Shown piece by piece: positions 1 through 64,000 of a stretch of 64,000 nt of DNA. Numbering within the stretch: the first letter of the stretch is position 1; each line of letters starts with the position of its first letter. Made by a program: the position numbers and the translations under genes. A model generated the notes under the pieces. It saw nothing but the letters and a program-made list of their open reading frames with translations, made no database searches and was not told where the DNA came from. The DNA comes from Hygrophila difformis (lineage: Eukaryota > Streptophyta > Magnoliopsida > Lamiales > Acanthaceae): assembly GCA_030278955.1 (NCBI GenBank), contig JAOANR010000008.1, positions 46,050,055 through 46,114,054 on the forward strand. Reading direction: 5' to 3'.

Positions 1-1780
1 TTACACGACACCCAAAACGCATGAAAATTGGTATCAGACTTGTGGAATCAAGATACAGGTGTTGCGCAAAGAAAAGAGATTCAACAGGTTAATGCCTATA
101 ATATTTCGTAGCAAACATTGGTGATAATGATGCCAAACTAACCCATCTAAAAAATGCAGAATAAAAGAAAGTTTGGTAGGGCTTTGTTGTATTTTAGACA
201 AGGATTTGATGATGCATCTACTGAGGAAATTATAAACCTCAAAGAAGCAATATAGGAAATGAAATCATAAATATAATTTCATTATAAATTGATGGCAAAA
301 CTAAATTGTCCCTCGAAAATATCAAAATCCTTATCCCGATAAACTTTAACGATGATCATCTGGCATGGTGGATAAAAACAAGATCGAACCTACTCTGCAG
401 GTAAAAGAACAATATAAATATGAGTATGTTCGATACAAACCCATGTTAATGAATATGCAGGATAAGAAAGATATGCAACAAATTATCAAGGAGCATATCG
501 ATATTAAACTTATCGAGCATGGTGTCCCAGCTTATATCAGCCTTGGATTCTTGGTAAGAAATCATGGTGAAATAAAAAGAGGTAAACCCAGGTTGGTAAT
601 AAAGTAACAAGGTATTAATAAAATATTACATTTTGATGGTTATTACATTCCGAGTAGAGAACACTTAATTTATTGCATCAAATGTACTAAAGTGTTTTCT
701 AAATTTGATTGCAAATATGGTTTCTATCAGATTAAGATGGAAAACGAGTTGAAGAAATTCACAGCATTCTCCACCCCATAAGAACAGTGTATTTGGATTG
801 TTATGCTAATGGGGCTTTCTAAATTCTAATGCGCCTCAGATATTCCAAAGAAAAATGGTTAATAAGATTATCTAGAGTTTATGTTTGTCTACATTGATGA
901 TATTCTGATTGGATCTCGAAATATTAAATAGCATATTAAAGATCTTGAGATATTTTCAGATGCATGCAATAAGAAAGGTCTTGTTCTCTTCGAGAAAAAT
1001 GCCGCCTTCGCTGCTAACAAGATTGAATTCATAGGAGTTCAAATCGATGAAGCAGGGGTACTTACAGGAACACATTGTGGAGAAAATCCGCAATTTTCCG
1101 GATATGTTAAAAGACAAGAAATAACTTCATAGTTTCTTAGGAGTTGTAAATTTTGCAAGAATTTTTATTAAAGATCTTGCAAAATATAGAAGGATTTTAG
1201 GACCACTCCTGAAAAGACTGAAAGCTCTAGATGGAAATGAGATGAAATCCATACCAAGAGAATTCGCGAACTAAAGCAAGTCTGTCATAGCTTGCCAAAA
1301 CTCACGATACCTCAAGATGAGGATGAGCTGGTAGTCTATATAGATGTCAATGATTTTCAATGGACATGAGTGCTAACGAGAAAAACAACTACGGGGAAAA
1401 GAAATTTAAAAACAACTACAAGAGGGTTGTTCACTGAACAACAAGCCAAAATTTCATACATTAAGGAAAAGAATTCTTTGCAGTATGGAAAATATTTAAA
1501 AAAAATGACCTTTATTCTTACTTGCAAAGAAATTTATATTAAAAGTTGATAATACTAATGTTAGAGTTTCTCTACAAAATAAACTTGAATAAAAAATTGG
1601 AAAAACTCGTATTATCATATGGCAAGCTGAATGTCACTGTTGGTAACCAGTTTTGAGCAAATATTTTCAAACCGATGTCTGAACTAGTAAGTCCGTTTCC
1701 TTGCCGCGATCTTATCCGGCAAACTATTTGAGGAAAGTATAGCTGGCAGATTTGCATGAGAATATCCTCCAACGGCTAAT
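1..1780 (+). mobile_element. Endogenous pararetrovirus relic (Caulimoviridae-type)
   Basis: Decayed virus-derived DNA. Six-frame reading gives broken pieces that resemble the protease-RT-RNase H part of plant pararetroviruses more than Ty3/gypsy pol: the block following the RT palm has the caulimovirus-like spacing of residues between the palm and the RNase H. The first 360 bases have no readable frame and may belong to the protease or coat region (inference). No LTR is seen at its edge, as expected for a pararetrovirus. It extends beyond the window on the left, and its right edge towards the Sirevirus LTR is not resolved. Genus cannot be assigned by eye. Confidence 0.6.
365..1540 (+). pseudogene. 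Pararetrovirus RT-RNase H remnant, multiply broken
   Basis: The only unbroken stretch is 365-607, which covers the segment leading into the RT fingers. Downstream the frame changes several times and has many stops (for example around 605-620, 780 and 1130). A YIDD-type catalytic motif can still be read near 889-905, and an RNase H-like stretch follows around 1320-1500. The order (protease-proximal segment, RT palm, connection, RNase H) is that of Caulimoviridae and also of Ty3/gypsy; the connection after the palm is what favours a pararetrovirus. It cannot encode an active enzyme as it stands. Alternative: a very diverged Ty3/gypsy pol. Confidence 0.65.
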
Positions 1781-2049
1781 TGCACCATGCCCGGTTTAGG
1801 TTCAAGAAAGAAGGAAGCAAACTATTTTATTCCGGGCAACTCCATTCTAAAGAAGGTTGTATTATGGAAAGATTTCATTACCTTAGAATGGAGATATTGC
1901 TCACTTCAAAAAGGCGGCCAAGGACTGACGATGTACGACTTCCGAATCATTTTTCCTTGGCACCATCAATCAAATTGAAGCGTGTAATAGCATTTCTTCG
2001 TCGTGCTCGAGTTTGCATTTTTACCGAAGGATTCATTCGATCAACACAA
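1781..2049. other. Unassigned sequence between pararetrovirus relic and Sirevirus LTR
   Basis: An open frame of 94 codons runs through 1780-2064 on the plus strand, but it has no recognisable domain and shares the stretch with other chance frames. It may be the tail of the pararetrovirus relic or the start of the Sirevirus 5' LTR. I see no clear terminal repeat or TSD that fixes the border. Confidence 0.3.
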
Positions 2050-2550
2050 CCTTGGGTGATTTGATCGAGATAGTGCAAAAGTGATTTTGATTGAGTGTGA
2101 CGAGACCAATCAAAAGTTCCAAGGAGTCGTCAACACACGAGCTTAATTGAAACAATTCTAAGAGGAGGATTTGCAAAAAGGTTTCGTCCAAGGGTGACTT
2201 GAAGGAGGAGCCTTCAAGGAACTGGAGCAAGGTCGGGGAGACCTCACCAAAACTAGCGAGAGTTTGGTTCGACGATTCAACCGCTTGGAGATTGGAGTTT
2301 GGCAAATTAATTCACTATTGTTTGGATCTTGGATCAAGTTAAACACATAGTGAAACCTCCTGGATTGGTATCCCCCAGATGTAGGCTTAGGCCGAACTGG
2401 GTCAACAATTCTTTGAGTTTGTTTGTCTTTATTTCAGTTTATTTATCTTCCGTTGGTTATTAATTTTAAACTAAATAACGTGTCCACGAAAATTGTTTGA
2501 ACTAGTTCACTGGACAAGTTCACAGGTTATCTCTCTAAACGGACCTAACA
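2050..2550 (+). repeat. Sirevirus 5' LTR, 3' part (start not resolved)
   Basis: The segment before the PBS ends in CCTAACA, consistent with a TGTT...AACA copia LTR. Around 2360-2410 it has a CCCCCAGATGTAGGC block followed by GAACTGGGTCAACA, which resembles a conserved stretch of Sirevirus LTRs (family knowledge). The 5' start cannot be fixed because the partner LTR lies outside the window. No coding content is visible. Confidence 0.55.
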
Positions 2551-2552
2551 AT

Positions 2553-2566
2553 TGTTATCTGAGCCA
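2553..2566 (+). other. Sirevirus primer binding site, degenerate
   Basis: TGTTATCTGAGCCA lies directly downstream of the LTR end and matches the initiator-Met tRNA binding consensus TGGTATCAGAGCCA with two mismatches. It sits about 45 bases upstream of the gag ATG. Confidence 0.65.
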
Positions 2567-2596
2567 CACGCTCTTGTGCGAGATCCAGTACCAGAG

Positions 2597-4465
2597 ATGA
2601 CGGACAATCAAGGTGGTTCAGTAGCCAGACCTCCACTGCTCGATAGATCCAACTATGCTTACTGGAAAGATCAAATGGAGGCCTTTCTCATGTCTCTCGA
2701 TGAAGGTGCATGGGATGCTATTGAAAATTAATATATACCTGCAATGGTCGAAAAAGATGGTGTGAAATCCCTGAAGCCTAGGAGTGAATGGACAACTGCC
2801 GAAAGACTTGCTGCTACAAGAAACTTTAAAGCACTGAATTCCATTCACAATGCCATCACTTGTGATCAATATCGACTCATTGCCGGATGTAAGATTGCCT
2901 ATGATGTTTGGACTACTTTAGCCAATACCAACGAGGGTATGGCTCCGGTAAAAAAATCTCGACTTATTACTATTGAATCTCAATTTCATAAAATCACTAT
3001 GGATGACAATGAATCTGTTGGTCAATATATTGGCTGAATACGCGATCTAACCAATCAAGCTCTTCGGCTTGGTAAAGTTTCTTCTCAACAGGCCATTGTA
3101 GGGAAAATAATTGGGACGCTTCCTGAAAGGTTCAATGCAAATATAGCTGCACTTGAACTATACAAAAACTTTGATGAATTACAGGTTGATAAATTGATAG
3201 GGATCCTACAATCATGGGAAAGGACCATTGCCCTGGAATCAAGAACAAAACTGTCGCGTTCAAATCAGAGTCAAAAGGAAACATTAGCAAATCTCCTGAA
3301 GACACTGAGGAGTTCAGTGATGTGGATGAACTTGCTATGCTCTCTAAAAGGCTTAATCAAATTCTGAAAAATCGAAGGGCCAGATTCAATTCATCCAAGA
3401 ACAAAGAGTCGGGAACATCAAGCAACAAGTATTCTAAGAAATACAAGTCATCAGACAAAAGTAAATCAAAACAGTTTAAATCTGAGGATGACAAGGAGAT
3501 CATTTGCTTCGAGTGTGATGGGCGAGGTCATATGAAAGCAGATTGTGCAAACATCAAAACAAAGGAGACGAAGAAGTCCTCTCAAGCCACATTCAGTGAA
3601 TCAGAAGGTGATAAGGAGTCCAGTGACAATGATTCTAATCATGAAATTGCACTTGTTGGAACATGGGATTCATACGCAGACGATAAACATATTGAAGGTA
3701 CAACCTCTATCTCTGTCAATACAGTTTCTTCTAACATGGTGCACTCTTTGTTCAACAGGGAACAAGAGGAGAACATTAAAAAGGTCAATGATCTATAAGA
3801 AGAAACTTTTCAAAAGTTGGAAAGTTCCATGGCCGAGGTGGTAGAACTTCAAGTTGAAAATGAAAGGCTGAAGAAACACATCAGTGTTCTCGAAGCTAAA
3901 AATCAATAGGTCGAAGGTCGAGCAAAGGAGTTTACTGAACATGTTGCTGAACTACAAATAGAGAAAGCCGAACTTAAGAAGGATAATGATGACTTGAGGA
4001 ACTAAAGAATGACTACGGATTATGGTATTGCAAGATGCAAGGTCAAAGAGATGCACTTCAAACCGAGTTAACTGAACTTCAAGAAAAACTTACCAAAGCC
4101 GAAGGAACCCTCATGGCTCTAAACAAAGGGAAAGCCAAATTAGATGATATCATCGCCATGGGGAGACCTAGTGGAACAAACAAGGCATTGGATATCAAGG
4201 ATCTACCTCAAAGGGAGAAAGCAGTAAGAAGTTTGTGTCTGGAGGAATGTTGAATGACAACAAGGAAGCTAAGAAGCCCTTCCATCAATCAAGAAGAAAC
4301 AAATGGACAAGAAGGCCACCTCCTCCCATTCCTTTTAGGTGTGACTACTGCGAACTCGAAGGTCACAAGACAAAGAATTGTGGAATTATTGTCAAGGATC
4401 TACAAGGGAGACCTATTGTCTGGCCAAACGATAAAATCATGATGAAGCTAATCTATCTTCGATGA
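2597..4465 (+). pseudogene. Sirevirus gag, broken
   Basis: The ATG at 2597 follows the PBS. The N-terminal half (to about 3210) is the copia gag fold of the UBN2/DUF4219 type, starting with a LLDRSNYAYWKDQM segment. In-frame stops lie at 2729 and 3035 and a frameshift lies near 3210-3250. A first CCHC knuckle (CFECDGRGHMKADC) is at about 3505-3546. The stretch 3800-4250 reads as a Glu/Lys/Leu-rich coiled coil with more stops. A second knuckle (CDYCELEGHKTKNC) is at about 4340-4381. Two knuckles flanking a long coiled coil is the Sirevirus gag layout. Gag would form the virus-like particle in the cytoplasm; this copy cannot. Confidence 0.8.
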
Positions 4466-4663
4466 GAATGGGTAGCCAAAGGCGAAAATCAATGCCATGC
4501 TGCTTTTGTATCAGATAATGATAAAGACATCATATGGTACTTCGACAATGGGTGATCCAGACACATGACCGGAAACAAAAAGCTGTTCAGACACTATAAA
4601 GAAATCGATGGTGGATTTGTAGTGTTTGGAGACAGGAAAAATGGTGCCTTAACAGGTCAAGGG
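4466..4663 (+). pseudogene. Sirevirus protease fragment, cut by element B
   Basis: The frame reads a WYFDNG-stop-SRHMTGNKK segment at about 4530-4590, where copia proteases have a WYLDSGCSRHMTG-type active site. The catalytic D-S/T-G is changed to D-N-G and a stop follows, so the enzyme is dead. The frame ends at the TSD (4659-4663, AAGGG) and resumes at 58756 in the same phase, which proves that the two halves were one gene before element B inserted. Confidence 0.8.
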
Positions 4664-5222
4664 TGTAATACCCGAGAATTTTGCAACACAAAATAAATAA
4701 ATAAATAAATAAATAAATATAATAAATAAATAAACATGATAAATAGATAAAGAATCATAAGAGATGAGAAATGGAATTTAAATTAAAAAGGAATCAAAAT
4801 TCCGAGAACCCGGGAAGGTGAAGACAATTTAATCAAATAAATGGTTACACGGAAACCCAACACCGATGGACTCAATAACTTGAGTCCAAATGTAAATTTA
4901 GACCCGAATAAAATGACGATAGGAAATAGGAGCCCGAAAATATCCCGGAAATCCGAATCCGAGAACATACAGGGATAGAAGTCCGAAAGAGAGGAGGAAA
5001 TGCCCGACGGATCGCACGACCCGCTCGGACCGAAGTCCAGGCGTGGGCCGCACGGTGGCTGCGCGGTGATTGGCTATTGGGCGCACCGAGACCGCGCCAC
5101 TCGACAGATTCACCGTTGCGAGATTCACTCGCCCGAATCCGGATTTTTCGACTTCGGTTGCACACCTTGCGACTCAAGACATCCTAGGGCTACCTTTGGA
5201 CGTCCTTTAGGTCCTTTACATC

Positions 5223-5230
5223 TATAAATA
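5223..5230 (+). promoter_or_regulatory. TATA box of element B 5' LTR
   Basis: TATAAATA lies about 560 bases into the LTR, about 150 bases after the GC-rich block. The same octamer is at 56603-56610 in the 3' LTR and at the equivalent place in element C (17016, 53525). It is a likely Pol II promoter; the start site would lie some 30 bases downstream (inference). Confidence 0.65.
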
Positions 5231-5547
5231 ACCATCCTAATCAGCCCCAAACACTTTTAAAAACCCTACGAAAATCTCTATACGTATGAAACCCTAATCC
5301 CGGAGTCGTCGGAGGCACGAAGGCAAGAGAGGAGACTGAGTTGGACGAAAATCCAAGACTCTCGTCGTCGTGGTAAGATCTTGTCCATTGTTTTCCATTC
5401 AAGATTCGAAAATGAATCCTAATTAAACCTCTTTTCGATTCTAAACCCCAATCCGGACGCGTTGAGGAAAAACGAAGGATCTCGGAGGGAGAACGAAGGA
5501 CTGGAAGCCACGCCTCCGAATCGACGAGCCGGAACAACCATAAATCT

Positions 5548-6996
5548 GTAAGTTAATGCTTACATGGTTTGGGAAGATTTAAAATACTTTTGATCTAAAG
5601 ATTTAACCAAGGATTTAAAAATCTGTCAACATGAAATCTTTAACGGTGTAACATTTTTGCACGAATTTTTAGAACCCTTAAAACTGTCCAAACGAGAAAA
5701 CTTAAAACATGAAAAACGTTCCTAAGACATTAATCTAGCTACTGTAAAAATTTCATAATTTTTCATTGTGTTTTGATATCCGAAAATAACCGTGAACAGA
5801 CCTGCCATCGACTTAGATCTTGAAACGGTGATAGATTCTTTATCCGAACTTGAGGTTAATTTTTACCTTAGATCTAGACCGATTTAGGGTTAGTGTTAAA
5901 CATAAGAATTGTAGATCTATACGTTAAGTACACCTCCGTAAATCTTTTGGAATTTTTCGTTGAGGTTTGATATCGGAATTTGACTCCAAACCGAACTGTT
6001 CAAAATTTAGATCTTGAAATCTTGACAGATTCTTGGCCCGAACTTGTTGGCGTTTTTGACAATAGATATAGGGTGAATTAGATCTTTTGTTGAACATGAA
6101 ACATGTAGATATATGTATTCAGAATTCTCCTGTAAAATTTCATTAATTTTGGAGTTGGTTTGCTATGGTAGATCTCGAAATTTAGGAACTGCTGTCATAA
6201 AGATTCGGACAGATTTGTAACCTGTTAGAAATCGACATTTTTCACTTACTTCCGTATCTCAGATCGAAAAACTTAAAACATGAAACTTGTTCATCTCTGT
6301 GTTTGCAAGTCACGGGTCAAATTTCAGACTTTTTGGACTTAAACTCGATTTTTAATTAATTTTGAAGTGAACTGTGGTTGACCGAGTCAAATCTTGAAAA
6401 TCTTGTTGAAAAGGATTTTAAATGATATCGGAGCGGATAGCGTCCTGAAATAGTATATTTTGAGAAACTTACTAAATTTGGAAAATGGGTCTTTCTAAAC
6501 AAAAAGAAGATTAAAGCATTGGGGTTTATGACTAATCTGGATACTGTCAATTTTGTCTACGGCTTGGGACATAAGAGCCCTAGCGACATATTGTGATTGT
6601 ATGGTCAGCGGACGTAATGAACCTATTAAAAGATTGACCATGATACTCGTGGACATAAGAGCCCGAGCGTAAGGCTGGCGGACATAAGAGCCCTAGCGAT
6701 GGTGATCTGTAAAAGAAACGAAACGAGACATCTATAAGAGATTCAAATTAAATCCTTGATAAATTGTGCTTTTAAATTTATGTCGATTTATTTAATTACT
6801 CTGCAAGCTATATTGTTAATCTTATGGAACCCCCGTCTTTTAAATTATACAATTAAATTATTATTAAATGAATAGATTAAATTAGGCACATGTTTTCATT
6901 GAATTTAAGTAAAGGCTTTGAAACCTCATAATCATGTACGTGTTAACTTACTCAGCAAGTTTTTGCAGACCAAACCACATTTCTTTTTTTTTTCAG
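5548..6996 (+). other. Candidate LTR leader intron, element B
   Basis: The donor GTAAGT at 5548 follows a short putative first exon; the acceptor is a T-rich tract ending CAG at 6996. The same pair is found in the 3' LTR (56928 to 58404) and at equivalent places in A, C, D and E. The putative intron contains the hairpin array and, just before the acceptor, a small hairpin after TTAACTTACT. Splicing is inferred from sequence only. Confidence 0.4.
6563..6697 (+). repeat. Hairpin array, loop ACATAAGAG (B 5' LTR)
   Basis: Three units with the constant core GGACATAAGAGCCC at 6563-6584, 6646-6667 and 6674-6697. The second pairs CTCG(T)GG with CCCGAG and the third pairs GCTGG(C)GG with CCCTAGC around the same loop; the bracketed base is a bulge. 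The first unit looks like a fusion left by loss of one unit, because the 3' LTR has four (57942-58103). Confidence 0.6.
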
Positions 6997-8168
6997 AGTT
7001 GAGAATTATGCATCGTCATATGCATACATGGGAATTTTGGGAAGATATATTATTTTGAATTTTTGTATTAGACTAGAAATTGCATGAACGGGCCTGTTGA
7101 ACCCGTGTTTGGCCATGTTGGCCCTATATTTAAATTCCGCTGCATTATACATATGTAAATATTACTTTCCGCTGCAACTTATGTAATACTATTTTTGAAT
7201 TATATATGAATGGGCTGTTTGAATGTTTTAAATTCTGAAAAACCATATGTAATACCCGAGAAATCGACGTCGAGAATTTAAATCCAAAAATTAAAAAAAT
7301 TGGATTTAACTATCGCAACCGAAATAATTCCGAGAGAGCGGAATTAAATATTTTCGGACGATAGCAACTCGAAGAGAGTTATCGGATTATCCAACGATCT
7401 CGGATAATTCTATATTATGATTTTTAGAATTTAAAATCATAATATTCAAAAAAAAAAAAAAGAGACCGCGCAGCAGGTGGCCGCGCGATGGTGGCGCGCG
7501 GCGCGCGAAGCCCGCGCCGGCGGCCAGAGGTGGCGTTCCAAAACGCCATACGCGTTTTTGCTTCAATTTTCGAGATGATTCAAGTCCAATCAATCCAACT
7601 TCGGTTATCAGATACTTAGGGATGTATTTGGACTCCTTTGGATGGTTTTTGGATGTATTAAACTACCCACTAAGTTGGATTAATGTGGAAACATGAACAA
7701 AAGAAGATTCATTGAACCAAGGGTGAACATAGAGGGTGAATGTGGTTTGGTAGGCTCCAATTTCGAGCCTTGACTGCCATAAACCCTTCCACAACTTCCT
7801 AGGATCATCAAGGCTTCCATAGGAATTCTAAACACTCCCTTTCCAACCCCTTTTCAGCCCCAAAAACACTCCACCAACCTTCATTTCGAAAATCAGATTT
7901 ACATGAGAGTGTTGGTGAGAATTGTGAGTAGTTCTTCGGAGTTTGGCGAGTTGGACGAGTTCATCACCAACCAAACTTTTCATCCACAAGGTAAGGATCC
8001 CTTTCAGACCATATTTCACTTTAGAATCGAGATTTAAGACTAGAAACTAAGGATCTTTCCTCAACTTGTCCAAATCAAGGTTTCGGAAAAGTAGCAGGCT
8101 GTATTGCGGGTTGGAGGCCACCCTTGAGACTTGGATTTGAAGGATCTTCGACTCTAATCTAATCCTAA

Positions 8169-9639
8169 GTAAGTTAGTGTTGTGCCTTTCAAATTTTATA
8201 GCTTTTGGTTGAGTATTCATCGAGTTACAACTCGAAATCCAATCTTTGCCAAATCTGTGATTTAGGGTTTCCTCCGTATAGTTTATTTTGTTCATCTTTG
8301 TTCGTCTGGATCCGTTCATTTTTGGCAAAACTTTTCTAAATGAAAATTGTTTCTAACACTTTATATATGGTCTCTACAAATTTTCAAAATTTTTGGACAT
8401 GATTTAGACGTCGAAAAAGCATCTGGTATTTTCTGATTTTGTGTTGGCAGAATTCGTTTCATAGAAGCAGTCAGTGTTGTTGTTCGTATTACTCCTGTCT
8501 ACGGTCGTTTTTAATGGTCGACTTCTTCATGACAATTGTTCATCTATGTGTCTAGTTTACCCCTGTGAAATTTCAGAAATTTTGGATCACCCTTCGAATT
8601 GTTATGGAGTTTTAAGTAAACTGTGGTCGGATGAACAGTGATCTCTGCACCCTTTGAAAATGAGTTCCTGAAATGATTTTTTTTGGGCAACTTAGAGTCC
8701 GAATTTGCTAAGGCCTATTTCTGAGAAAAACGTTTATTTGGATGTCTCCTAGCACCTGTAAAAGTTTCAGAATTTTCTACAAAGTTTTACTACATTTCCT
8801 AGTGCGAATTCGAAAACTGCTACGGTGTGTTCTTTACCGGTAAACTTGGTTTCGTACGTTTGGATGATTAATGAGTCGATTGCTACTCTTTTGTGAATCT
8901 TATGAATTCTGGAAATGTTGTCATGGGTTGTAATGATTAAAATGTGAATTTTGAAACTTTGTGAGTTTTGATCGAGTTAGATGCCCAATTTTGGAGGGTA
9001 AGTGCACTTGGCGTGAGCTCGTTGGGCCGCCCCCTCTTTTTGGTGGCCAAAACGGCGCCAAGGAAATTATATTACGTGTTTGTATGAGTCTATACTCCTA
9101 GATGTATCCGTATGGGTTATCTAGGGCTCCGGAGTGTGTCTGTATAGGGTCCGCTACTTTCACTTGCCTTGCGGGTTCGATTCCCCAAGGTGTATGTTAT
9201 TCCTGCGGGTTCGATTCCCCAGGATATTGTTGACTCCTATGGGTTCGATTCCCTAGGATGTATATTGAGTTCTTGCGGGTTCGATTCCCCAAGGACGAGG
9301 TGTCCTCGATCATAATGAACAATGGTAAACGAAGGTATTTGAGTTCTGGAAACAATGATATCCTCGATCATATGGAAACAATGGTAAAAGAATGTGTTTG
9401 AGCTCTTTCGGGTTTGATTCCCCAAGAATGGTTGTTCTCAATCAAAAATGAATAATGATATATTATTCGTATGGTAAAGTGTAAGAATCTTCCGGATTAT
9501 TTTTACTCAACCTTCCTTTTTAAATTTCAAGTTCTAACTTTTAGATCTCTCTTCTAAAAACTTTAAAATTTGTTATGCTATATACTAACTTACTCAGTAC
9601 CGTTGTACTGATAGATACGTTGTCTCATTTTTTTTTCAG
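8169..9639 (+). other. Candidate LTR leader intron, element A 5' LTR
   Basis: GTAAGT donor at 8169, and T9-CAG acceptor at 9637-9639. The position in the LTR matches the B, C, D and E counterparts. It encloses both the larger hairpin and the T-arm-like array. In the 3' LTR the donor is kept (12715) but the acceptor region is lost in a deletion near 14180. Confidence 0.38.
9166..9430 (+). repeat. Array of T-arm-like hairpins with B-box core (A 5' LTR)
   Basis: Four exact copies of GGTTCGATTCC at 9174-9184, 9208-9218, 9242-9252 and 9278-9288, spaced 34, 34 and 36 bases, plus a one-mismatch copy (GGTTTGATTCC) at 9411-9421. The core equals the Pol III box B/tRNA T-loop consensus. Each core is flanked by arms that pair: CCTTG/CAAGG, TCCTG/CAGGA, TCCTA/TAGGA, TCTTG/CAAGG, each with one bulged base next to a GGG/CCC clamp. 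No box A or acceptor stem is seen, so these are not tRNA genes. Confidence 0.75.
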
Positions 9640-9969
9640 ATGTTGAAGATTAGCGCATGGCATTTACATTTGGGATGAGAATTTCCGAAGACTTGTCGCA
9701 CTTGTTTTTAAATTATTTTACGAATCCCAAACTCATGTTTGGCCGTGTTTGGCCCTTAGCTTCCGCACTGTTTTAAATTATGTATGTTAGACTTAACTCT
9801 GATTTAAACCTTCGGGCACTTGTTGAATGGTTTTTAAATTATTTTTTTTTAAGTATTGGTACAACTCAGCCTTAGCATCTTCTCAAGTGAGCTCGAAATG
9901 GTTCGCGTCTTGCTTGGGAAGGTGTGGCGGTAATGCCCTGGCCTGGGTGATCAAATCCGGGGTGTTACA

Positions 9970-10444
9970 AAGTGGTATCAGAGCCCGGAAAGTTTTTTTT
10001 AAGCTATTATTTATCGGCCCACTATAGAGGCTCAAAATATTCAATATTACTTTTAAGCACTTCAAATATTATTTCCATGGGAATGAATTTTATTTTAAAA
10101 CCCATGGGAATTATATAACAATTATTCCGACAAGTCTTGAAAAATGCATAAATATTTTTTTGGGGGGAGATGCATTTGCATACATCCATCATTTTTTTAA
10201 AATGCTCCAAAGTATTTATATGCATGTCACGTGTATTTGATAATGTTCTTAGTTGGTATGTCGATTGACCTTGCCTTAGAGCCACTAACTTGAATCTAAT
10301 CTTGCTTTAGCCTTAGAACTTGGTCAAGGGTGCTTAGTTTGCACATATCTATTCTCTTCTCTTACCCTTCCTATTATTAGATCTTCCTGACTGCTAACGT
10401 GCCTTAGATTAGAAACTCATCTTCGCGTGCTTGGATAACAGAAA
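9970..10444 (+). other. Element A leader with PBS
   Basis: TGGTATCAGAGCCCGG at 9973-9988 is a clean initiator-Met tRNA PBS, three bases after the LTR. Downstream are GGCCCACTATAGAGGCTC (10016-10033), a CCATGGG/CCCATGG inverted repeat (10075-10081 and 10101-10107) and a run of six G (10162-10167). The same order is seen in element B, and partly in C, which suggests RNA packaging or dimerisation signals (inference). No ORF0 is present, unlike C, D and E. Confidence 0.75.
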
Positions 10445-11589
10445 ATGGCACCTAGGGGAAGACCAAGGAGGGTAGTCCAAAACAGTGGTGATGCTAACGC
10501 ACCTAACGACAATGACATTCCTCAAAACATAGGAGGGCGAGTGCCAACTGTTCCCAACAATATGGATGAGCGTCTAAAGAATATTGAGGAAGTTCTCGTA
10601 GCACTAGGAAATGCCGAGGTGCAACGTGCACAAGCGGGTGTACCACCGCCAGTAACCCGAGGCAACTACCTAGCATTGGTGAACCCTTACAAACCACCTC
10701 ATTATGACGGCCAAGAGGACCCTACCAAGTTGGAGAATTGGATCCGAACTTTTGACAAGCTTCTTACTGCCGTCAAATGCCCCGAGAACGAGAAGGTTCG
10801 AGTGGCGACCTATTATCTGGATGGAGAGGCAGACGAGTGGTGGCAACATCTCCAAGGAGATTCGGCCGAAGTTGAGAAGGTTTATACATGGGAAGAATTT
10901 GAGGAAGCACTGAGAGAGAGAGGTTCTATCCACTGAGCACTAAGGCTGCAAAGTATGAAGAATTTATTAACTTAAGACAAGGAGGAAAAACGGTGCAAGA
11001 ATATTACACCAAGTTCAAGGAGCTAGTTCGCTTTGCTCCGAGACTTGTGCCAACTGACTCCGACAAGGCCCAGAAGTTCGAGATGGGGCTAAACCTTAGT
11101 ATCCGAGAGATACTGGTTGGAGGACAACACAATACACTACAGGCAGTGTATGACCGAGCTGTAGCAATCGCTCGTGTTCAGCGATTGAAGCGTAAGGACA
11201 ATGGTGAGTCGAGCAAGGGCTCGCAAGGATTTGAGAAAAAGAATCGAAGCAACAATAATAACAAATTGAGGAAGAACGATGGTCAAGCTAGGTTCGATGG
11301 ACCTAAGGAGAATGCAGACAGAGGTTTGAATAACAGAAGAAATGACACTCGTGGTACATCCATACCACGATGTCCGCAGTGCCACAAAGCTCATCTGGTA
11401 CGCGAGTGCCCTAAGCGTGGAACTTGTTATAGATGTGGTGTGGAAGACCACATGATTAGAGAATGCAATGTTCGCGAGGAGATGATCGAGAAGAGGTTGG
11501 ATCTGGTGAACCCTCCACACGAGAATCGGCCGACTGGGCCAAATCATCCCAATAATCAAGGACAGAGACCACAACAGAATCGCAACTAG
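10445..11589 (+). pseudogene. Element A gag, one frameshift
   Basis: The ATG at 10445 follows the CAGAAA context shared by all families here and gives MAPRGRPRR. The first frame runs to 10936 and carries the retrotransposon gag core (LENWIRTFDKLL at about residue 97, then a DEWWQ motif). A single-base shift near 10922 moves the reading to the frame that continues to the stop at 11589. That part has KFEMGLNL, a basic Asn-rich stretch and a CCHC knuckle (CYRCGVEDHMIREC, about 11430-11471). With the shift ignored it is about 380 codons, normal for a Tekay gag without pol. It has no protease domain after the knuckle. The product would form particles packaging this and related RNAs. Confidence 0.85.
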
Positions 11590-11795
11590 CAAGAAAATTC
11601 ATAGGCAGTTATGGGGACATAACTGCGGTCCTAAGGGGGAGAGGATGTGATACCCCACCGAGATGTCACGCATTGAGGTAAGAATTTAATTTTCGAGCCT
11701 CAATAATTCTATGCGTGTAAAACTACTTATGTTGGTGTTGCTTTCCGAGTGCGACCCAACTTCGAGGACGAAGTTGATTTCTAAGGGGGGTAGAC
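11590..11795 (+). other. Element A 3' module: pol-end scar and two polypurine tracts
   Basis: Just after the gag stop lies GTTATGGGGACATAACTG, the sequence that ends pol in C, D and E (Val-Met-Gly-Thr-stop). A first polypurine tract (AAGGGGGAGAGG, about 11633-11644) and a TGTGATACCCC start-like sequence follow. After about 110 bases come the hairpin AACTTCGAGGACGAAGTT (11758-11775) and a second tract (11780-11795) abutting the real LTR. Confidence 0.7.
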
Positions 11796-14379
11796 TGTAA
11801 TACCCGAGAAATCGACGTCGAGAATTTAAATCCAAAAATTAAAAAAATTGGATTTAACTATCGCAACCGAAATAATTCCGAGAGAGCGGAATTAAATATT
11901 TTCGGACGATAGCAACTCGAAGAGAGTTATCGAATTATCCAACGATCTCGGATAATTCCATATTATGATTTTAAGAATTTAAAATCATAATATTCAAAAA
12001 AAAAAACAGAGACCGCGCAGCAGGTGGCCGCGCGGTGGTGGCGTGCGGCGCGCGAAGCCCGCGCCGGCGGCCAGAGGTGGCGTTCCAAAACGCCATACGC
12101 GTTTTTGCTTCAATTTTCGAGATGATTCAAGTCCAATCAATCCAACTTCAGTTATCAGATACTTAGGGATGTATTTGGACTCCTTTGGATGGTTTTTGGA
12201 TGTATTAAACTACCCACTAAGTTGGATTAATGTGGAAACATGAACAAAAGAAGATTCATTGAACCAAGGGTGAACATAGAGGGTGAATGTGGTTTGGTAG
12301 GCTCCAATTTCGAGCCTTGACTGCCATAAACCCTTCCACAACTTCCTAGGATCATCAAGGCTTCCATAAGAATTCTAAACACTCCCTTTCCAACCCCTTT
12401 TCAGCCCCAAAAACACTCCACCAACCTTCATTTCGAAAATCAGATTTACATGAGAGTGTTGGTGAGAATTGTGAGTAGTTCTTCGGAGTTTGGCGAGTTG
12501 GACGAGTTCATCACCAACCAAACTTTTCATCCACAAGGTAAGGATCCCTTTCAGACCATATTTCACTTTAGAATCGAGATTTAAGACTAGAAACTAAGGA
12601 TCTTTCCTCAACTTGTCCAAATCAAGGTTTCGGAAAGTAGCAGGCTGTATTGCGGGTTGGACGCCACCCTTGAGACTTGGATTTGAAGGATCTTCGACTC
12701 TAATCTAATCCTAAGTAAGTTAGTGTTGTGCCTTTCAAATTTTATAGCTTTTGGTTGAGTATTCATCAAGTTACAACTCGAAATCCAATCTTTGCCAAAT
12801 CTGTGATTTAGGGTTTCCTCCGTATAGTTTATTTTGTTCATCTTTGTTCGTCTGGATCCGTTCATTTTTGGCAAAACGTTTCTAAATGAAAATTGTTTCT
12901 AACACTTTAAATATGGTCTCTGCAAATTTTCAAAATTTTGGGACATGATTTAGACGTCGAAAAAGCATCTGGTATTTTCTGAGTTTGTGTTGGCAGAATT
13001 CGTTTCATAGAAGCAGTCAGTGTTGTTGTTCGTATTACTCCTGTCTACGGTCGTTTTTAATGGTCGACTTCTTCATGACAATTGTTTATCTATGTGTCTA
13101 GTTTACCCCTGTGAAATTTCAGAATTTTTGGATCACCCTTCGAATTGTTATGGAGTTTTAAGTAAACTGTGGTCGGATGAACAGTGATCTCTGCACCCTT
13201 TGAAAATGAGTTCCTGAAATGATTTTTTTTGGGCAACTTAGAGTCCGAATTTGCTAAGGCCTATTTCTGAGAAAAACGTTTATTTGGATGTCTCCTAGCA
13301 CCTGTAAAATTTTCAGAATTTTCTACAACGTTTTACTACATTTCCTAGTGCGAATTCGAAAACTGCTACGGTGTGTTCTTTACCGGTAAACTTGGTTTCG
13401 TACGTTTGGATGATTAATGAGTCGATTGCTACTCTTTTGTGAATCTTATGAATTCTGGAAATGTTGTCATGGGTTGTAATGATTAAAATGTGAATTTTGA
13501 AACTTTGTGAGTTTTGATCGAGTTAGATGCCCAATTTTGGAGGGTAAGTGCACTTGGCGTGAGCTCGTTGGGTCGCCCCCTCTTTTTGGTGGCCAAAATG
13601 GCGCCAAGGAAATTATATTACGTGTTTGTATGAGTCTATACTCCTAGATGTATCCGTATGGGTTATCTAGGGCTCCGGAGTGTGTCTGTATAGGGTCCGC
13701 TACTTTCACTTGCCTTGCGGGTTCGATTCCCCAAGGTGTATGTTATTCCTGCGGGTTCGATTCCCCAGGATATTGTTGACTCCTATGGGTTCGATTCCCT
13801 AGGATGTATATTGAGTTCTTGCGGGTTCGATTCCCCGAGGACGAGGTGTCCTCGATCATAATGAACAATGGTAAACGAAGGTATTTGAGTTCTGGAAACA
13901 ATGATATCCTCGATCATATGGAAACAATGGTAAAAGAATGTGTTTGAGCTCTTGCGGGTTTGATTCCCCAAGAATGGTTGTTCTCAATCAAAAATGAATA
14001 ATGATATATTATTCGTATGGTAAAGTGTAAGAATCTTCCGGAATTATTTTTACTCAACCTTCCTTTTTAAATTTCAAGTTCTAACTTTTAGATCTCTCTT
14101 CTAAAAACTTTAAAATTTGTTATGCTATATACTAACTTACTCAGTACCGTTGTACTGATAGATACGTTGTCTCATTTTTCTTTGAATGGTTTTTTTTTAG
14201 ACTTAACTCTGATTTAAACCTTCGGGCACTTGTTGAATGGTTTTTAAATTATTATTTTTTAAGTATTGGTACAACTCAGCCTTAGCATCTTCTCAAGTGA
14301 GCTCGAAATGGTTCGCGTCTTGCTTGGGAAGGTGTGGCGGTAATGCCCTGGCCTGGGTGATCAAATCCGTGGTGTTACA
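11796..14379 (+). repeat. Element A 3' LTR
   Basis: Same order as the 5' copy. The T-arm-like array is at 13712-13970 with cores at 13720, 13754, 13788 and 13824 and a one-mismatch core at 13957. About 150 bases present at 9629-9787 of the 5' LTR are missing around 14180, which removes the polypyrimidine-CAG acceptor-like site. It ends GGTGTTACA before the TSD CCATA. Confidence 0.9.
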
Positions 14380-14384
14380 CCATA

Positions 14385-14482
14385 GCCTTGCATCTTTTTA
14401 GCAAGCTCGGAGAAACCGTGTCTTGCTAGGGAGGTGTGGCGGTGACATCCCGACCTGGGTGATCAAAAACTGGGGTGTTACA
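14385..14482 (+). repeat. Element B 5' LTR, last part
   Basis: Continuation of the LTR after element A. It matches the end of the 3' LTR (from about 58656) and ends GGGGTGTTACA, directly before the PBS. Confidence 0.88.
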
Positions 14483-15549
14483 AGGTGGTATCAGAGCCCG
14501 GATATTTTTAAATTATTATTTTTAAACCCTTATTATTTTTAAATTATTATTTTTAAACCAATATTATTTTTAAACTATTACCAATATTATTGTTTTTAAG
14601 TATACACTATTATTTTTAAAGGTATATTTTATAAGGAGCCCAAATTATTATCTTCTAGCCCAAATTATTGTATTCCCTAGCCCAAATTATTCTTAGCCCA
14701 AAAGATCATTTTGAAACCCCAAAAATTTTAAGGCCCAATCCCCATATTTTTATTAAAACTTAATTACTCCCTCCGTTTTCAAAAAATTGAAACGGACCCA
14801 CAGTTCACGCAGTCCAATGTACATTTTAAACCACTAATAACTTAAATTCGGTACAAGTAAAAATTCTAAAAGTTGGATATTTAAAAACTACTCGACGAGA
14901 CGAATCTAACAAGATCCCACTTGGCTATATTGAACTTGTCTAACAATGATAAAACTTTAAGTTAAAGTGCATGTGTGAATAGTATCAAGTTTCCCAACGT
15001 TTCAATTTATCAAAAACGGAGGGAGTATTATTCTTTGGCCAATATAGAGGCCCGAATCTTATTGCTGTTATTTTAGTCCACCATGGGATATATTTTATTT
15101 TAAAACCCATGGGAAAAATAGTGCATTTATTTTGGGGGGATCATCATTTGCATGCGTATATTGCATTTTATATACCTTAGATAACCTAGAAGCGACGATG
15201 TTCTAACTTAGATCTTCTGCTTGCACTAGATAACTTAGAAGTTTGACATCGAATTAGGAACGCTAACTAGAGACTGATCCTGCCTTAGTTCTAGATCTCG
15301 TTCATGTAAGCGCATGCCTAAGCATAACAAATCTCGGCCTTAGCCATTCTTGTCCTTGTGCGAATTAAACAATTCCCTTATGTCGAGTAATAAAAATTAA
15401 ATTTTTATTAAAACATTCTTGTTCCAAAAACCTTGTTTGGTTTCCCAAACAACAAATCCGAAAATTCGAAATTAGAAATTCACGAACGTCTTGTTCAAGC
15501 GATCTATCTAAACTCTGATAAGCTAATCCATATACGTGTATAACAGAAA
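14483..15549 (+). other. Element B leader with PBS
   Basis: PBS TGGTATCAGAGCCCGG at 14486-14501. A TTATTTTTAAA-rich stretch follows, then the MITE (14767-15025), a GGCCAATATAGAGGCCC motif (15037-15053), the CCATGGG/CCCATGGG inverted repeat (15081-15087 and 15106-15113) and a run of six G (15134-15139). No ORF0 is found between here and gag. Otherwise non-coding. Confidence 0.75.
14767..15025. mobile_element. Stowaway-type MITE (Tc1/mariner-derived)
   Basis: A 259-bp non-coding insert with inverted ends CTCCCTCCGTTTT and AAAACGGAGGGAG, flanked by the dinucleotide TA on both sides (14765-14766 and 15026-15027). These ends and TA target are diagnostic of Stowaway elements, which are moved by mariner-like transposases in trans. 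The A and C leaders lack it, so it inserted into this B copy after B arrived. Confidence 0.93.
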
Positions 15550-16429
15550 ATGGCACCTAGGAGAAAACCGAGGAAGGTAAGTCCAAACGGCACTGACGCT
15601 AACCTCCCCAACATGGCCAATAACACTGAGACCCCTCAGAACCTAGGAGAACGAGTGCCTCCTGCACCCAATAACATGGAAGAACGTCTAAGGACTGTGG
15701 AGGAAGTCCTTGTAGCACTAGGAAATGGCGAGGCGCATAGGACACAAACAGTACCTCCGCCAGTAGCCCGAGTCAACTACTTGGCGTTACTAAACCCCTA
15801 CAACCCACCCCATTATGACGGCCAAGAGGATCCGGCCAAGTTGGAAGGGTGGGTCCGTACATTTGATAAGCTCTTGGACGCTATCAAATGCCCTGAGGAG
15901 GAGAAGATACGTGTAGCGACCTACTACTTAGGAGGCGAAGCCGACGAGTGGTGGCAAGACCTTCGAGCGAATCCAGAGGAAGACGAAGAAACCTACACTT
16001 GGGAAGAACTTAAGGAAGCCTTGAGGGAACGATTCTACCCACTGAGCACCAAGACTGCGAAGTACGAGGAATTTATCTACTTAAAGCAAGGTGCACAGAC
16101 AGTGCAAGAATACTACAGCAAATTCAAGGAGCTAGTATGATTTGCTACGAGGCTAGTAACAACCGACTCTGACAAAGGCTCAGAAATTCGAGATGGGTCT
16201 GAACCTTAGCATCCGGGAGATACTTGCAGTAGGACAATTCACGAACCTGCAGACGATATATGACCGCGCTGTAGCAATTGCTCGAATCCAGCACTTGAAG
16301 CGTAAGGAATATGGTGAGCCGAGCAAGGACTCGCAAGGACTTGAGAAGAAGGATTGGAAAGACAACGATAACAACTCTAGGAAAGACAATGGATCTCGAA
16401 GGAAGGAAAATAAAGGTCTCAACAATGGA
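15550..16429 (+). pseudogene. Element B gag, first part, broken
   Basis: ATG at 15550 in the same CAGAAA context. The frame to 16140 gives MAPRRKPRK, a proline-rich start, the gag core (LEGWVRTFDKLL, then DEWWQD) and VQEYYSKFKELV, followed by an in-frame TGA (16138). One extra base near 16170 shifts the frame; reading resumes in KFEMGLNL-type sequence from about 16193 and runs to 16429 in the Asn/Lys-rich linker. There element C is inserted; gag resumes at 55518. One nonsense and one frameshift make it a pseudogene. Confidence 0.83.
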
Positions 16430-17673
16430 TGTAATACCCGAGAATTTTGCAACATAAAATAAAAAATTAAATAAATAAATAATTAAATAAATAATTAATT
16501 AAATAAATAATTAATAAATAAATACACTAAATAAATAAAGAGAAAAAGAAATGAGAAATGAAAGAAATGAGAAATGAAGTCTAGTCTAAAAAGGAATTAA
16601 AGTTCCAATACTCAAGACAATTTAATCGAATAAATTGTACACCGAAACCCGACAGCAATGAACTCGAGAATTCGAATCCAAACATGCATTTAGACCTGAG
16701 TAAAAATTCAGAGAGGAAATAGGAACCCGAAGATACCCCGAAAATCGGAATCCGAGAACATAGAGGGATAGAAGTCCGAAAGAGAGGAGGAAAAGCACGA
16801 CGGATCGCACGACCCGCCCGGACCGCAGTCCAGGCGGCAGCCGCGCGGTGGCCGCGCGGTCAATAGGCAAACGGCGCGCCACGGCCGCGCCAGCCTACAG
16901 ATTTGCCCGTTGCGAGATTCACTCGCCCGAATCCGGATTTTCCGATTTCGGTTGTATTCCTTTCGGCTCAAGACTCACCAAGGCCGACCTTGGACGTCCC
17001 TAGGTCGTGCCTATCTATAAATAACACCTCTTGTCAGCTCCGAACATTTTCCAAAACCCTACAACTCTCTATACGTTCGAAAACCCTAATCCCGGAGTCG
17101 TCGGAGGCACGAAACCAAGGCGAGGACTGTTTGGACGAAAATCGGGAGATATCCAACGTTGTGGTAAGTTTTGATCCGAACCTTATTCCATATACAATCC
17201 GAAAACGGATTCTAACTTCATTCTTTTTCTTCTCTACACCCCGAATCGGATCTAGAACGAAGAACCCGACGAACGGAGAAGATAAACGGTGGACTGGAAG
17301 TCACGCCTCCGAATCGACGATCCCGGATGCCCAACAATCAGTAAGTTAATCTTACCATGGTTTGGGAGAATTTAAAATACACTTGATCTAATGATTTAAA
17401 CTAAGAACGTAAAATCTGTCAAAACGAAATCTTTAACGGTGCAGCATTTTTGCTTGATTTTTCCGAACCCTTAAACCTATTCAAACGAGAAAACTTAAAA
17501 CACAAAAAACGTTCCTAAAACATTAATCTAGCTACTGTAAAAATTTCATATCGTTATGATTTGATATCTGAATTCGTTCTCAAACCGAACTGCCTTAAAT
17601 TTGAATCTTGAAATCTGGACAGAACTTAGGTTCGAACTTGATGACGTTTTTGACATTAGATCTAGACCGATTC
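16430..17673 (+). repeat. Element C 5' LTR, first part
   Basis: Pairs with 52954-54185. Carries an AAATA/TTAAT-rich start, a GC-rich block (16820-16890), TATAAATA at 17016-17023 and a GTAAGT donor-like site at 17341. Broken at GATTC (17669-17673) by block D and resumed at 47122. Confidence 0.9.
17016..17023 (+). promoter_or_regulatory. TATA box of element C 5' LTR
   Basis: TATAAATA, about 585 bases into the LTR and downstream of the GC-rich block. It is conserved at 53525-53532 in the 3' LTR and in element B. Confidence 0.65.
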
Positions 17674-18006
17674 TGTAACACCCCGGATTTAGTAACCCAG
17701 GCCGAGGTGTCACCGCCGCATCTCCCTAGCAAGACACGGATTCCCGAGCTCGCTAAGGAGGTGCAAGGCTTATGGGTATACAAAGTTTTTAAAACATTCA
17801 ACAGCGAATCCGGAATTTATTAATACTTCAAATCAAGTACGATAGTAAAAATCATCATGCATGGATAAGGTAAATACAGCGGAAAAGTAATCACGGCCAA
17901 AACCTCGGGTTTAACAGACCCGGTAAAACAGTAGTATGATGCAGTAAATGAAAATGTTCACAAACGTATCCCCCCAAATGCGCGTGCATGCGTCACTCGA
18001 CATACT

Positions 18007-19256
18007 CTGTAGAAAAAGGAAATGACAACGGTTGTCAGTATAAAGATATATTGAGTAAGTTAATCCCTAACTAACAAATAAAAGGGGTTACATGTGTTTA
18101 AACTAAAGATCTCGCTTACCGTACGTGAATTTAAAAATACATAATTTATTTGCAGCGGATAAACATGATTAAAGGACTTAATTTTAAAAGCGTAATTTAA
18201 AGCATAATTTAAGATGCATAAATTTTAAATACATAATTAAAGACATGATAAATACGATTTAAGCATAATGAAACGCTCACACAAGTCTTTTACAATTTAT
18301 CCCGTAGACTAAGAAGAGGACACCATACCGGGAGATCACTAACGAGACAATCTCAACATTGGACCACTAACGAGGCAGTCCAAACAATGGGAGACCACTA
18401 ACGAGGCAGTCTCAAAAGATAGTAGGACCACTAACGAGGCGATCCGAAAAGATAGTAGGACCACTAACGAGGCAGTCTCAAAGATAATGATAGCATGAAG
18501 ATCGGCTCAGCCTAGTGAACGGGATTTTTCGAAAGTTCGTATTTCAAAGTTATCAAATGATCGATATCGCGTTTTCATAGTTCGAGTTTTCTCAAGTTCG
18601 AAAAATCCTATTCGAGGCAGTTTACGCCTTCCTTAATTAAAAATTCGTCTTTACACCAAAAATTCTGAAATTTTTACAGTAGTTCAAAAACACACACACG
18701 AACAACTTTCATGTTTTAAGAATTCGGAAATAATGAATTCTTGGTACTCAAAAATCGACCACAACTCAATGCGTACTCGCGGTCTTCGTAAACGTTTTAA
18801 AGCAATTCTGAAAATTCGGCCTATTGACATATCAAATGAACACCAAAATCCGTGATATTTTATATGCATAATCTAGACACAATTATCTACAACCTTTGTT
18901 AAGGAATGAAAAGTTGAATCATTCGAAAAATGGGTGAAAAACATGCATCAAATCAAATATGGAAATCTGTCACAGTTTAAAAACGTTCGGGTTGTCACAG
19001 AAAGTTCACGGCGTGATTTGGGATAGCAAAACTTAATGTCAACGGCTGAAATTTGGACACAAGATAGATAAAGGTGTTAGAAACAACTTTTATGTTGAAA
19101 AGTTTTCGGTTGGAATTCCCGAAGGTCAAGTTTTAGGCGAGCTATTGAAATTGGACGAAAATAGGGTTTTTGAAAACCGATTTTTGTTACAAGCCTATAT
19201 CTCGAGTTTTAAACAACAAACAACCACGAAAATTAGTGAGTAAGGTTTTAACTTAC
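18007..19256 (-). other. Candidate LTR leader intron, block D LTR 1
   Basis: Minus-strand GTAAGT donor at 19256-19251; polypyrimidine and CTACAG acceptor ending at 18007, followed by AGTATG as in element C. The hairpin array and, near the acceptor, a CAGTATA/TATACTG-type hairpin lie inside. Inferred from sequence and from the conserved position in A, B, C and E. Confidence 0.4.
18332..18480 (-). repeat. Hairpin array, loop CACTAACGAGGC (D LTR 1)
   Basis: Five units at 18332, 18361, 18391, 18425 and 18458. The arms around the constant loop are, on the plus strand, GAGAT/ATCTC, GGAC/GTCC, GAGAC/GTCTC, GGAC/GATCC and GGAC/GTCTC. The first unit has GAGACA in the loop instead of GAGGCA. LTRs 2 and 3 have the same five units. 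Confidence 0.8.
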
Positions 19257-20172
19257 CTAGAATGAGGATTGGGTCGCTGAAAAGGGTTTCCGGAGATCCT
19301 AGGGTCGCGACGAACGGCCAACTTCTCCGATTGCTTTTCGTTCGTTTTCCGGCGTGAAATCGTAGTAAAGGAAACGGGTTAGATTTTGAGTTTTTAAGTG
19401 TTATGGACGAACTAAAACATTAAGCTATGGCTTACCAAAGGTCTAGGAAGCAGGGGCCTCATCCCGTTTGCCTCGTCGTCGCCGGAATACTCGCCGGAAA
19501 GTGGTCTCGGAGGGATTTCGGCTTGGAGAGGAGAATTTGAGAGAGTGAGACTTTTGTTTTCTGTCCAAATGAGAATGAGGGCGCCCCAATCCGCCCTTAA
19601 GCCTTTCCCAAAGGCTGTGATCCGGTTGCCCTCGATAGGGATTGGATTTTTGGCAAGAAAATCGCCATGGAAGGAAAGTTTACACCTCCTGCACCTCTGG
19701 CGCGCTGGTGACGCGCACATAGGCCTTTGTCCGCGCGGAACACGCGTGGTCTGCCCTGGAGTCGCGACTCCTCCGTCCACGCGGTGGCCGCGCGGCGGCG
19801 CGCGGAGGGCGCGGGCCGGCCGGACCGGCCGGTTCGGCGGTCCGCGTGTTCTGTCAGGTCTTTCCTGGCTTTCCCCTATCGGTTTTCTACATGTTAGCTC
19901 GATTCCTTGGGTCGCCTTCGGTTCGGAATCTTTTCCTTAAACCTGTTACGAGTCCGGCTTATCGCTCGCAACATTTCCGTGCCCTAATTAGCCTAGTCTA
20001 AATTGGTTCCAACTCCTCCCATCGTCCTTGTGATCTATTTCGTGATTTATTTTGTGATTTATCTCGTGACTGAACTTAGAAATTAGTTCCAAGCTGCCTA
20101 CGTACCCTGTGAAGGGATCAAGTCATGACGTAGTTCAAAACAATTTGAATTTGTTTTTCCTTGGGTGTTACA

Positions 20173-20188
20173 TCCTCCCCCCCTTAAG
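20173..20188 (-). other. Polypurine tract, block D unit 1
   Basis: CTTAAGGGGGGGAGGA on the minus strand directly abuts LTR 1 and lies just after the pol stop at 20196. It primes plus-strand DNA synthesis in this family. The same tract is at 28765-28780 in unit 2 and 34556-34571 in E. Confidence 0.85.
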
Positions 20189-20195
20189 AATATAG

Positions 20196-23100
20196 TTATG
20201 TCCCCATAACTGTGGTCGGGTCGTCTTGGAAGAGGGTAGGGTAACGTTGCCTCTTGTCGGCTTCCAATTCCCAGGTCGCCGTTTCTGTCTCGTGGTTGGA
20301 CCACAGGACCTTGACCATCTTTACAGATTTATTCCTTGTCACCCTTTCCTTGTAGTCGAGTATTTGCACCGGGGTTTCTTCGTAGGTCAAGTCATCATCC
20401 AATTCGATTACGTCCGGTTGGAGTACATGCGACGTGTCGGGCACATACTTCTTCAGTTGGGAGACGTGAAACACGTTATGAACGCGTGCTAGTTGAGGCA
20501 ACAGTGCTAGCCGGTACGCTAGATTCCCCACTCTCTCGAGGATCTCATATGGCCCTATGTAACGTGGGCTCAGTTTCCCTCGCTTGCCAAAGCGCATTAC
20601 GCCCTTCATCGGTGAGACTTTCAGCATGACCTTGTCACCGACTTGGAATTCCATGTCCTGCCGTCTCACGTCCGCATAACTCTTTTGCCGGTACTGAGCG
20701 GCTCTCATCTTCCCCTGGATGACCTTAACTTTCTGAGCCATGTCCTCCACCAGTTGTGGTCCTACTGTCATTATTCGATCGTTCTCTTCCCAACTCAACG
20801 GGCTCCGGCATCTTCGTCCATACAGTGCCTCGAAGGGCGCCATGCCGATGCTCGCATGGTAACTGTTGTTGTAGGAGAACTCGATCAAGGGTAAATGGTG
20901 CTCCCAACTTCCCTTGAATTCCAACACACAGGCCCTCAACATGTCCTCCAGCGTTTGTATTGTTCGCTCCGTCTGCCCATCCGTCATAGGGTGGAATGCC
21001 GTACTCATTTTTATCTGCGTCCCCAGTGCTTCTTGCAGCTTGGTCCAAAACTGGGAGACGAATCTGCTATCCCTATCCGAGATGATGTCATGTGGCACCC
21101 CGTGCCGGCGTACCACATTGTCTACATATGCTCTTGCTAGTTGGTCCATTGTCCAAGTGTCCTTCATCGGGATGAAGATGGCGGCCTTCGTTAACCTATC
21201 CACGATCACCCAGATCTTATTCATCCCCTTTGGCGAACGTGGTAACCCTGAAACGAAATCCATGGAGATACTGTCCCACTTCCAGCTTGGGATCTCCAAT
21301 GGTTGCATAAATCCTAAGGGCTTTTGCCGTACTGCCTTGATCTTCTGGCAGGTAAGACACCTTGCCACGAACTCGGCCACCTCTCTCTTCATGTTCGGCC
21401 ACCAATAATTTTTCTTCAAGTCCTTGTATAGCTTATCCCCTCCGGGGTGAACCGAGTAGGGGGTGCTATGGCCTTCCTCCATCACCTTCTTCTTCAGATC
21501 CGCGGACTCCCGCGGTATACACCACCTTCCCCTGAAGCGGATGCTCCCGTCCTCGTGAATCTTGAAATCCACTGCCTTTCCTTCGGCAGTGCTTCTCCTT
21601 ATTTCCTCCAACTTTTCGTCACTCGAATGGGCGAGCCGTATCTCTTCGAATACGGTAGGGCTCACTACCATCGCGTTGATGACCTCGGTTACCGTACCGG
21701 GATGCACCAGTTCCAGGCTTAATTTCGCCAAATCTCTGTACAATTCGGCCGGTATCACCAGTGAGTTCGTGACGTGTTGCGTCTTTCGACTCAAGGCGTC
21801 GGCCACGACGTTGGCCTTGCCCTCATGATACGCGACTTCCAGGTCGTAATCTTTGATCAGTTCCAACCATCTCCTCTGCCTCAAGTTCAGTTCTCTTTGC
21901 GTGAATATATACTTGAGGCTCTTATGGTCGGTGAACATCCGACACTTCCGCCCATAGAGATAGTGTCTCCAAATTTTCAGGGCGAACATGACCGCGGCCA
22001 GTTCTAGGTCGTGCGTCGGATAGTTTTGCTCGTGTGGTTTTAGCTGTCGTGATGCGTACGCTATGACCCTTTGATCCTGCATTAGCACGCATCCCAGTCC
22101 TTCTCTCGAGGCGTCGCTATACACCTCGAAGTCTCCATCCTCTGATGGTAATGCCAACACTGGCGCCGTGGTAAGTCGTTTCTTCAGCTCCTAGAATGCG
22201 GCTTCGCACTCGCCAGTCCAGTCGTACTTCACCCCCTTCTTCAGCAGTTGGGTCAATGGGCGGGCGATTTTGGAGAAGTCCTGGACAAATCGCCTGTAGT
22301 AGCCCGCCAGTCCGAGAAAACTTCTTATCTCCGTTGGGCTCTTCGGTGGTACCCACTCGGTTACTGCCGAGACCTTTGCCGGGTCTACCGCCACTCCGCT
22401 GACGGATACGATATGCCCAAGGAATGTTACTTCCCTCAGCCAGAAGTCGCATTTGGACAACTTCCCATATAGCTGATTTTCTCGGAGGATCCTCAGCACT
22501 TTATGTAAGTGCTCGGAATGTTCTTCCTCGTCCCTTGAGTAGATCAAGATGTCGTCTATGAATACCACTACGCATTGATCTAATAGCCCTCGGAACACGT
22601 TGTTCATGAGGTTCATGAACATTGCCGGGGCGTTCGTTAGTCCGAATGACAGTACTGTGAATTCGTAGTGTCCATAGCGAGTCCTGAACGCTGTCTTTGG
22701 GATGTCCTTCTCAGCGATTCGCAGTTGATGATATCCCGAACGCAGGTCGATCTTGGAGAACACAGTAGCTCCCTTCAGCTGGTCGAACAGATCCTCGATT
22801 CTGGGCAACGGGTACTTGTTCTTGATAGTGACTTGATTAAGTCCTCTATAGTCGATACACAGTCGCAAACTCCCATCCTTCTTCTTGACGAACAAGACCG
22901 GTGCTCCCCATGGAGACGTACTCGGTCTGATATATCCCTTTTCCACCAATTCTTCGAGCTGTTCCTTTAGCTCCTTCATCTCCGATGGTGCCATGCGGTA
23001 AGGAGCCTTTGAGACAGGTTCCGTTCCCGGGATGAGATCTATGGTGAACTCGAGATCCCTCTCAGGAGGCATGCCGGGAACGTCTTCCGGGAACACATCC

Positions 23101-24871
23101 GGGTACTCTCTTACCACCGGGATGTTGTCTATCTTTACTCCTTCAGCCTCGAGGTTATGAACGTAGCATGCGTATAGCGCGTGGCCCTTACGCATTAGGC
23201 TACATAACTCTAGGACGTTGACTATCTTGTTAGATTTCTTAGGGGGTTGAGAGTAGAAGATGACTCTTTTTCCCCTATTTTTCGACAGCGTGATCTTTTG
23301 CTTTTGGCACTCGATCACGGCCTTATACCGGGTTAGTCAATCCATTCCTAGTATGACGTCAAAGTCTCTGACGTTGAACTCTACTAAGTTTGCGAAAAAC
23401 TCTACGTTCTTTATTACTACAGGTATTCCATTGTAGCGTTTAGAGCATGCTATTACTTCTCCAGATGGCAGTTGGATGCCTAAGCTAATCATCTCGCACT
23501 TAGGTAGATCTATTTCAGTTACGACTCTCGAAGATACAATCGAACAACTGGCTCCGGAATCAAATAAGACTCTAAGTGGAGTACTTAGGACATGGAAAGT
23601 ACCTGCCATCACGTCACCCTGCGCGGGTATGTCAGCCTGGTTGATCACGTTCAACATCCCCATCGGCCTCCCTTGATTGGCTGGCTGGTTTTGATTTGGA
23701 TTTGCGTTTTGCTGCTGGTTCGGAGGGCGTTGGTTCGGATTTGGAGGAGGCCGATATCCTTGATTGTTGCCGTTTCTACCCCCCTGGTTGAACGGCTCGT
23801 TAGGTCCAATGACCAAATCTTCTCTCTTTGTGATGTTCTCGAGTCGAGTTCGACATTCCTCCCTCCGATGGCCAATTCGGCCGCACCGGAAGCACTCGCC
23901 CACCTGAGGACATCTCCTCACCAGGTACGGCCGGCCACACCTTGGGCACGGCGGCACTCGTCCTCCTTGGTCAACATTTCGACCATTGTTGTTCTGAGCA
24001 TTCCCGTTCGGACCTCGCCGAAAGTTGTCCCCGCCATTAGTGTTGCCCGTCCTGTTATCCCTGTTTCTCTTGTCTGGTCCTTGCGCCCCTCGGCTAGATT
24101 CCCCAACAGCCTTCCTCTTTAGCTGTTGCACTCGTGCTACTGCTACTGCCCGATCGTAGACTGATTGCAGGTCCGGGTAGTTAACGCCAGTGATCACCTC
24201 CCGAATTGACAAGTTCAATCCCATTTCGAACTTTGCGCCTTCTCCCCGTCTGTAGGTACCATCCTGGGCGCAAATCTCACCAACTCCTTAAACCGTGCAT
24301 AGTATTCTTGAACAGATTTCTCTCCTTGCTTCAGGGATGAGAACTCCTCGTACAGTGCCGCCTTAGTACTCATTGGGTAGAAGCGCTCCCGGAGTAACTC
24401 CATGAACTCGTTCCACGAGTAAGGTTCATCATCCTCTACCAGCTTCCCCTGGGTAGCCTGCCACCAGTCGTCGGCCTCGCCACCCAGATAGTACGAGGCC
24501 ACGTGGACCTTCTCCCCCTCCGGGCATCTTACCGCCTTCAGCAGTTTGTCGAAGGTTCTCAACCATTCCTCCAGCTTAGCGGGGTCTTCCTCCCCGGCGT
24601 AATAAGGAGGCCGGTAGGGGTTCACCGCAGCCAAGTAGTTGATCCTCGCTTCCGGTGGTGGCGCCGCGGCAGCTCCACCCTGGTCAACGTAAGCATTACC
24701 CAGTGCGATTAGTAATTCTTCCATATTCCTCATTCGCCCTTCCGCAGGGTTGGGCATCGGTCCTGCCGGGTTCGGCATCTCCGTGTTAGGTGCCTGCTCA
24801 TTGGGCTGTCCCGGAGTGCCGTGGGTGTTGGAGGTGGCAGGGAAGGTCCTTGGTCGTCCTCGGGGTGCCAT
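20196..24871 (-). pseudogene. Block D unit 1 gag-pol polyprotein, three lesions
   Basis: A Tekay-type single polyprotein of about 1560 codons. Gag starts at 24871 (MAPRGRPRT), has an EADDWWQ motif, then loses one base near 24222, just before the conserved FEMGLNLS. The CCHC knuckle (CFRCGRIGHRREEC) is at about 23852-23893; the protease DSGA follows near 23560. RT has the VVFIDDIL catalytic motif (22551-22562 for FIDD); RNase H has YSDAS and [11 protein letters not shown]. Integrase has an HHCC finger, the DDE segments ([25 protein letters not shown]) and a GPYE segment. A chromodomain of about 50 residues closes the protein before VMGT-stop. Lesions: the gag frameshift (shared with unit 2), TGG-to-TGA after protease (23337, unit 1 only) and CAG-to-TAG at 22191 (shared). 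Confidence 0.9.
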
Positions 24872-25214
24872 CCTGTTACAACCAAGGAAGGTGTAAAGTT
24901 CAGGGAGATTCGATAAAGTGTGGGAAAAAGTGTTTTGCTGAATTGAATGGTGCTTATCAGGAGTTGGTTAGTATTTGCATGTATTCCTTCAGTCGTTTAG
25001 GGTTTTTAGGGTTCGAGGTACTTGTCGATTTGTTATGCAGAAATAGATGCATTGTTTGTCTGTCGGCGCTTTGATAAGATATAAAGATAAGTGTTTGTGA
25101 CTTTATTGCCCAGTAGAAATTTTTGTTTCAGTACAAGCGACAAGTAGCAAGGATCCTGAAAATAGTTCGGGAAAATAGGGAAGAGAACAATAGGAATAAT
25201 GTGTCGATAATCCC

Positions 25215-25742
25215 CTAAGCCTGAGAAGGGTAGGTATTTGGATCCTCCATGGGATCGTCCTCATCACTTGCGTCCTCGATGATGCCCGTGCCAAGGGGCC
25301 CATGGAACACCGGGCTTGCTGGCCAAGCGGGTCCAGTGGTAAGAACAGGATCGATGGTGGCAACTGGAGTCGGTGCGGCTGTCGGGTTGGCGACAGGGTC
25401 AGCAACGGGGCTAGCTGCGGGAGGAGCTCCTGGGCCAAGGGGGGCGTGTGGAGGCAAGTCATCTTTCCAGTGAAGCAGTTGATATCCCAGGACCCCTGCT
25501 TCGGTCTCTATGTCGTCCAGTTGGGCCCGAAGCTGAGTCTCGTGGGCCTGGAGTTCGTTGATTTGGGTTTGGAGTTGGGTCAGGTCTTGGTGCCCCGCTC
25601 CCCCTAGGTTAGCCAGGTGACCTAGGTTGGCCTCCATTTGTTCTACTCTTAGCCTGAAGTTGTTCACGTTTTGAGGGGTTCCGAGGTAGGCTTCGATCAA
25701 CCTCATTAATAGGTTGATCATGTTTGCGTTCGAAGCAGCCAT
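25215..25742 (-). CDS. ORF0 of block D unit 1: coiled-coil protein upstream of gag
   Basis: A 175-codon intact frame between PBS and gag, starting MAASNANMINLLMRL. Residues about 25-85 have a heptad-like Leu/Gln/Glu pattern that predicts a coiled coil; a Pro/Ala-rich linker (about 95-145) follows, and the end is acidic with DASDEDDPMEDP. Related ORFs lie at the same place in C (48792), E (38460) and D unit 2 (43567), with the N-terminal NANM/MNLM and the acidic SxEDDP-type tail kept. No enzyme motif is seen. I do not recognise a named family. The 343 bases between it and gag (24872-25214) are non-coding. A role in RNA or Gag assembly is only a guess. Confidence 0.65.
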   Translation of the reverse strand: MAASNANMINLLMRLIEAYLGTPQNVNNFRLRVEQMEANLGHLANLGGAGHQDLTQLQTQINELQAHETQLRAQLDDIETEAGVLGYQLLHWKDDLPPHAPLGPGAPPAASPVADPVANPTAAPTPVATIDPVLTTGPAWPASPVFHGPLGTGIIEDASDEDDPMEDPNTYPSQA

Positions 25743-26092
25743 CTAGTGTTGACACGGTAGGTTAAAGTTAGAGTGTGTTTTATGCATGGTCAAGATGTGC
25801 AGGAGTTAGATCTATATGCAACATGCAAGTGCAAGTCCCTTCCCCATTAAAATTTAATTTATTCGTATGTTTAAAATAAATTGCTAAAGGTTGGGCCTCT
25901 ATAGCGGGCCAAAATTTAATATTTCTTTGGCTAAGATTTTGGGCTATGTAAAAAGGAAAATAAGCTTTTGGGGCTAAAAATAATACTAGTAGTCAAAATA
26001 AATAATTTAAAAGAAGTAGTACTTGGGTTTAAAAATAATGGTTTAAAATAATAGTAGTAGCTTTAAAAATTTTCCGGGCTCTGATACCAACT
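25743..26092 (-). other. Block D unit 1 leader with PBS
   Basis: The minus-strand PBS TGGTATCAGAGCCCGG is at 26089-26074, three bases from LTR 2. The leader holds GGCCCGCTATAGAGGCCC (25893-25910), shared with A, B and E. No CCATGG inverted repeat is seen here. Confidence 0.75.
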
Positions 26093-28764
26093 TGTAACAC
26101 CCCGGATTTGGTAACCCAGGCCGAGGTGTCACCGCCGCATCTCCCTAGCAAGACACGGATTCCCGAGCTCGCTAAGGAGGTGCAAGGCTTATGGGTATAC
26201 AAAGTTTTTAAAACATTCAACAGCGAATCCGGAATTTATTAATACTTCAAATCAAGTACGATAGTAAAAATCATCATGCATGGATAAGGTAAATGCAGCG
26301 GAAAAGTAATCACGGCCAACACGGCCAAAACCTCGGGTTTAACAGACCCGGTAAAACAGTAGTATGATGCAGTAAATGAAAATGTTCACAAATGTATCCC
26401 CCCAAATGCGCGTGCATGCGTCACTCGACATACTCTGTAGAAAAAGGAAATGACAACGGTTGTCAGTATAAAGATATACTGAGTAAGTTAATCCCTAACT
26501 AACAAATAAAAGGGGTTACATGTGTTTAAACTAAAGATCTCGCTTACCGTACGTGAATTTAAAAATACATAATTTATTAGCAGCGGAAAAACATGATTAA
26601 AGGACTTAATTTTAAAAGCATAATTTAAGATGCATAAATTTTAAATACATAATTAAAGACATGATAAATACGATTTAAGCATAATGAAACACTCACACAA
26701 GTCTTTTACATTTTATCCCGTAGACTAAGAAGAGGACACCATACCGGGAGATCACTAACGAGGCAATCTCAACATAGGACCACTAACGAGGCAGTCCAAA
26801 CAATGGGAGACCACTAACGAGGCAGTCTCAAAAGATAGTAGGACCACTAACGAGGCGATCCAAAAAGATAGTAGGACCACTAACGAGGCAGTCTCAAAGA
26901 TAATGATAGCATGAAGATCGACTCAGCCTAGTGAACGGGATTTTTCGAAAGTTCGTATTTCAAAGTTATCAAATGATCGATATCGCGTTTTCATAGTTCG
27001 AGTTTTCTCAAGTTCGAATTCGAGGCAGTTTACGCCTTTCTTAATTAAAAATTCGTCTTGACACCAAAAATTCTAAAATTTTTACAGTAGTTCAAAAACA
27101 CACACACGAACAACTTTCATGTTTTAAGTTTTCGGAAATAAGGTTCCGAAGTGAGTCGAAATTCGAGTTCATTGCAAGGAATAATTTCTGTCTTAAAAAC
27201 TGGTTCCGTCACATGTTCGTGCAACGCCGATTAAAAATTCATTTCAAAACCAATCGATGCGAAATTTTTACAGGAACTACAAAACACGTTAAGGAACAAC
27301 TTTCATGTTTTAAGAATTTGGAAATAATGAATTCTTGGTACTCAAAAATCGACCACAACTCACTGCGTACTCGCGGTCTTCGAAAACGTTTTAAAGCAGT
27401 TCTGAAAATTCGACCGATTGACATATCAAATGAACACCAAAATCCATGAAATTTTTATATGCATAATCTAGACACAATTATCTACAACTTTTGTTAAGGA
27501 ATGCAAAGTTGAATCATTCGAAAAATGGGTGAAAAACATGCATCAAATCGAATATGGAAATCTGTCAGTTTAAAAACGTTCGGGTTGTCACAGAAAGTTC
27601 ACGGCGTGATTTGGGATAGCAAAACTTAATGTCAACGGCTGAAATTTGGACACAAGATAGATAAAGGTGTTAGGAACAACGTTTATGTTGAAAAGTTTTC
27701 GGTTTGAATTCCCGAAGGTCAAGTTTTAGGCGAGTTATTGAAATTGGACGAAAATAGGGTTTTTGAAAACCGATTTTTGTTACAAGCCTATATCTCAGTT
27801 TTAAACAACAAACAACCACGAAAATTTGTGAATAAGGTTTTAACTTACCTAGAATGAGGATTGGGTCGCTGAAAAGGGTTTCCGGAGATCCTAGGGTCGC
27901 GACGAACGGCCAACTTCTCCGATTGCTTTTCTTTCGTTTTCCGGCGTGAAATCGTAGTAAAGGAAACGTGTTAGATTTTGAGTTTCTAAGTGTTATGGAC
28001 GAACTAAAACATTAAGCTATGGCTTACCAAAGGTCTAGGAAGCAGGGCCCTCGTCCCGTTTGCCTCGTCGTCGCCGGAATACTCGCCGGAAAGTGGTCTC
28101 GGAGGGATTTCGGCTTGGAGAGGAGAATTTGAGAGAGTGAGACTTTTGTTTTCTGTCCAAATGAGAATGAGGGCGCCCCAATCCGCCCTTAAGCCTTTCC
28201 CAAAGGCTGTGATCCGGTTGCCCTCGATAGGGATTGGATTTTTGGCAAGAAAATCGCCATGGAAGGAAAGTTTACACCTCCTGCACCTCTGGCGCGCTGG
28301 TGACGCGCACATAGGCCTTTGTCCGCGCGGAACACGCGTGGTCTGCCCTGGAGTCGCGACTCCTCCGTCCACGCGGTGGCCGCGCGGCGGCGCGCGGAGG
28401 GCGCGGGCCGGCCGGACCGGCCGGTTCGGCGGTCCGCGTGTTCTGTCGGGTCTTTCCTGGCTTTCCCCTATCGGTTTTCTACGTGTTAGCTCGATTCCTT
28501 GGGTCGCCTTCGGTTCGGAATCTTTTCCTTAAACCTGTTACGAGTCCGGCTTATCGCTCGCAACATTTCCGTGCCCTAATTAGCCTAGTCTAAATTGGTT
28601 CCAACTCCTCCCATCGTCCTTGTGATCTATTTCGTGATTTATTTTGTGATTTATCTCGTGACTGAACTTAGAAATTAGTTCCAAGCTGCCTACGTACCCT
28701 GTGAAGGGATCAAGTCATGACGTAGTTCAAAACAATTTGAATTTGTTTTTCCTTGGGTGTTACA
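26093..28764 (-). repeat. Block D LTR 2 (central, shared by the two units)
   Basis: 2672 bp, the same length as LTR 3 and close to it (I count about nine differences by eye). Hairpin array at 26748-26895; acceptor-proximal hairpin at 26464-26481; GC-rich block at 28370-28430. Two copies of AACAACTTTCATGTTTTAAG at 27109-27128 and 27295-27314. It serves as 5' LTR of unit 1 and 3' LTR of unit 2, with no TSD next to it. Confidence 0.9.
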
Positions 28765-28787
28765 TCCTCCCCCCCTTAAGAATATAG

Positions 28788-31700
28788 TTATGTCCCCATA
28801 ACTGTGGTCGGGTCGTCTTGGAAGAGGGTAGGGTAAAGTTGCCTCTTGTCGGCTTCCAATTCCCAGGTCGCCGTTTCTGTCTCGTGGTTGGACCACAGGA
28901 CCTTGACCATCTTTACAGATTTATTCCTTGTCACCCTTTCCTTGTAGTCGAGTATTTGCACCGGGGTTTCTTCGTAGGTCAAGTCATCATCCAATTCGAT
29001 TACGTCCGGTTGGAGTACATGCGACGTGTCGGGCACATACTTCTTCAGTTGGGAGACGTGAAACACGTTATGAACGCGTGCTAGTTGAGGCAACAGTGCT
29101 AGCCGGTACGCTAGATTCCCCACTCTCTCGAGGATCTCATATGGCCCTATGTAACGTGGGCTCAGTTTCCCTCGCTTGCCAAAGCGCATTACGCCCTTCA
29201 TCGGTGAGACTTTCAGCATGACCTTGTCACCGACTTGGAATTCCACGTCCTGCCGTCTCACGTCCGCATAACTCTTTTGCCGGTCCTGAGCGGCTCTCAT
29301 CTTCCCCTGGATGACCTTAACTTGCTGAGCCATGTCCTCCACCAGTTGTGGTCCTACTGTCATTATTCGATCGTTCTCTTCCCAACTCAACGGGCTCCGG
29401 CATCTTCGTCCATACAGTGCCTCGAAGGGCGCCATGCCGATGCTCGCATGGTAACTGTTGTTGTAGGAGAACTCGATCAAGGGTAAATGGTGCTCCCAAC
29501 TTCCCTTGAATTCCAACACACAGGCCCTCAACATGTCCTCCAGCGTTTGTATTGTTCGCTCCGTCTGCCCATCCGTCATAGGGTGGAATGCCGTACTCAT
29601 TTTTATCTGCGTCCCCAGAGCTTCTTGCAGCTTGGTCCAAAACTGGGAGACGAATCTGCTATCCCTATCCGAGATGATGTCATGTGGCACCCCGTGCCGG
29701 CGTACCACATTGTCTACATATGCTCTTGCTAGTTGGTCCATTGTCCAAGTGTCCTTCATCGGGATGAAGATGGCGGCCTTCGTTAACCTATCCACGATCA
29801 CCCAGATCTTATTCATCCCCTTTGGCGAACGTGGTAACCCTGAAACGAAATCCAGGGAGATACTGTCCCACTTCCAGCTTGGGATCTCCAATGGTTGCAT
29901 AAATCCTAAGGGCTTTTGCCGTACTGCCTTGATCTTCTGGCAGGTAAGACACCTTGCCACGAACTCGGCCACCTCTCTCTTCATGTTCGGCCACCAATAA
30001 TTTTTCTTCAAGTCCTTGTATAGCTTATCCCCTCCGGGGTGAACCGAGTAGGGGGTGCTATGGCCTTCCTCCATCACCTTCTTCTTCAGATCCGCGGACT
30101 CCCGCGGTATACACCACCTTCCCCTGAAGCGGATGCTCCCGTCCTCGTGAATCTTGAAATCCACTGCCTTTCCTTCGGCAGTGCTTCTCCTTATTTCCTC
30201 CAACTTTTCGTCACTCGAATGGGCGAGCCGTATCTCTTCGAATACGGTAGGGCTCACTACCATCGCGTTGATGACCTCGGTTACCGTACCGGGATGCACC
30301 AGTTCCAGGCTTAATTTCGCCAAATCTCTGTACAATTCGGCCGGTATCACCAGTGAGTTCGTGACGTGTTGCGTCTTTCGACTCAAGGCGTCGGCCACGA
30401 CGTTGGCCTTGCCCTCATGATACGCGACTTCCAGGTCGTAATCTTTGATCAGTTCCAACCATCTCCTCTGCCTCAAGTTCAGTTCTCTTTGCGTGAATAT
30501 ATACTTGAGGCTCTTATGGTCGGTGAACATCCGACACTTCCGCCCATAGAGATAGTGTCTCCAAATTTTCAGGGCGAACACGACCGCGGCCAGTTCTAGG
30601 TCGTGCGTCGGATAGTTTTGCTCGTGTGGTTTTAGCTGTCGTGATGCGTACGCTATGACCCTTTGATCCTGCATTAGCACGCATCCCAGTCCTTCTCTCG
30701 AGGCGTCGCTATACACCTCGAAGTCTCCATCATCTGATGGTAATGCCAACACTGGCGCCGTGGTAAGTCGTTTCTTCAGCTCCTAGAATGCGGCTTCGCA
30801 CTCGCCAGTCCAGTCGTACTTCACCCCCTTCTTCAGCAGTTGGGTCAATGGGCGGGCGATTTTGGAGAAGTCCTGGACAAATCGCCTGTAGTAGCCCGCC
30901 AGTCCGAGAAAACTTCTTATCTCCGTTGGGCTCTTCGGTGGTACCCACTCGGTTACTGCCGAGACCTTTGCCGGGTCTACCGCCACTCCGCTGGCGGATA
31001 CGATATGCCCAAGGAATGTTACTTCCCTCAGCCAGAAGTCGCATTTGGACAACTTCCCATATAGCTGATTTTCTCGGAGGATCCTCAGCACTTTATGTAA
31101 GTGCTCGGAATGTTCTTCCTCGTCCCTTGAGTAGATCAAGATGTCGTCTATGAATACCACTACGCATTGATCTAATAGCCCTCGGAACACGTTGTTCATG
31201 AGGTTCATGAACATTGCCGGGGCGTTCGTTAGTCCGAATGACAGTACTGTGAATTCGTAGTGTCCATAGCGAGTCCTGAACGCTGTCTTTGGGATGTCCT
31301 TCTCAGCGATTCGCAGTTGATGATATCCCGAACGCAGGTCGATCTTGGAGAACACAGTAGCTCCCTTCAGCTGGTCGAACAGATCCTCGATTCTGGGCAA
31401 CGGGTACTTGTTCTTGATAGTGACTTGATTAAGTCCTCTATAGTCGATACACAGTCGCAAACTCCCATCCTTCTTCTTGACGAACAAGACCGGTGCTCCC
31501 CATGGAGACGTACTCGGTCTGATATATCCCTTTTCCACCAATTCTTCGAGCTGTTCCTTTAGCTCCTTCATCTCCGATGGTGCCATGCGGTAAGGAGCCT
31601 TTGAGACAGGTTCCGTTCCCGGGATGAGATCTATGGTGAACTCGAGATCCCTCTCAGGAGGCATGCCGGGAACGTCTTCCGGGAACACATCCGGGTACTC

Positions 31701-31798
31701 TCTTACCACCGGGATGTTGTCTATCTTTACTCCTTCAGCCTCGAGGTTATGAACGTAGCATGCGTATAGCGCGTGGCCCTTACGCATTAGGCTACATA
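28788..31798 (-). pseudogene. Block D unit 2 pol, 3' part, cut by element E
   Basis: Nearly identical to unit 1: RT from the NVLELC region with VVFIDDIL, RNase H, HHCC and DDE integrase, and chromodomain to VMGT-stop at 28788. The same amber codon interrupts the frame at 30783. Scattered single-residue differences from unit 1 (for example V for M near 30580 and L for R near 28830) show that these are separate copies, not the same DNA read twice. The frame is broken at the TSD ACATA (31794-31798) by element E and resumes at 41559. Confidence 0.88.
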
Positions 31799-34555
31799 TG
31801 TAACACCCCGGATTTGATAACCCAGGCCGGGATGTCACCGCCGCATTTCCCTAGTAAGACACGGCTTCCCGAGCTCGCTAAGGAAATGCAAGGCTTGTGG
31901 GTATGAAAAAGATTTAAAAACATTTCAAGATTTAGTCCGGAAATTTATAATATTTAGTACGATAGTAGAAATTATCACGTACGGAAAATAAATAAAGTAA
32001 GTGCAGCGGAAAGTAAAATCACGGCCAACATGGCCAAATCCTCGGGTTTAACAGACCCGGTAAAAACAGTACGATGCAGAAATTTAAAATGTTCATGAAT
32101 AATTCCCCCAAGTGCATGTGTATGCGTCACTCGACATACTCTGTAAAAGAAAAATGACAACGGTTGTCAGTATAAAAATATACTGAGTAAGTTAATCCCT
32201 AACTAACAAATAAAAGGGGTTACAAGTGTTTAAACTAAAGATTTCGCTTATCGTACGAGGATTTAAAAATACATGATTTATTAGCAGCGGAAAAACATGA
32301 TTAAAGAACTTAATTTAAAGAGCGGAATTTAAAGCATAATTTAAGATGCATAAAAATTTAAATACGTAATTGAAGACAGGATAAATACGATTTAAGCATA
32401 ATGAAACACTCACACGAGTCTTTTACTTTTCATCCCGTAAACTAAGAAGAGGACACCATACCGGGAGATCACTAACGAGGCAATCTCAACATAGGACCAC
32501 TAACGAGGCAGTCCAAACAATGGGAGACCACTAACGAGGCAGTCTCAAAGATAGTAGGACCACTAACGAGGCGATCCAAAAAGATAGTAGGACCACTAAC
32601 GAGGCGATCCACAAATACAGCGCGCGAGATCACTAACGAGGCAATCTCAGATAGTAAGGAGACCACTAACGAGGCAGTCTCAAAGATAATGATAGTATGA
32701 AGATCGGCTCAGCCTAGTGAACGGGATTTTTCGAAAGTTCGTATTTCAAAGTTATCAAAGGATCGATATCGCGTTTTCATAGTTCGAGTTTTCTCAAGTT
32801 CGAAAAATCCTATTCGAGGCAGTTTACGCCTTTCTTAATTTAAAATTCGTTTTACCTCCAAAAATTCTGAAACTTGGCCAGTAATTCAAAAACACACACA
32901 CGAACAACTTTCATGTTTTAAGTTTTTGGAAATAAGGTTCCGAAGTGAGTTAAATTTGAGTTTATTGCAAAGAATAATTTACGTCTTAAAACTGTTTTCG
33001 TCACAGGTTCGTGTAACGCCGATTAAAAATTCATTTCAAAACCAATCGATGTGAAATTTTTACAGTAACTACACGACACATTAAGGAACAACTTTCATGT
33101 TTTAAGTTTTTGGAAATAATGAATTCTTGGTACTCAAAAATCGTGTGCAACTCACTGCATACTCATGGCCCTTAAAACGAATTCAAAACAGTTCTAAAAA
33201 CTTGGCCGATTGACATATCAAATGAACACCAAAATTCGTGAAATTTTGTAGGCATAATCTAGACACAATTATCTACAACTTTTGTTTAGAAATGCAAAGT
33301 TAAATCATTCGAAAAATGGGTGAAAAACATGCATCAAGTTGAATGAAGGAATCTGTCACAGATTTAAACGGTTCGGTTCAATACAGAAAGTTCATGGCGA
33401 AAATTGGGATAGCAAAACTTAATGTCAATGGCTGAAATTTGGACACAAGATAGATAAAGGTGTTAGGAACAACTTTTATGTTGAAAAGTTTTCGGTTTGA
33501 ATTCCCGAAGGTCGAGTTTTTGGCGAGTCTTTAAAATTGGACGAAAATAGGGTTTTTGAAAACCGATTTTTGTTACAAGCCTATATCTCGAGATTTAAAC
33601 AACAAACAACCGCAAAAATTTGTGAGTAAGGTGTTAACTTACTTAGAATGATGTTAGGGTCGCTGGATTGGGTTTCCGGATGTCCTAGGGTCACGACGAA
33701 CGGCCAACTTCTCCGATTGCTTTTTGTTCGTTTTCCGTCGTGAAATCGTAGTAAGGAAATAGTGTTAGAATTCGAGTTTCAGAGACTCATGGACGAATTA
33801 AAATGTTTAACCATGGCTTACCAAGAGTCTAGAGGGCAGGGCTTGGTTCCTCTCGCCTCGTCGTCGCCGGAATGCTTGCCGGAAAGTGTCGTCGGAAGAG
33901 TTTCGGCTTGGGGAGGAAGTTTGGGAGTAATGTGGGAGTGAGTTTTCTGTGGGATTAGGGTTTTGAGTCTCCCCAGCCGCCCCTAAGCCTTCCTTAAGGC
34001 TGGGATTTGGTTTCCCTCGAAGGGAGATGTAATTTCGGCAAGAAAATCACCCCCGAATGGAAAGATTACACCTTCAGCCCCTCTGGCGCGGAGGTGGCGC
34101 GCACCTACCCCTATGGTCGCGCGGAGCACGCGCGCCAGGCCTGGCGTCGCGACGCCCTTGGCCGCGCGGTGGCCGCGCGGCGGCGCGCGGACAGCGCGGG
34201 CCGGCCGGACCGGCCGGTTCGGCTCCGCGTGTTCCGTCGGGTCTTCCCTCGCTTTTCCCTATCGGTTTTCTACGTGTTAGCTCGATTCCCTGGGTCATTT
34301 TCGTTGCGGAATCTTCTCCTTAATCTTGTTGCGAGTCCGGCTTATCGCTCGCAACATTTCCGGGTCCTACTTAGCCTAGTCTAAATTGGTTTCAACATCT
34401 CCTATCGTCCTTGTGATCTAATTCGTGATGTATTTTGTGATTTATTTCGTGACTGAACTTAGAAATTAGTTCTAAGCTGCCTACGTACCCTGTGAAGGGA
34501 TCAAGTCATGACGTAGTTCAAAACAATTTGAATTTGTTTTTCCTCGGGTGTTACA
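31799..34555 (-). repeat. Element E left LTR (3' LTR in element sense)
   Basis: Related to the D LTRs, with the same ends (TGTAACACCC...GGGGTGTTACA) and the same internal order: GC-rich block (34155-34220), donor-like site 33642, acceptor-like site 32141. The hairpin array (32465-32682) has seven units, two more than D. Apart from these signals it is AT-rich and non-coding; long frames across the GC-rich block (such as 34007-34384) are chance. Confidence 0.9.
32465..32682 (-). repeat. Hairpin array, loop CACTAACGAGGC, seven units (E left LTR)
   Basis: Arms on the plus strand in order: GAGAT/ATCTC, GGAC/GTCC, GAGAC/GTCTC, GGAC/GATCC, GGAC/GATCC, GAGAT/ATCTC, GAGAC/GTCTC. The 12-base loop is identical in all seven. 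Arm changes T-to-C on one side are matched by A-to-G on the other. Repeated at 39461-39677 in the right LTR. Confidence 0.85.
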
Positions 34556-34578
34556 TCCTCCCCCCCTTAAGAATACAG

Positions 34579-34857
34579 TTATGTCCCCATAACTGTGGTC
34601 GGGTCGTCTTGGAAGAGGGTAGGGTAACGTTGCCTCATGTCGGCTTCCAATTCCCAGGTTGCCGTCTCCGTCTCGTGGTTGGACCACAGGACCTTGACCA
34701 TCTTTACAGTTTTATTCCTTGTCACCCTTTCCTTGTAGTCGAGTATTTGCACCGGGGTTTCTTCATAGGTCAAGTCATCATCCAATTCGATTACGTCCGG
34801 TTGGAGTACATGCGACGTGTCGGGCACATACTTCTTTAGTTGGGGGTCGTGGAACAC
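34579..34857 (-). pseudogene. Element E pol remnant: integrase tail and chromodomain
   Basis: Only the last part of pol remains: [16 protein letters not shown], then the chromodomain ([16 protein letters not shown]) and VMGT-stop at 34579. Upstream in element sense the match to D stops at about 34860-34870, where foreign sequence begins. The chromodomain of Tekay elements is thought to guide integration to heterochromatin; here it has no integrase attached and no plausible start, so it is probably kept only as part of the 3' region needed in cis. Confidence 0.85.
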
Positions 34858-35942
34858 ATTGTGGTCACGAGTAAACGGTGGTGGGGTCGTTAGTTAACAT
34901 GCCGCTCTCATTTCCCTACGGAATTTCTTAGGGTCCCTAGGTATTTACGTCCCGGGGGTTTCCCGTAGCCTGCGAAAGGAGGGCGTGAGGCAATTCCGCC
35001 GTCCTTGCCCGGAATAATGCCAGGCGATGCTCCCTGTCGACGTATTTCCCTGTCAATGTATGCCCGGGTTCAGCGAGGAGCGTATAGCGAAAGAGATTGA
35101 GCAGAACAGGAAAGATAAAACTCCACCCGGGTCTCGCGCGGTGGCCGCGCGTTGGCGCGCGGGGAGCGCGCGGCAACCCCTGTTCGAAAAAAATAGGGCT
35201 CGCGCTCCGCGCGAGCCACTTCCTCCATTTCCCATCCGAGAACACACCCCCAATTCTCTCTAAATCCGGCGAGTTACCTTCCTTTTTGCTCGATTTCGAC
35301 TTCAATTTCACTCATCCAGGTACGATTCTACTAAACCCACTTCCTAATTTCAACTTTTATGTTTTGAATGATTCGATTTGTGAAGAGATTTAGGAAATTA
35401 GGGTTTGTGTACAAAAATTGGGGGTTTATGATTTTTAGGCTTGATTTGTGCAATTTAGCAAGTGTATGTGGCAATTGTTGTTACTCTTGTTGCCTTGCCT
35501 ATGTTTATGTTATAATGTGTTTATGTTTTTGGCAAATTCTTGTTGAATTCGAATCCTTAGAAAGGCTATGAAGTTATTGATACTTGGTTGCTGTTGGGGT
35601 GTGATTATGGGCTCGTTCCTTCGTTGTTTAGTGCTGTAGGATTTGCCGTATTGTTATTAGAATGATTGTTTCGTTCTGTGGGCGATTTCCGTGTGTTGTT
35701 AGTAACTTAGGTTTTGGTTTATTGTTCACATAACGTGTTCGACGAAATGCCACATAGGGTTTAGGCACTAGTTTTAGCATATTCTTTGTCTAGGTCACCT
35801 CCTGGTTGGTCTTAGTAATCGGTAGGGTTTGTTGTTCTTACGGTACATTCACGTTGGGATTATATATTAATGCCCTATTCGTATTTTCGCTTGACTTCTG
35901 TGTGGGACTTAGCCTTATAATTGGTGTTTGGTAACTTGCAGG
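34858..35942 (+). other. Upstream region and predicted first intron of the gene inside element E
   Basis: It matches nothing else in the window except a GC-rich motif, CGCGCGGTGGCCGCGCG, at 35133-35149, also found in all LTRs. A perfect 8-bp GC hairpin (GGCTCGCG/CGCGAGCC) lies at about 35198-35218. A splice-like pair follows: CATCCAG|GTACG at 35319/35320 and TTGCAG|G at 35941, giving a predicted 622-bp T-rich intron directly before the ATG at 35943. Long stretches of this region resemble a plant 5' UTR and promoter. Inferred, without transcript evidence. Confidence 0.45.
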
Positions 35943-37277
35943 ATGTTGCTATTTTTGTGGGTCGTTTTGGCGTCTCTCGTGTGTCCTCCGAGGACTAGGA
36001 GACGGGTTGCTGATGAGGCTGGCCCCAGTCATGCTGCTCCGGCGATGCCGGATTTCGACGAGAGCGAGTCAGAGGAGGATGAGGCGCAGAGGGGCCCGCG
36101 TCTCAGGGGCCTCCCGGACGAGGTGCGTCCTCACCGGCATGACAGGTTCCGGTTTAGGACGAGGGCTGCCCAGGACTTTTATTTCGACGAGCTTCGTCGA
36201 AACAGGTCTTACGTCCCTGAGAGAGGCATATATCCTCTTCATATGGGCGATGACAGGGTCAGTGCGGTCTTGGAGTATTTACAGTGGACTGGTCTGGCAC
36301 GTCACCCCGAGGGCGTCGCCTCCGGTTATTTGGCTATGGAGGTTATTGCCAACATCGGCGGTCTCGGGGAGGGTGACGATCTATCCCGGGTATGGGTCCG
36401 TGGTCGCTATCTCGACTTCAGTGCTCGGGCGATCAACGTCTATTTTGGCTTGCCCGACGATGGCGTGTTCCGACCCCAGCCTGAGGGGCGCGTTCTTGCT
36501 CCTGCGTGGAACACCTTATGCACCCTAGTGCCTCCTGCGTTCGAGCACAGTCATGAGCTTCGTTTGACGTCGGTGGACTCCCCTTGGCGAGGGCTCGCTC
36601 AGCTATGGTTCGGGCGTGTCCGGCCGATGTCCCGGAGCCACATTGTCTTGGATCACGTCTACGAGACCATTTGCTTCATCGCGCGGGACGGTAGGGTGAA
36701 TGTAGGGGCTTGCATCGAGGACAACTTGCGGGGTATGCGCAGAGGACGAGGGAGTAGGGTGATTACCCATGTTCACCTCATCTGTGGGTTGTGCGCGGCA
36801 CAGGGGATTCGCACTACACCGGAGACAGATCCGTACGACCTAGCACCTGGCCGTTGCTACCGTATTCCGTCTTATGCTGAGCGGCGTAGCGCCTTACGTC
36901 GTGGGGCTCCCCGTGCTGTACTTCGCCCGCAGCCTGATGACGGCGGCCTGATCCTCGTTGTACCACCGGAGCAGCCACCACCTCCTCCAGTGGTTCCACC
37001 TCCTGCTGGGGCACCTCCTGCCGTGGCACCTCAGGGGCAGGAGATGATTCAGATGCTGCAGATGATGCAGGAGATGCGGGTCGGTATGGACGCCGGGTTT
37101 GCAGCTGGGCAGGCTCGTTATGACGCCCTCGACGCTAGGTTGGACCTCTATCAGACCCGCATGGACTCGTTTGCTACGAGGCAGGCTCAGCAGCAGGCCA
37201 CCATGTCCGACATGTACGCCTATGTGCGGCAGATGGACGACTTCATGCGCCGACAGTTCCCGCCTCCCGATCAGTGA
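35943..37277 (+). CDS. 444-aa protein inside element E, resembling 'putative plant transposon protein' family
   Basis: An intact frame antisense to its carrier. I place the start at 35943, the first ATG after a predicted 3' splice site; an upstream in-frame ATG at 35928 would lie in the intron. The N-terminus (LLFLWVVLASLVC) is hydrophobic and could be a signal or membrane segment. An acidic stretch (ESESEEDE) follows, then a globular domain of about 200 residues with VRGRYLDFSARAINVYFGLP. That resembles the signature of the plant family named 'putative plant transposon protein' (PF20167-like; my recognition, not a search). A Pro-rich linker (about residues 335-365) and a C-terminal Met/Asp/Gln-rich coiled coil complete it. 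Codon use is GC-rich and uninterrupted, unlike the decayed frames around it. Function unknown. Confidence 0.65.
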   Translation: MLLFLWVVLASLVCPPRTRRRVADEAGPSHAAPAMPDFDESESEEDEAQRGPRLRGLPDEVRPHRHDRFRFRTRAAQDFYFDELRRNRSYVPERGIYPLHMGDDRVSAVLEYLQWTGLARHPEGVASGYLAMEVIANIGGLGEGDDLSRVWVRGRYLDFSARAINVYFGLPDDGVFRPQPEGRVLAPAWNTLCTLVPPAFEHSHELRLTSVDSPWRGLAQLWFGRVRPMSRSHIVLDHVYETICFIARDGRVNVGACIEDNLRGMRRGRGSRVITHVHLICGLCAAQGIRTTPETDPYDLAPGRCYRIPSYAERRSALRRGAPRAVLRPQPDDGGLILVVPPEQPPPPPVVPPPAGAPPAVAPQGQEMIQMLQMMQEMRVGMDAGFAAGQARYDALDARLDLYQTRMDSFATRQAQQQATMSDMYAYVRQMDDFMRRQFPPPDQ

Positions 37278-38062
37278 TGTCTCCCTTGGTTTCGTGTTTT
37301 CGTTTAGGTTTTGCGTTTAGACGTACCTTGTTTAGGCTCCTCCTTATGAGAACGTTTCTGTTGTCTGGGATTTGTGGTTTATATTTTCGTTGTGTTATTG
37401 CTTAGTTATGTGTTTGACATGTGTTAGTAGTCTACTGCTGTTTAGAAACATGGTTCAATTGTTCTGCCTATTTTATGGTTTGAGATGTCCTGGATTTACT
37501 GTTACCTTCCTATCGTATCTACATGTGTGTGGGTCGCCCAACAATACTTGCACTGTTGCTTGACTAAACCGCTTCAAGGAACTTAGATAAACTAGTGTGA
37601 TAAGATATAAGGGGTAGAGTTTATATGTTAAATAAATAGCTGCTTGCAAGAAGATTAGTCTTTTAATAGGTATCAATTTATCAGGGTTTTCTTGTAAAGG
37701 TTGTTGGAATTTATTTATTTATATGTACATATTTACGTATTGTATATATTTTATTATTATCTTTATTATTATTATTTCCATTATTATTATTATTTTTATT
37801 TTTATTTTTATTTTTTTTATTTTTTTTATTTTATTTTTTTTTTATCTGTTCGGTTCTTTTTTTTTTTTTTTTTTGTAGATTTCCCTCCTTGATTATGGTA
37901 GTTAAAGAACTAAATGAAATGCATGGAGTAAATTTAAATAGGCTTGTATTTTTATTATTCAAGAATTAAATTTGGTTTACAAGCGTTCGAAATAGAAATA
38001 GGTGCGCTGCTAATAGTACGGAAGGGAAAGTATACTAATAATGCATAGCTGGATCACTAGAT
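37278..38062 (+). other. 3' flank of the gene inside element E, with T-rich microsatellite
   Basis: 37278 to about 37700 is AT-rich and could be the 3' UTR. A long (TTA/TTTTA/T)n low-complexity run spans about 37740-37876. From about 37900 the sequence loosely resembles the spacer between gag and ORF0 of block D, so the foreign segment probably ends near 37880-37950. No poly-A tail is visible at the end of the plus-strand gene, which together with the predicted intron argues against capture through a processed mRNA. Confidence 0.5.
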
Positions 38063-38460
38063 CTAAAACGAATGGGCAGGCTCGACCTTGATGGGATCAT
38101 CCTCATCGCTCGACACATCGATGGGTATGGCGACATTGGGAGCAGGCCCCGGGTTCTGAAGGACCGCTCCGTCCACGTCCTGGGCCAGGTTAGTCAGTTC
38201 CCAGCCTATGGTCTCTATCTGCTCCTCCAAATCATCTCCCTTGTCTTGGAGCTGGGCCACTTGGGCTTGGAGGTGTGTGACTTGCTCCTGCAGCTGGGTT
38301 ATGTGGTGATGGTCCGTTTCCCTAAGGTGACCCAAATGGGCCAGGTTACCCTCCAACTGTCCTACCCGCGTTTTGAAGTAATTGATGTGCTGTTGGCCCT
38401 CAAGGTATGCGTTCATTAATTCACCATCAAATTGACCATGTTCGCGTTGGGCTCGGCCAT
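38063..38460 (-). pseudogene. ORF0 of element E, one frameshift
   Basis: The original ATG is at 38460-38458, reading MAEPNANMVNLM as in unit 1 of D, but a single-base change near 38420 shifts the frame. From there to the stop at 38063 the frame is open: a Leu/Gln-rich coiled coil (HITQLQEQVTHLQAQVAQLQ), then a Pro/Ala segment and an acidic SSDEDDP tail. The frame is easy to misread as starting at 38473, which has no counterpart in the other elements. Confidence 0.7.
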
Positions 38461-38795
38461 CTAATGTCAACAAGGGAGGTTAGAGTTAGATGTTTTTCAG
38501 GCAAGGTTAAGATATGCATAAATTTAATTCTATATGCAACATGCAAGTGCAAGTCCCTTCCCCATAAAATTTAGTTTAAAATAAATTGCTAAAGGTTGGG
38601 CCTCTATAGTGGGCCAAAATTTAATATTTCTTGGGCTAAGATTTGGGCTATGTAAAAAGGATTATAGATTTTTGGGCTAAAAATAGTACTAGTAGTCAAA
38701 TGAATAATTTTAAAAGAAATAACACTTGGGCTTAAAAATATTGGTTTAAAATAATAGTAGTAGCTTTAAAAATTTTCCGGGCTCTGATACCAACT
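38461..38795 (-). other. Element E leader with PBS
   Basis: PBS TGGTATCAGAGCCCGG on the minus strand at 38792-38777. GGCCCACTATAGAGGCCC on the minus strand at 38615-38598, matching the D, A and B leader motif. Confidence 0.75.
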
Positions 38796-41553
38796 TGTAA
38801 CACCCCGGATTTGATAACCCAGGCCGGGATGTCACCGCCGCATTTCCCTAGTAAGACACGGCTTCCCGAGCTCGCTAAGGAAATGCAAGGCTTGTGGGTA
38901 TGAAAAAGATTTAAAAACATTTCAAGATTTAGTCCGGAAATTTATAATATTTAGTACGATAGTAGAAATTATCACGTACGGAAAATAAATAAAGTAAGTG
39001 CAGCGGAAAGTAAAATCACGGCCAACATGGCCAAATCCTCGGTTTAACAGACCCGGTAAAAACAGTACGATGCAGAAATTTAAAATGTTCATGAATAATT
39101 CCCCCAAGTGCATGTGTATGCGTCACTCGACATACTCTGTAAAAGAAAAATGACAACGGTTGTCAGTATAAAAATATACTGAGTAAGTTAATCCCTAACT
39201 AACAAATAAAAGGGGTTACAAGTGTTTAAACTAAAGATTTCGCTTATCGTACGAGGATTTAAAAATACATGATTTATTAGCAGCGGAAAAACATGATTAA
39301 AGAACTTAATTTAAAGAGCGGAATTTAAAGCATAATTTAAGATGCATAAAAATTTAAATACGTAATTGAAGACAGGATAAATACGATTTAAGCATAATGA
39401 AACACTCACACGAGTCTTTTACTTTTCATCCCGTAAACTAAGAAGAGGACACCATACCGGGAGATCACTAACGAGGCAATCTCAACATAGGACCACTAAC
39501 GAGGCAGTCCAAGCAATGGGAGACCACTAACGAGGCAGTCTCAAAGATAGTAGGACCACTAACGAGGCGATCCAAAAAGATAGTAGGACCACTAACGAGG
39601 CGATCCACAAATACAGCGCGCGAGATCACTAACGAGGCAATCTCAGATAGTAAGGAGACCACTAACGAGGCAGTCTCAAAGATAATGATAGTATGAAGAT
39701 CGGCTCAGCCTAGTGAACGGGATTTTTCGAAAGTTCGTATTTCAAAGTTATCAAAGGATCGATATCGCGTTTTCATAGTTCGAGTTTTCTCAAGTTCGAA
39801 AAATCCTATTCGAGGCAGTTTACGCCTTTCTTAATTTAAAATTCGTTTCACCTCCAAAAATTCTGAAACTTGGCCAGTAATTCAAAAACACACACACGAA
39901 CAACTTTCATGTTTTAAGTTTTTGGAAATAAGGTTCCGAAGTGAGTTGAAATTTGAGTTTATTGCAAAGAATAATTTACGTCTTGAAAACTGTTTTCGTC
40001 ACAGGTTCGTGTAACGCCGATTAAAAATTCATTTCAAAATCAATCGATGTGAAATTTTTACAGTAACTACACGACACATTAAGGAACAACTTTCATGTTT
40101 TAAGTTTTTGGAAATAATGAATTCTTGGTACTCAAAAATCGTGTGCAACTCACTGCATATTCATGGCCCTTAAAACGAATTCAAAACAGTTCTAAAAACT
40201 TGGCCGATTGACATATCAAATGAACACCAAAATTCGTGAAATTTTGTAGGCATAATCTAGACACAATTATCTACAACTTTTGTTTAGAAATGCAAAGTTA
40301 AATCATTCGAAAAATGGGTGAAAAACATGCATCAAGTTGAATGATGGAATCTGTCACAGATTTAAACGGTTCGGTTCAATACAGAAAGTTCATGGCGAAA
40401 ATTGGGATAGCAAAACTTAATGTCAATGGCTGAAATTTGGACACAAGATAGATAAAGGTGTTAGGAACAACTTTTATGTTGAAAAGTTTTCGGTTTGAAT
40501 TCCCGAAGGTCGAGTTTTTGGCGAGTCTTTAAAATTGGACGAAAATAGGGTTTTTGAAAACCGATTTTTGTTACAAGCCTATATCTCGAGATTTAAACAA
40601 CAAACAACCGCAAAAATTTGTGAGTAAGGTGTTAACTTACTTAGAATGATGTTAGGGTCGCTGGATTGGGTTTCCGGATGTCCTAGGGTCACGACAAACG
40701 GCCAACTTCTCCGATTGCTTTTTGTTCGTTTTCCGTCGTGAAATCGTAGTAAGGAAATAGTGTTAGAATTCGAGTTTCAGAGACTCATGGACGAATTAAA
40801 ATGTTTAACCATGGCTTACCAAGAGTCTAGAGGGCAGGGCTTGGTTCCTCTCGCCTCGTCGTCGCCGGAATGCTTGCCGGAAAGTGTCGTCGGAAGAGTT
40901 TCGGCTTGGGGAGGAAGTTTGGGAGTAATGTGGGAGTGAGTTTTCTGTGGGATTAGGGTTTTGAGTCTCCCCAGCCGCCCCTAAGCCTTCCTTAAGGCTG
41001 GGATTTGGTTTCCCTCGAAGGGAGATGTAATTTCGGCAAGAAAATCACCCCCGAATGGAAAGATTACACCTTCAGCCCCTCTGGCGCGGAGGTGGCGCGC
41101 ACCTACCCCTATGGTCGCGCGGAGCACGCGCGCCAGGCCTGGCGTCGCGACGCCCTTGGCCGCGCGGTGGCCGCGCGGCGGCGCGCGGACAGCGCGGGCC
41201 GGCCGGACCGGCCGGTTCGGCTCCGCGTGTTCCGTCGGGTCTTCCCTCGCTTTTCCCTATCGGTTTTCTACGTGTTAGCTCGATTCCCTGGGTCATTTTC
41301 GTTGCGGAATCTTCTCCTTAATCTTGTTGCGAGTCCGGCTTATCGCTCGCAACATTTCCGGGTCCTACTTAGCCTAGTCTAAATTGGTTTCAACATCTCC
41401 TATCGTCCTTGTGATCTAATTCGTGATGTATTTTGTGATTTATTTTGTGAATGAACTTAGAAATTAGTTCTAAGCTGCCTACGTACCCTGTGAAGGGATC
41501 AAGTCATGACGTAGTTCAAAACAATTTGAATTTGTTTTTCCTCGGGTGTTACA
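38796..41553 (-). repeat. Element E right LTR (5' LTR in element sense)
   Basis: 2758 bp, almost identical to the left LTR. Array at 39461-39677 with the same seven units; GC-rich block at 41150-41220. Ends with the minus-strand start TGTAACACCC at 41553, followed by TSD ACATA. Confidence 0.9.
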
Positions 41554-43223
41554 ACATAACTCTAGGACGTTGACTATCTTGTTAGATTTCTTAGGGGGTT
41601 GAGAGTAGAAGATGACTCTTTTTCCCCTATTTTTCGACAGCGTGATCTTTTGCTTTTGGCACTCGATCACGGCCTTATACCGGGTTAGCCAATCCATTCC
41701 TAGTATGACGTCAAAGTCTCTGACGTTGAACTCTACTAAGTTTGCGAAAAACTCTACGTTCTTTATTACTACAGGTATTCCATTGTAGCGTTTAGAGCAT
41801 GCTATTACTTCTCCAGATGGCAGTTGGATGCCTAAGCTAATCATCTCGCACTTAGGTAGATCTATTTCAGTTACGACTCTCGAAGATACAATCGAACAAC
41901 TGGCTCCGGAATCAAATAAGACTCTAAGTGGAGTACTTAGGACATGGAAAGTACCTGCCATCACGTCACCCTGCGCGGGTATGTCAGCCTGGTTGATCAC
42001 GTTCAACATCCCCATCGGCCTCCCTTGATTGGCTCGCTGGTTTTGATTTGGATTTGCGTTTTGCTGCTGGTTCGGAGGGCGTTGGTTCGGATTTGGAGGA
42101 GGCCGATATCCTTGATTGTTGCCGTTTCTACCCCCCTGGTTGAACGGCTCGTTAGGTCCAATGACCAAATCTTCTCTCTTTGTGATGTTCTCGAGTCGAG
42201 TTCGACATTCCTCCCTCCGATGGCCAATTCGGCCGCACCGGAAGCACTCGCCCACCTGAGGACATCTCCTCACCAGGTGCGGCCGGCCACACCTTGGGCA
42301 CGGCGGCACTCGTCCTCCTTGGTCAACATTTCGACCATTGTTGTTCTGAGCATTCCCGTTCGGACCTCGCCGAAAGTTGTCCCCGCCATTAGTGTTGCCC
42401 GTCCTGTTATCCCTGTTTCTCTTGTTTGGTCCTTGCGCCCCTCGGCTAGATTCCCCAACAGCCTTCCTCTTTAGCTGTTGCACTCGTGCTACTGCTACTG
42501 CCCGATCGTAGACTGATTGCAGGTCCGGGTAGTTAACGCCAGTGATCACCTCCCGAATTGACAAGTTCAATCCCATTTCGAACTTTGCGCCTTCTCCCCG
42601 TCTGTAGGTACCATCCTGGGCGCAAATCTCACCAACTCCTTAAACCGTGCATAGTATTCTTGAACAGATTTCTCTCCTTGCTTCAGGGATGAGAACTCCT
42701 CGTACAGTGCCGCCTTAGTACTCATTGGGTAGAAGCGCTCCCGGAGTAACTCCATGAACTCGTTCCACGAGTAAGGTTCATCATCCTCTGCCAGCTTCCC
42801 CTGGGTAGCCTGCCACCAGTCGTCGGCCTCGCCACCCAGATAGTACGAGGCCACGTGGACCTTCTCCCCCTCCGGGCATCTTACCGCCTTCAGCAGTTTG
42901 TCGAAGGTTCTCAACCATTCCTCCAGCTTAGCGGGGTCTTCCTCCCCGGCGTAATAAGGAGGCCGGTAGGGGTTCACCGCAGCCAAGTAGTTGATCCTCG
43001 CTTCCGGTGGTGGCGCCGCGGCAGCTCCACCCTGGTTAACGTAAGCATTACCCAGTGCGATTAGTAATTCTTCCATATTCCTCATTCGCCCTTCCGCAGG
43101 GTTGGGCATCGGTCCTGCCGGGTTCGGCATCTCCGTGTTAGGTGCCTGCTCATTGGGCTGTCCCGGCGTGCCGTGGGTGTTGGAGGTGGCAGGGAAGGTC
43201 CTTGGTCGTCCTCGGGGTGCCAT
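41554..43223 (-). pseudogene. Block D unit 2 gag-protease part
   Basis: Continuation of unit 2 beyond element E. Gag starts at 43223 and has the same one-base loss near 42574 as unit 1. The frame from 42576 contains the CCHC knuckle, protease DSGA and GMDWLTRY, where unit 1 has a stop in place of W, so this unit is less damaged there. The open frame runs into E's LTR by chance (to 41479). Confidence 0.88.
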
Positions 43224-43566
43224 CCTGTTACAACCAAGGAAGGTGTAAAGTTCAGGGAGATTCGATAAAGTGTGGGAAAAAGGGTTTTGCTGAATTGAAT
43301 GGTGCTTATCAGGAGTTGGTTAGTATTTGCATGTATTCCTTCAGTCGTTTAGGGTTTTTAGGGTTCGAGGTACTTGTCGATTTGTTATGCAGAAATAGAT
43401 GCATTGTTTGTCTGTCGGCGCTTTGATAAGATATAAAGATAAGTGTTTGTGACTTTATTGCCCAGTATAAATTTTTGTTTCAGTACAAGCGACAAGTAGC
43501 AAGGATCCTGAAAATAGTTCGGGAAAATAGGGAAGAGAACAATAGGAATAATGTGTCGATAATCCC

Positions 43567-44094
43567 CTAAGCCTGAGAAGGGTAGGTATTTGGATCCTCC
43601 ATGGGATCGTCCTCATCACTTGCGTCCTCGATGATGCCCGTGCCAAGGGGCCCATGGAACACCGGGCTTGCTGGCCAAGCGGGTCCAGTGGTAAGAACAG
43701 GATCGATGGTGGCAACTGGAGTCGGTGCGGCTGTCGGGTTGGCGACAGGGTCAGCAACGGGGCTAGCTGCGGGAGGAGCTCCTGGGCCAAGGGGGGCGTG
43801 TGGAGGCAAGTCATCTTTCAAGTGAAGCAGTTGATATCCCAGGACCCCTGCTTCGGTCTCTATGTCGTCCAGTTGGGCCCGAAGCTGAGTCTCGTGGGCC
43901 TGGAGTTCGTTGATTTGGGTTTGGAGTTGGGTCAGGTCTTGGTGCCCCGCTCCCCCTAGGTTAGCCAGGTGACCTAGGTTGGCCTCCATTTGTTCTACTC
44001 TTAGCCTGAAGTTGTTCACGTTTTGAGGGGTTCCGAGGTAGGCTTCGATCAACCTCATTAATAGGTTGATCATGTTTGCGTTCGAAGCAGCCAT
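43567..44094 (-). CDS. ORF0 of block D unit 2
   Basis: 175 intact codons, identical to the unit 1 ORF0 except for one residue that I can see (L for W near the middle). Same layout: short N-terminus, coiled coil, Pro/Ala linker, acidic tail. Its being intact in both copies while gag-pol is broken reflects the recent duplication and does not prove selection. The 343-base spacer to gag is non-coding. Confidence 0.65.
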   Translation of the reverse strand: MAASNANMINLLMRLIEAYLGTPQNVNNFRLRVEQMEANLGHLANLGGAGHQDLTQLQTQINELQAHETQLRAQLDDIETEAGVLGYQLLHLKDDLPPHAPLGPGAPPAASPVADPVANPTAAPTPVATIDPVLTTGPAWPASPVFHGPLGTGIIEDASDEDDPMEDPNTYPSQA

Positions 44095-44444
44095 CTAGTG
44101 TTGACACGGTAGGTTAAAGTTAGAGTGTGTTTTATGCATGGTCAAGATGTGCAGGAGTTAGAACTATATGCAACATGCAAGTGCAAGTCCCTTCCCCATT
44201 AAAATTTAATTTATTCGTATGTTTAAAATAAATTGCTAAAGGTTGGGCCTCTATAGCGGGCCAAAATTTAATATTTCTTTGGCTAAGATTTTGGGCTATG
44301 TAAAAAGGAAAATAAGCTTTTGGGGCTAAAAATAATACTAGTAGTCAAAATAAATAATTTAAAAGAAGTAGTACTTGGGTTTAAAAATAATGGTTTAAAA
44401 TAATAGTAGTAGCTTTAAAAATTTTCCGGGCTCTGATACCAACT
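44095..44444 (-). other. Block D unit 2 leader with PBS
   Basis: PBS on the minus strand at 44441-44426; GGCCCGCTATAGAGGCCC at 44262-44245. Nearly identical to the unit 1 leader. Confidence 0.75.
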
Positions 44445-47116
44445 TGTAACACCCCGGATTTGGTAACCCAGGCCGAGGTGTCACCGCCGCATCTCCCTAG
44501 CAAGACACGGATTCCCGAGCTCGCTAAGGAGGTGCAAGGCTTATGGGTATACAAAGTTTTTAAAACATTCAACAGCGAATCCGGAATTTATTAATACTTC
44601 AAATCAAGTATGATAGTAAAAATCATCATGCATGGATAAGGTAAATGCAGCGGAAAAGTAATCACGGCCAACACGGCCAAAACCTCGGGTTTAACAGACC
44701 CGGTAAAACAGTAGTATGATGCAGTAAATGAAAATGTTCACAAATGTATCCCCCCAAATGCGCGTGCATGCGTCACTCGACATACTCTGTAGAAAAAGGA
44801 AATGACAACGGTTGTCAGTATAAAGATATACTGAGTAAGTTAATCCCTAACTAACAAATAAAAGGGGTTACATGTGTTTAAACTAAAGATCTCGCTTACC
44901 GTACGTGAATTTAAAAATACATAATTTATTAGCAGCGGAAAAACATGATTAAAGGACTTAATTTTAAAAGCATAATTTAAGATGCATAAATTTTAAATAC
45001 ATAATTAAAGACATGATAAATACGATTTAAGCATAATGAAACACTCACACAAGTCTTTTACATTTTATCCCGTAGACTAAGAAGAGGACACCATACCGGG
45101 AGATCACTAACGAGGCAATCTCAACATAGGACCACTAACGAGGCAGTCCAAACAATGGGAGACCACTAACGAGGCAGTCTCAAAAGATAGTAGGACCACT
45201 AACGAGGCGATCCAAAAAGATAGTAGGACCACTAACGAGGCAGTCTCAAAGATAATGATAGCATGAAGATCGACTCAGCCTAGTGAACGGGATTTTTCGA
45301 AAGTTCGTATTTCAAAGTTATCAAATGATCGATATCGCGTTTTCATAGTTCGAGTTTTCTCAAGTTCGAATTCGAGGCAGTTTACGCCTTTCTTAATTAA
45401 AAATTCGTCTTGACACCAAAAATTCTAAAATTTTTACAGTAGTTCAAAAACACACACACGAACAACTTTCATGTTTTAAGTTTTCGGAAATAAGGTTCCG
45501 AAGTGAGTCGAAATTCGAGTTCATTGCAAGGAATAATTTCTGTCTTAAAAACTGGTTCCGTCACATGTTCGTGCAACGCCGATTAAAAATTCATTTCAAA
45601 ACCAATCGATGCGAAATTTTTACAGGAACTACAAAACACGTTAAGGAACAACTTTCATGTTTTAAGAATTTGGAAATAATGAATTCTTGGTACTCAAAAA
45701 TCGACCACAACTCACTGCGTACTCGCGGTCTTCGAAAACGTTTTAAAGCAGTTCTGAAAATTCGACCGATTGACATATCAAATGAACACCAAAATCCATG
45801 AAATTTTTATATGCATAATCTAGACACAATTATCTACAACTTTTGTTAAGGAATGCAAAGTTGAATCATTCGAAAAATGGGTGAAAAACATGCATCAAAT
45901 CGAATATGGAAATCTGTCAGTTTAAAAACGTTCGGGTTGTCACAGAAAGTTCACGGCGTGATTTGGGATAGCAAAACTTAATGTCAACAGCTGAAATTTG
46001 GACACAAGATAGATAAAGGTGTTAGGAACAACGTTTATGTTGAAAAGTTTTTGGTTTGAATTCCCGAAGGTCGAGTTTTAGGCGAGTTATTGAAATTGGA
46101 CGAAAATAGGGTTTTTGAAAACCGATTTTTGTTACAAGCCTATATCTCAGTTTTAAACAACAAACAACCACGAAAATTTGTGAATAAGGTTTTAACTTAC
46201 CTAGAATGAGGATTGGGTTGCTGAAAAGGGTTTCCGGAGATCCTAGGGTCGCGACGAACGGCCAACTTCTCCGATTGCTTTTCTTTCGTTTTCCGGCGTG
46301 AAATCGTAGTAAAGGAAACGTGTTAGATTTTGAGTTTCTAAGTGTTATGGACGAACTAAAACATTAAGCTATGGCTTACCAAAGGTCTAGGAAGCAGGGC
46401 CCTCGTCCCGTTTGCCTCGTCGTCGCCGGAATACTCGCCGGAAAGTGGTCTCGGAGGGATTTCGGCTTGGAGAGGAGAATTTGAGAGAGTGAGACTTTTG
46501 TTTTCTGTCCAAATTAGAATGAGGGCGCCCCAATCCGCCCTTAAGCCTTTCCCAAAGGCTGTGATCCGGTTGCCCTCGATAGGGATTGGATTTTTGGCAA
46601 GAAAATCGCCATGGAAGGAAAGTTTACACCTCCTGCACCTCTGGCGCGCTGGTGACGCGCACATAGGCCTTTGTCCGCGCGGAACACGCGTGGTCTGCCC
46701 TGGAGTCGCGACTCCTCCGTCCACGCGGTGGCCGCGCGGCGGCGCGCGGAGGGCGCGGGCCGGCCGGACCGGCCGGTTCGGCGGTCCGCGTGTTCTGTCG
46801 GGTCTTTCCTGGCTTTCCCCTATCGGTTTTATACATGTTAGCTCGATTCCTTGGGTCGCCTTCGGTTCGGAATCTTTTCCTTAAACCTGTTACGAGTCCG
46901 GCTTATCGCTCGCAACATTTCCGTGCCCTAATTAGCCTAGTCTAAATTGGTTCCAACTCCTCCCATCGTCCTTGTGATCTATTTCGTGATTTATTTTGTG
47001 ATTTATCTCGTGACTGAACTTAGAAATTAGTTCCAAGCTGCCTACGTACCCTGTGAAGGGATCAAGTCATGACGTAGTTCAAAACAATTTGAATTTGTTT
47101 TTCCTTGGGTGTTACA
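44445..47116 (-). repeat. Block D LTR 3 (right; 5' LTR in element sense)
   Basis: 2672 bp. Hairpin array at 45100-45247, GC-rich block at 46720-46780, and both copies of the 20-base direct repeat. Ends at 47116 before the TSD GATTC. With LTR 2 it forms the closest pair in the block. Confidence 0.9.
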
Positions 47117-47121
47117 GATTC

Positions 47122-48430
47122 AGAACTTTAGCCGAACATGGAAGTTGTAGATATATGTCTTTGGTATCTCTCTGTAAAATTTCATTAAATTTGGAGCTAG
47201 TTTGCTATGGTAGATCTTGAAATTTTGAAACTGGTGTTAGAATTTTTGGACAGATTAGCATCCTGTTAAAGATTGACGTTTTTCACCTACTTCCGTACCT
47301 CGGATTGAAAATCTTAAAACATGAAAGTTGTTCATATATATGTTTTCGAGTCACTTGTTGAATTTCAGAATTTTTGGATTAAAACTCGATTTTTAATGAA
47401 TTTTGAAGTAAACTGTGGTTGACCTAGTCAAATCTTGAAATTTTGTTGAAACGGTGAAACGAGCCTTTAAGGTTTAAACGAGTAGAAGACTCTTTGAAAT
47501 GAATACATGAAATCTGAAATTTAGGAAATCCCCTTTACGAACTTGATCTTTTAAAATTAGGGGGTGAGTGCTCTGCAGGGTGCCCTCCTAACGATTCACT
47601 TCGTACCTTTATGGACGATGGTGACCAGCGTGAAATTTTTAGATATGTTGCCAAAACGGCATGAGATATATGGCCTACACTCTCGTGAATATCCATATGG
47701 GTTTCCCGAGGCTCCGGAGTGGTACTGGGTATGGCAGATACGGCTGCTGCCGCCAGCTTCCGGCTAAATTTGACGAGATTGCAATGCAATCGTGAAATAC
47801 TTGAATTACTAAATCTTGGGAGTAATGGGGATAGTTAAATATTTATTTATTGTCCTTTTAAATTATTAAATGTTTTATTTAAATTAATTATGGCTTCTAT
47901 GTAAATTATGCTAAACGCCATGAATTAATTATGCCAATTGGTTAGATAACTAAATTGAATTATTTATAATTTATTACCATGCTTCTATTCAAATATTAAT
48001 TAATGGCTTTTAAACCCCACGACCATGTCTGTATTAACTTACTCAGCAAGTTGTGCTGACCAAACCATTTATTTCCTTTTTCTTACAGAGTATGTGGAAT
48101 GAACTCGAGCATGAACACATGGGATTTTGGGGAACTTTGTTTTGTTTAAATTCTTGCATTAGACTATAGTATAAACGGGCCTGTTTAACCCATGTTTTGA
48201 CCATGTTGGTCCTATTTACATTTTCCGCTGCAAAACTTATACTCTGATATTGTTTTCCGCTGCATTATGATATTATTTTCGAACTTATATTGTATGGACT
48301 GTTTTTAAATATTTTAAATTCTGCAATACCTAGCCTTGCATCTCTTTAGTAAGCTCGGAGAAACCGTGTCTTGCTAGGGAGGTGTGGCGGTGACATCCGG
48401 ACCTGGGTGACCAAAAATCGGGGTGTTACA
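47122..48430 (+). repeat. Element C 5' LTR, last part
   Basis: Continues from 17673 after block D. Contains a hairpin-forming stretch at 47676-47724, TTAACTTACTCAG with a CAGCA/TGCTG hairpin (about 48042-48060), a CTTACAG acceptor-like site at 48088, and the GGGGTGTTACA end. Confidence 0.9.
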
Positions 48431-48490
48431 AGTTGGTATCAAAGCCCGGCTATTTTTAAACTATTATTTTTAAACCATTATTAATTTTTA

Positions 48491-48529
<39 letters not shown>

Positions 48530-48791
48530 TTTAAATGTGCACTAGCATTTTGACTATTATTTTAAATTTTTAAAGTATTATTTCCATGGAATAAATTTTT
48601 ATTATTTTTAAAACCCATGGAAAATAGAAAAAAATATATGTATATATGTAAATAATGCTCAAATTATTTTTGGGGGGAAATCATCATTTGCATTTGCATA
48701 TTGCATGTCCTTTATTAGAGAACTGAGAATCTTGGCGAATTTTAACTTAGAATCTTGGCGAATCTTAACCTAGATCTTTTGCTTGCGCTAG
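48431..48791 (+). other. Element C leader with PBS
   Basis: PBS TGGTATCAAAGCCCGG at 48434-48449 (one mismatch to the other families). A TTA microsatellite spans about 48490-48530. An inverted repeat CCATGG/CCCATGG (48594-48599 and 48614-48620) and a run of six G (48672-48677) match the A and B leaders. Two near-copies of AATCTTGGCGAAT lie at about 48730-48765. Confidence 0.75.
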
Positions 48792-49122
48792 ATGGCTAGT
48801 CAAGACATGATGAACTTGATGATCAAAATGATGAACGCTCACTTCGACTCCCAACAAACCATAGAACAAATGAAACACCGTATGGCTCACTTGGAGGCAA
48901 ATCTGCACCACATGGGTAACTTAAGAGAGGCGGACCACCATAAACCAACTAGAACGCCAAGTCCAAACCCTCACTACCCAAAACCTAATATTGAAGGAAC
49001 ACGTTGATGCTCACGGGGAGGACTTGAACCACATCTTTGACGATCTATTGCCGCCGAGTTCGGAGGAGGAAGACCCGGAGGAGGATCCCGCTACCCCACC
49101 GGAGGACGTCTTGAGACGCTAG
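48792..49122 (+). pseudogene. ORF0 of element C, one frameshift
   Basis: Starts MASQDMMNLMIKMMNAHF and reads like the D and E ORF0 through HLEANLHHMGNLREADHH. A one-base change near 48950 then throws the frame. The other frame continues the Leu/Gln-rich coiled coil and ends with an acidic SSEEEDPEEDP tail and a stop at 49122. It lacks most of the Pro/Ala linker of D. It supports ORF0 as a genuine, inherited gene of this clade. 49123-49407 is a non-coding spacer to gag. Confidence 0.7.
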
Positions 49123-49407
49123 GGACTCTATTTATTAAAGATACTATTTTGCTAGGAAACTATTTCTACTTTTGTATACCTTCTCGCTTGTACTAAAAAT
49201 TTCATGTAAGGAAATAAAATGCCCGATTTATTTATAAAAAAAAATCGAAATAAAATTAAATAAAATAAAACCCAGAAGCGTACAACGCTTCCTAGTTCAA
49301 TCGAGCACCACGTGCGAAATTATAAACACATCCACATTTATAAAAAAAAATATTGTTTAAACTATATGTTAATTTCACAAGTCCTAATCCACACTATTTG
49401 TAACAGA

Positions 49408-50385
49408 ATGACACCTAGAGGAAGAGCAAGAACTCAGCCCGCCCCCCAAGACACTACTGAAGTGCCACCCAATGTCACCGAACCTGTAGAGGAACAAACC
49501 CAAGGTGCGCATGACGCCCCCGCACCAAACAATGTGGGCGATCGTCTTCGGACGTTAGAGGAAATCCTGATTGCGCTAGGAAACACGCAAGTCAATCAGG
49601 GTCAAGTTGCGGCGGTACTTCCGCCCCAAGCTCGCCCTAACTATCTGGCGATGGTGAATCCTTACCAGCCGCGCCACTACGCTGGTGAGGAGGATCCAGC
49701 AAAACTGGAAGAATGGATCCGGACTTTTGACAAGCTTCTGGGGGCGGTCAAGTGTCCGAAAGGAGAAAGAGTGCACGTCGCTTCGTACTACTTGGGAGGC
49801 GAAGCGGACGACTGGTGGCAGGCTACTCGAGCGAAACTGCAAGAAGATGAAGAGCCCTACTCGTGGGCGGAAATGATGGAGCTGCTCAGGGATAGGTTCT
49901 ATCCCTTGAATACTAAAGCAGCGATGCACGAGGAGTTTCTGTCGCTGAGGCAAGGAAGTCGGACTGTGCAAGAGTACTACACTCGGTTTAAGGAGCTTGT
50001 GAGATTCGCTCCAAGATTAGTACCCACGGACGCGGAGAAAGCTAAGAAATTTGAAATGGGACTGAACCTGGCAGTGCGCGAAGTGATCACAGGGGTACAC
50101 TACCCTGATCTCAAGCAGTGTACGACCGCGCTATGACAGTGGCGCAAGTACAGCAACTGAAAAGGAGAGTGAGTGGGGAGTCTAGCCGGGGTCCCCAAGA
50201 CATGAGGAATAAGGACGCGAGAGGTGAGAACAATGCGGGAAGGAACGAGCAGCGTCGAGGGTCGAATAGGCCACAGCAAACTAACAATGGAAGGAGGGTT
50301 AACCAAGAAGAACCGGTACCACCCTGTCCGAGGTGTGGGCGACCTCATCTGACGAGGGGATGCCCTCAACAAGGAGCATGCCCAA
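49408..50385 (+). pseudogene. Element C gag, truncated
   Basis: The ATG at 49408 has the usual ACAGA context (MTPRGRART); the open frame upstream of it is chance. Contains LEEWIRTFDKLL, EADDWWQ and KFEMGLNLAVREV. A frameshift near 50118 moves to the frame with VQQLKRR and a CPRC...RGC stretch, but the sequence stops at PQQGAC, before the CCHC knuckle can be completed. There it joins RT sequence in another frame. The knuckle, protease and most of RT are missing. Confidence 0.83.
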
Positions 50386-52701
50386 AACTTACGTCAAGTG
50401 TTAGGGATCTTGCGAACGAACCAACTATACAGCAAGTTGTCCAAATATGATTTTTGGTTGAAGGAGGTAGCATTTCTTGGACATATAGTATCCGCTGATG
50501 GAGTCTCAGTGTATCCGGCGAAAGTTTCTGCCGTAACCGAATGTGCAGCGCCGACAAGTCCAACGGAAATAAGGAGTTTCCTTGGATTGGCTGGATACTA
50601 TAGACGTTTCGTGAAGGAATTTTCGAAAATCGCACGTCCTTTAACCCAGCTACTGAAGAAAGGAGTCAAATACGAGTGGACCGAAGCGTGTGAAGCTGCA
50701 TTTCAAGAGTTGAAGAAACGACTCACAACCACACCCGTATTGACGCTACCATCAGAGAATAGTGACTTCGAAGTTTACAGCGACGCTTCGAAGGAAGGTT
50801 TAGGTTGTGTCTTGATGCAAGACTCAAGAGTCGTTGCATACGCATCACGCCAACTGAAACCTCACGAGGAGAATTACCCGACACATGACCTGGAGTTGGC
50901 AGCGGTCGTTTTCGCTCTAAAGATATGGAGACACTATCTCTACGGGCGAAAGTGTCGAATGTTCACCGACCACAAGAGTTTGAAGTATATATTCACTCAG
51001 AAGGAGTTGAATCTAAGACAGCGAAGGTGGTTGGAACTCATGAAAGATTATGATTTGGAGATATCTTACCACGAGGGGAAGGCGAACGTGGTAGCCGATG
51101 CCCTAAGTCGGAAGACCCAACACGTGACAAACTCGTTGGTGATCCCGCCGGCATTGTATATGGACCTGGCGAGATTGGATTTGGAACTCGTGCATCCGGG
51201 CACAGTGAGTGGAGTAATCAACGCGATGGTCGTAGAGACTCCAATATTGGACGAGATTCGACTCGCTCAACCGGGCAATGCAAAAATCGAGAAGATAAAG
51301 GGGTATATTGCCGAGGGAAAGGCAATAGGATTTGCTATCCATGAAGATGGAAGCATCCGCTTTAAAGGGAGATGGTGCGTGCCCCAGAAGTGTTTCGAGT
51401 TGAAGCAAAGATTGATGGAAGAAGGACATAACACGCCATATTCTGTGCACCCCGGAGGTGACAAACTTTACAAAGATCTGAAGAAGATCTATTGGTGGCC
51501 GGGAATGAAGAAGGAAGGGGCAAACTTCGTGGCGAAATGCCTCACCTGCCAAAGGTTTAAGGAAGTGAGACATAAACCCTTAGGGTTGATGCAACCACTA
51601 GAAATTCCAAGTTGGAAGTGGGATAGCATCTCGATGGACTTTGTCTCGGGATTACCCCGATCACATAAAGGCATGAACAAGATTTGGGTGATTGTGGATA
51701 GGCTAACGAAGACGGCCATATTTATCCCGATGAAGGACACGTGGACTATGGACCAATTGGCCCGAGCCTACGTTGATAATGTGGTACGAAGACATGGAGT
51801 ACCACATGACATCATTTCCGACAGAGACAGTAGATTTGTCTCTCATTTTTGGACAGAGTTACAAAAAGCTCTCGGTACTCAAATTAAAATGAGCACCGCA
51901 TTCCACCCGATGATGGATGGACAAACCGAGAGGACGATCCAAACACTAGAAGACATGCTGAGAGCGTGTGTGTTGGAGTTTAAGGGAAATTGGGAATCCC
52001 ATTTACCCTTAATCGAGTTTTCCTATAACAATAGCTACCATGCTAGCATTGGCATGGCACCTTTCGAGGCATTGTATGGACAAAAGTGCCGAAGCTCGTT
52101 GAGTTGGGAAGAAAACGATAAGTCGGTGGTAGTCGAACCACAACTTGTCGAAGAAATGGCTCAACAAATAAAGGTGATTCAAGGAAAATGAAAGCCGCTC
52201 AAGACCGTCAAAAGGGTTATCCTGACGTGAGACGACGAGACCTAGAATTTCAAGTGGGAGATAGGGTCATGCTAAAGATATCACCCATGGAGGGGGTGAT
52301 GCGTTTTGGCAAACGAGGGAAATTGAGTCCTCGATACATAGGACCTTATGAAATTCTAGAACGAGTCGGAAATCTAGCTTACCGACTGGCTTTACCACCA
52401 CAAATTAGACCGAGTTCATAATGTCTTCCATTTCTCGCAACTAAAGAAATATGTGCCGGACCCGACACATCTACTTCAACCGGAAGTGATCGAGCTCGAT
52501 GAGGATCTCACTTACGAAGAAGTCCCAGTGAGAATTCTAGACGTTAAGGAACGAGTAACGAGAAATAAGACAGTCAAGATGGTCAAGGTTCTTTGGTCCA
52601 ACCATGAAAGTGAGACAGCGACTTGGGAATTGGAATCCGACATGAGAGAGCGATACCCGACACTGTTCCAAACCGACGAAGACACAGTTATGGGGACATA
52701 A
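50386..52701 (+). pseudogene. Element C pol remnant: end of RT, RNase H, integrase, chromodomain
   Basis: Begins at [15 protein letters not shown], just after the RT catalytic region, so no YIDD/FIDD motif exists. RNase H ([21 protein letters not shown]), the integrase HHCC finger, the DDE segments ([24 protein letters not shown]) and the GPYE segment are readable, though a stop at 52189 and a frameshift near 52415 break it. The chromodomain ([16 protein letters not shown]) ends with VMGT-stop at 52701. About 85-90% of codons look like block D (estimate by eye). It cannot support its own replication. Confidence 0.87.
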
Positions 52702-52953
52702 CTGTAATCTTAAGGGGGAGAGGATGTCATACCCGTTTTTTTCCGTGTTTTCGTGCATCTTTTGTAAACAAACAAACAAATTCAAATTGTTTTGAACTAC
52801 GTTATGGCTTGATCCCTTCATAGGGTACGTAGGCAGCTTGGAAGTTTTAATTCTAAGTTCAGTCACAAAATAACAAAACAAACAAAAGTCCTTAGCACGA
52901 GAAAAGCCGAAACACAACTTCGAGGACGAAGTTGATTCTTAAGGAGGGTAGAC
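52702..52953 (+). other. Element C 3' module: two polypurine tracts around an LTR-head relic
   Basis: A first tract (AAGGGGGAGAGG, about 52712-52723) is followed by a TGTCATACCC start and about 200 bases that match the head of the D/E LTRs, including the AGGGTACGTAGGCAG block. Then comes the hairpin AACTTCGAGGACGAAGTT (52916-52933), and a second tract (52938-52953) touches the real LTR. The same composite occurs in B. Confidence 0.75.
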
Positions 52954-55512
52954 TGTAATACCCCGAGAATTTTGCAACATAAAACAAATAATTAAATAAA
53001 TAAATAATTAAATAAATAATTAATAAATAAATACACTAAATAATTAAAGAGAAAAAGAAATGAGAAATGAAAGAAATGAGAAATGAAGTCTAGTCTAAAA
53101 AGGAATTAAAGTTCCAATACTCAAGACAATTTAATCGAATAAATTGTACACCGAAACCCGACACTAATGAACTCGAGAATTCGAATCCAAACATGCATTT
53201 AGACCCGAGTAAAAATTCAGAGAGGAAATAGGAACCCGAAGATACCCCGAAAATCGGAATCCGAGAACATAGAGGGATAGAAGTCCGAAAGAGAGGAGGA
53301 AAAGCACGACGGATCGCACGACCCGCCCGGACCGCAGTCCCGGCGGCAGCCGCGCGGTGGCCGCGCGGTCAATAGGCAAACGGCGCGCCACACCCGCGCC
53401 AGCCTACAGATTTGCCCGTTGCGAGATTCACTCGCCCGAATCCGGATTTTCCGACTTCGGTTGTATTCCTTTCGGCTCAAGACTCACCAAGGCCGACCTT
53501 GGACGTCCCTAGGTCATGCCTATCTATAAATAGCACCTCTTGTCAGCCCCGAACATTTTCCAAAACCCTACAACTCTCTATACGTTCGAAAACCCTAATC
53601 CCGGAGTCGTCGGAGGCACGAAACCAAGGCGAGGACTGTTTGGACGAAAATCGGGAGATCTCCAACGTTGTGGTAAGTTCTGATCCGAACCTTATTCAAT
53701 ATACAATCCGAAAATGGATTCTAACTTCATTCTTTTTCTTCTCTACACTCCGAATCAGATCTAAAACGAAGAACCCGACGAACGGAGAAGATAAACGGTG
53801 GACTGGAAGTCACGCCTCCGAATTGAAGATCCCGGACGCCCAACAATCAGTAAGTAAATCTTAACATGGTTTGGGAGAATTTAAAATACACTTGATCTAA
53901 CGATTTAAACTAAGAACGTAAAATCTGTCAAAACGAAATCTTTAACGGCGCAGCATTTTTGCTTTATTTTTCCGAACCCTTAAACCTGTTCAAACGAGAA
54001 AACTTAAAACACGAAAAATGGTTCTAAGACATTAATTTAGCTACTGTAAAAATTTCATAATTTTTCGTTATTATTTGTTATCTGAATTCGTTCTCAAACC
54101 GAACTGCCTTGAATTTGAATCTTGAAATCTGGACATAACTTAGGTTCGAACTTGATGACGTTTTTGACATTAGATCTAGACCGATTCAGAACTTTAGCCG
54201 AACATGGAAGTTGTAGATATATGTCTTAGGTATCTCTCTGTAAAAGTTCGTTAAATTTGGAGTTAGTTTGCTATGGTAGATCTTGAAACTGGTGTTAGAA
54301 TTTTCGGACAGATTAGCATCTTGTTAAAGATTGATGTTTTTCACCTATTTTCGTACCTCGGATTGAAAAACGTAAAACATGAAAGTTGTTCATCTATGTG
54401 TTTTGGAGTCACTGGTTGAGTTTAAGAATTTTTGGATTAAAACTCGATTTTTAATGAATTTTGAAGTAAACTGTGGTTAACCGAGTCAAATCTTGAAATT
54501 TTGTTGAAACGGTGAAACTAGCCTTTAAGGTTTAAACGAGTAGAAGACTCTTTGAAATAAGTACATGAAATCTGAAATTTAGGAAATCCCCTTTACGAAC
54601 TTGATCTTTTAAAATTAGGGGGTGAGAGCTCTGCAGGGTGCCCTCCTAACGATTCACTTCGTGCCTTTATGGACGATGGTGACCCCCGTGAAATTTTGAG
54701 ATATGTTGCCAAAACAGCATGAGATATATGGCCTACACTCTCGTGAATATCCATATGGGTTTCCCGAGGCTCCGGAGTGGTACTGGGTATGGCAGATACG
54801 GCTGCGGCCGCCGGCTTCCGGCTTCCGGCTAAATTTGACGAGATTGCAATGCAATCGTGAAATACTTGAATTACTAAATCTTGGGAGTAATGGGGATTGT
54901 TAAATATTTATTTATTGTCCTTTTAAATTATTAAATGCTTTATTTAAATTAATTATGGCTTCTATTTAAATTATGCTAAATGTATTATTGATTAGTGCCA
55001 TGAATTAATTATGCCAATTGGTTAGATAACTAAATTGAATTATTTATGATTTATTACCATGCTTCTATTCAAATATTAATTAATGGCTTTTAAACCCCAC
55101 GACCATGTCTGTATTAACTTACTCAGCAAGTTGTGCTGACCAAACCATTTATTTCCTTTTTCTTACAGAGTATGTGGAATGAACTCGAGCATGAACATGC
55201 ATGGGATTTTGGGGAACTTTGTTTTGTTTAAATTCTTGCATTAGACTATAGTATAAATGGGCCTGTTTAACCCGTGTTTTGACATGTTGGTCCTATTTAC
55301 ATTTTCCGCTGCAAAACTTATACTCTGATATTGTTTTCCGCTGCATTATGATATTATTTTCGAACTTATATTGTATGGGCTATTTTTAAATATTTTTAAA
55401 TTCTGCAATACCTAGCCTTGCATCTCTTTAGTAAGCTCGGAGAAACCGTGTCTTGCTAGGGAGGTGTGGCGGTGACATCCCGGCCTGGGTGACCAAAAAC
55501 CGGGGTGTTACA
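52954..55512 (+). repeat. Element C 3' LTR
   Basis: 2559 bp, complete, TGTAATACCCC...GGGGTGTTACA. GC-rich block 53335-53405, TATAAATA at 53525-53532, donor-like GTAAGT at 53850, larger hairpin 54734-54783, acceptor-like CTTACAG at 55168. Followed by TSD ATGGA. Confidence 0.92.
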
Positions 55513-55517
55513 ATGGA

Positions 55518-55757
55518 AGAGATGACAACCGTGGTGCGTTTATATCACGCTGCCCACGATGCAACCATACACATCTGGTACGCCAATGCCCGAAGCCTGG
55601 AACCTGCAATAGGTGCGGCAAGCTTGGTCACAAGGCTAGGGGTTGTCGAACGCCAGAGGAGGCGATCGACAAGAGAGAAGATTTGGTGAACCTTCAGCAA
55701 GGAGAGAGGGATGAAGACCAAGACCGAAACCCGAACCCTCTTGAGAATACCGAATAG
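55518..55757 (+). pseudogene. Element B gag, last part
   Basis: Resumes B's gag in phase after element C (the Asn-Asn-Gly codons before the insertion continue as Arg-Asp-Asp). It contains a CPRC...CP segment and a complete CCHC knuckle (CNRCGKLGHKARGC, 55605-55646), then an Asp/Asn/Arg-rich tail and a stop at 55757. No protease follows. Confidence 0.83.
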
Positions 55758-56046
55758 GCAGTTATGGGGACATAACTGAAATCCTAAGGGGGGGAGGATG
55801 TGATACCCCATTATTTCTCTTTGGAGTTCGACTCGATACGATGTATCCTAAATCATAAATAGACAAATTCAAATTGTTTTGAACTACGTTATGGCTTGAT
55901 CCCTTCACAGGGTACGTAGGCATCTTAGAAGTTTTAATTCTAAGTTCAGTCACGAAATAATAAAATAAACAAAAGGATTAGTTCCTAACACGAGAAAAGT
56001 CGAAACACAACTTCGGGGACAAAGTTGATTCTTAAGGAGGGTAGAC
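55758..56046 (+). other. Element B 3' module: pol-end scar and two polypurine tracts
   Basis: TTATGGGGACATAACTG lies immediately after the gag stop, as in A. First tract AAGGGGGGGAGG (about 55786-55797), a TGTGATACCCC start, then a stretch matching the D/E LTR head. A slightly decayed AACTTC...AAGTT hairpin is at about 56009-56026 and the second tract is at 56031-56046. Confidence 0.75.
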
Positions 56047-58750
56047 TGTAATACCCGAGAATTTTGCAACATAAAATAAATAAATAAATAAATAAATATG
56101 ATAAATAAATAAACATGATAAATAGATAAAGAATCATAAGAGATGAGAAATGGAATTTAAATTAAAAAGGAACCAAAATTCCGAGAACCCGGGAAGCCGA
56201 AGACAATTTAATCAAATAAATGGTTACACGGAAACCCAACACCGATGGACTCAATAACTTGAGTCCAAATGTAAATTTAGACCCGAATAAAATGACGATA
56301 GGAAATAGGAGCCCGAAAATATCCCGGAAATCCGAATCCGAGAACATACAGGGATAGAAGTCCGAAAGAGAGGAGGAAATGCCCGACGGATCGCACGACC
56401 CGCCCGGACCAAAGTCCAGGCGTGGGCTGCACGGTGGCCGCGTGGTGATTGGCTATTGGGCGCGCCGAGACCGCGCCACTCGACAGACTCACCGGTTGCG
56501 AGATTCACTCGCCCGAATCCGGATTTTTCGACTTCGGTTGCACACCTTGCGACTCAAGACATCCTAGGGCTGCCTTTGGACGTCCTTTAGGTCCTTTACA
56601 TTTATAAATAACCATCCTAATCAGTCCCAAACACTTTTAAAAACCCTACGGAAATCTCTATACGTATCAAACCCTAATCCCGGAGTCGTCGGAGGCACGA
56701 AGGCAAGAGAGAAGACTGAGTTGGACGAAAATCCAAGACTCCCGTCGTCGTGGTAAGATCTTGTCCATTCTTTTCCATTCAAGATTCGAAAATGAATCCT
56801 AATTAAACCTCTTTTCGATTCTAAACCCCAATCCGGACGCGTTGAGGAAAAACGAAGGATCTCGGAGGGAGAACGTAGGACTGGAAGCCACGCCTCCGAA
56901 TCGACGAGCCGGAACGATCATAAATTTGTAAGTTAATGCTTACATGGTTTGGGAAGATTTAAAATACTTTTGATCTAATGATTTAACCAAGGATTTAAAA
57001 ATCTGTCAACATGAAATCTTTAACGGCATAACATTTTTGCACGAATTTTTAGAACCCTTAAAACTGTCCAAACGAGAAAACTTAAAACACAAAAAATGTT
57101 CCTAAGACATTAATATAGTTAATATAAAAATTTCATAATTTTTTATCATGTTTTGATATCCGAAAATGATCGTGAACAGACCTGCCATCGACTTAGATCT
57201 TGAAACGGTGATAGATTCTTTATCCGAACTTGAGGTTGATTTTTACCTTAGATCTAGACCGATTTAGGATTGGTGTTAAACATAAGAATTGTAGATCTAT
57301 ACGTTACGAACACCTCCGTAAATTTTTGGAACTTTTCGTTGAGGTTTGATATCGGAATTCGACTCCAAAACGAACTGTTCTAAATTTAGATCTTGAAATC
57401 TTGACAGATTCTTGGCCCGAACTTGTTGGCATTTTTTACAATAGATATTTGGTGAATTAGATCTTTTGTTGAACATAAAACATGTAGATATATGTCTTGA
57501 AAATTCCCCTGTAAAATTTCATCAATTTTGGAGTTGGTTTGCTATGGTAGATCTCGAAATTTAAGAACTGCTGTCATAAAGATTCGGACAGATTTGTAAC
57601 CTGTTAGAAATCGATGTTTTTCACTTACTTCCGTATCTCGGATCGAAAAACTTAAAACATGAAACATGTTCATCTCTGAGTTTTCAATTCACCGGTCAAA
57701 TTTCAGATTTTGTGGACTTAAACTCGATTTTTAATGAATTTTGAAGTGAACTATGGTTGACTGAGTCAAATCTTGAAAATCTTGTTGAAAAGGATTTTAA
57801 ATGATATCGGAGCGGATAGCGTCCTGAAATAGTATATTTTGAGAAACTTACTAAATTTGGAAAATGGGTCTTTCTAAACAAAGAGAAGATTAAAGCATTG
57901 GGGTTTATGACTAAGCTGGATACTGTCAATTTTGTCTACGGCTTGGGACATAAGAGCCCAAGTGTATGGCTAGTGGACATAAGAGCCCTAGCGACATATT
58001 GATTGTATGGTCAGCGGACGTAAGGAACCTATTAAAAGATTGACCATGATACTTGTGGACATAAGAGCCCGAGCGTAAGGCTGGCGGACATAAGAGCCCT
58101 AGCGATGGTGATCTGTAAAAGAAACGAAACGAGACATCTATAAGAGATTCAAATTAAATCCTTGATAAATTGTGCTTTTAAATTTATGTCGATTTATTTA
58201 ATTACTCTGCAAGCTATATTGTTAATCTTATGGAACCCCTGTCTTTTAATTTATGCAATTAAATTATTATTAAATGAATAGATTAAATTATGCACATGTT
58301 TTCAATAAATTTAAGTAAAGGCTTTGAAACATCATAATCATGTACGTGTTAACTTACTCAGCAAGTTTTTGCTGACCAAACCACATTTCCCTTTTTTTTT
58401 TCAGAGTTGAGAATTATGCATCGTCATATGCATACATGGAAATTTTGGGAAGATATATTATTTTGAATTTTTGTATTAGACTAGAAATTGCATGAACGGG
58501 CCTGGTTCACCCGTGTTTGGCCATGTTGGCCATATATTTAAATTCCGCTGCATTATACATATGTAAATATTACTTTCCGCTGCAACTTATGTAATACTAT
58601 TTTCGAATTATATATGAATGGGCTGTTTGAATGTTTTAAATTCTGAAAAACCATAGCCTTGCATCTCTTTAGCAAGCTCGGAGAAACCGTGTCTTGCTAG
58701 GGAGGTGTGGCGGTGACATCCCGACCTGGGTGACCAAAAACCGGGGTGTT
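56047..58750 (+). repeat. Element B 3' LTR
   Basis: 2704 bp, uninterrupted. Includes GC-rich block 56410-56480, TATAAATA 56603-56610, donor-like GTAAGT 56928, hairpin array 57942-58103, acceptor-proximal hairpin 58359-58374 and acceptor-like CAG 58404. Ends GTGTT with the expected final ACA missing, then TSD AAGGG. Confidence 0.9.
57942..58103 (+). repeat. Hairpin array, loop ACATAAGAG, four units (B 3' LTR)
   Basis: Units at 57942-57962 (CTTGGG/CCCAAG), 57970-57991 (CTAG(T)GG/CCCTAG), 58052-58073 (CTTG(T)GG/CCCGAG, one wobble pair) and 58080-58103 (GCTGG(C)GG/CCCTAGC). The nine-base loop is constant. Three units have a single bulged base next to the GG/CC clamp, the same geometry as the array of element A. 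Confidence 0.7.
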
Positions 58751-58755
58751 AAGGG

Positions 58756-61657
58756 TCCTTGGAAGGTGAAGATGCTCCAAAGCTTAACCCAGTGTTTCTT
58801 GTTGAAGGACTTCAAGCAAACTTGATCAGTATCAGCCAACAATGTGATGAAAATCTCATAGTACAATTCACCAAGGAATATTGCAAAATTTACAACAGAA
58901 ACAATGATTGTGTCATGAGAGGTTTGCGATCTAGAAATAACTGTTATCAACTTGTTCAATCTTGCAATTTGGCTAGCTGCGGGTGAATATCATACCATGC
59001 TCTGGCACAAAAAGCTTGGTCACCTAAATTTCAAGGATCTGATAAAGCTAAGCAGAACGGATGTTCGAGGACTACCTCATCTGAGAAAATCAAACTCTGA
59101 CTTCTGTGAAGAATGTGCTAAAAATAAGCAACACAGGAGTTCACACAAATTGTCTGAACACCTCGAATCAACAAAATGTCTTGACCTATTGCATATGGAT
59201 CTTATTGGTCCTACTGATATTGAAAGCTTGGAAGGTGTAAAAGTATATTTTTGTTTGCATTTATGATATTTCTAGATATACTTGGTTTGACTTTCTTGGG
59301 AAGAAAAGTGATGCATTCAAAGCCTTCGAAAAGCTATGAAATCGAATCATGAATGAAAGAGACACCAAGGTCACACTTATTCGAAGTGATCATGGTCGTG
59401 AGTTTGAAAATCAATCATTTTAGTAGTATTGTACCAATCATGGAATCAAACATGAATTTTCTGCGCCAAAACTCCTCAACAAAATGGCGTTGTGGAAAGA
59501 AGAAACCGAACATTGCAAGAAATGTCAAGAGTGATGCTCAATGAAAAAAATGTTGCTGAATACTTGTGGGCCGAAGCAATCAATACAGCGTGCTACACCA
59601 TAAATCGTGTCTATTTCAGACATAAGTCTCATATGACACCGTATGAAATATGGAACGGTAAAAAGACAACCATTACTTATTTTCATATTCTTGGCAGCAA
59701 ATGCTTTGTGTTGAATGAGAGGGAGCATGTTGGAAAGTTCCAAGAGAAAAGTATGGAAGGAATCTTCGCAGGGTACTCAACATCAAGCAAAGCTTACAGG
59801 ATTTAAATCCCAGACTAGGAAGGTGCTGGAATCCTCAAATGTCATCATTGAAGATGTTCCTTGCAAAGATATTCCTAAATCAGATGAGAATCTCGTCAGC
59901 TCCTCAAGCACCCAAATTAATGTTTCATCAAACATTGACCAAGGTGAACAGGTCACTGAGGAAAAGGAGTACACAGAACATGTTCAGACACCAGATCACA
60001 CTGCATCGACAAATCCAGATGAACCAGAAAAAGATCCAAACAGACGCATTCACAAGTATCATGATCCTACAGATGTTATTGGCGACGTGAATGATAAAAG
60101 AACGACCAGAGGCAAGAAGCAGGATTATAAAGATTTAGTAGGACTACATTGTTTCACTTCAAAGATTGAGCCCTCTAAAGTAGAAGAAGCCCTTCAGGAC
60201 GAACACTGGATTAATGCCATGCAAGAAGAACTACTTCAATTCAAGAGGAATGATGTATTGACACTCCTAGAAAGACCGGAGAACACCAATGTCATTGGCA
60301 CCAAATGGGTTTTCCGCAACAGAAGTGATGAAAAAGGAAACATCACTAGGAACAAGGCTTGTCTTGTTGCTCAAGGCTACACTCAAGTTGGAGTGGATTT
60401 CAGCGAGACATTTGCTCATGTGGCCAGACTAGAGGCAGTGAGACCTTTTCTATCAATTGCATGCTCCCTATGGTTCAAGCTATATCAAATGGATGTCAAA
60501 AGTGCATTCCTCAATGGATGGCTTAAGGAAGAAGTGTATGTGGAGCAGCCCAAAGGATTTGAAGACCCACATCACCCTTATCATGTTTACAAACTCAACA
60601 AAGCTCTATACGGGTTGAAGCAAGTTCCAAGAGTTTGGTATGAAAGACTCTCGAAATACCTGTTGGAGCACGGCTTTGAAAGAGAAAGCGTTGACAAGAC
60701 ATTATTCATAAAGAGGGAGAACAATGGAATTCTGATTGCTCAAGTCTAAGTGGATGGCATTGTGTTCGGTTCCACATCTCATGTTCTCAAAGACAAATTC
60801 ATCGAACTCATGGGTAAGGAATTCGAAATAAATATGGTTGGTGAATTAACATACTTTCTTGGCTTGCAGGTTACTCAAAAGAAAGATGATATATTTCTTA
60901 GTGAAACCAAGTATGCCCAAACATTGTGAATAAGTTCGGAATGCAGTCCAGCAAACCTGTCCGGACACCTATAGGGAATAATAACAGACTAAGCAAAGAT
61001 CCCAGTGGACAGAGTGTAGATCAAAAACTCTATAGAAGCATCATTGGAAGTCTGCTATACTTGGCTGCAAGCAGACCAGGCATTAGGTACACAATTGGTG
61101 TTTGCGCTCGTTATCAAACTGATCCCAAGGAATCACATCTTAAAGCCGCAAAAAGAGTGATAAAATATGTCTCAGGAACAAGTGATCTTGGTGTATGGTA
61201 CCCTAGTGAATCTAATCTCTCCTTCCTTGGATATAGTGATGTAGATTGGGCAGGTGATGCTGATGATAGAAAAAGCACAATGGGAGGATGCTTCTACATT
61301 GGAACCAATCTTGTTAGTTGGTACAACAAGAAACAAAGTTCCATTTCCTTATCAACTGCAGAGGCAGAATATACTGCTGCAGGAAGCTGTTGTGCTCAAA
61401 TGCTATAGATGAAGCAAATGATGCAAGATTATGTAATTAGTCAAGAAGTGTTAACAATCTTGTGCGACAATATGAGTGCTATCAACATATCAAAGAATCC
61501 GGTTCAACATGGAAGAACAAAGCACATTGAGCTTCGACATCACTTCATTAGAAAACTGGTTGAAGATGGCATTCTGTCCATACAACATGTCGGAACTACT
61601 GAGCAACATGCGGATATCCCAACTGAGACACTTGATCGTGAGAGATTTGAAAATTGA
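58756..61657 (+). pseudogene. Sirevirus pol: integrase, RT and RNase H, broken
   Basis: Resumes the protease frame after element B. A GAG-pre-integrase finger (LWHKKLGH...CEEC) is at about 58995-59130. Integrase core pieces are readable in shifting frames (HMDLIGP near 59195, SDHGREFEN near 59380, VERRNRTLQ near 59495). RT is mostly open in 59715-60749 ([34 protein letters not shown]), but the YVDD site near 60745-60757 reads stop-V-D-G. RNase H (VDWAGDADDRKST, SLSTAEAEYTAAGS) spans about 60926-61657 with a TAG at 61406. No active enzyme can be made. Confidence 0.85.
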
Positions 61658-62141
61658 GAAGAGATATCGGTCTATGCACGATCATCTAATATCTCAACAA
61701 TTATGGAATAAGTTTTAAATTTATGCAATTTCCATTAATATAAATATACTACTTACTTTATTTCTCGAAATATTGTTACCTAAATTAAGTCTAATATTTC
61801 TCTTAACTAATTTTTTTTGCAGAATCTTTCAATATGGTAAATTGTCATCAATGATCCAAAATTAAAAAATGTTAATTTGACTTCTGGAAGTGACAACGCA
61901 CAAGGGCGGGAACGATTATTCTGTTTCCAAGTTCAAAATCATGATCATTACCGTTTTTGGTAACTGTGATCCTCTTTCCAAATTTGAGATTAAGGGAAGT
62001 TGCCTTCAACCGCTTCTCATATCTTCCGTAATTTAAATTACTCATTCAGTTCTCTCGTCTCCTCTCCATTTTTTTCCCTGAACCAAATCACCCTGTGCAC
62101 ACTTACTTTCTCTCCAAAGTTTTTCTATTCTCAGATTAAAC
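61658..62141 (+). other. Non-coding spacer between Sirevirus RNase H and env-like ORF
   Basis: AT-rich, with no persistent frame. A pyrimidine-rich stretch with TTTTTTTTGCAG at about 61811-61822 could be a splice acceptor for a subgenomic env-like mRNA (inference). Nothing else recognised. Confidence 0.45.
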
Positions 62142-63210
62142 ATGGTGAGAACTCGAGGAAGCCAGAGCTTCAAATCACAAGAACCGACTCTCACAGCTTC
62201 GAGAGGAAGAGGAAAAGGAATTTCATCAGAGGAATCCAGTGCCAAGGGTCGTGCGAAAGCGGTTCAAAAAGCCATTATTGAACAAACTGTCTTGGAGACA
62301 CCAACAATTGTACCTGTCCCGTTTCAATCCTCGTCTCCTTCCACTGCCAAAGACATGAGTGGAAAGGAAAATCCACTACCGACACTCAAATCACTGTCCG
62401 TGATCCTTTGGACATTCATCCAAAGTAGCCGCAGCCACCACTATGAAGCAAAAGGAGCTGGATTCTCATAAGGCGAAGGGTAAAGCGACATCAACCTCAA
62501 AACCTAAAGAAAAGGCGACTGCTAGAAAAAGGGCAGCCATAAGTGAAGGGGTTGAAGCCGATCTTGCAAAGGCTTTGAAACCTTTGGACACCATACTAGA
62601 TGGACTTCCATCTCTTGGTTCAGTTAAAGACGTTCAAATTTCATCTCCTACTAATGTTGCTGGTTCTGTTCCAGAGAAAGCCCCTAAGCTGTCCATCATA
62701 AAGCCCAAGTCAAAAATCTAGCAAAGAAGGGTGGTGAACAACCTGCTGCTGAAGCTCTATCAAAACCAGTACTCCCAAGTGTGGAGATTCCCAAAGATCA
62801 ACAAACTCCCACTGTCACTGATGTGCAAAAGAGCCCACCACCGGCGTTCGAACCACCTACTAAAAAACTTGATGAGGATGAATTGGACTCCGACTATGTT
62901 GCTGAATCGGATAAAGGTAGCTCTGGGGAAGAATCCATGGTGGACATTAGTGATGATGAACGGAAAGATGCTGAAAACGAAGTGACAGAGGAGATAGCAT
63001 GGAATGCAAGTCTGAAAAGGAAGCACCTTCTGAGAAAAGAACCTGAACCAACTACACCTGAGAAAGAAAAGAAACCAGAACCCACCGCTGATGATCAAGT
63101 AGAAGAGGGTGAAGAGTCCAACGATGAGGAAAAGGTGTTTGCAGATGAAACATGATCCAAAGAAAACAACGAGTCTGGTGGTGACACTGAACAAGTCACT
63201 AAAGGTATTC
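62142..63210 (+). pseudogene. Sirevirus env-like ORF, broken and interrupted
   Basis: Begins MVRTRGSQSFKSQ, the typical opening of the downstream env-like protein in Sireviruses. Three open pieces in different frames (62142-62471, 62443-62721, 62781-63155) are Lys/Glu/Ser/Pro-rich with an acidic end (DELDSDYVAESD). No hydrophobic membrane segment is seen in what remains. A stop at 63153-63155 is followed by more acidic sequence that is cut at 63211 by an LTR. Identification rests on position and composition; function in this lineage is unproven. Confidence 0.65.
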
Positions 63211-64000
63211 TAACACCCCGGTTTTTGGTCACCCAGGTCGGGATGTCACCGCCACACCTCCCTAGCAAGACACGGTTTCTCCAAGCTTACTAAAGAGATG
63301 AAAGGCTAGGTATTGCAGAATTTAAAATATTTAAAACATTTAAAAACAGCCCATACAATATAAGTTCGAAAAATAATATCATAATGCAGCGGAAAACAAT
63401 ATCTGAGTATAAGTTTTGCAACGGAAAATGTAAATAGGACCAACATGGTCAAAACACGGGTTAAACAGGCCCGTTTATACTATAGTCTAATGCAAGAATT
63501 TAAAAAAAAAATGTTTCCCAAATCCCATGCATGTACGTGCTCATGTTCATTCCACATACTCGGTAAGAAAAAGGAAATAAATGGTTTGGTCAGCACAACT
63601 TGCTGAGTAAGTTAACACAGACATGATCGTAGGGTTCAAAAGCCATTAATTTAACATTTAATGAAAACATAATAATAAATCACATATAATTTAATTTAAT
63701 TCGACTAACTGACCAATTTGCACAATTTAATTCATGGCTCTATTTAACAACACATTTCACACGATTTAAAATAAAGACCATAATTAATTTAAATAAAGCA
63801 TTAAAATAATTTAAATGGACAATAAAAATAAATAATTTAATTTAATTCCCCCTTACACCCAAGATTTAATAATTTCAAGTATTTCACGATTGCAATGCAA
63901 TCTCGTCAAATTTAACCGGTAGCCCGGCGGCCGCAGCCGTATTCGCCATACCCTGTACCACTCCGGAGCCTCGGGAAACCGAAATGGATATTCACGAGAG
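63211..64000 (-). repeat. C-family LTR on the minus strand, cut by window end
   Basis: Starts TAACACCCCGG, the reverse complement of the C LTR end, without the terminal TG. It continues through the acceptor-like site (CTGTAAG-type on the minus strand, about 63556), CAGCA/TGCTG hairpin and AT-rich part up to the CTCTCGTGAATATCC region at 64000. It could be a solo LTR or one end of a complete element; the window ends before this can be decided. Confidence 0.85.

Follow-up and report, generated by a model that had tools for sequence, protein, structure and literature searches.

A box B-like hairpin array in the LTRs of a gag-only Ty3/gypsy retrotransposon of Hygrophila difformis belongs to a set of at least five hairpin modules that can replace one another

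Both LTRs of element A, a gag-only Ty3/gypsy LTR retrotransposon of Hygrophila difformis, carry an array of short hairpins with box B-like cores, and at least five hairpin modules, this array among them, can take the same LTR place. The arrays occupy a similar position in the LTRs that bear them, their stems covary and, in the copies sampled, their cores are conserved. We give about an even chance to the overall reading that these are interchangeable RNA hairpin arrays in the mid-to-3' part of long LTRs, contained in an LTR intron and serving as a multivalent protein landing pad; that the arrays act as structured RNA hairpins is, taken by itself, probable. The box B match is probably incidental, a property of one loop type among several. 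Element A lies in the 64,000-nt stretch of genomic DNA analysed here (the window), whose features are collected in Table 1.

Table 1 Features of the window discussed in the text.
Feature	Positions	Strand	Remarks
Target site duplication	7243-7247 (left), 14380-14384 (right)	.	CCATA
5' LTR of element A	7248-9969	+	TGTAATACCC...GGGGTGTTACA, 2722 bp
Putative 5' splice site 1	7991-7995	+	CAAG/GTAAGGA; candidate function
Putative 5' splice site 2	8169-8174	+	CTAA/GTAAGT; candidate function
Hairpin unit 1	9166-9191	+	CCTTG-C-GGG-TTCGATT-CCC-CAAGG
Hairpin unit 2	9200-9225	+	arms TCCTG/CAGGA
Hairpin unit 3	9234-9259	+	arms TCCTA/TAGGA, T bulge
Hairpin unit 4	9270-9295	+	arms TTCTTG/CAAGGA including a U.G pair
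Hairpin unit 5	9403-9428	+	loop TTTGATT, not an exact box B
Conserved block	9585-9610	+	CTAACTTACTCAG plus hairpin CAGTA/TACTG, branch-point-like
Putative 3' splice site	9626-9639	+	pyrimidine-rich tract ending CAG, first exon base 9640; candidate function
Primer binding site of element A	9973-9985	+	TGGTATCAGAGCC
gag of element A	10445-11589	+	two frames, the capsid part preceding the CCHC knuckle
3' LTR of element A	11796-14379	+	deletion took out 3' splice-site-like sequence
Five-unit set of 3' LTR of element A	13712-13974	+	
B-type array, 5' LTR of element B	6560-6698	+	three exact cores; one likely deletion chimera
B-type array, 3' LTR of host element B	57940-58104	+	core GGACATAAGAGCC; four units and one decayed
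D-type array	32464-32682	-	seven units, loop CUCGUUA
Further D arrays	18331-18480, 26747-26896, 39460-39678, 45099-45248		

Element A sits inside an LTR of element B, and its paired LTRs with TG...CA ends, 98.9% identical over their main aligned part, together with a 5-bp target duplication identify it as an LTR retrotransposon. We take its primer binding site, TGGTATCAGAGCC, to be a Met-tRNA site. No ORF of at least 200 aa and no pol domain was seen inside the element, whose domain matches were Retrotrans_gag and CCHC. The lineage is of gypsy type, the D element giving matches to gag, RVT_1, RNase H, H2C2, rve (E 1.8e-7, just under the cut-off) and SH3_Tf2-1, with a Chromo match at residues 599-635 of one D ORF below the cut-off (E 0.06) and none in the other ORF. 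The array-bearing LTR lineage probably belongs to the Tekay/Del chromoviruses of Ty3/gypsy, a clade in which the consulted part of one survey places Retrosat2 (PMC6317226); the R region of the Retrosat2 LTR is given as 245-2266 (PMC3485330). A protein search with the second gag piece of A returned two matches (E 2e-12 and 1e-11), and among IMG/VR sequences 31 stretches fitted a pattern for relatives of this piece, none of which was confirmed. At 11631-11655, 150 bp ahead of the real one in A, stands an extra polypurine tract with an LTR-start-like sequence (CTAAGGGGGAGAGGATGTGATACCC), perhaps a remnant of another LTR. Self-comparison resolved 17674-47116 into minus-strand D elements in the order LTR-internal-LTR-internal-LTR, with another D element (31799-41553) within the second interior. 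The ORF at 35928-37277 has a match just under the cut-off to the plant transposon protein family PF20167.

The 5' LTR of A holds exact copies of GGTTCGATTCC at 9174, 9208, 9242 and 9278 and a copy with a single mismatch, GGTTTGATTCC, at 9411; the same five-copy set recurs at 13720-13967 in the 3' LTR. An earlier note on this DNA had claimed four exact copies and one near copy and a duplicate array in the 3' LTR, and both statements were confirmed, the first in each LTR and the second for all five units. With at most one mismatch the window holds 10 matches to GGTTCGATTCC, against a mean of 1.3 and a maximum of 5 in shuffled sequence (0 of 100 shuffles reached 10). Core-to-core distances are 34, 34, 36 and then 133, so that the fifth unit stands apart and the spacing of about 34 given earlier describes four units only. 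Each A-type unit comprises an outer stem of five pairs, beyond which pairing mostly fails, a single pyrimidine bulge on the 5' side, a GGG/CCC clamp and the loop TTCGATT, whose C is lost from unit 5 in both LTRs. The box B core GGTTCGANTCC is matched by four of the five units per LTR. The proposed equality with a tRNA T-arm did not hold: in place of five unbulged pairs closing a TTCRANN loop, the unit has three clamp pairs, the pyrimidine bulge and then the outer stem. Other identities were also rejected. ARAGORN found no tRNA gene in the window, and neither a cloverleaf nor an A box and B box at tRNA distance is present; Rfam yielded just two matches, both far below threshold, and none to a tRNA family in 9000-9600; and for a pol III promoter there is no TTTT in 9150-9500, and the nearest A-box-like match precedes the first core by 130 bp.

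The outer arms covary, as had been proposed: among the seven distinct A units of the window, four of nine pairs are changed on both sides and 92.1% of cells are paired, and sliding the partner lowers both measures. When arms were swapped among distinct units from the window and loci L009-L068, Watson-Crick pairs numbered 93/125 against 76.7 after swapping for A (1 of 5000 swaps as good) and 36/45 against 28.9 for D (18 of 5000). For B the count was 68/85 against 56.3 (0 of 5000), a value favoured because the register, bulged or not, was picked per unit to fit the right arm; an earlier B test with a single fixed register was weak (0.37). Exact tests on the deduplicated window units gave 0.033 for A, 0.25 for B and 0.067 for D (combined 0.0006). 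Genome counts at pair 3 were 7166 T-A, 6220 C-G, 2115 T.G (U.G; 4955 expected) and 110 C.A (2950 expected), and at pair 1 were 6220 G-C, 4044 A-T and 243 mismatched (134 G.T and 109 A.C, against about 5028 expected), with reversed controls all 0; these are not independent events because copies share descent. The U.G excess at pair 3 looks like largely one inherited unit type, and at pair 1 G.T and A.C hardly differ in number (p 0.12). Among distinct arms of the three types, G.U outnumbered A.C by 25 to 12 (p 0.047). The pair counts support stem pairing and weakly support pairing in sense RNA.

Folding against shuffles differed between types. On each strand, a 141-nt stretch of the A array folded better than any of 200 shuffles (z -3.8 and -3.7); its predicted whole-stretch fold pairs units together, and single hairpins would therefore not be the sole possible structure. 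The D array folded better in sense (z -2.1) than in antisense (-0.45), the B array stayed near its shuffles on the two strands (z -1.0 and -1.1), and the GNRA array described below was better in antisense (z -3.4) than in sense (-1.6).

Window LTRs related to those of A carry two further array types, B and D, and in all three the array starts at about 1874-1919 of the 2.7-kb LTR. Type B has stems such as GCTAG/CTAGC and CTTG/CGAG around its core, with a similar bulge in most units. In type D, arms such as GAGAC/GTCTC, GAGAT/ATCTC and TGGAC/GTCCA flank TGCCTCGTTAGTG, and the unit can form an eight-pair hairpin with the 7-nt loop CUCGUUA in the sense strand; its inner stem relies on sense-strand U.G and G.U pairs, which the antisense cannot form. 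No repeated array was found in the C-type 3' LTR at 52954-55512. Loops at the same LTR place in relatives are ACATAAGAG, CUCGUUA and a GAAA (GNRA) tetraloop, and GCCGG/CCGGC hairpins also occur there; the GNRA type, taken from L060, is a TTGCC-GAAA-GGCAA hairpin with a 28-bp period and 9,281 genomic copies. No window place outside the A arrays matches box B with at most one mismatch, and the B and D arrays are therefore without it. A window scan for hairpin arrays that required contiguous stems picked up A, D and a handful of unrelated short words; in a second version D alone was flagged, and 10 Markov replicates gave 0 clusters. B was missed by both, so that such scans undercount arrays. At 6560-6585 and 18456-18480 stand units with mismatched arms, the left arm coming from one unit and the right from another, likely by deletion between two cores. 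A single LTR, L049, has both A-type hairpins (loop TTAGATT) and GCCGG/CCGGC hairpins.

The four LTR types A to D align at 43-70% identity. Outside the last ~60 bases of the four-way alignment its best conserved 20 columns (15 invariant) are a TTAACTTACTCAG stretch, which is followed by a hairpin (CAGTA/TACTG, CAGCA/TGCTG or CAGTATA/TATACTG) and then by pyrimidines and CAG. This block has 19,790 places in the genome (reversed control 0). Among 40 block-bearing copies from the window and L009-L048, 34 have pyrimidines plus AG within 48 nt of the block, and in 15 distinct forms of the block hairpin pairs 4-6 are Watson-Crick in 32 of 45 cases against 23.4 after swapping (p 0.0017). GTAAG (site 1) and GTAAGT (site 2) stand at similar places in all four LTR types, 175-179 bp apart at 707-744 and 882-922; GTAAG as a motif showed no sense-strand enrichment. 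The array precedes the block and would sit in the 3' half of a putative intron. From these signals we consider it fairly probable that the array lies in a leader intron within the LTR; the 19 ATGs before gag in A's putative second exon and leader count against this. A search of the genome for intronless copies with two exact junction patterns, which cover D/C-type ends only, gave 0 matches for each, a result that fits packaging of unspliced RNA only and equally an absence of splicing. Comparison of 9637-9786 with 14184-14196 indicates that the putative 3' splice site was deleted in the 3' LTR of A and kept in the 5' LTR.

Arrays have been exchanged between LTR backbones, some of them near-identical. 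In loci L035 and L036 two B-type GGACATAAGCGCC hairpins stand in place of the box B hairpins of element A; these loci match A upstream at 86-87% over 540 nt, with 93% over the 297 nt adjoining the array, and downstream at only 70% over about 435 nt. L011 and L013 hold A-type arrays in B-like flanks (92% and 86-89% on the two sides). The CAGCACGTAGTG form of the block has 14 places among the matches listed, three of which are L017 (A type) and one a likely LTR partner; the remaining ten (L069-L078, two of them sampled before) comprise six of GNRA type and four of B type. Here L071 (GNRA) and L073 (B) share flanks identical at 89% (148 nt, upstream) and 95% (475 nt, downstream), with unlike arrays between them; for L070 (B) and L078 (GNRA) the downstream flanks agree at 95% over 470 nt and no match was found upstream. 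Twenty block places were hand-picked among the first 100 matches listed, seeking hairpin variety and avoiding LTR partners, and are thus not a random sample: all 20 have at least one hairpin of the types reported in this study (up to three mismatches allowed), 12 have at least three core copies (L059 by a 9-mer), and one is of A type. In a neighbouring 200-kb stretch (10,486 masked bases) 16 block copies were found, four with a core repeated at least three times (A twice, B once, D once).

The host genome (915 Mb) contains 21,236 exact copies of the 13-nt core, against 11 of the reversed pattern, in LTR arrays and in SINE-like sequences. Eight of 20 fetched core places have A-type arrays, the unit number varying up to 13 (L009/L010), and 12 have lone cores only, about nine of which resemble, by eye, a tRNA-derived SINE with an A-box-like stretch. 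Lone GGGTTCGATTCCC copies outside LTR arrays, many in tRNA-derived SINE-like sequence, were seen at L016 and L018-L028. The earlier note had proposed comparing core retention with that of the flanks in other copies. In the arrays of the eight fetched loci and the two window LTRs of A, units are 95% identical to one another in the core, 70-71% in the arms and 42% just outside, strongly drifted units being missed because units were sought with at most three mismatches in 13; drift of cores as fast as flanks was not found. At the fetched loci the loop TTCGATT was counted 79 times (lone SINE-like cores included), TTCAATT 19, TTTGATT 10 and TTAGATT three times. L049 has three TTAGATT units, which are A-type hairpins with a non-box-B loop. 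TTCAATT and TTTGATT are what the loss of a methylated CpG would yield.

The most likely mechanism would be as follows. The array would be transcribed between GTAAG donors ~710-920 bp into the LTR and an acceptor marked by the branch-point, hairpin and CAG ~330-350 bp before the LTR end. If this intron position is right, the array would therefore be restricted to unspliced, genome-length RNA, where a protein that marks or handles such RNA could use it as a multivalent landing pad. The shared form, with invariant loops on kept stems, suits a multivalent RNA element bound by loop-specific proteins. Weighing against this reading are the better antisense fold of the GNRA array, the near-shuffle folding of the B array, the C-type LTR that has no repeated array and the missing sense-strand excess of GTAAG. 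Our preferred reader would be Gag, with the array as a psi-like packaging and sorting element, a choice that is by itself rather doubtful; a host RNA-binding or splicing factor could serve instead. Retroviral psi and leader regions have several conserved-loop hairpins near the 5' end of the genomic RNA, and psi is restricted to unspliced genomic RNA. Several conserved-loop hairpins are likewise present here and an intron position would limit them in the same way; the resemblance is one of logic only, the present arrays being known from sequence and having up to 13 near-identical units. To our knowledge, how plant LTR retrotransposons distinguish genomic RNA from mRNA and how non-autonomous copies are packaged are largely open questions. 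Among plant LTR retrotransposons, BARE1 offers a likeness in its distinct RNA pools, spliced RNA serving translation and a separate pool packaging (PMC3735527); it differs in that its 104-nt intron lies outside the LTR, at the end of gag, and the consulted part of that source revealed no hairpin array.

Rather unlikely is a role in splicing or intron retention through host factors with no part in packaging. The place of the array between putative donors and the conserved branch-point hairpin and acceptor would suit such a regulator, but swapped loops would require several host readers, and the splicing itself is deduced from sequence signals. DNA-level regulation, as intronic enhancers or promoter-proximal palindromes of the kind proposed for Sirevirus LTR repeats, we judge unlikely. 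In the part of the report consulted, Sirevirus palindromic repeats (at least 8 copies per element in 13 elements) are concentrated in the LTR, ahead of the TATA box, and are interpreted as possible regulatory DNA (PMC2829016); in maize a small RNA excess at Sirevirus-type palindromes is cited (PMC10760457). Because of these palindrome precedents, DNA regulation or recognition by host small RNAs stay live. The two systems are alike in having family-specific LTR palindrome arrays (of CGG-CCG form in Sireviruses) and predicted hairpins (PMC2829016, PMC10760457), with conserved cores and diverged flanks. Sireviruses (Ty1/copia) belong to another superfamily, however, and their motifs are symmetric and upstream of the TATA box, whereas the present arrays have longer loops and covarying stems, lie downstream of TATAAATA in B and are exchanged as whole modules between near-identical backbones; together with the gypsy domains, this position led us to reject identity with a Sirevirus repeat array. 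Three points weigh against DNA regulation: TATAAATA (557-573 in B and C, with C at 572) is ~1.3 kb upstream of the array in B; T.G greatly exceeds C.A at pair 3, a difference not seen at pair 1; and constant loops on variable stems are the reverse of a dyad binding site.

That the arrays have no function, tandem repeats being maintained by unequal exchange and arm symmetry by template-switch (quasi-palindrome) mutation, is quite unlikely. Likely deletion chimeras between cores and the varying unit number agree with such a process, but homogenisation alone would not yield cores so much better conserved than the sequence just outside, nor does it suit several unrelated array types at one place. 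Mimicry of a tRNA T-arm in RNA, for instance as a substrate of T-loop modifying enzymes of the Pus4/TruB type, is improbable. The seven-base loop on a GGG/CCC clamp recalls it, and TTCAATT, the commonest of three counted variants, obeys the purine rule of the tRNA T-loop; the bulge below the clamp speaks against mimicry, which would explain only one loop type where modules with unrelated loops replace the A type. Least probable of all, and very much so, is TFIIIC binding to box B cores in the DNA as extra-TFIIIC or insulator sites: the exact GGTTCGATTCC cores, their conservation and the upstream A-box-like match would agree with it, but box-B-less arrays fill the same position in related and some near-identical LTRs, DNA binding does not need covarying arms, and C56 is missing in unit 5 and in three L049 units. 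The earlier suggestion that TFIIIC recruitment is the point of the array is unsupported, since arrays with unrelated loops replace the A type in the same lineage and position, and it is hard to sustain because box B would be needed in all array types. Retrotransposons that target tRNA genes through box B and TFIIIC (PMC5911963, in the part consulted) share the exact box B sequence with A and differ in that modules without box B replace it here; no targeting is implied for the present arrays. A repeat may have a perfect box B without any involvement of TFIIIC.

In the open-access literature consulted, including part of PMC3601003, we found neither swappable hairpin arrays nor an intron embedded in the LTR described for this lineage. 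Returning to the RNA landing pad, the modules are short, countable and interchangeable, so that sequence, structure and function become comparable across natural swaps in an LTR lineage whose shared block recurs at 19,790 places in one genome. A further, rather doubtful idea is that the arrays might be exchangeable psi-like cassettes confined to an intron, with one loop type per Gag, recombination letting elements ride in the particles of other families. If so, gag-only elements such as A would be among those that switch loop type, and loop swapping would be the record of a packaging arms race among plant retrotransposons.
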